64,000 nt of DNA from Coffea arabica. Its lineage: Eukaryota; Streptophyta; Magnoliopsida; Gentianales; Rubiaceae. The stretch spans positions 8,310,501-8,374,500 of the forward strand of contig NC_092317.1 in NCBI RefSeq assembly GCF_036785885.1, written 5' to 3'. Below the pieces are notes generated by a model, which made no database searches, was not told the origin of the DNA, and saw only the letters and a program-made list of their open reading frames with translations. Of this stretch, positions 1 through 64,000 are shown piece after piece. Within the stretch, counting starts at the first letter, position 1, and the number at the start of each line of letters is the position of its first letter. A program made the translations under genes and the position numbers.

Positions 1-634
1 ACATGCAAACTACACCAACAAAGATGGACCTTTGCTTCTCATCATGCCAAACGCCAAGGGTAATGCCAATTACGATGGCACTTACAACTACTTCACCCAT
101 GACCATATAGATGATCCTCATCTGATAATATAAGACAAAAATAATTTAAAATGAACGTATCTAAGAATAAAAAGATGAGTAGAATATTTTGTGCTGTTAA
201 CCTATCCGGATTCAAGATTAATTTGATTCTAATCTTTTACTTTAGAAGAGTTAGTCCAACATCAACTATGAGGGCTCTTTTAATTGAGAAATCATGGGAG
301 TAAAAGTAATGTACACGGAGATTAAATCATTCGTATCCTTTTCCGCTAATCGGAGCGGACGACAAATGTGACTAACATAGCCTCTATAACAAATCCGATA
401 CCATTGATTGATGGTCGAAACCAAGATGCTATGAGATTTGACAAATGGAAGGCCATAAAATACCCACATTGCACAATTCAATAGCGTCATCACATAAGGT
501 TCTGGCTTGAATTCTGCGACTGATTTTGCTTTACATATTTTTACGAATGTTGGGCTGCATATATAACAAACAAAACACATTAGGAGATTTAATCATAATT
601 CTTTCTTTCTTTTTTTATAAACTTTACCTATATT

Positions 635-959
635 CAATGGCGGAGCCAGAAAAAATTTTCAGTGTGGGCAAAAGCAACACTAAATTTTTTTACCTGCTCT
701 TTTTCTAGTTTTTTAAGCAAAAAAAATATTCATCAACAAATTAAAATGAAAAACCTTTTTTAGCTTTCTAATGGAACTTTGTAACCCATATATCCTTTTA
801 GAATATCAGTTCATGAACCAATTTAGAAAATCACGTAATTTTTTCACTTCCGCAAAACTATGGGAGCACACTTAAAATTATATCAAAATTTTACGGGAAT
901 ATTATTAGAATTTAAGGGGAGCAGTGGAGGTCTGTGCCCCCACCTTAAATCCGCCAGTG
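635..959. mobile_element. hAT-type MITE in the SWEET intron
   Basis: A 325-bp non-coding element. Its ends are imperfect terminal inverted repeats: CAATGGCGGA on the left and TCCGCCAGTG on the right. It is flanked by the identical 8-bp sequence CCTATATT at 627-634 and 960-967. An 8-bp target duplication with CA-starting ends is the signature of the hAT superfamily. It lies between decayed exon 2 and exon 3 of the SWEET pseudogene. It has no coding capacity. Confidence 0.75.
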
Positions 960-1367
960 CCTATATTATAAGCATTAATGTGTGATGTATGTGTAGTAGA
1001 AGAGATAGGAAAAAAAAAAAAAGACATTACATGGGCGAGACAAATAGGCTGAAAGATATAAGTATATAACGTATCCGGCATGGATTGCAAGACACAATAA
1101 GTCATTAAAGGAAGGAAGTATAAATTGAAATTTTAACCCAAAAACAAGACGAAACAGAAAGTAGAAAAATGTATCAAATTTTCAGTTGTTGTTAAGTGTA
1201 ATAAAAGAAATACACACAAAAAACAGATAATAGACTGGCTTCGACTAACGATGTCTTCCCTTACCCAGAAAGAGTCTAATCTGATGAAAACTTATATTTA
1301 CTACTGAGAATTAGATACACTTTCTATTTTCTGACTAAAAGAAAATTGAGGACAGTCAAGGGATGTA

Positions 1368-1395
<28 letters not shown>
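1368..1395. repeat. (TA)n microsatellite
   Basis: An uninterrupted TA dinucleotide run of about 28 bp inside the SWEET pseudogene's first intron. Confidence 0.9.
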
Positions 1396-1398
<3 letters not shown>

Positions 1399-1420
1399 GA
1401 AAAGCAACCCCTACGAACCA

Positions 1421-1510
1421 CTGGCCCAATGGCTCAGTGGCCACCAAGGAAGGGCTTAAGTCCCTCTTTGGGCTGTAGATGAAGGTTCAAACCTTACCTG
1501 CAGCGTCATG
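1421..1510 (+). mobile_element. tRNA-related SINE-like copy
   Basis: TGGCTCAGTGG (1430-1440) matches a Pol III A box and GGTTCAAACCT (1484-1494) matches a B box, 44 bp apart. The rest does not fold as a cloverleaf tRNA, so a SINE head is more likely than a tRNA gene. The 3' boundary is not resolved. It lies inside intron 1 of the SWEET pseudogene. Confidence 0.5.
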
Positions 1511-1597
1511 ATAAATAAGAGACAATGAAAATTGATGACAAATTGAGAACTAACCAATTATCCCAACAACGGTCCTTATCGAGTCGATGTTCACCAT

Positions 1598-3760
1598 CTT
1601 TGACACCTGAATTAAGTTAAACATGGAAAGAGAATTAAGAGTGGAAATTAGATATATAGCAAATAATGCGAATAAAAATTTTGCAAATTCAATGGAAAAA
1701 CACATAGGTAATCATGAATCTGAAGTAAGATTGGTCGTTTTCGCAAATAAAATCATGCGAGAAAACGAATGCTACTGGATGAACATCCTTGTTAACGATG
1801 TTCTTTTTGTCTAATTTCTTTAAAAGAATATAGAGCCTGTTTGACAAATAAGTTTTTGGCCAAGTTTATCTGCTACAAGTTTTTTAACAACTTTAACTAT
1901 AGTAATCTCAAAAAATTTCTCAAAGTTTTTAAACTATACATTTCAAAATATCTAAAAATTTATACACTTCAAAAATTTTTCCTACAACTTTTACAATGAA
2001 CTACATTAAAATTTTAGACAAACATCCAAAAAAACTCATTTGCCAAATGGGGCGGCAGTTAGGTAACTTGAATCCTATCTCACCTAAATTTATTAAAATT
2101 AAAGCGAATTGAAGAGATAAAGCTGCTCGAAAAAATTCTGAAGGTAGTAAAAGACATTGAAAAAATTCTTGCGAAAGCGGGAAAAAAAAACACTATGCAT
2201 CAAGAGTTTGACAATTTTCAAATTCTCAAGCAAGATCAATCTTTGCATATTCACTATTCATAAAATAAATATAAAGACTAATTGCTATAATTACCTTACA
2301 AGGGTGCAAACGTGATGATCTTCAACTGGAAATGTTACAGGGCGATGGCACAAGAAAAAGACTTCAATATCCTGGTTAATTTTATGCTTCGACAATTATA
2401 ACATGATTTTTCAAATATTTATGATGCTTTTTGCTCTTCTTCTTTTAGTTATAATAAAATTAATTTTTCTTTCAAGAAATATACTTTAACAGTAATTACC
2501 AATCTTTAGATGTTAGAAAAATATAGATTAGTCATTTAAGCATTATAAATAAAGTTTTAACTAATGCCCATTAACATATCAGGTAAATATTGGGTCCGAG
2601 GCATGCCCAGTTATGGATTCGATACAGTTTATTGAAGTCCTTAATGTTATTAGAGATTCAAGGGTTCATTAAGGTATTTTAATTCTAAGCTTACGCCACT
2701 CATTTTAAGAAAATTAAAGCAAGCAAAATAAAATTAACTTAAACTTTTTTTTCAACCCTTCCATCCTGCCACCCCCAACTGTGACCCCAAACATAGTATT
2801 CGAATCTTGAATCTGTCAGTGAAAAAAACTCTAAAAATCCTTCCCTGACTGCTGAGCCAATTAATTTAAACTTGAAAATTCATTTCAAAGGGAAAAAAAA
2901 CACTTAAAATTGAAAACTTAAAAAAAGTATTCTTTAAAGGAAATAATGGACACCAATTAACACGCCAAAACTATACCTAAATCAATACTACTGTTTATCA
3001 TTTAGGAAAATTCAACCCTAAAGTTATGAGTAAAAGTTTTACGCTTCTGGGCCTTCTCCGAGTTCTACATAATTTCAAGGATCTAAGAGCTCCTCCACAG
3101 TTTGGTTCTCCAAAACTTTGGGCTGCAATGCAAACTGGCATTCTGCATTCTACACCTTGGGTTCCTTGAATATTCTTTGACGAAGACCCGTGGCTTCCTC
3201 AATGGATTAAAATTTTTCGACAAGTATGTGGCTAATCGTGCTCTTTTTCATCACTTTAAACCAAAATTATTCATTTGGAATAAATTAAAACCAAAACGAG
3301 GAACTTGTCCAAATATTAATTAACCAAGTGTCGCCGAAAATGTACCTATGTACAAGAAAATTCGAATTTTGTATATGAACTTTTGTAATAAAACCATTTT
3401 TTATTCAACTCGTTGTTCGGTAGGGTTTCACAACATTTATTTTCGTAACGCATAATTTTGAACCTATTTTTTTTTTATAATAATGATTAACTACGTGACT
3501 AAAACGTGAATAGATGAGATACAATAACATGCCCAATTCTCGTTTCTGTCTCCTGTTTTTTTTTCTCTATGCCCTATATCTGATAAATCTCACACCCCCT
3601 AATTTGTCATGAAAGAGTTCTTGCAATTTTCATTTGATTCGTTTAACACCACTATTTTCTTTACACAAGTTTTATATGTTTAGTTTGATTAAATCAATTC
3701 ATTCTCTAAGTAGAAGAGTTTAATAATAGTTTAGAGTGGACAATTGTACATATCAGCCCA
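1598..3760. other. Gene-free stretch with repeat remnants
   Basis: AT-rich DNA without a supportable gene. A MITE-like unit occupies about 1835-2053. Short open frames here have no recognisable domain and no splice context. From about 2590 to 3460 I see only weakly structured sequence. Confidence 0.6.
1835..2053. mobile_element. MITE-like element with imperfect inverted ends
   Basis: The left end GCCTGTTTGACAAATAAG pairs imperfectly with the reverse complement of the right end (GCCCCATTTGGCAAATGAG without its last base). The interior is rich in AAATTTT and ACTTT blocks and has no coding potential. I could not find a clean target-site duplication, so the superfamily is open, though the ends resemble hAT-like plant MITEs. 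Confidence 0.5.
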
Positions 3761-3769
3761 GCAAAAGTG

Positions 3770-4086
3770 GGGTTAATTACACTTTGTCCCCTCAAACTTT
3801 GGACGATTATCCACTTAAGTCCCTAAACTTCAAAATGGGACACTTAAGTCCCTAAACTTATAAATACCTCCCACTTAAGTCCCTGAACTTATAAAATGGG
3901 ACACTTAAATCCCTAAACCCTTATAAAATGGGACACTTCGACCACCAACGGCATTCAGGATTTGTTAACAATTTTCCTTAAGTGGGAGGTATTTATAAGT
4001 TTAGGGACTTAAGTGTCCCATTTTGAAGTTTAGGGACTTAAGTGGATAATCATCCAAAGTTTGGGGGGACAAAGTGGAATTAACCC
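3770..4086. mobile_element. Mutator-type foldback MITE with 9-bp TSD
   Basis: A 317-bp element starting GGGTTAATTACACTTTGTCC and ending in the near-perfect inverse. The two arms, made of blocks such as CACTTAAGTCCCTAAACTT, pair over roughly 130 bp. The 9-bp sequence GCAAAAGTG flanks it exactly (3761-3769 and 4087-4095). Long inverted repeats with a 9-bp target duplication indicate Mutator-like mobilisation. It is non-coding. Confidence 0.85.
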
Positions 4087-4095
4087 GCAAAAGTG

Positions 4096-6800
4096 GCACG
4101 TGTTAAGAAGATTTTCTGCCCAGAAATCCTCAACGCCCATATGATGCAGATCTGCAAAGTTGGCTAAAGGGGTCCACTATTGAACGATCCAAAGTCGGTA
4201 TGCACAAATCATGATCATGATTCATGGGTTAGGCTCCGTGCCCCCCACTCCCACGTGCCGATCTGCTTGGAGCGTGGGCTTTATATGCAGAAAAGTTGAT
4301 GACTTTTTGCAATAGAGGGCCGACAACCTTAGGCCTACCATAAAGCAAGTCCTTTCACAAAAAGCCTCTAATCCCCAAATGCATCCCCTCAAGGCACGTG
4401 ACTTGGGAGCGTAATTATTTCGCCATTCTCATCTCTTCCATTTATTTTTATTTATTTATTTTTTTTGCTCGTTTCAATCGCTATTTTCTGAAAGTTTTAT
4501 AAAAAATATTTTATAATGTATATAACATGAACAAGTGAGTGAGAAATCCGTTCACAGAAAACGTAAAATTTTTTTTTTTTTTGGAGAAAAAGGATAATCT
4601 AAACGAGACTTATACAACTTTACCATATGTATAGTGTTGTCACATAGTATATATACTATAGGGAAAAAAATTTGCTATTCTTTCCTTAGGTAGTCATTTA
4701 TCGTGAAAAGGATGATTTCTATAATTGGTCTTCGATAAAGAATAATTTGTAAAAAGGGTAGGCATTTAATAGGTACTTAACACTAGATTGTGCATTATAT
4801 AAACGCATGGATGTACCAAGTTCTTGCGTGTTCAATCATTGTTATGCATTTGAAGGATAAGACTTAAGAGTATGGGCAATATCCAAAGATAGGTTTGTAC
4901 TTATTGTGTGGCTTGAAATCAATTTGAGATTAACTAAACTAAGATCACGTAGAAGCTTTACATCTTTAAAGTCCTCAGAGAGCCGTCATCATTTTAGTTT
5001 GTCCAACCATACAAATACTTTGGCTTATGACCAAATGCACCATACGCATGTAGCTAGCTTTTGTATGGAGAAAGGAGATACTAAAGAAAGAAAGAAAGAA
5101 AGAAAGAAAATTACCCACACTCGCAAAAGCCCTCCAATATCCTTGCTTGTCTTAGTTATTTAATGCGCTATATATATATATTCAAGATTTTATTGAGCCG
5201 ACTACTGATCCATATGATTGTAGGTAAAGCAAGTCAAAAGTCATCTTTCACATGGAGTTGTATAACTCTTTTTCTGGTAAACACTGTAAATCAACTTTTC
5301 TGGAATCATGATTGATGACACAGTACGTATTTGAGATTTTGCTTTCAACATGGTCTTTCTTTATGATCCCCATTCAAGAACTGGTTAGTGTCTCTGTCTC
5401 TGTCTCTAGTTAGGGCAATAAATACTACTGTTTCACATCCTCAAGGACAAGCCTTACGAGCTAAGTAGAGATTTGTCAGTCAAGAGTGAACACAAATTAA
5501 CTTCATGGGAATGGAATCTGACAACAAGTAAAGAGACAAAGTAAATCAGATTCAAGTTCAACCTAGCTTATGTGTATTTACAACGGGAGGAATCAAAGAT
5601 TGACTTTCTCCTTTTTTTTTTTTTTCCTAGTTACCATCTATATATAATAGCATGTCATGCATGTTTCTGCTTTGATCTGTATCTTTTCTCAGTGCTCACT
5701 GATACAACTGCAATGGAAAAAATTTCGTACCTATTGGGCGATGCTATCATGCTAGCTAGGTCACTAATTTTACTTCACAGTTTTCATTCCCAATTTTGAC
5801 AGCCCAAATGCTGACAACAAAAAGAAATGCATGCACCTTGTACATTTACATTCTATACGACTCTTTTTTATCAATATGTTGCATGCCGTGACTCAATTGG
5901 CAAGACTTTAACCCTTATTTTGAGATCGAGTGCCTATCTTCGAGTCTCGAGCGTATGCATTTTTGACATGTACTTGTATATAAAGTTTGAACAGATGACC
6001 TATCGACCGTGCACTCATGTTGGAGTCATCTTATATACGCAAGTTATATAAACAATATGGAGGTCTTGTTCTCGATTAATTTTAGAAATTTGATACTACC
6101 TTTTTGGTTTCTGAAAAGCTATTTTGTTATATTTGCAACTGATTTTGAAAATCTAGTTTTTAGTTTTTTGGACCTAAAAACCTAAAAAAATCAGACGTTG
6201 TGCTTCTGAATTCTGATTCTGATCCACGTTTTCATGCAAACAAAAATACCCTTTAAATGTTTACCCTGGCCAAAGACTAGATAACTTTTTTTATGGTCTT
6301 TATTTTCTTCCTATTCTCATCTCACTTCTAGATTCATCTATGTGCCCTTCTTTTTTCCTCCAACATTTAATCTTCGTAAGAAAAAAAATTATTTAATTAG
6401 TACAGAAATTCATTTAGGTAGCATATAAGGGTAATTTGGTCATTTTATTGTCAAAATCAGCTTTTTAGGTTTTCTTGAGAACAGCTATGCATTTATTAAA
6501 ATTGATTTTTTTAACCGTAAACAAGAACATATGAGTTATTCTGAAAAATATATTTTTTCAAGAATTAATTTTAAAAAAATTAACTTTTACAATATCAGCA
6601 TCAGTTGAGAACAAACTCGTAGCCAATATTATCAAACTCTAAGTCATCATCACTTTATGATTTAAATTTTGACATAATACTCATAAAATACGTCAACATG
6701 GGTACAAATAAGACCAAAGGCGTATGAACAACAATATGCAGACTGTCCATTTGGCTCCAAAGCCAAAAGCATGGGCACTTTAGGTATCCAACCCATATAT
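4096..6800. other. Gene-free stretch upstream of the SGR5-like gene
   Basis: No supportable gene. A short (AAAG)n run lies near 5080-5108 and poly-T runs occur. One SINE-like unit lies near 5884-5965. Short open frames at 4906-5163, 5572-5799 and 5827-6051 encode nothing recognisable. Confidence 0.55.
5884..5965 (+). mobile_element. SINE-like copy (ACTCAATTGG type)
   Basis: An A-box-like TGACTCAATTGG at 5889-5900 and a B-box-like TTCGAGTCTCGAG near 5939-5951. The same ACTCAATT head appears near 35401 and 42597. It is short, and its ends are not defined. Confidence 0.4.
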
Positions 6801-6907
6801 CGAAATGCTTAAATAGATAGAGACCTCAGTTCTGCCAATTCATACTCCTCTTCCTCATAAAAGTACAGTGTCACTTCTCTTTGTCCATTACACCATTATT
6901 CTTTGAT

Positions 6908-7423
6908 ATGGAAGAAGGCAACCAGAAAGAATTGCAACTTCTTCCAGCTGATTCACAAACGACGCCTTCATCATCAAATGCTTCAGCTTGGCCCTCATCA
7001 GAATCCTCCATAAAACTCCGATCAACGACCGATCCCTTCGAGGGACCATCACTAGACCTTCAGTTGTCTATCAGCTTCAGAACTATAAGGACTGGTACTA
7101 CTGCGAAAGATTACACTAACAATGATAATCTGATGATGAAATCTGATCCATCAGGGCGCGTTGAGGCCTTGAAATGGCAAGCCGCTGAGGAAATTAGGCT
7201 GGCTGCCATGGAGAAGGCGTATGCTGAACGTGTGAGGGAGCTTAGCAGGCGAGAAATGGAGCTGGCGCAGACCGAATTCGCCCGTGCTAGAAACATGTGG
7301 GAGAGGGCTCGTGATGAGGTTGAGAAGGCAGAAAAATTGAAGGAAAGAGCTACTCGGCAGATGGATTCTACGTGCATGGAGATCACTTGCCAATCTTGCA
7401 GGCAAAAATTTCGACCTTCATAA
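6908..7423 (+). CDS. SGR5/IDD-like C-terminal domain protein without zinc fingers, 171 aa
   Basis: An intronless protein. ATG at 6908 is the first methionine of the frame; upstream of it the frame continues open only through non-ATG codons. Residues 1-45 are Ser/Thr-rich. Residues 49-53 are LDLQL, an LxLxL-type EAR repression motif. Residues 85-150 form a long charged helix (EALKWQAAEEIRLAAMEKAY and following), probably a coiled coil. The end carries MEITCQSCRQKF with Cys161-x2-Cys164. This helix plus CxxC tail resembles the C-terminal part of IDD-type proteins such as SHOOT GRAVITROPISM 5, but no C2H2 fingers are encoded here or just upstream. By inference it may act in the nucleus as a partner or modulator rather than bind DNA. 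A TATA-like TTAAATAGA lies near 6808, about 100 bp upstream of the ATG. Confidence 0.75.
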   Translation: MEEGNQKELQLLPADSQTTPSSSNASAWPSSESSIKLRSTTDPFEGPSLDLQLSISFRTIRTGTTAKDYTNNDNLMMKSDPSGRVEALKWQAAEEIRLAAMEKAYAERVRELSRREMELAQTEFARARNMWERARDEVEKAEKLKERATRQMDSTCMEITCQSCRQKFRPS

Positions 7424-10256
7424 AATCTTTTCCAAATTAAAACCCAAACAAAGAAAAAAAAATTTCCCACTTTGAGTATTAATTAGTACTATTTTTCTAA
7501 CTTTGTTCAGAGGCTATATAGCGTTACTGAGCTGTGTGAATTGTGATATATAGCGCTAATTCTTGCATCACGGTTTCATCATTGATTAGCATTCTAATAG
7601 TACATTTTATTGTGCTAAGACAGTTGAATCAATAGGGGTGATGAAATGGTGATTCGAATTTGAGTATCTGTATTGTTTGTCATTGATAAGGAGTACCTGA
7701 AGTTTTGCTTGACTGAATAAAAAGTTTGTATATGGAGGAAGCAAGAAATAAAGTCTTGTATTAATCTTACTCAGTACTGCAATCTGTATGACAAATTATT
7801 GACCAGACAAATTTGGTTTTTCAAGCTCGTTTAATGTGAACATTCTTGGAATGAATCTGGTGTCAGTTTGTCCATGTCCATGTAAATTCTACCTCAAATT
7901 AAGTTTGCGGTGGTCCAAACTTCTGAAAGAAATATGAATGTGCAAGTACAACTAAAGTGTATTATTCATGTGATATATATAAATATATATATATCATAAA
8001 CTAGGTCTATCATAAAAGCTCTCATTTATAGATAATTCTTTAGTCTAGTGTGAGAGATTGAATTGTTGTACGCCCAAAGAAAAATATTCACATAAAAAGA
8101 AAGAAGAATAATTAGACCTCGCCCAAGAGCCTACAGATCTTATTATAGGAGACATGCACAGGACAGGAGCTTACGAATGCTGCCTACTGGATGAAAGATG
8201 GATATATTCTTTGGTTACTACGACCCTTATGGTGGGATCTTGGTTTGTCTATGGATTCTTGTCCTTTCTACTTCTTTCTTGCTTAGACGTTAATGAAAGA
8301 TGCTTTAGTTTTTGTCTAACTTGGTAGACACATTTATGGGAACGGAATAAGGCAGCTAAATGACTCGTCAATAATGAACAATCCGGATTACTTTATATGT
8401 TTGGCTTCTTTTGGAGATTAATAACCAACAATTCTAAAAGTTGATTATCAGGATTTGGCCCATATTATCCTTGGAAATCTCAAATGTCTCAAATGTATGT
8501 ACATTCCCCTCCCTCAATTAGTTTCCTTTTCTCTCCTAAGTGTACAACTGAAAGAGTTCTGGGAAGTTTCCCAGCCATAATATGTGAACACATCTTTACA
8601 TCCTTTAGGCTTCTACCATTAATACATTTCCTTCCAATTGTTGAGACCCTTTAATCTATGGAAATGTATATAGTACTAGTCTTTGTTGTTGCAACTTTAA
8701 CCCTCTTGTTAATTGGATAGAAGCATGTGCTCCAGATTGACTACTTAGTACTATTTCCGAGCAAACAAAACCACATTCTTTAACAAGAATGCTGCTTTTT
8801 GTAGCTTGTTAATGTCCTAGAACCATAAGTTGGGCTGCCTTACTATTTCTTACTCATTACTTTACAGCTTTGCTTCAGACTTTTGAAATTCTGCCACATA
8901 TTAATAATAGCAGAGGAAATTATTGCGGGCAATGGTTGGACTGCCAAAGTCAATGTCAATTAGGTGACCATACAGTTAATTAACATGTCCACCCTTTAAT
9001 TTTTCTTTTTACATTTTTCATATATTTTTCAGGAATTGAGGACAAGACCAATTCAAGTGTGGTTCTCAGTTTTTCTCTTTGAATTAGGAAGTAAAAGCAA
9101 ACATATTTGCAAATGTTGGGTTTAAAATCGCTTGCTAGCTAGATAATCTGTAGTGGTGGTCCTATCCTTATTGTACAGTTACAGAAGTTCCAGTTTCCAA
9201 ACTAAAAAACTGTCCTTCTGGTTAAAGGGACAACAGATTACTAGTTTGGAGGAAAAAAAAAATGAGACTTGTATTCAGTTGCTTCTGTACCATTAAACTT
9301 CTAGTTTCCTGAAGGAAAATGTAGCAAGTCGAAATTGAAATGTTTCGAGTCAAGTTGAGAACCTGAATGTGAGTAAAAATGGCAAATGCATGAGAACAAG
9401 AATCAAGCAAATTCATCAACAAGAAGACAATGTGGCCGCAAATCATTGAATTCAACATCTTAACTTTTGCCCATCCGAATACCAAACACCCACTATCCAT
9501 GTCTACAGATTCAACACAAAAGGGACATATTTTTGGATAGGATGAGTCTTTATGTAAGCATCTCTGCGAACAGTAACTGCAGCAATCCATTTAAGTTGTC
9601 GCCAAAAAATTGAATCTTATGATTGTCAGCAACCTTTATGTGCTGAACGTTTATTTCTTGTCGTTATGGAATAATTCACCAATGAGAAATTCCCTTTTCT
9701 TTTTTTTTTTTTCCTTTTTCATGTCTCAAAACAGCTGACTTTGCAATCATCAAAATGCATCTTTCAATATTGCTTGTTGTTTCTTATTCGTGCTGTTTAG
9801 TCATCTCCATATGGGGACGTTCTTTCAGCAGCATATTGCCTGAAAGGCAGAATTCAAGGCTATATCTCCATCTAAATGGTGATTTTCATACCCATATTAA
9901 AGCAATATGACCCTACTTTCAAAATAATTATCAGCCCTCTTGATGTAACAAATCCTTAAATGTGTCTTTCTCAACTATTTTGCATATGATGCACCGAAAT
10001 AGTGAACGTAAAATTCACGTTTTGGTGGGGTTTTGGGGTTGGGGTTGGGGTGTGTGGGAAAGCAATGCAAAATTTAATTTTTGGTCCTCTACGGTAACAA
10101 TGAATTGGAGTTGAGCCCCTCAAATTCAAAATCATTCAATTTAGCAAACCCTATACAAAACCTGTTCGAATTTGGTCCTTTATTGCATTTCCATTCACTG
10201 TTGAAAACCAGAATTGCTAGGTGATATGTGCTTCGGATCAGGTCAAGAAGGAGACA

Positions 10257-10287
<31 letters not shown>
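10257..10287. repeat. (TC)n microsatellite
   Basis: A nearly pure TC run of about 30 bp in intergenic DNA. Confidence 0.9.
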
Positions 10288-10913
10288 GACCCAATTAATT
10301 AAGTGATTTTGTCTTGGTACTTAACTTTTCCCCTTGAAATGCAGTGCTCCTTAATTGATTTTAACTAATGGAACAAAAGTAAAGTAAAAATTTTGAACAA
10401 TTTTTTTCTCGTTTCAAGGGTTAAATTAAACCTTTTCAATTTTAGAGGTTGAAGACCCCTACTTTGGACAGCCAAATTGAAATTAGGATATTAAAAAAAG
10501 CCATACCATTTTCATTCTTTGGATATTAGGAAATTAAATAAATGGGGAATTAATGTAGCCATTAAAACTGTGAGTAAGCATTCATAAATAGTTTCACTTA
10601 AGTGAAACAGTTGATAAATGGAATGTTGAAGAAAAAGTAATTTCTCAACAATGGCACATAATGCAAAATCTAAAAAAGATAGTAAAATTAATCTTTTGGT
10701 GTCTTTATACTTATGAGCATACAAATTATCTGACATTATACCATTTAGTGCATAAATATAAAGTTGAGGAGATGGATGTCGGCCTACTTAATTTTGGAAA
10801 ACTATAAGAGAGGGTGTTAAATTTTAATAATGAGTCTCAAGGGAATTAATTTAATTTTAAAAGATAATTAATTTGTCCTGTTTGCTATAGGAAATCCATA
10901 ACCAAGTGGAAAG

Positions 10914-10944
<31 letters not shown>

Positions 10945-10948
10945 CGCG
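10914..10948. repeat. Alternating TA-TG-CG tract
   Basis: A (TA)n run passes into (TG)4 and then (CG)4 with strict purine-pyrimidine alternation over about 35 bp, a composition that can adopt left-handed DNA. Confidence 0.85.
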
Positions 10949-11824
10949 TTAACGACAATCATAAACAAACAAGGGGAAAAGATATAAAAAAGAAATACAG
11001 ACATAGAAAACTATAAAAGGCTATACATGTCTTAGAAACAAAGTTACACAAGTTAATAAAATCTGCACCTTGATCTTTCATATCTGTCTACACAAAGATA
11101 GAAATGCACATCAATTCATTTGATATCTATTATATTTATTGATAGATGAATTGTGCAAGTGCAAGGCATCTGTTTAACAGTTCCCCCTCCAGGGTAGTAT
11201 ATTGAAGATGCATTAGGAGAAGATATCTATTTCCTCATGCTTACACTATAGATGCAAACCAAGGAAAGATGGCATTTACGGATAATTAAAGCAAGATGAG
11301 TATAAGAATTCTTCTCAAAGAATCGTCCAGACTGCCAACTCCAACATTGAATTCAGAAACAAGAATGGAAAATATAATGAGTAAACCATCAAACAAGACA
11401 ACATAACAACCATATACTATAACTCAAGCATGAAAAAATGGTAAAAGAGGCCTGAAAAGGGAAAACTGTTGCAAAGATTGATTGGAAGTATATATGCATA
11501 AAACAACTGTGACAGATAGCTGCAAATACTGGGTTTAGCATGCAAAAAGAAAACCGTCAGTTCTGGAAGTACGTTAAGCACAACAAAGAGAAGTTCATGT
11601 AGCAACAAGATGAGGAAAAAAAAGAGAAAAAGAAAAGGAAAAAGGAATACCCCCCTTGAGTCCTAAATCGACTGGTTTGAACATGAAGTTCCTGTATGAT
11701 TTCCTTACTGTAGTTACACTGTATCCCGTTCTATATGTTTGATACAACAGTTTCTGAAAAATTAACTAAAACATCCACTGGGAATGGTGACAAAAGTTTC
11801 TTGATCTATACATCCACTACAATG

Positions 11825-12231
11825 TTGGCAATTAAACAAACGGAAAACCAACTTAGTTTCTTCTTCTCTTCAACGGCATCAGCCAACCTGCTTTCCCTTG
11901 GCTCTCCTCGAGTACACCAACATTGGTTTTGGTACAACATGTTTGACATCTCCCGGACCCGGTGTTGCATCCACATTTCCTGTTGCAGACACTTCATCAG
12001 CTATTTTTCCAAGTTGGCAATTAAACAAACGAAAAACTAGACAAGTTGTTAGTTAGCATCAGCCTACCTAGTTCCTTCCTTGCCTTCAAACGGCGTCTCC
12101 TACTACCTGCTTCCCCTGGATCTCCTCGAGTACACCAAAATTGGTTGTGGTTCAACATGTTTGACATCTTCTGTACTCGGTGTTGCATCCACATTTCCTG
12201 TTGCAGTCACTTCATCAGCTATTTTTCCAAC
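11825..12231. repeat. Two-copy tandem duplication of the J-protein gene 3' end
   Basis: Unit 11825-12013 repeats unit 12014-12231 with moderate divergence. Both start TTGGCAATTAAACAAACG and end in TATTTTTCCAA. The right unit holds the true C-terminus and stop of the J-protein. The left unit, downstream in gene sense, still encodes a similar tail (GKIADEVSATGNVDATP, then LVYSRRAKGKQVG and a stop) in an open frame, but lies beyond the stop codon. Confidence 0.85.
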
Positions 12232-14703
12232 TTCTCCCTCCTTGGCTTCTTTTAGAACCTGGAGAAGTTCCAAAGGCATAGCTGCTGTATCTAGTTCACG
12301 ACAATCCTTTGGGGCAGCTTGAGCTTCTTGACCAGTAAGTAGGTACGAAGCTACCTGATGAGAAAACCGGAACATCTCTTCTCTTGGAATTTTGTAGATC
12401 TTATTTTTGTCCAAATGCCGGTGAAATACAGACCTGAAACCTGCAGTTTTGACTAATGGAGCAACAGCAACACCTTGCTCCTCATTGTAGTCTTGAAGCA
12501 CTTCAACCATATCATACTGACGTATGACATCATTTGGAGTGAGCTCGTCCCAATCAGAAGACCAGTTCCTATATAAAGCCCAGACATCTCCCTTTTTTGG
12601 AACTATTTGAATAACCCCCTTTGCACCTTTGTTCCAACTAACCCTGTGCGAAAAAGAATTGAGTGCCCTATTCACTTCATATTTGCCAATTCTGAAAACT
12701 CCACAAGTTTTTGCAAATCCACGGCCCACCCAATTTTGTGGACCAAATTCGCTGCTGCTTTTGGAATGTAACCAACTAATCTGAACTTCGAAGGGCTTTC
12801 TGGACAACACTTTATGAATAAATGCATAAAAACGAGGCATACCATCCTCGTTGTCATAAGAAGCCCAAACCTGGTTCTTGGTAAATGATTTCTCCACCCT
12901 GTCTTTGTCAAAATCGTAGAACTCTGGATCAGGGACATCCATTGTCACAATGGCAGCAGCTTCTGTGTTAGAGCCAGTAATTGAAGCAGAAGGCAAGCTT
13001 CCCAGTGCATCTGGCTCGGGGGTACTCATGGAGGCAGTTGTATCTGAAGACTTCTGTAAAGCAGCCACATTCCACTGCTGTAACTTCTTGCGGATTTCGG
13101 TCCTTGCCTTTACCATCAGCATCTCTCGGATTTCTGACTGCGACAGTTCCCTTAAACTCTTCGGCAAGTTGTCGACTTTCTCTGCTCCAGACTTAGCCAT
13201 TTGATTTCCACGAGAATTTCCACGTCCACTAACTCCACGGGCCCGAGTCTTTACATCTTTCCCAGCGACTCTTGCTTTATGTTGATCAACGCGTCTCTTC
13301 TTTGCTGTCTTATCTACTTTACCAGAACTGGAGACATTATAAGATGGTGAACCAGAATCAGACTTCTTAGAAGGATCTCTTTTCAGGAACTCTTTATGCA
13401 CTTTACCAGTAACAGCCTCTTCGCGTCCTCTCTTTAAATTTTCACCCATCTGTTGGAAAGTAAATGTAGGTTGAGCAGCAGCGGTGGTGGCCAGTGTAGA
13501 CATACTTCTCGAACCACCAAATTTGAAAGATGAATCCTGTGGAACCTTTGCAGGTTGGGCAGCAGCGGTGGCTGGTGTAGACATACTTCTGGAACCACCA
13601 AATATGAAAGATGAACCCTGTGACACAGTCGCAGGTTGAGCAGCAGCGGTGGTGGCCGGTGTAGACATACTTCTGGAACCACCAAATTTGAAAGATGAAT
13701 CCTGTGGAACCTTTGCAGGTTGCGCAGCAGCAGTGGCTGGAGTAGACATACTTCTAGAACCACCAAATACGAAAGATGAACCCTGTGGGACAGTCGCAGG
13801 TTGAGCAGCAGCAGTGGCCGGTGTAGACATACTTCCTGAACCACCAAATTTGAAAGATGAACCCTGTGGAACATTTGCCTTATTGTTCAAGCCAACACCT
13901 GGAAACCCAAGAGGTTCAGTTTTTGGGATCGGAGGGAAATTTCTTCCAGAATCAGAGGAAGCATTGTTACCAGGATGGCTACCTTGTTCTTGTGGGTACT
14001 GGGACCTTGGGGTGGATGTAGGGTTGTTATTCACGGGTAGAGAAGGCATCTCTGCTGCCATAAAGGGCTGAAGACACTTATAACAGACAAGAATACAGTT
14101 TCGGTGCTCAGCCAAATACTGATACTTTATAAGACATCTTGTGCATTGAGTCCAAAAGGTAGCTGTAGGAGGTGCAGAATCAGTCTGGGTATTAACTGGA
14201 ACAGAAGGCTTACTCACGGTTGATGATGTGTTGGTAAAATTTTCATTACCATACTCCTTGACGCCACCTGGTGGATTCTGACCAGCACCCTTTTGATACA
14301 ATGCCCTTATGTTCTGCTTCTCATCATAAGCAGCTCGCTTAACCTTATCAGAGAGCAAACTCCAAGCTTCAGAGAGAATCTTAAATGCGCCATCTGCCCC
14401 AACTGCCTTGTTCTTATCAGGGTGGAGAGCAAGTGCCAATTTCCGATACTGTTTCTTGATTGTCTCAGCATCAGCCAGGGGATGCACTCCGAGGATCTTG
14501 TACCAGTCCAATTCTCCATTCACCTTTCTCTCAGCAGCAGCATAAATATTGAGTGTTTGTAGAAACTGCGAAAGGCCTTCAAGTCTGGGAAACAGACTCT
14601 GAGCCTTGGAAGCAAATCTCTTGGCTCCCAATATGTCATTTTCTGCCAACTTCTGCTCCGCCATTCCTTTCGCCTTAATTGCCTCATCCTTGTTGCTTTC
14701 CAT
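12103..14703 (-). CDS. J-domain protein with C-terminal DUF3444, 866 aa
   Basis: A plant type-III J-protein, a probable Hsp70 co-chaperone. The coding part is one exon from ATG at 14703 to TAG at 12103. The J-domain spans about residues 66-130, starts LDWYKILGV and has the HPD tripeptide at 94-96, needed to stimulate Hsp70 ATPase. Residues 184-215 hold two CxxC pairs (CTRC, CYKC), a zinc-ribbon-like feature of this family. Residues about 274-408 are five copies of a 27-residue unit containing SSFKFGGS and SMSTPATAAAQP. A Lys/Arg-rich stretch at about 468-498 is a likely nuclear signal. DUF3444 covers about 595-790 (KNQVWASYDNEDGMPRFYA onward). Length and order fit the family. Hsp70 partner and clients are unknown. 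Confidence 0.92.
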   Translation of the reverse strand: MESNKDEAIKAKGMAEQKLAENDILGAKRFASKAQSLFPRLEGLSQFLQTLNIYAAAERKVNGELDWYKILGVHPLADAETIKKQYRKLALALHPDKNKAVGADGAFKILSEAWSLLSDKVKRAAYDEKQNIRALYQKGAGQNPPGGVKEYGNENFTNTSSTVSKPSVPVNTQTDSAPPTATFWTQCTRCLIKYQYLAEHRNCILVCYKCLQPFMAAEMPSLPVNNNPTSTPRSQYPQEQGSHPGNNASSDSGRNFPPIPKTEPLGFPGVGLNNKANVPQGSSFKFGGSGSMSTPATAAAQPATVPQGSSFVFGGSRSMSTPATAAAQPAKVPQDSSFKFGGSRSMSTPATTAAAQPATVSQGSSFIFGGSRSMSTPATAAAQPAKVPQDSSFKFGGSRSMSTLATTAAAQPTFTFQQMGENLKRGREEAVTGKVHKEFLKRDPSKKSDSGSPSYNVSSSGKVDKTAKKRRVDQHKARVAGKDVKTRARGVSGRGNSRGNQMAKSGAEKVDNLPKSLRELSQSEIREMLMVKARTEIRKKLQQWNVAALQKSSDTTASMSTPEPDALGSLPSASITGSNTEAAAIVTMDVPDPEFYDFDKDRVEKSFTKNQVWASYDNEDGMPRFYAFIHKVLSRKPFEVQISWLHSKSSSEFGPQNWVGRGFAKTCGVFRIGKYEVNRALNSFSHRVSWNKGAKGVIQIVPKKGDVWALYRNWSSDWDELTPNDVIRQYDMVEVLQDYNEEQGVAVAPLVKTAGFRSVFHRHLDKNKIYKIPREEMFRFSHQVASYLLTGQEAQAAPKDCRELDTAAMPLELLQVLKEAKEGEVGKIADEVTATGNVDATPSTEDVKHVEPQPILVYSRRSRGSR
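13480..13880 (-). repeat. Five-copy coding tandem repeat in the J-protein gene
   Basis: Five units of about 81-84 bp within the coding exon, each encoding about 27 residues with SSFKFGGSRSMSTPATAAAQ-like sequence. Units alternate between two subtypes (VPQDSSFKF and VPQ/VSQGSSF-F), suggesting doubling of a two-unit block. All keep the frame. Confidence 0.88.
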
Positions 14704-16450
14704 ATCTACAAGGCCTTTAATTCAGGGAAGTCCAATCTTAGTCTCCCAAGATCAGATGCAACCTATGTTAGTATTTGAAGACCTGGCCACAAAAGAGATG
14801 TAGGTAAGTCACTTCAGCAAAATCAGAGTAATAATGACAACCAAGCAGCACTTTTGAGTCCAAAATAAATGGGCAGAAATAACCAGAGCATGAATTTCTC
14901 AGCACTCAAATTGCATCATTTAACCAATACATCAAAGAACTTAATGCATCTCAAAAAAAGTGTAATGAATAGCTTCCAAGAAAAGCGCAAAGCACTGAAA
15001 TCGACAAAACTAGATTGCCAAATCTCAAGCATGAAGCAGTAACAACCTGCAGTGCGTATTACTTTCTTTAGCCTTACAAACTAATTCCTCTTCCTTTCTA
15101 TCTACATGTTTGTTAGAACTAAATATGCAATCTGACAATCTAAAGAAACAGACATGGCAATACAAGAGAGACTAACTTTCCTTGGTGATTCCAATTTTTT
15201 TTATACCACCATAATCTAATAATAATGAATGAGAAAGGTAACATCAAAATAATAACATTTCATGTCAGCAACCTTTTAAAAATCCCTATGCTAAATTGGT
15301 GCGAAAACCACAGACATCAATGCATCTTTCCTTTCCATTTCCATGTTCATCAAATGTAAATATCATAATCAGCCACTCCAAACATAACAAAATGGCAATA
15401 CCCTACAGTCTGGCTACAAATTTCTTCATGTATTATCACCAACTACTGCCATCAAATGAGAAAGGTAACCAATAAAACAATAACACGTTAGACCAGCGAG
15501 CTTTTGGAAACCCCTCGGCTGAATTAGATTAAAAATTACATTTAAACAGTCGTTGGCGTGAAAAGAAGAGATATATATTTTAAATCAACCTGCAGAAAGA
15601 TCTGTTCAGGAATTTGGAAAACAGCAGAGCAAGCAAGTCATTTTACACATGCATATCATATGCCTAAACGAATCATGTAAAAGAACCTTCAATCCCCTTC
15701 AAACAATTTGAACCAATCCATATAGGGTTCCTAATGAAAAGAGATTAACATTAAAGTTCAGAACTTCCCTGCATTATGAAAACATTCAGTCATCACATAC
15801 TTTGGCAGGATCCCAGATAAAAACTAAGTTCCAATTAATAAAACAAACAATCAATCCCTGATAAGAAACAATTACCAACGACGATAGCCAAAACGAAAAA
15901 AAAAAAAAAACATGTGCACACATTGACACACTTATAAACAACGCACACATACAAAGACTATTTACCTGCATTCATATGGACTTAAACAGATAAAATTGAA
16001 CAAAAACCATTAATCCCACGTAGACAAAAGTTCAGAATCCACAAGCAAAACCAAGTTCACCAAATTCAACTAAAACCCCAGCAATCACCCACACAGACAC
16101 CCGCAAACACAAAAAATCACCGTAATCAGCAAGCGAATGACAAGCTCTTTAACATAGCATTTGTTACAGAAAATGAAAAATGATGAGCATGCATAGATAT
16201 ATAGATACAGAAGAATACAGAACAGCAGATAAAAACAATAAAAATTACCAGTTTTGCAATGAGGTGAATTGGCTGGACGCTACTGTGAATTGGCTGCAAA
16301 GTTGATTACTTTTGGGTGAACTTGAAACATCTCAGGTGAAAATGATCATCAAAAGAAAGTATACTTGTTGAATTTCATGGTTGAATGAAGAAAGGATGAA
16401 TGTAAGAAGAAAAAAATCGCTGAAAATGTTGATAAATTGCAATGTACAAA
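14704..16450 (-). other. 5' leader and leader intron of the J-protein gene
   Basis: No coding sequence is seen here. A good acceptor (TTTTGTGGCCAG) lies at about 14783 on the minus strand. A donor (CAAAACTG then GTAATTTTT) lies at about 16250. This suggests a non-coding first exon from about 16450 to 16251 and a leader intron of about 1.47 kb. A second donor-like site lies at about 15966. Inferred from splice signals only. Confidence 0.45.
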
Positions 16451-17911
16451 GGAAAAAGGGATGAACTTTTGTTGTATTTAGTGCAGTTTGTTTGCCATGC
16501 TGACGAGCCCAAGCTGCCTCTTGTTCTGTTTGGACTTGGAGGCATTCATTGTTAAAACCCCAACTGTGGTTAGTATCTAACCGCGGTTAGTGGGAAGAAG
16601 CTGTCTAACAAAGCAAAAACGCAAGTTAGTTTAGATTATCTAGATTTTGCAATAAATGAAATTCAATTCACCTTTTCTCTTTTCGATGATGATTTTCATT
16701 TCTCTTCTAAGAAGTTTCTTGAAATGCCCGCCGAGACCTTTTTTTTTTTTTTGGCATTTTTTCATAGTTAACGATAAGTAGAATGACTATATCTCGTTTC
16801 TTTTAAAACAGCTTTGTTATTTATTGAAATTCTTGAAAACTCATTATATGTAGCTTAAGTTCATTGCTACGGAAGTTAATATAATGCAATTAATTAGAAA
16901 AATTTAGTGTAGCTGCATTGTTGAATTGATTCCTAACTAAGTCGATTCTTGAAATTGTCAAATTTGGTAGAGAACTTAATTTCAAAGGTGAAGCTCATCC
17001 ATGAGGTGAATTTTGTTTGATATCTGAATCCATTCACACCTGGATTTAGGTAGCATTTAATACTTACCCCAAATGCAACCTTGGTTATCTTGGGTTATCA
17101 GAGAGGACGAAGTCCCATGTGATGCACTAATTCATGAGGATAAGCATAGCATGCCACATAATACACTTCTTCAGATCAAGCTTTGAGAAAAACATTGACA
17201 CAAATGAAAAGTGATGGTAAATAACCAAGTGAATGTGTGTACCGTGTGCATGTAGCAAAACACTGCAACTGCAGTGTCCATGCCTAACACCATGTTGTAC
17301 TTGTACACCACTCAGAAAGGTCAGAGGCTCATGTGTACAGCCATTCTAGCCCCAGTTCCACCATCATCTAGCACTTATTTACAATAATCTAAAACATTCT
17401 CCTGAATCAATCAAACAAGAAAAGAAAGAAAGGGAAAAAAAATGCAGACTAAAGAAGGCAAATGATAACACGTTTCATAACATTATTGTAATACAACGTT
17501 TGGTTGCTTTTACATCACTTAAGACATCCTGTCGATCTCTGTAACAATGTATCCAAATTAAACATTGGCAATAATTTATTCATCTTCACTGCAATAAATG
17601 ACACAACACAAGTTTTACATATGAACAAAACATTCAAGACCTGCAAGAAAACAGTTTGGAAGGCCTCCATGGTTTTAACTTCCATTGAGCATAAAATTTC
17701 AACGGGCATGTTCCCAAGTCTTTCCGTCTTTGCAAATCCAGACCATAACGGTTCAGCTTAGAGCAATCAAAAAAGAACCCTTACTGCTGAAGAAAATGCT
17801 TGTAAAGAAGTAGGTGCTTGGAAGTATCTCCAACCCTCCAATAAACCAATGCAGGAAATCACCTAACTCATGCAGGCACCAAGACCGTAATCCGTTGAAT
17901 CTAAAGGCAGA
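16451..17911. other. Intergenic stretch between the J-protein and MFS genes
   Basis: Likely holds the J-protein promoter (right of about 16450) and the MFS gene's 3' flank (left of 17912). A perfect 14-bp palindrome CTAACCGCGGTTAG lies at 16577-16590. A poly-T run lies at about 16739-16753. The overlapping open frames near 17504-17761 have no recognisable domain. Confidence 0.5.
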
Positions 17912-20900
17912 TCAAGTCTGAGGGTTTGCATAAAGTTGGGCATAGACCCTCTTCGTTCGATGAACAACAATCAGACTCAGGACGACAGCAATTGCACAGA
18001 GTCCTGACATGATTCCACAAGTGATTGAGTAGCATATGGTGCCATAGCAAGTGAGTGACTCAGCTTCCTCAGCACGTCCTATGGGATCCAGCATCTGATG
18101 TTGTTTCTTGGCCTCATAGTCATATATTCCACTGGCAATAACACCAGAAAAGATTAAAGAGCCAGCTGGGCTTGCCAATGTCAGGAAATTATACAAGGAA
18201 CCGAAGCTTTTCAATCCAAACAATTCAGACACTGCAGCTGGCACGATTGCCCAGTGTGCCCCATATCCAAGTCCAATAAGCACCGAGACTACATAAATTG
18301 CCCCAGGCCAACCCATAGCATAGAAGAAAAGTGCAATTGCCATAACGACCTGAACCACAGCCATTGCCACTGGTCTTGGGTATGCATAGTGTCTAAGAAA
18401 GTACTGAACATTAGAAGCAGACATAGAGCTATAAAAGGTGAGTACAATGCATTTTAAGCAAATAAAATCTTCTACCTTATAATGTTCTCAGAGAAGTATC
18501 CTCCAGCAATACGACCAAGGAAATTAAAAATGCTAATCATTGAGACAAAGATGTGAGTATTGCTGTAACCAAGGGATTGGCACATCTGACCAAGGTTATC
18601 AATCACTGTCAACCCAGAACCAGAAGCTAGTACCAATGAGATAAAAATAAGCCAGAAATCTGCCTTCACAAGTGCCTGCAACAAAGTAAAATCCTCTCCT
18701 CTACGAGGACCTTTTCTCCGCTTAACCCTTACAGCTCCTTCTGCAGCTGCTTGAAACAGTTTAGCTTGCAAATGAGCAATTCTTTTATGCCTCTCTGATG
18801 CTGGAAGTGAATCAACATCCGAGGCCTTCTCATCTTCCACCTCACTGAAAATTACCTCATTCTCATCCTGTCCCATTTTACCAGCTTCCTGTTTCTGGGG
18901 ATCAAGAAGAAGGCTCTCTTCTGTTGTGGGTCTTGGTTGCGAGAAGAAAACCAACATAATGGGGATTGCAATAGGAAGTAAAATGAGAACAATTAAAATA
19001 ACAGTTAATATTATGATCAATGTCTGGTTCAGACTGACTAAATCTTCAAGTACCAATACTGTCAAGAGATAAGCAGCTAGAACAAGGCAAATACTGTAAG
19101 TAAACAAGAAGCTTGAATTATCACTTTGTCTAAATTGCTTGTGACCTCCAACTGGTCGAACAATGAACATGAGAGCACTTATAATGACAGTCGGACCAAC
19201 AGCAACCATAAAGATTAGTGATGCTTGATTGGGAAAGTTCATCATGGCATATATTTGAGTAAGAATTGCACCACTTAAGCCAGCAAATCCCTTTAGTATG
19301 CCAACGACTGGACCACGGCTTTTGGGGAAGTTCTGAACACAAGAAACAAGAGCTCCTGTATTGAAGTACGTCTCACCATTTGTTCCGACAAATATCAAAA
19401 TGCATAGCTGCAAACAAATAACCAAAGTCAAGGATAAAATATTGAAAAGAAAACAACCAAAAGACTACAAACAGTTGCTTCATGCAAAGATCAAAGTGAT
19501 CAACCAGGTTCCTAAAGTGGTTGAAGAAAAAAAGTGCAAGAATGAATACCACTAGTCATTTTTTTCCCCAGGTTGCAGAAGCAAGATGCATTAAACAGTC
19601 CCGTATACTCAAAAGCACAAGACCTTGTTGACTATGCTACCAATTCACACCTAAATGACTACATTATCATGAAACTCCAGAAGACATCCCAGAGGCAGCA
19701 TATAGGATTGATACCTAAAGAGTTCAGGACCTTTACGGTAAACTTTGTAGACATTAGTCTGCTAATGTGTCCACCGAGGTCAAGGATCAAGTACTCAATT
19801 TGCCCATTTGATATATTGAACTTTTACTGGTACTTCAGCATATTGTTCCTTCCTTAAGTCATAAGACTGTTTTTGGCAAATAATTTGACCATCTTAAACT
19901 TCTCATAATTTCAATTAAAGCCTTCTTTGTGCCAAAATAGTATTTAATCTGAACTTAAGCATTTTCAACATAGTATATTCATAGAAACAGTAAAGGATAG
20001 AGTAATGCTGGGAATCAGAAGCTAGAGAAATTAGAACACCTCAAAGTTCTTCTGGTAGAGTAGCTGTCTAGCCAAGTAGATATATTGGAGTCTCATCATG
20101 ACTGATGCAACAGCAAAGAAAACTTTTTACTTCATCAAGAATTATGAAAAGACTAGCTCATGTAAGCATAGCTAACAAGACAGCAAATCATACCTAGGCA
20201 TCTTCTATACACTAAACATGTTCATCTTTATTTATATAATTTGAAGTCATCATTTCCACCAAATCTTGCCAATGGCATAGCTACAGAGGTCAATTATGTC
20301 GAAGGTTCAATTCACTCAAAAAATTTTCCTTGTTCTTCTATTTCTTTCTCTTCCTCTTTCTTTCCTTCTTTTCATCTTTCCCTGTGAAATGTCTTAAACC
20401 ATTGCGAAAGTAAGAAAAATATACAAGAAAGATGGTTTCACTGTGGTATTACAGAAAGTGGGTGTTCAAATTTGAAAAATGCGTTCTAAGTCTAGAGTAA
20501 AGTTTGTCAAACATGAGCTCAGCTGGTTTTAAAATAAAAAAATGAAAATCTTTTCATGTGATCTCATTTTGTGAATTTGATCATGCAACTTACTATTTTC
20601 TTTCAAGATGAGATTGCATATCCAAAAAAATTGGGAAAACCAGACATTTGACAAATTTGAGCTCCTACACAAAACCTTAATACAAGACTGCCTGCAGCAT
20701 TAGGTAAAATCTTTGCTGAGAATTTAAACATTTTATCAAAGGCACCAAGGAGGTGCAACCGATTTACAGAAGAAAACCTATCTCTTGAGAGACCTATGTG
20801 CTCAGCCAATAAAAGTCAGCGGATGACAGGAAATCTATTAAATGTAAATTCCTGAATCTGTTCAATGAAACATTTTTCATGTGTTCTATGTTCTTCTAAC

Positions 20901-22851
20901 TCCCATTAGCAGCCCCATCTTTTCTTTCTGTTCAAAATGACCAGAAGATGCATAGTTGCAAAAACTAGTCAACTGTAAAGTAAATCAGAAATTACACGTG
21001 CTCCGAAGCTGTAAAGAAAATGCATCTTTACCAGATAAGCATTTTATGATCAGCAGACAGAATTTGACACGTGAAGCTCCAAGAAGATTATTTTGCAGGT
21101 ATAAAATGTAAACCCCTCAAACCATCAGGTAGCAAAAAGTTTCTGATGATCTACAGTAAACGGAAGAGCAAGGTATGGAGAGAGTGGATAACAGCTCATG
21201 CAGAAAAGAAAATACTTCATCTCACTTTTGTAGTTTTTAATACAACAACGATAATCTAGATAACAATGTTGATAACAAGATTAGTCAGAGAATATAGATG
21301 GGATTTTGATCTGGAACCATGGACCATGTAAGGAAGTAAACAGTTCCATTGTAGAAGTGCAATGAATCTTCTCTGGAACTATACCATGAAATTCGCAGTT
21401 AAAACGTTCTTGGAAAGCAGCAACTATTGTAATGCAAAAAACTAGAAAAGAACAAGAATATAATTATGATTTCACTGAGAAGTGAATGAAGCGATCAGCC
21501 CTTGGCACAACCAAAATATATCCAAATTTTAGAGTAATACTTGAACAGTCACTTGATGGCCAGGAAAAGTAAGCTACATAATTGCCTTGTCAAATTGGTA
21601 GAAGCTAAGGGAAACTGAAGCAGCAGAGATAAGTTACACACTTGGCTAATTGAAACAAGAAAATGAATACCAGGGAAATGCCCTAAATTGGTGACATGAG
21701 AAGCAACAGTTCTTATTTTTTAATGACTCAGCATTTTTCTCTTCATGTACTTCTCACTCTGGTTTATATTTCTTCTGAAAGTGACATGAGAAGTAACAGT
21801 TATTATTGCTCAATGACTATGCATGCATTTGCTTCATCTACATCTTACGATGATATTGTTGGTTTAGACTTCATATGTAAGAATTACTATGATGGTTTGA
21901 ATTTCTATCGAATTTGACACTCAGAAGCTATCCTGCAAAAGCTTGCAGAGATAAAGAGAAGGAAGGGAATGGTTACTGCTTTTGTTGCATGGATTTCATA
22001 AACGCATGTATACTTGAATTGCTAGACATGGCAACAACCAGACAAGCCCTAGATTGTAAAACAACAATCAAGACTAAAACTTCAAGCCAAATTATGATGG
22101 CTGGAGGAGATATTTTTGCTGCTACTACATTCAAGACTAAGGCTTGAAGTCACAGAGCTATATCGGTTGCTACAGAGAAATTTTTTGAATACTATCTTTA
22201 GTTTGTTAAATTACAAGTAAACTTTGTAGGTAAAGAACCACTAAAATGGATCTATGAGTTCCATCAAGTTTTGGTACTACATAAATGGAAATAGACAGAA
22301 AACAACCGTAATTTATCCTACAAAGCTTGACATATCAACTGCTAAGTAGATTCATATATTAACATCTGACCAAAGGCAACCAAATTCTTCAATCCATAAA
22401 TAGACAAAAAAAAAAACTGACATCACAAGTAATAAACAAAAAACCCAAAAAGGAAAGGGCATAAAAATACTAATAAAAATTAAAAGGGAACATAATAAAA
22501 AGTTGAGTTTACCACCCAAAGAGGCAGAGCAGGCAAAGCACCTACGACAATGAGTCCAACCAGACCATACCCAATAAAGTTCTGCACAACCCCGATCAGT
22601 AAAACCGACCAAATTGGCAAAATTTCACACAAACTCCCAGCAATGAAACCAATAGCATCTCCTAAATCTTTGGCCACACCCAGCATAGACACTTGCCTTT
22701 GATTATAACCCATGGTGCTTTTTATCACTGGAGATATGCTTCCAAAAAGATACCCAATTCCTGCACAAGATTGAACCCACATTGAGGCTACAAAAACTAC
22801 CCATTTGTTGTTGAAAAAGGATTTCAGTTTCTCAGGAATTTGAATAACCAT
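17912..22851 (-). CDS. Nodulin-like major facilitator superfamily protein (NFD4-like), 595 aa, three exons
   Basis: A multi-pass membrane transporter of the plant nodulin-like MFS family; substrate unknown. Exon 1 is 22851-22513 (ATG, MVIQIPEKLKSFF; donor GTAAAC). Exon 2 is 19407-18476 (acceptor TTTGCAG, donor GTAGAA). Exon 3 is 18428-17912 (acceptor TTATAG, ends YANPQT). Phases 0 and 2 join cleanly to 596 codons including the stop. The N-terminal half is the nodulin-like domain with VQSCAGIGYLFGSISPVIK and, across the exon 1/2 junction, GTNGETYFNTGALVS and FPKSRGPVVGILKG. Residues about 269-360 are a long charged cytosolic-type loop; the C-terminal MFS half follows, with GRIAGG and GYGAHWAIVPA. 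Intron 1 is 3.1 kb. Relatives include NUCLEAR FUSION DEFECTIVE 4, but that function cannot be transferred by sequence alone. Confidence 0.92.
19408..22512 (-). other. Intron 1 of the MFS gene
   Basis: A 3.1-kb intron with no nested gene that I can support. A short local duplication occurs: GACATGAGAAG-AACAGTT at about 21692 and again at about 21783, each followed by TCAATGACT- or TAATGACT-like sequence. Open frames inside are short and featureless. Confidence 0.7.
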
Positions 22852-24625
22852 GCTGCTGTTCCTGATGATCAAACTATGCAACTAAAAGCATGAAAAGGAT
22901 TTTTTTAAAAAAAAGTTGGTTTTTTGTTTTTTTCTCTGTATTTGCAGGAAAATGAAGAGTTGCCTGTGGTCTTGGCTAGCCTGTGTTCTTGGCTAGTACT
23001 TCAGTCCAAGATGGCCTTTAAGGTTTCTGTGGCGTGGCTGATTGGGGTTTACTAGTGATGACGTTTAGTGAATGAAAAAGTACGATAGTAGCGACTTGGA
23101 TTTCCCATTTTAATTTGACCAAACTCCTTTATTTATCCTTTTTTTTTTGGCTTTATACAGGAAAAAAAAAAAAGGAAGAAATACCTTTGTGAATTCAAAT
23201 GTGCATCCTCTATACACACGTGTATAATGTTCCTAAGATTTCATTTTTAGTTCTGTTACTTTAAAGAAAATGGCACGACAAGAAAGAAGTAATCACGCCA
23301 ACTTTTGGAGAAATAATTGGACAGCAATTTTTCTTTTTCGCTACGTTTTTCGTGAACATTTTTTTCAATCATCTTTTTATCTCACGTATATCAAATCATT
23401 ATAATAATTTTTTTTACAAAAAATCTGAAAAAATACAATTCAAACAAGATGTTTCGAAAGAATGAGAGTTAAAAGGGAGTCAAACCTCATCTTATAATTT
23501 TATTATGTGCTGTCGGGATATAACTGATTTAATGGGGATTGCGTGGATTCTTAAACTTAATTAATTTCGGTTATCTCTGGTTTTGAAAGGAAATAAAGCT
23601 GTCAATTTGCTTGGTTTAGATATTTCAATCTTGTTTTAGAGAAAAAGCCCTGAATTTGAGAGTTATTTTATCCAATCCGCAGAGGTTGAGTAAAAGATGG
23701 GGTGACTACGACAAACAGCAGGATTTCCCTCCTTGCAACAAATTATTAGATGAACAAATTTCACTATTCGAATGCCAAATAAGAAAAACAGCCATCTCAC
23801 ATAGCATTATTCAGTCAGATGTTAGAGGGCTGAGTAGATTTTACCTTCTGGGATAAGAAAACAAAAACAGCTTTATTGATGAATACCAAGTAAAAACACG
23901 TGACTTCTACACATGCTACAACCAAGAAGTTTCACAGAGTGAATTAGAGTACGATGGTCTGGTCGAAAGATGAACCAATTACTCAATGCTTGAATCAAAT
24001 TTTAATTTGATAAAATTTCGTTTGAACTTCTGGCTTACCACCTAATCGAGCAAAGTTTGAACAGCACTTTGTATCCGTTAAACTTTTAAGTTCAACTCTA
24101 ACTTGGCTCAATTTGTTTAAAATTGAAATTCATAGATAAAAACACTCGAACTACTCGAGTTCAATTCAAGTTCGACTTGATAAAATTTCATTAGAATCCG
24201 GTTTGATAGCAAATCAAATTTAACTACAATTTTAATTTTGTTAAAATAATCAAACAAGCCTAAATATTAAGATGTTCGACTTGACTAGATTTGTTTACAT
24301 CATTAAACAAGAGTACGAGCAATTACCTTTTTAATGAACTCCAACCAAGCAAGAAGAAGCTAAAGAATCTTAGTAACCCTCTCAAATCGTCACATGGATC
24401 CAAGATTGCATATTAACGTTTGAGATGATATACCTTCAAACTTTGGAGTGCTTTGGAGTCATAATTATAGTATTTTAATTTCAGCAAAGGGGTCTCAACG
24501 ATTGATGGAGCCCAACATTCGATAACATGCAATCTTAACATTAGATAATATGAACATTAGCTAATATGCAATCTTAACTTTTAATTTCAACATTAGATAA
24601 TATGAACATTCTTAACCAATTCATA
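22852..24625. other. Intergenic stretch upstream of the MFS gene
   Basis: Contains the probable MFS promoter (just right of 22851), a MITE-like unit at 23305-23450, and a 23980-24330 stretch of degenerate TTCGAACTCGAGTT-like sequence resembling repeats near 45150 and 50090. No gene seen. Confidence 0.5.
23305..23450. mobile_element. Short MITE-like element (TTTGGACAG family)
   Basis: The left end AATTGGACAGCAATTTTTC and the right end GAAAAAATACAATTCAAACA are near-inverse. The interior carries the phrase TTTTTATCTCA-GTATATCAAAT, shared with 25850-25975. No clear target duplication. Confidence 0.45.
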
Positions 24626-24634
24626 AAGTAATTA

Positions 24635-25641
24635 GGGATATTTTAAAAACCTCCCATGAGGTTTCTAACAATTTCATTAGCCTCCCCTGAAGTTTGTAAA
24701 ATTATACAAACCTCCCCTAAGGTTAAGATTTTGATAACAAAACTAGTCCAATTAGAAAAAGGAACATTAAAAATACTTTAACGAGAGAGATGAAACCTTT
24801 ATTCCATAAATAACCCTTATACATGTATATAAGTTTTATTAATAAAAGAATAAAAATAATTAATACATACATTTCATTACTCAAAAAATTCACATTTAAT
24901 AAATTAGACAATACAAATAAGCAACAAAACTATACTAATGGTCACAAGATTCAACAAAATAGACTAGTTATCTCTTTTGATATGATATTTGCTATGATTC
25001 TTATGATTTTAAACAGAAAAAATTTTCGAATTTTGCTTTTCTTTTCCCTCCATTCTCCTTTACTAATATCTAACGATTAAGTAATTAAAGCACTAATAAA
25101 CTAGTAGTAACTAATTAATGAAAATAACAGTTGAAAATTTCTTTAATGATGAACGATGATTGTATTAACAAAATAATATCAATTGATATACCTAATGGAG
25201 AAATGAGAGAAAAAAAAAAAGCAAATTTTGAAAATTAATCCATTCAAAATCACAAGAATCACAACAAACATCATACTAAAAGAGATGACTAGTTTGTTTT
25301 GCTGAATCTTGTGATCATTAGTGTAATTTTATTGCTTATTTATGTTGCCTAATTTATTAAGTGTAAATTTTTTGAGTGATGAAATGTGTGTATTAATTAT
25401 TTCTAACTTTTAATTATTTTTATTCTTTTACTAATACAATTTATGTACATGCATAAGGGGTATTTATGGAATCAAAATTTCATCTCTCTCATTAAAGTAC
25501 CATTTTAATGTTACTTTTTTTAATTGGACTAATTTTGTTATCATAGCCTTAATCTCAAGGGAGGTTTGTGTAATTTTGTAAACTTTAGAGGAGGCTAGTG
25601 AAATTATCGAAAATCTCAGGGAAGGTTTCTGAAATTATCCC
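24635..25641. mobile_element. 1-kb Mutator-type foldback element with 9-bp TSD
   Basis: Starts GGGATATTTTAAAAACCTCC and ends GGTTTCTGAAATTATCCC, inverted with respect to each other. The arms pair over most of the element: the stretch from about 24860 is the inverse of the stretch ending about 25410, including TTACTCAAAAAATTCACA. Flanks are the identical AAGTAATTA at 24626-24634 and 25642-25650. Nine-base duplication and long arms fit a Mutator-like non-autonomous element. No coding sequence. The same family occurs at 36066-37182. Confidence 0.87.
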
Positions 25642-25849
25642 AAGTAATTATTGTGGCTCCAAAAACCATTTTATATTATGCCCCATGAAATATGAAAGGA
25701 GCCAACATAAAGTAAAAAATAGAGAACAAGAAAGAAACGTTTGAGAAAAAAAAAAAGATTAATTTGACTAATCAGTAGACATCTACGAGATTATCAACTC
25801 ATGCTTCACGAGGACCCATGGGTGCAAAAAACTTCTTGTTTGGACAGCC

Positions 25850-25975
25850 ATTTTTTTCAGAAAAATTTTTGCGTTTTTTGTGAACATATTTTTTAATTAT
25901 CTTTTTACCTTATATATATTAAATCGCTACAGTACGTCTTTCTGAAAAAAACTTCTAAAAATAGCAATTCAAACT
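25850..25975. mobile_element. Short MITE-like element (TTTGGACAG family)
   Basis: Left end GTTTGGACAGCCATTTTTTTC and right end AAAAATAGCAATTCAAAC are imperfect inverses. The interior TTATCTTTTTACCTTATATA matches the family seen at 23305 and, in inverse form, 29577 and 48760. Confidence 0.5.
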
Positions 25976-26474
25976 GACTGTGCTTATATATTACCATTAG
26001 TAAACACCTAGTAGATCCATTATATGCTTAGCAATTTGTCACGTACAAATAAAAAGATAAGCTGAAATAAACAACTTCTACTGACGGTAATTAAATCCTT
26101 TTGCTCAGGCTAAGTCATTACATATGTCATTGTAAAGATTTTTCTTTACACTAATATTTAGTTTGGATGCATAATATATAACATTCATTCAAGTTTGAAA
26201 TACTCTTTTTTTTACAAGTATCTTAATCTTTTCTTTTTTTTTTTATTTATAATGTTACAATCTGTATTCAAATTTATAATTACTATGGTATTATAAGAGT
26301 CCAGCTGACGAAGCGCCCGCAGAGCACCTGTTAAAAGCTAGGGTGCAATTTAGGTATAACAATGATGCATGTCTTCGGATGTTCATTAAAAAAAAAAAAT
26401 CTTTAATTATCATCTATACTTTGTGAAGTAATTTGCTCCATCTTGTTTGGTCCTTTTTTTTTTCAGACGAGTAG

Positions 26475-26545
26475 GAAGTTGGTTTGAAGTTTGAACTCAC
26501 GGTGTCCTAGTCAGAATACCTCCCGCTCTATCACCTAACCAAACC
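26475..26545 (-). mobile_element. SINE-like or tRNA-related relic
   Basis: Read on the minus strand, TTAGGTGATAGAGCGGGAGG resembles an A-box region and GTGAGTTCAAACTTC a B box, about 35 bp apart. It is too degraded to be a tRNA gene. Confidence 0.4.
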
Positions 26546-28119
26546 CTTTCCCATTAGTATCTCAACCTACCAGCCCCAGACAACTTGTACACCAACCAAA
26601 AAAGCAAACACGTGTTAATAATTTCGGGCCACAATCCTCCAATTTTAATAATGGGAAAACAGGTTATTGAAACTGAAGAAATGAAGAGGACCGATCGAAC
26701 GTAGATGTTTGTTCCTACAATAGAAGAAGAAAAAAAAAAGTAAGTAGAAAAACATTTTATCCTCCCAGGAGTCCTGAAAAAATCTCAACTGTTCAGATCT
26801 CATTCACATTGTTTAATCTTGATTAGACAGAAATTAGTAAATAAAAATGGTTAACTTGAAAAGCTTCAAATCTCATTTACTATGATATGGCGTTTAATTG
26901 AAGTACTTAACTTTGAAAAACATTTCTTGGTCACTCTCAATGGAAAATCAAAGTTTTTCATCCTGAACAATCAACAATTTTTTGTTCTAAATATGAGCAG
27001 TAAAATTGACCATTTCCCCAATCAATGAAGAAAATTCAAGTGGTTGATGCGGATTTGTGAACAGACGGTACAATGGAGCCGCCATCCACCAATTGATTGA
27101 GATTTCTTTGAGGGTCAGTAGTACATCTCATCAATATATTGACACTCAGATTTAGATAAACAGTCTTTTATTAATCAATCACCATTTTACTATAAACAAA
27201 AACCTAATTACCGTTGATTCTTGAAAAAAGAAAAAAGAATACAAACAAATCACCATTGCAGAACTCAAGGATATGTTTTTCTTTATATATAAAGACAGGA
27301 CAATTTCGTTCCGATATCTGTATTAATGACCGAAAGTGCATCAAACATGACACGGATACATACAAATATGAAAGTCACACTACATAATAGATCGAAAAAA
27401 TGCAGAACTCAAGGATATCTAATTTAACCTTTATAGGTGGATTATAGCAAAAAAGTGGAAATTATAAACCGGTTGCAAATAATTCAAATATCATGTTTTT
27501 CAAAAAAGTTGCTTCCAAAAAACTTCTTCAATCATATTTCCTTACATCTATGTTTATCTAATAAAATAAAAAAAAAAAAGCTACACTTTCACTCTTTCAA
27601 AACTCTTCTTTTTTGGATTAATTGGAGATTCTAAGTCATACGTAGGGGAAAAGAGAAAATGGAGATTTTGTGAGCCGAACTAAAGATGCTTCCACTACTA
27701 ATTCATATTCCTACCGGTTGAACTAAATAGATATTTGAAGAACTCTTCATAAGCACAAAATCCACACGAAATTTAAACTTTCCAAACAAAGAAAATGAGT
27801 AGCCATTTATGTCACACTCAAAGTTTGTCTTGACATTTCTATGTAATTTCAGATTTATTAAACCGGTCATCAACTCATACATTACATTTAAATAATTAAT
27901 CCTTATTATCATTTCAAAAGTCTTCCACAAAATTCCAGTAATATAAAATTCCATAACATTTAACTTGGTCCCCCATTTCCTTTATCATTACTATTTTTTA
28001 AAAAATTCTTTGTTCTAAGGGCAGAAGACAAAAAAAAAAAAAAAAAGGTCTTGCGTAAAAAATTTTCGCTCGAAAATGTGCAATTCAAGGGTTTCTAGTA
28101 GAGGTGGCAATATGGATAA

Positions 28120-28265
28120 ATGGTTCATAATTGGTTTTGACTTAATGGATGGTGGATGAAATTTATCCAATCCATTTAGATCCATTTAATAAATGGATCT
28201 AAATGGATGGATCTAAATGGATTATATAAAAACCAATTATCCATTTATAATCCATTTATATATTT
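28120..28265. repeat. Palindromic ATGGATCTAAATGG repeat
   Basis: Repeated CCATTTAGATCC and ATGGATCTAAATGG words in both orientations, containing a near-perfect 39-bp palindrome at 28170-28208. The stretch follows GAGGTGGCAATATGG, an end motif common in plant non-autonomous transposons. Boundaries unresolved. Confidence 0.6.
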
Positions 28266-28396
28266 TGGTTACTTTTTTTTTTTTTGTATTACCAAGTAAC
28301 TATACCCATTCCTGATCCTACCAAGTAAGAATTTCATGAAAATACTAAAGTATTTCCATGTAACTGTCATCTTATATGATCCAAGACAGAGGACAA

Positions 28397-28665
28397 TCAA
28401 ATGAACAATATTGCTGGTTGAACGATGTAATGTACAAGACTTATGCAGCAAGAGCCATTGTCCTTGAAGATTTCCATGCAAGCTCTAGCTTGAACAGCAT
28501 CCAATCTCTTCCAAGAAGATCCCTCATCTTTGATATTGATCGTCTCTCCTTTAGGAGGAACAGATGAAGGAGCACCTTCATCAATGGCCTCGACTGCCTT
28601 CCTACACGAGTAAAGCACCAACAGCTCCTCTGTAGTAAGCACTGGTAATGGCATGGTACCTGCAG
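28397..28665 (-). other. Unrecognised exon-like open frame
   Basis: Preceded on the minus strand by a strong acceptor (CCTTTGCCCGCTGCAG). It reads TMPLPVLTTEELLVLYSCRK, continues with VEAIDEGAPSSVPPKGETIN and SSWKRLDAVQARACMEIFK, and ends shortly after. The composition looks protein-like and codon use is even. No start codon context, donor or partner exon was found nearby, and I do not recognise the family. It may be a last exon or a decayed gene fragment downstream of the RID3-like gene. Confidence 0.35.
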
Positions 28666-29576
28666 CGGGCAAAGGAAGCATATGAATGCAGAAGTTAAAT
28701 GCTTTACAATTTATTTATGCAATTCCAACTACTTGTCATAATTCAGAAATGCATTACAGCTCAAGTACTTGATTTCAGCTGTAGTGCATATGAGCTAAAT
28801 ACTCCTTTAACTTGGGCATAAAAAAAAGTTCACAAAAATTAGATTTAAACACAAAAGTTTGCAAGAAATAAGAACAAACAGAAAAAGTGATTAGAGGATG
28901 CTATAAAGAAATGCTAATATGATTAAAATTTCTTGGTAGAGATATGGTCTTAACAAAAGTGCAGAGAAAGTATGCATGCTAAAAAATTACACACAACATG
29001 GCCTAGGAAGCATATGATGCTGCCACTGAGAAGTTTGTAGTGCTATAGATCATAACCTTCCCAAAACACAGCTCCTCTTTTAGTCCAGCAAGGGCAGTGA
29101 ATACTAGTCCCTAAGGAGTGAAAGAAGACACGAACAAAGGGCCCATCAAGAAGCTGCAAAACTAGAAACCATACCAAATAAGCAACAGCTAGGAGTCTAC
29201 AATCCCATCCAATCATCCATGAAGGCACTCTAATAAAATACTTAATTGCTTCATAAATCAGTAACCATATTACCTTTGAGCAATCCAATAAGTCACATGA
29301 CTAGATTTCCTCTTCGTAAACCTCCCTATTGGAGCCAAGAAGTTTTGTAACTAATGGAGCAAAATACTAGAAACTTTCTAGTATTTTAAACTCGATTCCA
29401 CCCTAGTCCAAAAAAAAAAAAAAAAAAAAAACTTGATTCTACCCGCTTGTGACATATTCCTCTCATTTACAACGTTGGACCACAACACCGCCATGGTACA
29501 AAAAAGTCAATCATATGTTGCCGTGACAGCCTACCTATAACTGCTGTCGGTCGCATAAGTCTTTAAAATGGATATC

Positions 29577-29724
29577 GTATTTGGACAGGAGATTATTTAG
29601 AATAATTATTATAATATTTTTTATAACGTGATATATGTGAAATAGAAAGATAATTAAAATGATAAAAAATATATTTGCAATGCAAGTAAAAATTTTTTTT
29701 GACAAAAAATTACTATCCAAACAA
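29577..29724. mobile_element. Short MITE-like element (TTTGGACAG family)
   Basis: Left end GTATTTGGACAGGAGATTAT and right end AATTACTATCCAAACAAATTC are imperfect inverses. The interior contains ATATATGTGAAATAGAAAGATAATT, the inverse orientation of the phrase seen at 23305 and 25850. Confidence 0.5.
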
Positions 29725-30489
29725 ATTCTTTGGAGTTTGTATGGATTTCTCTGCATGGGAAGAGAACTCGTGCCGTGGATGGCTGAAGATCGACTTAGAG
29801 CGGTCCAACTGGATCTCAACCATTCATTTGATATTTAATAAAATTTCAAATGAACGGTTAAGAATTGGCCGGATCACTCGAACTTGATCTTTAGTTGTTC
29901 ATCACACATCCCCTAATTTATGGAAGAAATGTCAAAAAAAAAAAAAAAGACTGTTCCATCATCCATGGATGCCCGATGTATATCTACTCTCATAGTCTCA
30001 TTCAATTCGTGGGGCATTTGACGTAGAAAGGATCGGGAGTCGGTGAATCTTCTTGTGCTCACTACAAATTTCTGAAGGGGGCGTTGTATTGTTAGCAAGA
30101 TTTGACCAAACTCGCATTAAATGCAATTATATAGAGACACCTCAGTATCCCTCCATTAGATAAAAACTACCCACGAAAATTCAAGAAGTCTTGAAACAGA
30201 AATCCACCTTGTATAAATGAAATTTTACCTGTTGAAAAAATGAAAGTTCAAGATTCAATAATGAAATTATTCACAAGAGAAACTATCCCTTGATTCAAAC
30301 AAGAAGTATCTTTTCTCATCACGCAAAAGCTACAGAGAGCCAACTCCAAAACGTAATGTCAGGCTTTGCTTTTATAGTAAAGCATTAGTTCTCACCTAAA
30401 TGGACAGCCAATCCAAATCATGGAAATTAGACAATACACGTGAGAACTATCAGTTGACACCTCAAAATTGATCATCTTCAACCTAACTT

Positions 30490-33400
30490 TTACTTTTCCA
30501 TCTTCAGTCTTGAATCATGAGGCTGCAGTAATCGATCATGCAGCAAATCCAAATAAGCAGATTGAAGACATTGGTTCATCTCCATTGTGTGCTTTGTCAT
30601 CTTTATAGCCCACATCTGATTCTCTCTATTTGTTTCTATTTTCATTTGTAGAGCATCAAGCGTCCTCCCTCTCTGCGCAGTTACGACAGACACAAAAAAT
30701 CTTCATTTACCTTCACTAGTTTTTTTACCATGCAAAATTACAAATCCTTCCTCCAACTTTGGCCAAACTAAAAACTGCAAGATATCCCTTGATGTTAATA
30801 AAAAGAATTTCGACACAGATTCACGCTAGGGACAAGCTTTAGTGGGGTTGCTGCAGCTCTGTGTGTGTTTGTGTTTTTTTAAAAAACACTTTAAATTCTA
30901 AAACCACACAACCAAATGGACTTATTACTTCTTTACCATTAATTTGAGAAACGATATAGAATTCTCTAAGATGTTTGAAGAGATGGAGAGAGACCTCTAA
31001 ATCAAGTATGTGCTTCTCAAGTAAATTCGTGCTTCTGCAGCCTAACATGGCATCGGCTTCTTCTTGGGCACTGCTTGAAGGCAGAAGTTTAACTGTTTCC
31101 TTGGCAAAGTTGGTAGGCTGAGAATTCTTGTCAAGCACACAAACACGGAATTGAGAGGTTCTCTGGTTGTTCTTAGGTATTAAAGATGACTTACTGATTG
31201 CCACCAAATTAGATATTGGCCCTGAAAACATATTCATATGTAAAACAATATCTGAGGGAAAAAAAATTGAGTTGTACAGAAATGAAGGATCACGAGCATC
31301 ATAAAAGATACAAAAGGGGAAGGTGAATACATATTTGTTGCAATTTTCTCTAGCTATTTTTTTGCAGAAACAGAATAAGTGAGGCAAACGTGAGTTCCAA
31401 ATCTTGAAAGCTTTTAATTAAGTTCATAATTAATTTGTTGCAATTTCAGTTTTCCAACTATAGATGAAAGCAATTTGGAAGTTGGTGCAATGACCTTTAA
31501 AGTGGTTGAATCTTCTAATAATGGTATAATTGACTGTGTCCCAGAGGCAAACAGTACAGTCATCAGAAGCAGAAACCAGACCCGCTTTGCAAGATGTCAA
31601 TGCAGTTATTGATTTTCTGCAGAAAATGCAAACACTAAGGCTTACGAAAGTAACTAAAAAAAAAAAGAGTTATATAAAGGATTACAAGGGAACAAAAATA
31701 ATTGCATACTTACTGGTGTCCATTTAGCACAATTTGTTCACCACATGGATTGGAAAAAGGATCATTTAGAAGTCCAGCATCAAATTTGTTCAAGAAAATT
31801 GCCCCATTTTCACTTCCACAGAACAAAATTTCTTCAAGAAGATCAAGAACAATTGCAGTTATTGGCAATGGAAAAGCTTTCGTTTTTATAAGATTCCCTG
31901 ACAACATATTCCACACCTAAAATGCAACAGGAAAACTGTCCCTTAGCAGGAATTAATACTTTCTAAAACATGTACCATAGAAGATAAACTAGCTATCAAT
32001 GATGGTGCTAGCTCAATTCATCTTTGTACACTCAAGAATGTAACTCATCAAATTGAAGGTGTACATAAATGCGTATAAGTAGCTTTTTTTTTTTTGGTCG
32101 TATAGAAAATTCATGACCATATGGTGAAGAAAATAACTGCATACAAACACATCATAATCAAGAGTGACAATTCACTTGTGCAAAAGAGAGATGTCAAACA
32201 ACAAATACAAAAAAAAAAAAAAAAGTATAGTATAGTAACCTTGCAGGTTCCATCGAGGGAGCTTGAGATAAAATTAGAACTGGAGTTGGTGGATGCAGGC
32301 AATAGGCCAGTTATAGCTCCCGTGTGGTCTTTGGACATACTCACAATTGAGGTTAAGCAATCACAATTGCCCTCAGCCAGCAAACTGCAAAAGTAGTTGG
32401 TAAATATAATCAAAAGGAGCAAATTATTTGGGTAGTTACTAAACTTTTCGAATAGTCAAATTTTAACCACTCAACTATTAACAATATGTTTTTACCAATT
32501 GAACTATCAAAATTATACATTTTGGACCATTCCGTCTGATTCCACCGTTAACTCTGTCAGATATAACTATTAATAGTATGTCATGTAAATCGTACGGACC
32601 CTTAGATCTAACAGAGTTAACAGCAGAATCAGATGGAATGGCCCAAAATTTACATATTTGATAATTCAGTGGATAAAAACATATTACTAATAGTTAAGTG
32701 GTCAAATCTTGATTATTCAAAAAGTCCAGCGACTACCCACATAATCCGCTCTAATCAAAAGTTAAGACAGAATTTCAATTAATTCGTCTAATGACATTAA
32801 CATCCTAGGCCTAAGATAACGATTCAAGGCCAAAACATTCTAGAATTAACTTGCACTTCTATATACACTTGCAACTGTGCACAAAAGTAACAATCAAGTG
32901 AAGATAGGAGGGTTTCAGGCGTACAATATTTGAACACAAGATTTAAACTTGTCGGCACTGCATCTAGACGCTAGTCTTACTCTTTTGTACAAGTTCAACT
33001 AATGCATATAACAGAAGATTTATTCCATGACTATTTTGTTTGGATAGCCCTCATCCAGCAAACTGCAAAAGTAGTTAGTACATACAATCAAAAGTTAAGA
33101 CAGAATTTCAATTAACTCGTCTAATGACACTAACATTTAAGACCTAGGATAAAGATTCGAGGCCAAATCATTGTAACGTTAAATTAAAGTTGTGGAACAG
33201 TTCTATGTACATTTGCAACTGTGTACAAAAGTAGCATCCAGTTGCACGTAGGAGGGTTTAAGGTGTACAATGTTAGAACACAAGATTTAAACTTGTGGGC
33301 TGCATCTACGCACTAGCCTTTGTAGAACAGTACAAGTTCAACTAATGCATATAAAAATTATTCCAGGACTATGTAGTGCAGCCCTGAAAGCCTCAAACAA

Positions 33401-34340
33401 TATTATATGTATTTTGGAAAACTTTAAAAACTTCTAACGAGAGGGTATACAGGCTTACCCGATCATGGACCAAACAGCAATACTTCCATCCGCTGAACCA
33501 GAGATAAGAAAGGAATCATCGCTAGAAAGCACCATACAGCATATTGAGGTGTGATGTGCTGACCAGTTCTTCAGTAGCCTCCCAGAAGTAACCTACATAA
33601 TCACCATAAATTCAGGGGTACTTTAGGATCTTAGTGCTTCAACAGGATTTGAAATAAACAACATGAACAATAGTCAATGTTTCTCTAAGGGGAAAAAAGG
33701 AGAAGTAACAAATTTCTTTTGTAGTTAAAATAAATAAATAAATAAATTTGGGTCATATGGATCTTTGCAGAAATGTCGGTAACTTTGCTGCAGAATAATG
33801 TGATATTGTGAAAGGAAAGGGTCGGGGAAATGAGGCACTATAAAAAAAGAGTATCTGGTCGACCTCCCAAACGTATATATTTCCAGAAGTAGCTCCACAA
33901 GCCAGATATGTTCCATCCCTTGTGCACGATAGGGGTCCAGTGGATTCCAGTAGATAGCTCCTTAAAGTGGCTTGATGCTGATTCAAGAGGGACAAATGAA
34001 AAACATTCGTGTCAATATCAACAACTAAATACCAAGAAGAAGGGGAAAAAAAAAAGGGCATTACACGAATTAAGAATTTAAATAACTTGAATAAGAAAAT
34101 AAATTTACGAAATAGTACCTTACTTAAGGGCCAACTGAAAATGACCCCACCACTAACCGAGCCAGTTCTTTGAACCTGAGAAGCCACAAGATATTGGTTT
34201 CTCAAAGAAATGAGGCCATGAGGAGGTGAAGAACAAGTTGGTATGTGGAGAAGACGATCACCATTTTCTAGGTCCCAAATTGTTATTCCTATGCTAATGT
34301 TCTTATCACTGCACACTGCCAATGCCTCCTTGCAATCCAT
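30490..34340 (-). CDS. RID3: RID3-like WD40 protein (WDR18/Ipi3 type), 449 aa, eight exons
   Basis: RID3 is a nuclear WD40 protein of plants, related to yeast Ipi3 and animal WDR18 (60S ribosome maturation); Arabidopsis mutants fail in organ regeneration. Exons: 34340-34119, 33977-33864, 33592-33459, 32384-32240, 31916-31714, 31616-31495, 31221-30995, 30672-30490. All have GT/AG borders and the phases sum to exactly 450 codons with the stop. WD-type ends seen: GITIWDLENGDRLLHIPTCS, GNIYVWE, DGSIAVWSMIG, DGTCKVWNMLSG, DDCTVCLWD. The C-terminal about 60 residues (LDALQMKIETNRENQMWAIK) are a probable coiled coil, as in RID3. I chose the ATG at 34340 (MDCKEALAVC) because family members begin just before the first strand; an in-frame ATG at 34382 would add 14 residues. 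Arabidopsis RID3 is of similar length. Confidence 0.93.
32384..33375. repeat. Intron tandem duplication in the RID3-like gene
   Basis: The sequence around the exon 4 acceptor plus intron 3 occurs twice: from about 32370, and again from about 33047 to 33375. The words CCAGCAAACTGCAAAAGTAGTT and GTTAAGACAGAATTTCAATTAA identify both. Divergence is moderate (scattered substitutions, small indels). The copy at 33047-33070 keeps an acceptor and about 17 bases of exon 4. The lower copy is interrupted by the MITE at 32417-32752. Confidence 0.85.
32417..32752. mobile_element. Mutator-type foldback MITE with target duplication
   Basis: A 336-bp element starting GAGCAAATTATTTGGGTAG and ending CTACCCACATAATCCGCTC, with arms of about 150 bp that pair imperfectly. 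The word AATCAAAAG (9 bp; 10 bp with a preceding T) flanks it at 32408-32416 and 32753-32761. The paralogous intron copy has the same word once at 33086-33094, without the element. It lies in intron 3 of the RID3-like gene. Confidence 0.88.
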
Positions 34341-34739
34341 GTTGTCTCTCTTTATCACTCGGCAATCACATAGACTTCTCATAGGGTTTATACAGATAAA
34401 CTAGATTTGCTTTTTGGTACACTTAGTGCTCACCTCTTATTGGTTCTTGGAACTATAGAAATCTTACTTTTCACCACTTAAGAATTTACCCATAAACCAT
34501 ATTACCATACTTAACTACGGAGATATTGTTTGTCGTTTCTCAATTTGAAGTCATGAATATCTCGTGAAGACATTAGAATGTCCAAAATTGTTAGCTCATA
34601 TGATGATCTCAGTCTTAATTTTTTAGTAGTACATTTGTTTGACATGCAGGCATTCTTAAGCTGCCAGAAGAGCAACTGTATGTGCTAAAAAAGTTGTAAC
34701 GGAAGCTTTTCATTTATGTGTAACTGGACGGATTCGTCC

Positions 34740-35380
34740 AGCTATGCTTTTGGATTATTCAATATTTGAAAAACCAGTTATTCATATATAATGTTACAGT
34801 AATATACAAATAAAACAACTTTAAAATATCACATCCATACAATACATAAAAAAAAACAACTCCAAATATACTAAAAAAAAGTTACACCAACCACCAAAAA
34901 ACACGCCGCCCCTTCCCCCTCTCTCCTCCCCCTCCTTCTTTCTTCTCCGCCTCCTCCTTCTTCCTCATCCTCCCCTCCCCTCCCCACATCTCTTCTGCTG
35001 CCCCCCTCCCCCTCTCTAGTCACTGGCCAGACAACCAGTTTTTGGTCGTGACTCACAACCAAATTTGGTCGTAGGCGGCGACCGTTTTCTGGTTGTGACC
35101 CGCGACCAAAGAGGGATGGGGCGAAGAGGGGGGTGGCAGGAGAGTGTGGAGAGGAGGGAGGAGGGCGAGGGGGGTGGAATAGTCGTGGGTGGTTGTAAGA
35201 TTTTAAAAAATTTTAAAAATATCTCATTAAAATTTTAAATTTTAAAAATACTCTAAAATATATTTTCAAAAACACCCAAAAAACACCATTAAAAACATAT
35301 ATAACAAAAGTTTTTCACCTACATTGTTATAGTAAAATATTTTAAAAACACCCTAAAAAATAGCTAATCCAAATAGACCA
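34740..35380. mobile_element. MITE-like element with polypyrimidine/polypurine core
   Basis: The outer ends (GCTTTTGGATTATTC near 34747 and GCTAATCCAAATAGACC near 35364) are imperfect inverses. Inside, an AT-rich shell surrounds a C/T-rich strand stretch (34905-35020) and a G/A-rich stretch (35105-35180). They are separated by a GC-rich core containing GGTCGTGACTCACAACC and GGTTGTGACCCGCGACC-like words in inverse orientation. No coding sequence, and no target duplication identified. Confidence 0.5.
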
Positions 35381-35394
35381 ATGCTAGTGGCTAG

Positions 35395-35465
35395 AACAAG
35401 TTAACTCAATTGATAAAAACAAGCTACCTTCCAAACGAAAAGTGATGTATTCGAATTCTGCAGTG
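35395..35465 (+). mobile_element. SINE-like copy (ACTCAATTGATAA type)
   Basis: An A-box-like TTAACTCAATTGATAA at 35401-35416 and a B-box-like GTATTCGAATTCTG near 35447-35460. Spacing is similar to the copies at 5884 and 42597. Confidence 0.45.
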
Positions 35466-36065
35466 GAGACCTGTGTTGGCAGGCAGATCCGTAAAAATCT
35501 TATACATGGAAGCACCTTGATTCGTGGTGATGATAAGAATCGAACCCACCCAAATCTTTTTCTTACCAACAAAAAGTGATAATGCGAGTGAGCTCGACCA
35601 ATTGTTGTCATCAAATGAATTTAATTGATTAAATCCTATGAAAATGGAGATGATTTGCAAACACTTTTATTCACGCTTCCCTGAATCTACCAACTTGTTA
35701 TACGAGCTTTACGTACCATAATGAGTCAGAATTTTTATGTTTCTTTTTTTAATCAGGTTAATATGCGTAGAGGTGAAAAAAAGAAAAAGAGGTAATGTTC
35801 CCTTTATGGAGAACCAATTAAGATGCAAGGTATCAACTTTTAATTCTTCAAAAAAGGAAAAGAATAAAATCGATAATAAGGATAATAACCTTTACGTAAG
35901 CTACGGTTGGTTCTCATCTATTCTAATAGTAGTTGGTAAAGTTTCATTTATCTAAAGGAATCTTCATTTTGGCTACCATATGCCTAATACTTTATTAAAC
36001 ATGGCCCAATAGATTCTGATATACAGAATATTCTGGATGTTGGGTTGTTATTGTCATAAAAATAA

Positions 36066-37182
36066 GGGACAAGTTCACAAACCTCCCCTGAGGTTTATAA
36101 TAATTTCACTCGACTCCCGTTAAGTTTTACAAATTACACTAACCTCCCTTATCACAATAAAATAACTATAATAAATAATTCACGGTATAATGAAATGAGA
36201 TTAAAAAGAAAAAGAAAAAGAAATCTAACCTCTTCGCTTATCCTATTTACAAGTTACAATTAACAACGATTCTTTCTCATTTATTGTTACTTCGTTCTCA
36301 TCATCAACCCCTTCATTTTATAACTCACTCTCAAATTATTACCAACCATTGTCTATAATTGCAACCAATCACACCACAAGCGATCCCTCAAATCTATCAT
36401 ATATTCCTATTCCTCCTTTCTTCTCTTTAGAATTGCCAAATCACAAGTTTAGTTGAGAAATTAGATTTGATGGTTGAAGTAAAATTCAATTTCGTGGTCA
36501 AACTAAAAGGTGATGAAGAGACGCACAATAATAATGGAACAAAAAAAAGGAAGAGGAATTGAAATTGATAAATTTGCTAATTTATCTATCATCCATTCAA
36601 AAAACTTTTTAAAATGTTAATAAGTACATTTATATTTGTTTTATATTTAACAATTGTTGGTTATGGTTTCGTTATGGAGATGGAGTTTCTTCTATGTATT
36701 TAAGACATTAACATATTTGGAGATTTGATGGTAGGTTAGATTATTTTGTTTCGAGAAGATGTGGGCATTGGGTTTAAAGTTTGGGATGTGATTAGTTGTA
36801 AATAAAATTTTAATTTTTTTGGCAAAATAAATTTCTTGAAGAGTCATAAGGATGCATTCCTTCCTTTAAACTTGATTAATCTCATCCATGCCTATGATAA
36901 TGGATTTGCTTGGGTTTAGAATTTAGAATTAAACTATTTGCTAGGCTAGTTTGTCAATATAGTGGGTTTGGTTGAAATATAGAAGAAAATAATTGGCAAA
37001 GTAATATTTATATTTTTTGTTCAAAAAGGGTAGTTTAAGATTTTTGAGAGAAAAAAAAAAGCCTTTTGGACCTATAAACAGTAAAAGCAAGGGAGGTAAG
37101 CGTAATTTAATAAACTTGAGGGGAAGACCGGGAAGTCTCTGCAATTGTCAGAAACTTCAGGGGAGGTTTCTGAAATTATCCC
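36066..37182. mobile_element. 1.1-kb Mutator-type element with 9-bp TSD
   Basis: Starts GGGACAAGTTCACAAACCTCC (CCTGAGGTT follows) and ends GGGGAGGTTTCTGAAATTATCCC. The ends belong to the same family as the element at 24635-25641. TAAAAATAA flanks it exactly at 36057-36065 and 37183-37191. The interior is non-coding and less palindromic than in the sister copy. Confidence 0.83.
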
Positions 37183-37229
37183 TAAAAATAAAATTAAGAA
37201 ACAAGAGATAAAACTATTATAAATTAGTG

Positions 37230-37745
37230 AATTTAATGTATAAAAGATTTTAAAAAAAATACCATGCGTATTGGATCGGATATCTACGAATGACAAAAAA
37301 ATGATATCCGTTCGGATATCTGAATCCGACCTGCATAACTCCTTGATCTGGATGTGACCCAATCAGTATATGATTCGCCGGATTTGGGGCAGGGACGGTC
37401 ATCAGTATGACCGTCCCTACACGGTTAAGGGCCAAGATTTGCCCTCAAAATTTTGTGCGGCTGAGATTACACCATGTAACTCGATTTCCGCGTCAAGTGT
37501 GGGGCCCACCACTATCTGTTCTGAAAATACATCCTGTGAAAAAAAAGTTACATCGTGTTTAACCAATGTTACGCGCAGTGCAAAATGAGGACAACCTTCA
37601 CAAACGGTTGCACCTGCAACCGTGGTGCAACCGTTTGTGCCCCGTATCCTGATTCGCCGGATCAGATATCTGCTAATTCGGATCGAATCCAGATCAGATC
37701 ATTGGATTTTTTGGATCACCCGGTCAAATTGCACACCCCTAATTC
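37230..37745. mobile_element. Repeat unit with ATCGGATATC motifs, carrying a nested insertion
   Basis: Degenerate words such as GGATATCTGAATCCGACC and GATCGAATCCAGATC end in TTGCACACCCCTAA, a common end of plant hAT-like non-autonomous elements on the opposite strand. A 266-bp insert splits it at 37384-37649. Confidence 0.45.
37384..37649. mobile_element. Nested insertion bounded by 13-bp direct repeats
   Basis: The 13-bp word TGATTCGCCGGAT occurs at 37371-37383 and again at 37650-37662 and so brackets 266 bp. The insert begins with TTGGGGCAGGGACGGTC and ends AACCGTTTGTGCCCCGTATCC, partly inverse ends. Near its left end a hairpin (GGGACGGTCATCAGTATGACCGTCCC, quoted in parts: GGGACGGTCAT and ATGACCGTCCC) is perfect over 11 bp. 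The class is unclear. Confidence 0.6.
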
Positions 37746-38415
37746 ATGAGAGCATTTTAAACCTACATGCGAAAGAATTTAATTTTTTATTTTCCTTCTT
37801 TATTGTTCTTAGCAATTTTTTTTTTTTTGTTGCAATAAGAGTAACAAATTTAGTAAATGAACTGAGGGACTATAACCATCCTAGCAGTAAGAACTTGACA
37901 AGGGTTGTTCCAAACTATTCACAACTCCTTTTGCTTTTCTGGCATTTTAAATAAGGAATATAGGAATGTTAAAAAAGTTATAATTTTGAAAATTACATAC
38001 AACTCTTAATTACTAATTTTTCCACTTATATCGTTATTCTATCTTCTTATTTCTTTATTTTAAGAATTTCTCCCCTTGATTTACAGATGCTTTTTGCTAA
38101 TCTATAAAACTCAAAGAAATACAAATTAAGGATTGACAGAGTTTTAGGATGCCCATAACTTTCCAGTACATGCTACTAGAATCCTTTAAATTAAAGTGGT
38201 TAAAATGGGGTTAGGGGTCTAAACTTCAAAACTTTTATTAGAAATGAGGATTGAGGACGAATAATGCTGGTACAATGACACATATTCAAGCAGCAAAACG
38301 AACCTACAATCTGAACGCTGATAGTTTCTTAAAGGCGCTGATCCGCCGCATGTCTCCTCCACTCAAATACTTATAACCATTCACGCTTCCAGAATTTAAG
38401 GACGGGAGCCTTTCA
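37746..38415. other. 3' flank of the 4CL-like gene
   Basis: AT-rich DNA with poly-T runs. The 4CL-like gene's 3' untranslated region should lie just left of 38416. Nothing else supportable. Confidence 0.5.
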
Positions 38416-41400
38416 TCATAATTTAGATGAAGCAGCAGAAATTGCATGATTAACCAGTTCCCTTCTCAGGATTTTTCCTGCTGGAGATTTTGGAATCGAG
38501 CTGATAAATGCAACTCTTCGTATTTTCTTGTATGGTGCAACCTTTGATGAGAGAAAAACAAGAAAATGAAAGGCACAGAAGTTAAGAGCTTGCATTCAGT
38601 GAAAAGTAGGATCACTATATTACCAGAAGTGACAGCCATTTTCCTCTTTGAATTAGAGCTCATATCCTCTAATCTTAGACAGTCTATTTACTAGTTAAGT
38701 GGTAATCAATAAGTTGATCTTTTAGATTCTATAGAAGCCGAAGTACGACGAACGGAAGGAAGAACATACTCTCAGCTGAACCGTAAAAATATCACAGGCC
38801 ATATTTGGATGCAGAGTGAATGTCAAAAGCATATATGTTTCAGAAGGAAATTGTAAAGCTTTTGTATCTTCTATTTCTAAAAGTGAAAGTACCTGTTTTG
38901 CAACAATATCCATAATTTGAGTCTCAGTAACATGGCTTCCAGGTTTCCTAACAATGAAGGCCATAGGAATCTGACCTGCTTCTTCATCAGGATACCTGCA
39001 ATCGGATGATATTAGGCATCAGAATTACGAGTTGATATATACACCAATTGCTCAACAAAAATTCAGAAGGTTTTTTTTTTTTGCCATGTAATGTTATGAT
39101 TGATTATGTATAATGGCGTCAGAATTAAGAACACCAGTAGCTGAATTATAACTCAAGACAAAAGATTTTGTTTAACCATCTAAATATTTGAATTAATAAT
39201 GCACAAGGAGCCAATCCTGTGTATGCACTATAATTGTCTTTCGCTATTAAACCATGTCATAGATGAAACAAACGAATCAAAGGTTTCAATCAGAAGGCCA
39301 GAAGCCAAGATTCTTCATGCTTGAAGATTGTTTTTTGCAGACCGAAGGAAATAACCTGAAAAAACCGGATAGAGCCTCACCTCTAGATAATCTACTATTT
39401 CATATCAACGGAAGTAGGATATTTAAATTCAGTTCTGTTTGAATAGATGGAGAGTAGAAGTAATTCCCCATTTTCTTGGTGACAAACTGTACTTTTACGT
39501 TATTATAAGTTCGGCATTTGATTTCAATTCATCCAACTGCAAGCTAATGCTAATAAATCTGTGTCAGTTCTTAATTTGTATAAAGTAGATTAACTGTTCA
39601 ACTAACATCTGAACTACAGCACGAGCTAGAAATTAAGCTATGAGATACATACGGGATCACTGCTGCATCAGCTACTTCAGGAATTGATTGAAGCAAATGT
39701 TCCAATTCAGCTGGTGGGACCTGCAATTTTTCAAATCCTCATCAGCTAGTGAAATTTGAAAGGTGTGTATGGCACCTGCACCTAAAATCTTTCACAAAAG
39801 AATAAAGTGAGGGTTGAGCTATGCACCTGATATGCTTTATACTTGATGAGTTCCTTTAGCCTGTCAACAATGTAGAGGAAACCATCAGAGTCAAAATAAC
39901 AGAGATCACCAGTCTTCAGCCAGCCCTCTGAGTCCAAGGTTTCAGCTGTTGCTTGACTATCTCCGACATAACCTGCAAATAACCCCACATTCTCCATCTC
40001 AAAATCACAGTCACAAAAGAATGGCAAAGTTATATGATCAACTTCTCAAGGAAATGCATGCACATGATACATAAAACTCAGGAGCCTTTGGTTTCTGCCA
40101 TTAAGGCCATCTTTTTTCTGCTGTATTACTGATTGAAAAGATAAGAAAATAATTTCACCACAAACAACATGGATCCTGTGTAGCAGCATACTCACGGCAA
40201 ACACAAATACAACCACCAAACAAAAGTAGGCAACAATTAATACCATAAAATAAGTTAGAATGCACCATTAGCTCCTAAGAATTTGAAGTTAGGTACAAGC
40301 ACTTGTTACTAAAGAATTATACATGCAACACACATATATGTATGATCCAGAGCCAAACATTTCCAACTCCTTTGTTGACTTAATGATATATAAACAAATT
40401 CAAAATATGGACAGAACTACATGAAGTTACAGGTTCACATAGACAAAATGAGGTTTTAAAAGATGAAACTATTAGTAGATGTAGCTTAGGCATATGAACC
40501 AGCTATGCTCGAGAAAATGCATTTGGAGACCAGGAGACTTAAAGGAGAGTGTAATATCATCTGTAGATTTACCATCAATCAAGGAATCACAAATTAGAAC
40601 AATCTTGAATTATCACATATATAAGTCCCCTTCTATATCACCGCATCAGTATCTTCCCAAAAACAGTACCAGCAAATCAGCTACAGGGCAAACAAAATTG
40701 TGGGCAAGATCCTTCTTAAGACAAAGTCAAAAAAAGTTCTTTCTCAAGACATAATATATTGTGGTATACATTAAAAGCATCATTTTTTTTTTTAAATAAA
40801 CTGCATCCACGTTTTGCAGCAAAGACTAGGAATGCAGCCTTTAATTGCTCAAAGGATGTCATCTGGAAGTAAATCTGTTGATACGTATCCCAGCACAAAC
40901 GTAAGTGGCAAAATTGGGTCCATGCATGTTCACCTTTCATGATAATAGGCCCTCGTAGCCATAGTTCACCTCGCTGACCAGGAGGTAAAGCCTCTTTAGT
41001 ATCAGGATCCACTATCTTGGCTTCTGTGTGCTCAGCAAGGCGACCAGTGGATCCATGTTTCTTTATCTCCTCAGTTCCTATCATCCGTGTAGCCGCTCCC
41101 CCAGTCTCAGTCATACCATACCCCTATAAACAACATCAACCAAACAAGATATTATTCAGAAATTTGCTTCATGATAAAATATACTGCTATTTTGGAACAA
41201 AAAGACATATGGAGACACACACACAGAGACTAAATAAACCCCTGAAGTTTTTCTTGTTGGATGAAGATCAGCTAATATGGTCCAAATTCAATGAACTGCA
41301 GACAAAGTGGTCCCAAGGATATGGTCTTGATAGAAAAAAATTCGATCAATGTAATAAAGGAGATTTTAAAAGGCACTCCATCCATTTTAGTCATGCTGTG

Positions 41401-44272
41401 CAGAAACAAATTTTAGAAGCAAAAACAACTAAGGAATCAAGTGTACATGATGGGATGCAAATAAAATGCTTAGACAGGATTCTAAATTCTGCATATGGAT
41501 GTAAAATCAGCAAGGCACTGTAATTCATGCAAGGCATAGAAATTTTTTATCTGACATTTTTCAAATCAATTCTCAAGATTCAACAAATCAAGTCAATTGA
41601 CAATATAAGGGATAAAGTGTTCTGCTCCCCAGAATAGATTATGAAGCCAATCAACCAACCATTCATACTAGTCCTTATTCACAAAGTATAAGTTAAAAAT
41701 TCTCAGAAGTTTGTCCTGCTCCATGTTTATGTTTGTATTAGAAGATGAACAAATAGTTCCTAGTAAATATTTGGACCAAGTAGACATGGCAGTAAAAGGA
41801 TATAGATTCAAGAAAAGAATCTAAATAATAGCATGGTACAAAACGTTCTACAGAAAACTGCATGGCTGATTTGATAATCTATTGGCAAAACCACTACGTA
41901 TGAGACAAATGATGAGATTCAATACTCCATAAATCCCCTTATATCCCATTTGTTAAATCTAGTGTTTGAAGTTCTAAGTAAAAAATTTTTTTTTGGGGGG
42001 AGGGGTGGTTGTTAGTAGTTGCACGACAAATTTTATAAAACAGTCCTTACAGTTCACTTTGATACATTGAGGTTCTCATTTTCTTGTCTTGTCAAAATTC
42101 CTATACTAACTATGGCAAATTGTTTTTTTAAGTGTCGAAAATGGTATATTTCCACACTCCTGAATAGTATCAAAAGCCAATGGATATCCAAAAAGGCAGG
42201 AGTTGTATTCTCCTAGGGCAAGATCGGTACATCCTAAAGGTGAGTGTTTATGAATGGTGATTGATTTTCTGGATTCGGCATAAAAATGGGACTCACTAAC
42301 TATATCTTTCTTGAAAATGTTAACCGTGACTACAATAAACAAAATTATTTTTTTTAATTAATTTTGAAGGCAAAAATTACTTGTGCATGGGTGCCAACTC
42401 AATGATTATACACGAAGATGTCTAATTAATTAGCTTAAACTTTTCTTAACCTTCATTAATTTTTGACTATGTTTAAATGCAGATTTTACTTTTAGTTGGT
42501 AAATTTGAGCACGTTGTTGAGAAAAGGACTAGGTACTACCTCCTAGGCATATAGTACAGGTTTCGCATTGGTCATTAGCTAACACAAGTTGGACAGTTGA
42601 CTCAATTAATAAGTTTAGATCACTTGTTTAATAAAAGGGTTGTGGGTTTGAATCACATTGTGTAATGATCTTTTCAAACAATTTATGGTCTCGAAAGTAT
42701 GGCCTGACTCCTGATGGCGAACGGAGTCGAACTCAACTCACCTAGAGTTTAATTTACTAAAACAACGGGGTGTTGAGTCGAATTATCCAAACTTCAATTT
42801 AAAAAGAAAAAGTAGTACCATTACTTGGAATCCAGCCATATTAATCAACCAAACAGTCCACGACAAATCACCTTTATTTCGCATTTAGCAGCACTACTTT
42901 GACGACAACGTAATGAGTACTATGATATTATCCCGTCGCATTCACCGGTCGGCCACCAAGCTTGCGGGGGTCAGATTGAAAAATTTTAAATCTTCTGATG
43001 TTTTTAATGTTTATTTAAGAGCGTACTTAATACTAATCCAAATACTAACAAATTGCTAGTTTTGAACTCGAACTTGGACTCTTGTTCGACGGCACATGCA
43101 AGCCGAGTTAGAACTCATTGGTCAGTTGGTCGGACCGGGCCAAACTGGCCGGTGCAATCATATTCTAGAAAGAAATTCAACTCAAAGAAAAGAATAAATA
43201 AACGTGCCTGGGAAATCTCCACGTTGGGGAACCGGGCTGTGAAGCTCTCAGAGACCTCCTTTCCCAGTGGCGCACCACCGCATCCAAGTAGGCGTAGGGA
43301 GCTAAGATCGTACTTATTCACTATATCCGACTTAGCAAACGCCACCACCAGCGGCGGCGCCACCGGCATGTAAGTCACCTTATACTTTTCGATGGCTTCC
43401 AGCATATTCTCGAAATCAAACTTCCCCAGCAGCACCAGAGTCTCCCCCAAGGCCGCAGCCCTTATCAGCATAAAGAACCCGAAAACATGGAACAGCGGCA
43501 AACTGAACAGCGACACCGGATGAGGCGGATTTTCATCTTCACCGTCAGCTTTGTGCTTATTGTGATACAAACCTGCTATCACGGCTATTAAGGTGCGGTG
43601 GGACAGTTCCACACCTTTAACTCGTCCGGTTGTTCCGGACGAGTAAAGTATAGCGGCCGAGTCATTTTGGTGGATGACTCGGCCGCTATACTTACTTACC
43701 GCTTCGATCTTCTCGGTGGAGGTGTGGTTCGACAGCACGGATTGGAACTGCGGCTTGTCTACGAAGATCATACTGGACTTCAAGGCTTTCGGGAACTTCT
43801 GGTAAAGCGATGAAATGGTGAAAACGACAGCTGGTTTACTGAGTTGGAGTAAGTGAGTCAACTCGGAGGGCGAGGAGAGAGGGTTGGCGGGGGAGACGGT
43901 GAGGCCAAGGGAGAGGAGGGAGAAGTAGAGTACTGGGACGTGGAGGGAGGGAGGGCAGAGGATGAAGGCGACGTCGTTTTGGGAGAGGGAAGGGTATTGG
44001 GTTAGGAGGAAAGTAGAGAGAGAGTGCACTTGGCTGAAAAATTGGGAGTAGGACAGTTGGCAGCCGGTGGAGGAGTCGATGAGGAATGGGGTGGAAGGAG
44101 AGGTGGTGGAGGTGGGGGAGGAAGTGGTGGCACGGAGGAGGGAGATGGCGTATTCAGTGATGGAAATTGGCTGAGAAAGTGGTGGTAATGGAACTGGTGG
44201 TCGAAGGTTGTGGTAAATTCTTGTTACTGAGCAGAACCCACTTTTGGGGTCTATCCTTCGTGCATCCGCCAT
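38416..44272 (-). CDS. 4-coumarate:CoA ligase-like acyl-CoA synthetase, peroxisomal, 565 aa, six exons
   Basis: An AMP-forming acid:CoA ligase (ANL superfamily). It adenylates a carboxylic acid and transfers it to CoA. Exons: 44272-43208, 41123-40934, 39972-39827, 39720-39653, 38995-38893, 38541-38416; phases sum to 566 codons. Residues 211-221 are the P-loop [20 protein letters not shown] starts at 356 and [15 protein letters not shown] follows in exon 3. Exon 3 also has [24 protein letters not shown] carries the catalytic Lys547. The protein ends SKL, a canonical PTS1 peroxisome signal. Peroxisomal 4CL-like relatives include OPCL1 (jasmonate precursor activation) and 4CL8 (ubiquinone ring formation); I cannot pick the substrate. 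The first intron appears to use a GC donor. A partial duplicate lies at 48990-50820. Confidence 0.92.
42590..42670 (+). mobile_element. SINE-like copy in intron 1 of the 4CL-like gene
   Basis: TTGACTCAATTAATAAG (42597-42613) resembles an A box and GTGGGTTTGAATCAC (42642-42656) a B box. The head matches copies at 5884 and 35401. Confidence 0.5.
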
Positions 44273-44353
44273 TAGTGTGTGTGTTTAGTGCGTGTTCTTG
44301 GTGAGGAGGAAGGAAGAGCTGAGATGTGTTCTAAGTTCTCACTTCTCAGATAT

Positions 44354-44363
44354 TAATATATAG
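44354..44363 (-). promoter_or_regulatory. TATA box candidate of the 4CL-like gene
   Basis: On the minus strand CTATATATTA lies about 82 bp upstream of the ATG at 44272, at a spacing typical for a short plant leader. Nearby (TA)n/(TG)n runs make chance matches likely. Confidence 0.4.
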
Positions 44364-45149
44364 TGTGTGTGTGTATATATGTATATATATATATATATTT
44401 CTCTCGTGAAGTGGGAAATGTGTGTGTGTATGGTAGAGCTGTAGACGTGGGATGAAGTTGACTTGTACTAGTGTCTAGTGCTAGTAAATTCATCAATAGC
44501 AGGAGGATATAAATACCATTAAGAAAAGCCTCTTTTTTCTTCTGTCGGATATCATATATTTAGACTTTGGAGTAATCAGCTCGGGAAGGAGGATTAGCAA
44601 TTAAGATCAGTGAATCTTGCATGGATGGTGTTTTGGTGGTTTTTTTTTTTTTTTTTTTTGTTTATAGGATAAGAATAATACTACTGTAATACGTTGTTCA
44701 ATAGTTTCAGTTTTGTTGGACATGGGACAGGTAGAGTTATAGATGGTGCTTTTATGTCCCTTTTTTGGATTTTTTTTTATTTTGCAATATTTGATGTACA
44801 TTTATGCAACTTCTCAAAAAAAAAAAAAGCCACTTTTGATGAAGAAAAAAATAAAAATTACGTATATAACGAGACAATGTAAGCATACACTAAAAACTGT
44901 CACAATCTGTGACACCTATGCACGATAATACATAATACAACCATACATGTCCAATTCTGGTTTTTTTTTTTTTTTTTTTGGATTCCGGGGTATTTATAAA
45001 TTAGAGGTCAAATGTTAATTTTTAAGAAAATTGTTGGTTAATTGGAAAAGCAACTAAAAGCATAAAATATTAACAAATGTAACTGCATGCGGTCAATAAT
45101 TGTAATCCCAGTTTGTAAAGCTTGCCTGTATTATTTGAGTTTTCTAGAG

Positions 45150-45620
45150 GTACTCGGCGGCGTGTGGACGAGCCAAGCTGCTTGCGAGCTCGAATATCAA
45201 TATAGTAACTACTCGAATATTCAACGAGTTCAATTAAATATTTATATTATTTATATATTATTTTTTAATTATAAAATGATTATTATAGGTTTGTATTTTA
45301 ATGAATTTATATGAAATAAAGTTTAGTAAAAAAAAGTGATGAATGGCAAAATGATAATTTGAAAAATCTAAAATGTACAAAATTAAAATTAAAAACAATA
45401 AAATTAAAACCTGAGCTCAGTCTCAAGTAGTTCGAATTTAATAAAACTTGCAATTTACTAAAGATCAAACAAATTGAGTTCAAACTTATCTCCATTATGT
45501 CGAGTCCAATTCGAACTCAAATTTATATACCCCTTCGAACTTGAGCTCGAACTCGAGTAGTACTGATAATGATTGAGTTCGAAATCGAGCAGGGTGCTAT
45601 TCAACCTCAATTCGGCTCGA
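45150..45620. repeat. Degenerate GAGCTCGAACTCGAG repeat block
   Basis: Words such as GAGCTCGAATAT, CCTTCGAACTTGAGCTCGAACTCGAG and ATTCGGCTCGATAG recur (quoted in parts). Similar blocks occur at about 23980-24330 and 50085-50500. This word set marks a dispersed plant transposon family. Confidence 0.5.
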
Positions 45621-48537
45621 TAGTACCCTTAGATACTTGTACCAAAAATGCATATTTAAATGGCATTTCTCTCCAATTTGCACTGAAGCGACTTTGCAAC
45701 AAGAGCCTACCAAAAAGAAAGAAAAAATAATATAAAAAACTGTGCATGAAGAGTATTAAGTTTACAAATTTATGTTGGTCAAATTTGATTCTTACCTAAA
45801 TTTTCAACTAGTTTTTAACCGAAATTTACCACGTGTCTTACATGTGACTATTTTTTAGAGGCAAAATTATTAAATCACATTTTATATAATTCGATTCATA
45901 ATCTCTCACATTTAACAAAATAAATTTTTTTATTTCTCACATTTTGTAAAACAATTTTTTTCAAGTCACATTTCACAAATTACACTATTCTACAAAATGT
46001 CTGGGTCCATTGGCTGCCACGCCACGCCATTATTGAAATGTCAATGGACCATTGAAACACTTGGAATTGTACTCCAATTGAAATGTCGTTTGTTGGAAAA
46101 AAAAATTGAAATGTTAATGATGTGTACGGCTCACAAGTTCCATTTTGCACAAGTTTGGGTGTAAAGGTACTGAAATAGAGTGTAAATAAGCTGTAATCAA
46201 AGCGTAATTAAATCAAAGTACGGCACAAAAAATTTTGAAATGACCAATTTACTTTCAAAGGTAATTTATGAAACTGTAACTCGTGAGGCCCATATTTATC
46301 AATGGTTTCTTAAAAGAACTCAAGATAAGGAATTCCCGTAAGGAAATAGACAAATGGTAAAGGGTATTGACAGGAGCTGGTTTTTTTTTTTTTTTTTTTC
46401 GAAAACGATAGAAGTTTTTATTAGTTAACACTTTACAGTATTTGTGTAACGGCTCAATTGGTGTTACAAAAGTGTATCCCAACACTTAAAAGGAGTGACA
46501 ATGATTCTCTCCTCATCTCGTAATATGCCTACTTTCGGGATTTATTATGTAAAAGGAATACATTTGGTATTAAGGTAGATGGAAAGACTATCACGCGTTA
46601 GATCCATACTTTCAGAATTTATTATGTAAAAGGAATACATTTGAAACACTTTTAATTAGTAATGCTCGAGGGATTTTGCGTTGGAGACAAGCGGTAATAG
46701 TTATGGTATTGACAACATATATATAATTTGACAAAATTAAATTGATCAGATTTTTAAAGTGTGGAAAATTAATAAACCAAAATGATCCATGTTTTGTAGT
46801 TTCATTGCTTTTTTTTTTCTTTTTATTTGGGCTAGGTTCATTGTATTTTTTGAGTTTTGGTTTAGTATAGACGTGATTCTTAGCAATTTTTTTGGTCCTT
46901 TTGGACGCCCCTTTTGCCCTTTCAGTGCCTATGCCGGGCTGTAGCATATCTCTGTTTTAAGTTTTTCAAAAAAAAAAAAAAAAAGTTTCTATATTGTGTG
47001 TAGCCGATGTATTAATTGAGGCATAAGATAGGAAAAGCCATTGAACTAAAACTAACCTAGTGATTACCAAACTAGTATTAGGATTCACTTTTTTTTCAAT
47101 TACTATAATGGCCAACTTGAAAAGAAAAAAAATATTAGTTGAGTGACCAAAACTATACTATTTGAAAAGTTTAGTAGCTGCTAATATGTTTTTTGCACTT
47201 TTAGTTTCTATACTGTACGTGGCCGATGTATTTATTGAAAAAATAAGATAAGAAAAAGAAGGGAAAGTGTTAGGGCTCTGAGAGAACCAAACTCGAGGAG
47301 AATTTAACCATGAGATAGAATGTGAACCACAACTATGGATTTGACACCATATCCAACCCAAAACCTTAAGGCATTGAGTTTATGGATCATTCCCACTTAT
47401 ATGTTTCTCATTCTACTCATCTCTTTCCGATGTGGGATATTGATTCACACTTGATATCCCAACAGAAAGATAAATTGGAAAGAGATTTTAGGAAATGAAG
47501 CTAAACCAAATTGAGAATCATATTTAAAACAAACATCTTCAAAAATGATTATTCTCACAAGTAACCACGTTTGAAGATATGTAAAAGGTGAATAACAAGA
47601 GATTACATCTAGTAGTGCATATGTATAGAATTCACACTTGTAATAGTAAAAATAGTACTATTGGGCTTAACAAGTCAATGAAAAGCTTCAATGATTTATG
47701 GGAACAGTCTTGAAAAATAAATTCATTGGTTTAGAGGAGCCATTGTTTGAAAAGTAAAGCAAGCCTTGATGGTGCATAGTTCTTTTTCTTTTGCTTCTTT
47801 TTTTTTAATTAAAAAAGAAATTTTATTATTAAGATGGCTGAAAATCGTGTAGCAGCAAATGATTGAGAAAAGTCTAAAGGGATTCAATATAGTGAGATTA
47901 TTTTCAACGATTCGAGTGTTTTTTGTAGTAAGTATTACGAAATTTCTTAATGTAAGTGAAATTTTTTTTGTTAACTGTGAGTCTTGTAAACAATAAACAA
48001 ATTAATCATATAGTTAGAGTATTTTGTGAGAGAATCCATAGAGCTTTCTAGTCCAGAGCTGCTTAATTACTTGAGATATCAGTCAAATTACTACTTTAGT
48101 ATTCGTTTTTAAACGTGTTTTTGGTGTGAATGGTTATGGTTTTCTTTCAATTCATGATTACGTGCGAGTGGATATTAGAATACTGAAAAAGTTTTGGGTT
48201 CTATACTGTAGCCGGTGGCCGGTGGCAGTGAGGAATGGACTGGAGGAGGCGGCGGCGGCCAACGTGGTGGCAGGAGGAATTTCATTCACCCGATTGAGGC
48301 AGACTAGTCAAACGGACCGTGTACGGAATCGACAAGTTGACCAATTGGCCTGAGTTTAGAAACATGTAGCTATCACAAATGACCATTGATGGAATTCCAT
48401 TGCAGTTGCCATCAAGGAAAAATATCTCTCTATTTTTTTATGGTAAAAAAAAGGAAGAAAAATAACGAGTTAGTATATTCTTGGAAATTGTTTTGGTCGG
48501 GTTGAAAAAAGAACATATTATATCTTGTGCATCGGGT

Positions 48538-48553
48538 GGGGGGGGGGGGGGGG
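48538..48553 (+). repeat. Poly(G) run, 16 bases
   Basis: Sixteen consecutive G on the plus strand; potentially length-polymorphic and prone to assembly or sequencing error. Confidence 0.9.
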
Positions 48554-48759
48554 TAAATTTACTAGTAGTTTAGATTTCAACTCCTATTGACTGTTAAGAA
48601 TTTTAATCATAGAGTTAAGATCAACATATTATATTTGAAGATTTCAGGACTTTGTTTTTTATAATAATTATGGGTGCAATTATGACGATGAATTGGTTTG
48701 CCAAAAGTCCTTTCTACATCCTTTGATTTTTTCTTTTTGGTACTTTCAAAATATCAGGC

Positions 48760-48895
48760 CCGTTCGAATTGCGAATATTTAGAATTTTTATATTAAAAAG
48801 ACATATAATAATAATATAATATATATGAGATAAAAAGATAATTAAAAATATGTTAATTTTTTTTTGTGAAAGCTCAGAATCCAAATAAGCCCTTA
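48760..48895. mobile_element. Short MITE-like element (TTTGGACAG family)
   Basis: The left end GGCCCGTTCGAATTGCG and right end CAGAATCCAAATAAGCCC are imperfect inverses. The interior TATATGAGATAAAAAGATAATT matches the family phrase seen at 29577. Confidence 0.45.
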
Positions 48896-48912
48896 ATACA
48901 CTACATGCATCC

Positions 48913-48917
<5 letters not shown>

Positions 48918-48946
<29 letters not shown>
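48918..48946. repeat. (TA)n microsatellite
   Basis: A TA run of about 29 bp followed by (CA)3-like sequence, close to the left limit of homology of the duplicated ligase fragment. Confidence 0.85.
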
Positions 48947-48954
<8 letters not shown>

Positions 48955-48989
48955 TACATGCACAGTGACTAGTAATCATAATTGCAGTA

Positions 48990-50820
48990 GAATAATGTCA
49001 TGCCCACATGCATTTCAGAGCTGTGAATGGCACCTGCAAATAGAAATGTTTCACAGGGAAGAACTGGATTGAGGGGTGTGTTGTGCACCTGATACGCTTT
49101 ATATTTGATGAGTTCCTTTAGCCTGTCAACAATGTAGAGGAAACCATCAAGAGTCAAAATAACAGAGATCTCCTGTCTTTAGCCAGCCCTCTAAATCCAA
49201 GGTCTCAGCTGTCGCTTGATGATCTCCAACACAACCTGCAAATAACCCCCTATTATTCTCCATTTCACAATCAAAGCAACAAGACAACGCTAAGGTTCAC
49301 ATTTATCATGTTCTAATTCTCGATGAAAATCCATGCGAGTCCAGGACATTCCCTTGAACTTTTGCCACCTGAAACTTACTTTGTCTTCCTATAGTAATGA
49401 TTCAGAAGATAGAAAACAACGTCATGAGAGACAACAGCAATCATTCAAAGGAACGTATATATGGCAAAGGACAACAACAGCATCGAAAGAAGGTAATTTT
49501 ACCATAAAAGAAGTTAGGATGCACCATTCAAGGGGCAAATAAACGCTGATGAAATCCACAAACACAAATCTATCCAAGGATCCATAAAAACATGAGATCA
49601 ACAAATGATGTGTTATAACATCATTTTCTACATGAAATTGCCTATCATCCTGAGTTTGCAGCATTAGGTTGAAAACGCAGCCTTTGATTACTTCAAGGAT
49701 GTTATCATTTAGCATAATTAGGTGGCAAAATTGGCGCCCTGAATGTTCACCTTTCATGACCGCAGGCCCCCGTAGCCATATTTCACCTGGCTGACCAGGA
49801 GGCAAAGCCGCTTTGCTATGAGGATCTACTATCTTGGCTTCTCTATTCTGATCCAAGCGACCAGCAGGTCCACATTTGTTTGACTCCTCAGGCCCTAACA
49901 TCCGTGTAATTGTTCCCCCTGTCTCGGTCATTCCATATCCCTATGACCAATTTAAACTGGATAAAATATCATTCAGAATTCACTTAATCGTAACATGCAT
50001 ACTGCTAAAGACCATGAAAACTTGATCAAACAAAAATAACTGAAGCTTAAAGGGATGAAGAACATGTTTTATAGTCTAAAGTAGGGTTGCAAATAAATCT
50101 AGCCGTTCACGAACCGACTCAATCAAAACTCAACTCGAGCTTGGTCAACAACCTGAGCTCGAGTCGACCAAATCGAGCTATCGACCTCAAATCAAGCATG
50201 GAGAAACTCAGTTCATTAGCGACTCAAATTTTATAACTATATATATATATATATAGTGAAATTACATATATATCTCTAATATTTTATTATTTATTTAAAA
50301 AATTGATTATTTTATTCACTTTTTAATTTTTTTAAGTTCGAGCAGGCTCGAGGTTGAGATCGAGCTCGAACTTGAGTTTTATATTGAAAGTTAATCAAGC
50401 TCAAACTTGAGTTTGACTTTGAAGTTGGTAAAATTGAGTCAAAGAGTCGACTCGATTAGGATAAAGTTTGACTCGACTCGGTTTGTTTGCAGGTATTAAC
50501 CTACAAACAAAAATAACATGGTACTCCAAGAACCTGGTAAACTATTGTATTTTGTCAGATCATGACATACTGACTACGGTGATCTAGGAATGTGATCCTA
50601 ATCGAAGTGGAAAAGCAGATATCATCAGAAGGTTTTTAACGATCAAAGTGGTTAAGTGGATAGTAGATACCAGGGAGGAATTCCATATTTTCTAGTTATG
50701 CTGCAGAAACAAAACATTAGAAGCGAAAAAACAACAAAGATCTAGTGCACATGATGGAATGTGATTAGAATCCTTGCTCAGGGTGGTAGAATCTGTATAC
50801 GGACATGAAAGTCATCGAGG
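48990..50820 (-). pseudogene. Partial duplicate of the 4CL-like ligase gene (exons 2 and 3 only)
   Basis: Exon 2-like sequence at 49940-49751 is open and has the same 190-nt length as in the intact gene ([22 protein letters not shown]). Exon 3-like sequence at 49235-49089 has 147 nt instead of 146: one extra base after LCYFDS gives an immediate TGA. Intron sequences on both sides also match the intact gene: 49670-49750 matches 40840-40933, and 50650-50820 matches 41370-41540. So this is a DNA-level segmental copy, not a retrocopy. Exons 4-6 are absent to the left. Exon 1 is not seen before the LTR element at 50974 and could lie beyond it. Confidence 0.87.
50085..50500. mobile_element. TTGCAAATAAA/CTCGAGCT repeat block inside the pseudogene intron
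   Basis: A 0.4-kb insertion with no counterpart in the intact gene's intron. It starts near AGGGTTGCAAATAAATC, ends near GGTTTGTTTGCAGGTATTAA, and is full of CTCGAGCT/GACTCGA words. The ends are partly inverse (TTGCAAA versus TTTGCAG). Probably a non-autonomous DNA transposon of the family also seen at 45150. Confidence 0.5.
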
Positions 50821-50825
50821 CATGG

Positions 50826-50972
50826 AATATATATGTGTGTGTCTGTATATATACATGGATTACAGTCCTCGATGTATGTATATATCGAGGACTGTAATCC
50901 ATGGATATATGTATATATATACAAAAATACACACATACAGATAAATATATATATAGACACACACATATGTAT
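50826..50972. repeat. Foldback sequence abutting the LTR element
   Basis: Perfect 20-bp arms CATGGATTACAGTCCTCGAT (50854-50873) and the inverse at 50884-50903 surround a 10-base loop. Outer arms continue imperfectly as TATATATGTGTGTGTCTG and TATAGACACACACATATG. Its right limit touches the retrotransposon boundary at 50974. Confidence 0.8.
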
Positions 50973-50973
50973 A

Positions 50974-53900
50974 TGTCGCGCCCCATTTTTTCGCGATGGA
51001 AAAGAAAGTGTTTATAAAAAGGATGTGATTTATTAATAATAAATGAAAAAGGACCTAGAATTGGACTTAAAAGAATGCGACAATTTGGGTCCAAAATTTA
51101 GTCTAAAAGGGTTTTTAAGAAAAAATAGGAGTCGCCACTTAGTATGGAGTTTTGGTGTACCAAGTCACCCAAAAAAATAAAGTAAAACAAAATGAAACCC
51201 TTTTTGACAACTCCAGGTCTTTGAAAACAAGAGAAAATGGATTCGGGAGTCACGGTTGAAGAAAGGGAAGGCAAAGGTTCGATTAACTCAAACCTAAGGC
51301 ACCCTTTCAACCTAGTCTAAGCTAGTTGCGAGGTTTAGTCAAAATTTTCCTAATCTAACCTTTAATTTTATCACATTTTGGAGGTTTTCTACATGGATGC
51401 AAATCTTAAATTTATAAAAATACCGAAAGGAACAAAATGTTCATTCAAGGATTTAATTGAACCAATCGCATTAATTGCGAAGGCCAAAATGATTCCTTGA
51501 AAGTGTCACGAGTATGCAAATGATGAAATAAAAATAAAAAAAGAAATTAAATTATATACATATATATATGTGATCAAAGAAAAAGAGAATGCAACATAAA
51601 GGGTACGGGAGACAAAAACTCGTGACTTAGTTTTCTTATACAAGGATTAATGGGGTATTTGAACTAAAAAGTTATAATCACCCATTTCCCATGTTTGAAA
51701 AATAATTATCCTAACATGAACAAGCAAATGAACTAGCTTAAATGAGATGCAATTCTAAATGACATGATTAGTACCTATAGAGGGTAAGGGATAATATAAT
51801 AGGAAATATCATGCAAATGAGAAAAGATCCTAAAAATGAAAATATGCATGAAAATGTAGTGAATAGCACACAAAGATGAATCTAGCGCAAGATAACCTAA
51901 AGGGTCTAGCGTTGGACTAACCCATTTCTAAAAATCCTTACTAGCGTTGGACTAGCAAGTAAGCGGAGGGAGAAACCACAACTAGCGTTGGACTAGTGTG
52001 GTGACGCCATGCATTGGCAATTCATAGTGAAGCAAATAAAGTATAAATTAAAACAAATAAACACATAAGAGCACGTAACACATAACACGTAAGCATAATA
52101 TCTAGATGCCAAAATCCTAAGAAAAGCGGATAAAACACATAACACATAAGCCACATAAACACGCAACCTATCTATTACATCGGGGAGCGCCTAACTACAA
52201 TCTAGGAGGGAAAAATATAATAAAACAAATCAAATTATCTTATCTATTACATTTTTGAGGTATTTAAATGCCTCTCGAATCATTAAAAAAAATTAACTAA
52301 AACATATATAAGAAAATTTGAATGAATATTTAAATCAAATAAATAAAGCATATAAAAATATATAAACACATAGGAACACATAGGAGCACATAAGAGCACG
52401 TAATTGACATTGAAATAATAAAATAGGAGTACCTCCCGTTTGAAGTGGTGACTAAGTGGAGTCAAATTATCCTAATTATACTCACAATGAACAAAAGGAT
52501 CATGGCACCAATTTAATTGAAAAATAGAAAATAATAATACAAGTATTAAATTCACACTAATATGTTAGACGTAAAGAAATTCAAGCAAATCTAAAAATTC
52601 CAAGTTAAGTATATTCAAAAGTAGCATAATTAGCTATTAAAGAAAAGAAACAATCATAATAAAGAGAGTCAAAATTCACCAGGGACTGAATTGCAAAGAT
52701 TGAAAAACTTTTGGGGATAAAAATTGTATTTTTCCAAAGTTCAGAGGTCAAAATCAAATAAAAGATAAAATTTAGGGACCAAAGTGAAATTACTATAAGG
52801 ACCTACATGAAAGAAATTTAAAATGTTCTGGGCTGCAGTAAAACTACTCCAAAGATCAGGGGCCAAAATGCAAAATTCGGTTTCTGATTTGGGAGAAGAA
52901 AGGCCATCGGGCCGTTATTTTTATTTATTTGGGCTGGATAATACCTAAGCCCAGCCGAAAATCCAAGACCAAACACACAGGCCAGCCCGTCTTTTATCAC
53001 TCAAACCCGATCAAAATATATGGGCTCCAATCTCTTAGCCCAACAGAAACCCAAAAGAAAATAAACCAGAACCCAACTCCAAAACCCAACCAAAACTAAC
53101 TCTTGGCCCATTAGAAAAATAAACATTAGCCCAATTCCCTTTTTTTCTTTCTTTCTTTTCTTTTCTTTCTTTTCTTTCTTTTCTTTCTCCTTCTCCCCTT
53201 CCGTTTCCTCTTCTTCTTGTTCGGCCAGCTGAAGAAAACTTCAGCTGGTGGCCATGGCGGCTGCCGGTGGCGCCGCCGCCGCCGCCGACCTCTCCGGTCA
53301 CCAAAAATCCTCAAAATACACCCCCTCACTCGATTTTTCGCACATACTCCATTTTTGGACTTAGTTTTTACAGAAAATGACCCAAAAGTGGCCAAAATGC
53401 CAAGAAATCAGTTCATTTTTATTTTTTAAAACCCTCACATCTTCACCAAAAATCATAAAAATTATGCCAAAACCCTCCCTATGACTTTTACAATACAACT
53501 ATGATCTTAGTTTGACAAGTAAACAACAACAAAAGAATGCATTAAATCAAAACAGCCCCAAAAATAAAGAAAATATTTCAATGCCTTTAAAGGCTCAAAA
53601 CTTCAAAATACTTAAATAACCCAACATTTTCAGATATTGGTGCTAGCTAACGGTCATCCGTTTTGACAACAACATGCACAATGTTCAGCTTTTTAATCCA
53701 TTTTTCCGTTTTCGGCATTTTACCAAACAGTTAATATGCATACATAATAAACATTTCCTTTTCCTAAAACTGACTCAGGCCATTTCCCAATTTTTAACAA
53801 TACAACAACGACAATGCAAGGCAGCCAGCAGAAACGAAAGAAAACTAAGCAATGAAGCATTGATTTAATATGACAAAAAAACTAAAAGTATACCTCAATA

Positions 53901-54584
53901 AATATGAAAATCTTTCGGTTGAAGTTTTGATGAAATTTCCAAGCCTTGACCGATAGCTGCCTTTTCCCTTCTTTGTGTTTGGATTTTGTGGAAGAAAATG
54001 TGTAGAGGGAGCCCTTTTTTTTTTTGTTCCTCTTATCTGATGAGGGAGAGAGCCGAGAGAGCAAATTGAGCCAAAAAGGTGGAGTCTTCTTTTTTTTTTT
54101 TTTTCTTGTCCTCTGTCCGTGAGAGCCGAGAGAGGAGATTGAGGAAGTATTTTTTTCCTTTTTTTTGGTTTTTGTTCTCGTCTGTTAAGAGCTAGCCGAG
54201 AGAGGGAGATTGAGGAAGTATTTTTTTTTTCTTCTTTTTTTTTTTTTTTTGCTGGAGAGAGCCGAGAGATGTCTATTGGGAAAGAAAGTGGAGCTTGTGT
54301 CCTCAATTTGCCAAAATGATGATTTCTCAACTAATGAAAAGACAAGTCCATGGCCATTGAGTGTGAAATGGGTTAATAGTTAATTTGGTGAAACAAAATG
54401 ATCAAAATGATTTTTTGATTTTTTGATTTTTTGATTTTTGTTGTTTTGTTGTTTTTTTTTTCTTTTCGTAAAGCAAACCTGCAAAAATGAGAAAATGCAC
54501 ATTAAAATACAAGAAAATAAATAACTTATTAAATAGAAAAATCCTGAGAAAATATTAAAAATTGACAAAAATTTGGTGTCTACA
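50974..54584 (-). repeat. 3' LTR (element orientation), 3611 bp, complete
   Basis: Begins on the minus strand with TGTAGACACCAAATTT (54584) and ends GGGGCGCGACA (50974). Contains a pyrimidine-rich tract (53135-53217), a GC-rich patch (53250-53300), a perfect hairpin (53225-53248) and three CTAGCGTTGGACTA words (51907-52000). Its first 842 bp (plus orientation) match the right LTR with three substitutions and no indel. Short open frames inside are not coding candidates. Confidence 0.93.
53225..53248. repeat. Perfect hairpin in the LTR
   Basis: CCAGCTGAAG, a four-base AAAA loop, and CTTCAGCTGG form a perfect 10-bp stem beside a GGCGCCGCCGCC stretch. It could form a stable RNA structure in LTR transcripts. 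Confidence 0.85.
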
Positions 54585-54585
54585 G

Positions 54586-54598
54586 CTTGCCCCTCTTT
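54586..54598 (-). other. Polypurine tract of the LTR element
   Basis: On the minus strand AAAGAGGGGCAAG lies directly before the 3' LTR start TGTAGACACC, the expected place for the plus-strand DNA primer. Confidence 0.7.
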
Positions 54599-54959
54599 GT
54601 CTAGAGTTTCAAAGAAACTCAAGACAAAGACGTAGACACCAAATTGCTTACCTGTCTCTTGTAGCTGCAGCTGAACTAAAATAAACAAACCAACACTTGG
54701 CTGAAATTATTGGACAAAATGATGCAATAACATTGCAGAAAATGTGACCGGACCCATGTAGAGTTGCCTACGTATCCCACCATGGGAATCAGGTCAAACG
54801 TAGTTCGAATGCAAGAGAACCACAATGAAACAAATGCATTGACCAACTGTGATTTTTGCAAAATCGAAAAAGTCTGAGCTCTCAGAACTTCTAAACATGA
54901 AACACCAAATGAATGAGAAAGCACAACAATTATTAGTCAAAACAGTCAAGAAAAGTAAC

Positions 54960-55880
54960 TTTCATAACTAGAAAAAGATGCGCGGAGGGACGCGGTTACA
55001 CTTCAATCAGGAATTTAAATTTGTCAAGAATGGGAGGTAGAAGGGTGCGCGGTGGACGCTGAGATTCACCAACAGGAAATTAAATTGATCAAGAATGGGA
55101 GGTAGAAGGGTGCGCGGTGGACGCTGAGACTCACCAACAGGAAATTAAATTGATGCGCGGAGGGACGCGATTATGCTTCAATCAGGAATTTAAATTTGTC
55201 AAGAATGGGAGGTAGAAGGGTGCGCGGTGGACGCTGAGACTCACCAACAGGAAATTAAATTGATCAAGAATGGGAGGTAGAAGAATTTGATTTTTTAGAA
55301 AAAGATGCGTGGAGGGACGCGATTATGCTTCAATCAGGAATTTAAATTTGTCAAGAATGGGAGGTAGAAGGGTGCGCGGTGGACGTTGAGACTCACCAAC
55401 AGGAAATTAAATTGATCAAGAATGGGAGGTAGAAGGGTGCGCGGTGGACGCTGAGACTCACCAACAGGAAATTAAATTGATGCGCGGAGGGACGCGATTA
55501 CGCTCCAACAGGAATTTAAATTTGTCAAGAATGGGAGGTAGAAGGGTGCGCGGTGGACGCTGAGACTCACCAACAGAAAATTAAATTGATCAAGAATGGG
55601 AGGTAGAAGGGTGCGCGGTGGACGCTGAGACTCACCAACAGGAAATTAAATTGATGCGCGGAGGGACGCGATTACGCTCCAACAGGAAATTAAATTTGTA
55701 TTTTAGAAAAAGATGCGTGGAGGGACGCGATTACGCTCCAACAGAAAATTAAATTGTCAAGAAGGGATATAGAAGGGTGCGCGGTGGACGCTGAGACTCA
55801 CCAACAAGAATTTAAATTTGATTTTTTAGAAAAAGATGCGTGGAGGGACGCGATTACGCTCCAACAGGAAATTAAATTGG
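54960..55880. repeat. Minisatellite with two alternating monomer types in the element's 3' untranslated region
   Basis: About 15 monomers of roughly 60-65 bp. One type has GCGCGGTGGACGCTGAGACT (about 8 copies); the other has TGCGCGGAGGGACGCGATTA (about 7). Both share AGGAAATTAAATT and CAAGAATGGGAGGTAGAAG (quoted in parts). Types occur in A-B-B order, a higher-order pattern. Placement between pol and the polypurine tract matches tandem repeats known from Ogre/Tat 3' regions. Confidence 0.92.
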
Positions 55881-55889
55881 ATCTTCTTG

Positions 55890-57415
55890 ATTGATTTTGA
55901 TTTGATTTTTGATTTTTTTTTTTTTTTTTTTTGATTTTTTTGATTTTTTTTTTTTAAAATAACAGATTGGTGGGATTCACCCGGGCCCAATGAAATACTG
56001 AAAGAAACGAAAACGCAAGTCCTATACTATCTAACTGAAAGGCTTAAATGCACGCTGCTCAAGTTGGTGGATTTGCAATCTTTTTTTTTTTATTTTTTTA
56101 GAAAAAATGAAAGAAACACACTTTTTTTTTTTTTTTGTTGAAAAAGTCCAGAGCGACGAATTTTAAAACTAGAAGAATACCAATGACAATTCTCCCTTCA
56201 AGAGATTCGAGAGGTACATACATATGTCACTATCCTCTCGATTTTAAAAGGCTCTTTTTCTTTTTTCACTTTTTTTTCTTTCACAAAACCGATTTAGAAT
56301 GCATTACCAAAATTGGAGCTCACTCCTTTTGCTATTTGCTCCAGCGTAAATCATGTTTAACAAAAACCACATTTTTCATGCTTTCGAAAGGACAAAAAAA
56401 AAAGTGATCACATAATGCCACCACCCATGTGATCCCTTGTGATTCCTTTGGCCTTGAGAACCATGTAAGCATGATCTTTTGATGTCAAAACTGCTCCCCA
56501 AGAGTTGTGCTGCAACTTGTGTTGAATCTTCTCAGTTTTTTAGCATCAGTCAGTCATACTTCCCTTTGTATCCCAAATCAACTCTTTCTAATGACCAGAT
56601 TTGAAGGAATGTCCGTTTCAAGTTTCAACACTCTGCTCTTCGTTCATGATTCTCTTGTGCTCCAAAACCTTACATTGATGACCTTAGCATTTCGGATTTT
56701 TCCTAAGGTCACCCCCATTTTCTTTTCCTTTTTCTATTTCTTCTTTTTTTCTTTTTTTTCTTTTTTTCATTTTTTTTTCTTTTTGAAAAGACACCCATTC
56801 GGGTTTTCACTCAATGAACATATTTTGTCAACAACCTTTATCAACTCAAGAATATGTTTTAAGAAATAATGGCATCAGTGCGACAATCCTTCCCATGCAA
56901 AATTGGTGAAGGTGTATTGACATCATTTGCCATTTGATTAAGTGATGTTTGTTAGAGATACTACTAAGGCGGAGGTCGGGGCTTCATGATTTTTTTATGA
57001 TGGGGTCAGGTGGGGTGTGGAAGAAATGTTAAGGCTTGAGAGCAAAATCCTCAAAGAGGTTTCAAAAACCCTAAGATCATGTTCTATCAATATTTGCCCC
57101 AGTATGAGGGTATTAAAACTGAAAAAATTGCCCCAGTTTGGCTTTTGAATCTTTTTTCCTTTTCATTTTCCTTCTCTTTTTTTTTATGACAAATAGGAGA
57201 TAAAATTTGCCCCGGTGTGGGATTTGCAATCTTTAAGGGGCTATCAAAAAGAATTATTAAGTTATTTTAAAGGTTCAAAGGAAAAAATCAAGGGTAAGAT
57301 ATTCAAAGAGAAAAGAAGAAGGTTCGCCTTTAATCCACCCTAGATGGTATCTCAAAAAGAAAAATCACATAATCAGATAAAGAATTTCTTACACATGTTT
57401 GAATTGATTGGCAGA
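55890..57415. other. Non-coding 3' region of the LTR element
   Basis: Poly-T/TTTTGA runs (55890-55957, 56735-56785) and AT-rich sequence. No coding remnant recognised. The word TTGCCCC followed by AG/GG recurs at 57094, 57128 and 57207. Confidence 0.55.
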
Positions 57416-57419
57416 GGAA

Positions 57420-57860
57420 AAACCTGTCCATCCAGTTCTGTGAGAATGGGTGTTCCTCCGGATAGCACTCTTTGAACAATAAATGGCCCTTGCCAAGTTG
57501 GAGCAAACTTTTCTTTAACCTCCTCTTGAATCGGAAGAATTTACTTCAAAACCTTATCCCTCACTTCAAATAAGCGAGATTTGTCTTTCTTGTCATAACT
57601 AATGAACCATCCTTTGATGATAGCATTGTCCATGACAAACATTCAACTTCTTTTTCATCAATTAGAGACAGCAACTCATTGTACTCCTTAATCCATTCGA
57701 TTTCTTCTGCCTGAGCCTTTGTCAAAATGTGCAAGGACGGGATCTCGGTTTCGGCATGTATTACCATTTCCATTTCAATATAAGAGGGCAAGGTGTTACC
57801 CCAACTTAGAAATGTAATCTCCAATGAAATGCTCCCAGAGTTCAATTGCAAAATTTGCAA
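57420..57860 (-). pseudogene. Decayed C-terminal integrase segment of the Ty3/gypsy polyprotein
   Basis: On the minus strand two stretches in sequence match the integrase C-terminal region of Tat-type elements. The first contains SLEITFLSWGNT, then ETEIPSLHILTKAQAEEIEW and YNELLSLIDEKEV. The second, after a change of frame, contains RDKVLK, a stop codon, ILPIQEEVKEKFAPTWQGPF and VLSGGTPILTELDG, the GPY/F-like module. Frame breaks and a stop show it is inactive. Upstream of it (higher coordinates) the rest of pol is replaced by a long pyrimidine tract. It fixes the element's orientation as minus. Confidence 0.8.
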
Positions 57861-57876
57861 AATCGAAGGGAAAACT

Positions 57877-58153
57877 CTCTTTTTCTTTTTCTTTTTTTTT
57901 AATCCTTTTTTTTTCTTTTTCTTTCTTTTTTCGTTTTTTCTTTTTTTTTTCTTTTCATTTTTTTCCTCCTTTTCTTTTTTTTTACTATTCTCTCTTTTTT
58001 TTTTCTCATTCCCCTTTTTTTTTCTCTCTTTTTTTTTTCATTCCCCCTTTCTTTTCTTTTCTCTTTTATTTTATTCCCCCCTCGTTTTCTCTTTTGTTTT
58101 TTTATTTTTCTTTTCTCTTTCCATTCCCCATTTTTCTTTTCTTTTTTTTTTTT
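57877..58153 (+). repeat. Long polypyrimidine tract, about 277 bp
   Basis: Almost only T and C on the plus strand, with short TTTTCTTT variants. On the element's sense strand it is a purine tract directly upstream of the integrase remnant. Open frames through it are low-complexity artefacts. Confidence 0.9.
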
Positions 58154-61059
58154 CAAGTTGGTTGCTGAAGTATGTACTCGTTTTGAGAAAATAGCCGATC
58201 CTCCACTTTGCAATGTAGCATTATTGCTCCATTTTTATTCGTGATTAATCTCCAAATTTGCAAGTTTTGAATTGCACTTGTTCCTCGATCTCAACCATAA
58301 ACACCTGCATAAGGGGAATTTTTCAAAGCACTTGAATTTTTTTTATTTTTTTTTGTTTTTTGTTTTTTGTTTTTTTGTTTTTTTGCAATGATGTAACAAT
58401 TAAGATTCATGCAAAGTATTGACTTATCAAGATTTTAAAAAATATATACTTGATCTTGGACATACCCTACAAATGTATTATAAAACTTTTGCCCCAATTT
58501 GAACTTATTTGGTGAAGTCTCACAAATATATTACAAAAAATTTGCCCCAATTTGGGCTTATTTTAGTTGCAAAATAATCACATACAATGTGAATAGAAAC
58601 TACATTTTTCAAATGAAAAAATTAAATGTCATATCCAAACTCATGTAGAAGATTCCATGATAAATCCCTCAAAATAAGACCAAATTGTAAAAGATCTCTT
58701 CCTCATTTTGGGATCGGTGTTGAGGGAAAAGGATCACTTTTCTTATAAGCTCATCTTTTAGGACCAATCAAATGGATATTATTCAGGATTTTGAGATGGC
58801 TCAGGGGAATGGTATGTCAGGATCTGTTTTTTTTTTTTTTTCAAATTGTATCTAGCACATTCAATATCACATCTTGGTGAAAGCAAATAGTTTATCACTC
58901 TTATTTCTTGAGAAAATTCAGTCAACATATAAGCTGTATAGGCTTGTAATATATGGGTAGAAACGATAGTTAAACATATAAAAACAGGCTATGACCTTAT
59001 GATCATGAGTGATTGGTAGATTCCTTAGAAGCAAGATTTTCACTTCAAATTGTCATGAAAGATAAGTCAGCAATGGACTTTATGAGCTTGTAACGTAGTT
59101 TAACAACGATAGCTAAAAAAACTTTCAAGGACAATGCACTTAAGATCGCCTTCTTTCCCAAAAATTGCCCCAATTTTGGATTTAAAATCCGGGACCCCCT
59201 TTTGACTCCCTTTTTCTTATCAATCCTCTTTTTTCTTCAACAATCACTAAGGGGAATGCAGCATTGGATGTCTTCACATTTTTCTTTCTTTTTTTTTCAT
59301 CATTTTTCATTTTTTTCACAATTTTCTTTTCTCTCTCTCTTTTTTTTTTTTTACCAATACTGATATCCCAATGTCAATGATAAAATTGAAAACTCCCTAA
59401 TTTGGAGTATATATGGCCCCTCTTTCTTTTCGATATTGAATATCAAAATATCAATGGTAGAGTCAAAATCTCCCAACTTGTAATTCTTTCTTCTTTTTTT
59501 TTCACTCGTTTTCTTTATTTGATGTCCCTTTCAAAAATTTTGAGCATCTTTGCCATTTTTTCAATTCTCAAATCTTCTTCCCTAGTGCGGGGGTGCGATC
59601 ATAAGTGCTTTTGAAACGAACCACCAATTTAGGCTCAAACGAGGATGCAAAGGATGGATAGTGTGTAGATAGTAGAAACGATAGCCAAAGTATCATTCTT
59701 ATTTCTCATGACAACCAAAGTAAAAAATAGCCCATTGGGAAAATCCATTTCCTTTTGACATTTGAAAATTTCATCAATGTAGGGTTATGATCACCAAGGC
59801 TCTTATTTGAAACAAAATGGTGCTTGCGATGGTTCAAAAAGGAGACTGAATGATAAAAACTATATGGATAGAGAAATGAAAGCCTAAAGCATCATCCCAA
59901 ATTCCCAAAATAAGAAGTAATGTGCATTTTTGCTTTCACTCAGATGTGGATTGAATCTGATTAGACACCCAGGACATTTTCACGGTAAAAAAAAATTGTC
60001 TCACTTTGAAGCTAGTCAACCAATGCGACTGATCTTGGAGGTTCAATAGAAGTGGACAAAAAAATGAAAATGAAAAGTGTTGGGGTTGATCTTTTACGAC
60101 AAGCTATCAAATTTGAATGACCCCCTTTTATTTCCGACTATCCTCATTGAATAGTTTAGGCCACATATCTAGTGTATGCAAAGAATTTTGGGAATTGGAC
60201 ATACACTCATGAATTTCGAACAAGAGGTCGAAAAAATTCAATTTAGCCTTATTTCTTAAAATCTATCATGAAATTTCCCAATGAGCAAATAAAGAATGAA
60301 TATATACAAAACAATAGCTGTCTAAATAAAAAATTTATTATTCAAATGTTTGAAAATTTTTTCTCAAATATAATACATGTGAGAAAATAAAAATCTCTAA
60401 AGAATACACTTTCAAATATATACACACTTTCTCTTTCTATCTTTTGAGACAAAATGTATTAGAAACAATGAATCAAGAGATTTTTGAGATGCTTTACACT
60501 AGCATTTTCAAATGGATTTTTCATTTATTTTTTTTTAATTTTTTTTCACATTGTAGGATCTGCCCAAGAATCAAGTAACACTTGTAATTTTTCAAAATTT
60601 ATTAGACCCAAAAATATTATCAGATGTAGGAAAAAATATTTTTTTACCTTGTTAAAACAACTTTTATAAATGCAGGGGAGGGGAAAAAAATAAAAGCAAA
60701 ATACCCAGAGTCAGTAAGCAAAATTGCAAAATCGATATGCATGTCCTATGGGTGAGCCCTTTTATGCCAAGGGTTGGTCTAGCATGGAAAATGCAATCCT
60801 TAGGGGTAGGCATCATACAATACCTGATGGATCCGATCGACTTATTGAGATTCGAATAAAAGACAATTTTGAAAAAATTGAATAATTGGAGTGACAAGAG
60901 ACAATTTGTCCTAACAAAATGAGGACAAAGTCCGAATGGGTTGAATGCTTTGATTGACATATAAAGTGATATTAAAAATCAATTTAGTGTGAAAAGCTTA
61001 TTTTTGAAAGAATTGAAATGTCTCGACTAGTTTATTCGGTAAACCATAGATCAAAACTT

Positions 61060-61690
61060 TTTTTTTTTTAAAAAAAGAATAAACGGGCCAAATGGATCGA
61101 ATGAAATTGATTATTAGTTCAAAAATTGATTAGATTATCCTAAAAGCGAATAAAACTGATCAAATGAATTGGATGAAATTGAAAATTTATTTAAAAAAAA
61201 TTGACTTAATTATCCTAAAAAAAAATAATGGATTGGATGGAATTGACGGTTTATTCAAAATTGACTGAATTATCCTAAAAGTAAATGAACGGATCAAATG
61301 GATTGAATGAAATTGAGGATTTATTCAAAAATTGGTTGGATTGTCCTAAAAAATGAATAAACTGGTAAAATTGATTGGATGAAACTGACGATTTATTCAA
61401 AATTGACTGAATTATCCTAAAATCGAATGAACAGATCAAATGCATTGAATGAAATTGAGGATTTATTCAAAAATTGGCTGGATCACCCTAAAAAGGGGTA
61501 AATTGATCAAATGAATTGAATGAAATTAATGATTTATTTCAAAATGAAATTGAATGAAAATGAAATTAAAAAAATGAGCAAAATTGTATGGATCGAATGA
61601 TCTATAAAAAATCGATTCAATCATCTTAGATGTAAAAATGGAATGAATGAAATTGATGATTTATCAAAATCGATGGAATTGTCAGCTCAT
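61060..61690. repeat. Degenerate tandem repeat array in the element interior
   Basis: About nine imperfect units of roughly 60-75 bp with TGGATTGAATGAAATTGA, GGATTTATTCAAAAATTG and ATTATCCTAAAA words. Divergence between units is high, so the array is older than the LTR-pair divergence suggests. Confidence 0.8.
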
Positions 61691-62584
61691 TGATAGTTTC
61701 AAAAAATTCATTGTGATTCATTAGTCTATGAGCCTTCGAAAATCAAGATTCGACCTTAACATACTTATCATCTCAACAATGAGGAATTTGTGAATTTCTT
61801 CAACTTAATGTCCGTTACACAAGGAATTTTTACCAATTTTGATAAAATGGCCAAAAAGTGATTATTAAAGGCTCATATTCTAATGCGTAAAAACTGTTCC
61901 ATCATTCTCAATGCCGTCACACGGAAGGGATCGAATCCTACCTTACCTTGTGCACTACCCCTTTGGATGGTACAAAAAATATAAACGTGTAAGTCTCATT
62001 GGATTACATATCCGAGACACAAAGCGGCTTATTCCTAACGCGGGATCCCCTATGCGGCATTCCCTCTAAAGTTAATGTATGATGCCAGTTTATTAAAGCG
62101 ATTAAATATGCAATGAAATAATTGACATATGATCTAAAAGTACCCCATTTAAATGCCGGGGTAAGCCTAAAATGAAATGTATTCATGCTGCAAATGCGAA
62201 ACATTGAATTTAAACGTGTCACATCAAATAGGGTAGGCTCCTAGAGAGTACCATGCCAGGACTCTTATTTTCTAGGACTTATGAATGCAATGAAGACACA
62301 AAAACCAAGAAAAGTTAGTTTAGACAGATAAATACACATAACACATTGTAGCAACGAAATCAACACAAGGAAATAAAGCAATAAAAAGAGGAAAGGGATT
62401 GGACCCCTCCCCTCGTGAATAGTGTCCCTAATAGGGTAAGGTCGACTCTACCCTAGGCAAGCTAAAATGGATGCATGAGGTTAGGGTTCACTAATGCATC
62501 TAGACTCGATAGGTTTTAGGTCCCCGAGCCTTCAGACTTGGAAACCAAGGGTCATCACTCCCAAGGTTCCTTGTCGGTGGCTCG

Positions 62585-62760
62585 AGCGATTCCCCAGACG
62601 TTGCTACGCACACGTCGTGTTACGGCTACCCGTCTGGGCGAATCTAAAAAGAATTCTCAACCTTCGACTAAAAACTAATAGGTCATCAACCTAAAGTTTA
62701 AAGCGGAAGATCGAGTGACCCCTCGGATCATGCTACGCACACGTCGTGATACGATCACAT
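62585..62760. repeat. Two-copy module with GCTACGCACACGTCGTG
   Basis: The 17-bp word is identical at 62603-62619 and 62732-62748, 129 bp apart, with weaker similarity around it (CGAGCGATTCCCC versus CGAGTGACCCCTC). It lies in the 5' leader zone of the LTR element. Confidence 0.7.
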
Positions 62761-63137
62761 GTCCAAGTGGGTCGCCTAAAATCCTAATAGGGTGGAGTGG
62801 CGTGACAAGCCACTAAAAGAAAAATAAATAAGGAATAAAAAATAAAACGTATGCACGTATGCCAGTGCTCATTTTGGAGGGGAGGGATCGAGAACCAATG
62901 CGAAGCTCTAGGGTAAAATTCCCCACCCCCAAATGCAAAGCGCGATACATATAAGTAAATAAATAAAAGTAAATAAATAAATCATTCATCACATATACGA
63001 GGAACGATAAACGAATACGAGGGTGAAATGCAAAATATCCTAAAAGAGAAAAATGCAACCTAAAACATCCAAATATGATAAATATAAGGGTTAAAAAGAG
63101 AAAAGACGACTAAACCAAGTGCTTGGACTCTCTTACG

Positions 63138-63155
63138 TCCCCAGTGGAGTCGCCA
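63138..63155 (-). other. Primer binding site complementary to tRNA-Arg
   Basis: Minus-strand TGGCGACTCCACTGGGGA lies three bases inside the 5' LTR. Its complement TCCCCAGTGGAGTCGCCA equals the 3' end of plant tRNA-Arg(ACG) plus CCA, recalled from the known tRNA sequence. All 18 bases match. Confidence 0.85.
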
Positions 63156-63158
63156 AGT

Positions 63159-64000
63159 TGTCGCGCCCCATTTTTTCGCGATGGAAAAGAAAGTGTTTAT
63201 AAAAAGGATGTGATTTATTAATAATAAATGAAAAAGGACCTAGAATGGGACTTAAAAGAATGCGACAATTTGGGTCCAAAATTTAGTCTAAAAGGGTTTT
63301 TAAGAAAAAATAGGAGTCGCCACTTGGTATGGAGTTTTGGTGTACCAAGTCACCCAAAAAAATAAAGTAAAACAAAATGAAACCCTTTTTGACAACTCCA
63401 GGTCTTTGAAAACAAGAGAAAATGGATTCGGGAGTCACGGTTGAAGAAAGGGAAAGCAAAGGTTCGATTAACTCAAACCTAAGGCACCCTTTCAACCTAG
63501 TCTAAGCTAGTTGCGAGGTTTAGTCAAAATTTTCCTAATCTAACCTTTAATTTTATCACATTTTGGAGGTTTTCTACATGGATGCAAATCTTAAATTTAT
63601 AAAAATACCGAAAGGAACAAAATGTTCATTCAAGGATTTAATTGAACCAATCGCATTAATTGCGAAGGCCAAAATGATTCCTTGAAAGTGTCACGAGTAT
63701 GCAAATGATGAAATAAAAATAAAAAAAGAAATTAAATTATATACATATATATATGTGATCAAAGAAAAAGAGAATGCAACATAAAGGGTACGGGAGACAA
63801 AAACTCGTGACTTAGTTTTCTTATACAAGGATTAATGGGGTATTTGAACTAAAAAGTTATAATCACCCATTTCCCATGTTTGAAAAATAATTATCCTAAC
63901 ATGAACAAGCAAATGAACTAGCTTAAATGAGATGCAATTCTAAATGACATGATTAGTACCTATAGAGGGTAAGGGATAATATAATAGGAAATATCATGCA
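63159..64000 (-). repeat. 5' LTR (element orientation), partial
   Basis: Starts TGTCGCGCCCC and continues to the window edge. Over 842 bp it differs from 50974-51815 at three single bases and has no gaps. Confidence 0.95.

Follow-up and report, generated by a model that had tools for sequence, protein, structure and literature searches.

Occupied and empty sites of a putative Mutator-type foldback element in a tandemly duplicated intron segment of a candidate RID3-like gene in Coffea arabica

Introduction

The third intron of a WD40 gene in Coffea arabica, located within a window of 64 kb (the whole stretch of DNA analysed here), contains a foldback element and a tandem duplication next to a splice site. 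It raises two questions: does the intron preserve both the occupied and the empty version of one insertion site, and in which order did the events that shaped it take place? The first-pass annotation had proposed such a pair, created by duplication first and insertion later. A pair of this kind shows one transposition beside a splice site both before and after the event, in a self-contained form that needs no second genome.

The Gene and Its Third Intron

The gene model was built by placing exons by hand from the sequence, keeping the reading frame and GT-AG intron borders; coordinates are positions in the window.

30490..34340, minus strand: coding part of a WD40 gene of the RID3/IPI3/WDR18 kind, 8 exons (hand-placed, frame and GT-AG)
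34340-34119, 33977-33864, 33592-33459 and 32384-32240, minus strand: exons 1-4 (hand-placed)
31916-31714, 31616-31495, 31221-30995 and 30672-30490, minus strand: exons 5-8 (hand-placed)
32385..33458, minus strand: intron 3, 1074 nt (gene model)

The eight exons join into an open frame of 449 aa with GT-AG at all 7 introns, and a further in-frame ATG is found at 34382. The other six modelled introns measure 97–323 nt, and intron 3 would have had approximately 396 nt before duplication and insertion (1074 - 345 - 333). In a search of solved structures, 351 distinct sequences passed the threshold of 0.001 and the best 60 of them were considered; among these, the three best matches of this WD40 protein are WDR18 (E-values from 2.8e-34 to 3.2e-34) and IPI3 follows at 4.4e-17, with designed propellers, WDR3 and a bacterial WD-40 protein ranking in between, so that WDR18/IPI3 are its closest counterparts among the solved proteins of this set. 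In Pfam, WD40 scored above its cut-off; among the best 25 of 35 families, the lowest E-value belonged to the WDR3 propeller, which stayed below its cut-off, and no WDR18 or IPI3 model appeared. The name RID3-like given to the gene earlier thus finds support in its WDR18 and IPI3 matches and, judged by similarity, is a reasonable label, although the gene could be a paralogue rather than an orthologue of Arabidopsis RID3. The Arabidopsis protein is described as the IPI3 orthologue and as required for pre-rRNA processing (PMC4009429), and it is likewise a WD40 protein; the coffee protein has its best solved matches in WDR18, with IPI3 lower down.

Other coding stretches were observed elsewhere in the window, all on the minus strand. 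AMP-binding stretches, which we take to be 4-coumarate-CoA-ligase-like, lie at 40716-44284 and 49422-49940 (Pfam matches for 43118-44284 and 49425-49940), and the frames 40716-41123 and 49422-49940 share a GYGMTETGG segment, possibly as neighbouring paralogues. A DnaJ and DUF3444 protein occupies 12106-14721 as one open frame of 872 aa (Pfam) and carries internal repeats of a segment like SSFKFGGSRSMSTPAT. Exons of a Nodulin-like/NFD4-type transporter are found at 17912-22881 (Pfam for 18475-19464, the others as open frames).

A Tandem Duplication With Microhomology Borders

32369..33046, minus strand: duplicated unit 1, on the exon 4 side, occupied by the element (alignment; GCCCT borders)
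33047..33380, minus strand: duplicated unit 2, on the exon 3 side, with the empty site (alignment; GCCCT at 33047 and 33381)
32369..32373, no strand assigned: border word GCCCT within exon 4, repeated at 33047-33051 and 33381-33385

The 3' part of intron 3 together with 16 nt of exon 4 forms a tandem duplication with a unit of approximately 334 bp. Unit 2 is 334 bp long (33047 to 33381) and unit 1 is 333 bp long after subtraction of 345 bp for the element plus one target repeat. Positions 32366-33039, with the element and one repeat removed, were aligned pairwise with 33044-33377, and 271 of 322 aligned columns are identical (84.2%), with 19 gap columns in 6 runs. The alignment scored 397, whereas 200 dinucleotide shuffles of one partner never exceeded 52. 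The alignment of the two halves, which the first-pass annotation had suggested as a check, therefore reveals a true tandem duplication; the earlier description of a duplicated intron 3 and exon 4 acceptor holds for the tandem itself, but only the 3' part of the intron is involved, and some 73 nt at the donor side are single-copy. The units differ by 24 transitions and 27 transversions (K2P 0.178). Fewer differences were seen in the 80 acceptor-side columns (6/80 versus 45/242, Fisher p 0.021); at cut-offs of 40, 60 and 100 columns the p values were 0.36, 0.08 and 0.14, and no claim of higher conservation is made.

The word GCCCT occurs on the plus strand at 32369, 33047 and 33381, and no further copy is present on that strand in 32301-33500. 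Because these three copies mark both ends and the junction of the tandem, they point to a duplication that arose between 5-bp direct repeats, probably by slippage or microhomology-mediated joining (end-joining). The microhomology borders are a new observation of this analysis.

An assembly that joins an occupied and an empty haplotype end to end is a known kind of error and might imitate such a tandem. Fifty-one differences in 322 columns, in addition to 6 gap runs, far exceed the usual allelic difference and for this reason make an artefact unlikely; the borders also share a 5-bp word located in exon 4, no exon is duplicated in full, and we regard a false tandem as highly improbable.

The Element, Its Target Repeats and the Empty Site

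32417..32751, no strand assigned: foldback MITE, 335 bp (336 with T32752), with arms and ends GAGC...GCTC
32407..32416, no strand assigned: left copy of the target site duplication, either TAATCAAAAG (10 bp) or, starting at 32408, AATCAAAAG (9 bp)
32752..32761, no strand assigned: target site duplication, right copy, with a further T at 32752 before AATCAAAAG
33085..33094, no strand assigned: unit 2, empty site CAATCAAAAG; identical to the repeats except for the C at 33085 (9 of 10 bases)
47133..47192, minus strand: single-ended remnant resembling the left arm of the element, 60 nt, 75% identity

A repeat scan of 31000-35000 located two arms of 150 nt each (32417-32566 and 32602-32751) that are 80% complementary, separated by a spacer of 35 nt (32567-32601), symmetric and abutting the target repeats. 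In the reading of 31801-34200, the word AATCAAAAG was found at all three places where it had been reported, twice around the element (32408-32416 and 32753-32761) and once in the empty site (33086-33094). The unit alignment crosses the insertion point without a gap, and matches extend over 37 of 42 columns on the left flank and 86 of 100 unit-1 positions on the right flank. The agreement of the empty site with both flanks of the element, on which the proposed pair depended, is thus present, and the pair of occupied and empty sites is borne out: there is homology on both sides, with the element and one target repeat missing from unit 2.

The exact size of the target duplication is a different matter. 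An extra T precedes each flanking copy of AATCAAAAG (32407 and 32752), and by inspection the removal of 335 bp plus a 10-bp repeat or of 336 bp plus a 9-bp repeat results in the same joined sequence. Both lengths therefore predict the same empty site, and the earlier statement that this site confirms a 9-base duplication is not upheld. The foldback is present as claimed, although we favour 335 bp with a 10-bp repeat over 336 bp, given the symmetric ends GAGC...GCTC.

The anatomy of the element is that expected of a Mutator-type MITE. MULE target duplications range from 8 to 11 bp, and the one in intron 3 measures 9 or 10 bp. The element is short (335 bp) and apparently non-coding: among frames of at least 40 aa, the longest stop-to-stop frame inside it has 71 aa (32478-32693), and a 114-aa frame that holds exon 4 extends 39 nt into it. 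For MULEs a 9-nt duplication is given as typical (PMC2528002, PMC4486113), and long terminal inverted repeats, here the 150-nt arms with 80% complementarity, as typical and not universal (PMC2528002). The earlier MITE reading is supported as well by size, arms, hairpin and repeat length, which resemble those of MuTAnT elements. Membership in a family gains less from the surroundings, as the 64-kb window holds no second full copy and a single 60-nt remnant. Transposase-like domains were absent from the 7 window proteins scanned against Pfam. A 25-letter arm pattern had no exact match in viral_contigs or genome_contigs, viral or prokaryotic collections in which little was to be expected; of six arm words searched in literature text only GAGCAAATTAT matched, in four papers, none of them apparently relevant; and Rfam returned no match at gathering score for 30400-34500.

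The presence of one full copy in the window would also suit a hairpin produced by a local inverted duplication and not by a transposon. Such a local event is not expected to leave target repeats with an empty counterpart, nor a dispersed remnant (47133-47192), and this explanation is hardly credible.

The Order of the Two Events

The account that we prefer, with a probability of about 80% as a whole, starts with a segment of approximately 334 bp of the intron, extending across the 3' splice site over 16 nt of exon 4, being duplicated in tandem between GCCCT words; the words, the borders and the homology are observed, and slippage or microhomology would have provided the joining. Afterwards, a non-autonomous Mutator-type foldback element would have entered the unit on the exon 4 side, presumably moved in trans by a Mutator-type transposase; in doing so it would have copied 9 or 10 bp of target and left the other unit empty, as the observed pair attests. 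The gene frame would stay intact if the exon 3 donor is spliced to the last acceptor, beside which the insertion copied a branch-point-like word, a possible reason for its tolerance. The gap-free alignment, the three identical 9-mers, the symmetric arms, the GCCCT borders, the 449-aa frame with WDR18 as its best solved match, the remnant and the structural precedent of the MuTAnT MULEs all argue for this account.

Duplication before insertion, as the first-pass annotation had it, is the simplest and most parsimonious order; it is not proven, and the pair does not show it directly as had been claimed, since other histories leave the same tandem. Assuming identical arms at the start, the change per arm exceeds the change per unit since the duplication, and this larger divergence (30/150 between arms versus K2P 0.178 between units) would fit an insertion that is at least as old as the duplication. 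It would be compatible with an insertion that came first as a segregating allele, followed by an exchange, such as unequal crossing-over, between alleles with and without the element, which would generate the same final anatomy with no excision. This history requires the insertion to have been polymorphic exactly when and where a rare exchange between 5-bp words happened; it is less parsimonious and we consider it unlikely. Very unlikely is a second history in which the insertion came first, the occupied unit was duplicated and one copy of the element was then lost exactly, through excision or recombination between the 9/10-bp repeats. The target repeats, being short and in direct orientation, offer a route by which exact deletion restores an empty site, but three events and an exact deletion are needed, and 33085-33094 shows no extra or missing base.

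Returning to duplication followed by insertion, the divergence of the arms may also reflect an element that mutates faster or arms that were imperfect from the start. The divergence does not decide the order, since it would suit an older element only with arms that were identical at first, and the 10-bp repeats are too short for dating.

A Predicted, Asymmetric Hairpin in the Sense RNA

The 30 differences between the 150-nt arms comprise 23 transitions and 7 transversions, a higher transition share than between the units (Fisher p 0.011). In the sense RNA of the gene, 19 of the 23 transitions give G·U and 4 give A·C, a skew with a two-sided binomial p of 0.0026 (unadjusted and noticed after the fact). 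The predicted fold of the sense RNA reaches -179.4 kcal/mol versus -139.7 kcal/mol for the antisense RNA, and the difference of -39.7 compares with -27.0 to +32.3 in 40 random re-orientations. This G·U excess of the sense-strand hairpin is new here and unexplained, and a literature search on MITE hairpins and G-U pairs found no paper that combined all six terms used. Transcription-linked mutation was considered as a cause and is not supported: G exceeds C in the sense strand of 2 of the 6 other introns, in part of unit 1 and not in unit 2.

When intron 3 is folded together with 20 flanking exon nucleotides on either side, 138 of the 150 arm positions find a partner no more than 6 nt away from the expected one. 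One interpretation is that the hairpin is retained on the sense strand because, lying 32 nt from the exon 4 acceptor, it would have to stay looped out for splicing to that site. Such a role is conceivable because in yeast a hairpin placed between the branch point and the acceptor is reported to shorten the effective distance (PMC12350175). The idea is weakened by the fold itself, in which parts of the TTGAT word and of the acceptor are paired as well, and by the remnant, which hints at an old difference between the arms; we hold retention for looping out to be quite unlikely. At the 13 positions where the arm differences could be compared with the remnant (47133-47192), it agrees with the left arm at 10, with the right arm at 2 and with neither at 1; by this comparison much of the asymmetry could go back to an old divergence of the arms, although the polarisation is biased because the remnant was found through its likeness to the left arm.

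Predicted Splicing Around the Duplicated Acceptor

32981..33062, minus strand: possible decoy exon of 82 nt (duplicated acceptor 33063 and GTAAGA donor)
32385..32416, minus strand: 32 intron nt between the element and exon 4, containing TTGAT from the target repeat

The copied acceptor at 33063 retains its AG and upstream context. If it were used, translation would end after residue 170, whether the sequence is read through or the decoy exon serves as a cassette; by eye, the GTAAGA matching the decoy donor is missing from unit 2. This predicted decoy acceptor with its premature stop is likewise new here. An intact frame would require that the exon 3 donor be joined to the last acceptor, 32385.

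YTNAY is a branch-point motif. Within 80 nt of the acceptor of the empty unit such words lie 49, 32, 25 and 12 nt from the AG, and before the working acceptor they lie 71, 25 and 16 nt from it, the one at 25 nt being the branch-point-like TTGAT inside the target repeat. Because the YTNAY positions differ in this way between both acceptors, the insertion appears to have displaced a TTAAC word and yet kept TTGAT beside the acceptor, and it may have been tolerated by means of this copied word. Intron 3 is in this sense a natural test of tolerance, with a duplicated acceptor and a strong hairpin near the working one.

Relation to Known Empty Sites and Mutator-Type Elements

The paralogous empty site inside one intron is confirmed. 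It is evidence of a known kind, in a setting that is unusually compact, and as a fossil of two events it is clean and fairly ordinary; it leaves the knowledge of MITEs and MULEs unchanged, and a dated series of events is obtainable if relatives are compared. Among the papers listed by a literature search, no printed case of an element inserted into one of two tandem intron units could be recognised, which does not prove absence.

RESites (Related to Empty Sites; Le et al., 2000) are described as paralogous element-free sequences that reveal an insertion and its target duplication (PMC2213677, PMC4486113). In intron 3 a paralogous sequence without the element does the same; unlike the sites so described, the empty site is the adjoining tandem unit in the same intron, about 0.3 kb away. 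Among described elements, the MuTAnT MULEs of Medicago truncatula are 292-bp foldbacks with 144-bp TIRs, a hairpin-forming sequence and a 9-nt TSD, and the coffee element is similar in size, arms, hairpin and repeat length, as compared by description and not by sequence (PMC4486113). It differs by its GAGC/GCTC ends from their GGGG/CCCC end stretches, and it has no TA array around it, whereas all but 14 of 218 MuTAnT copies sit in TA microsatellites (PMC4486113). The Tm1 Mutator/Foldback elements of root-knot nematodes, with TSDs of 8–10 bp, mostly 9, in 45 of 53 elements, share with the coffee element the long inverted repeats and the use of a paralogous empty site; by description, and not by sequence, they are set apart by composite, internally repeated TIRs and an animal host (PMC3169594).
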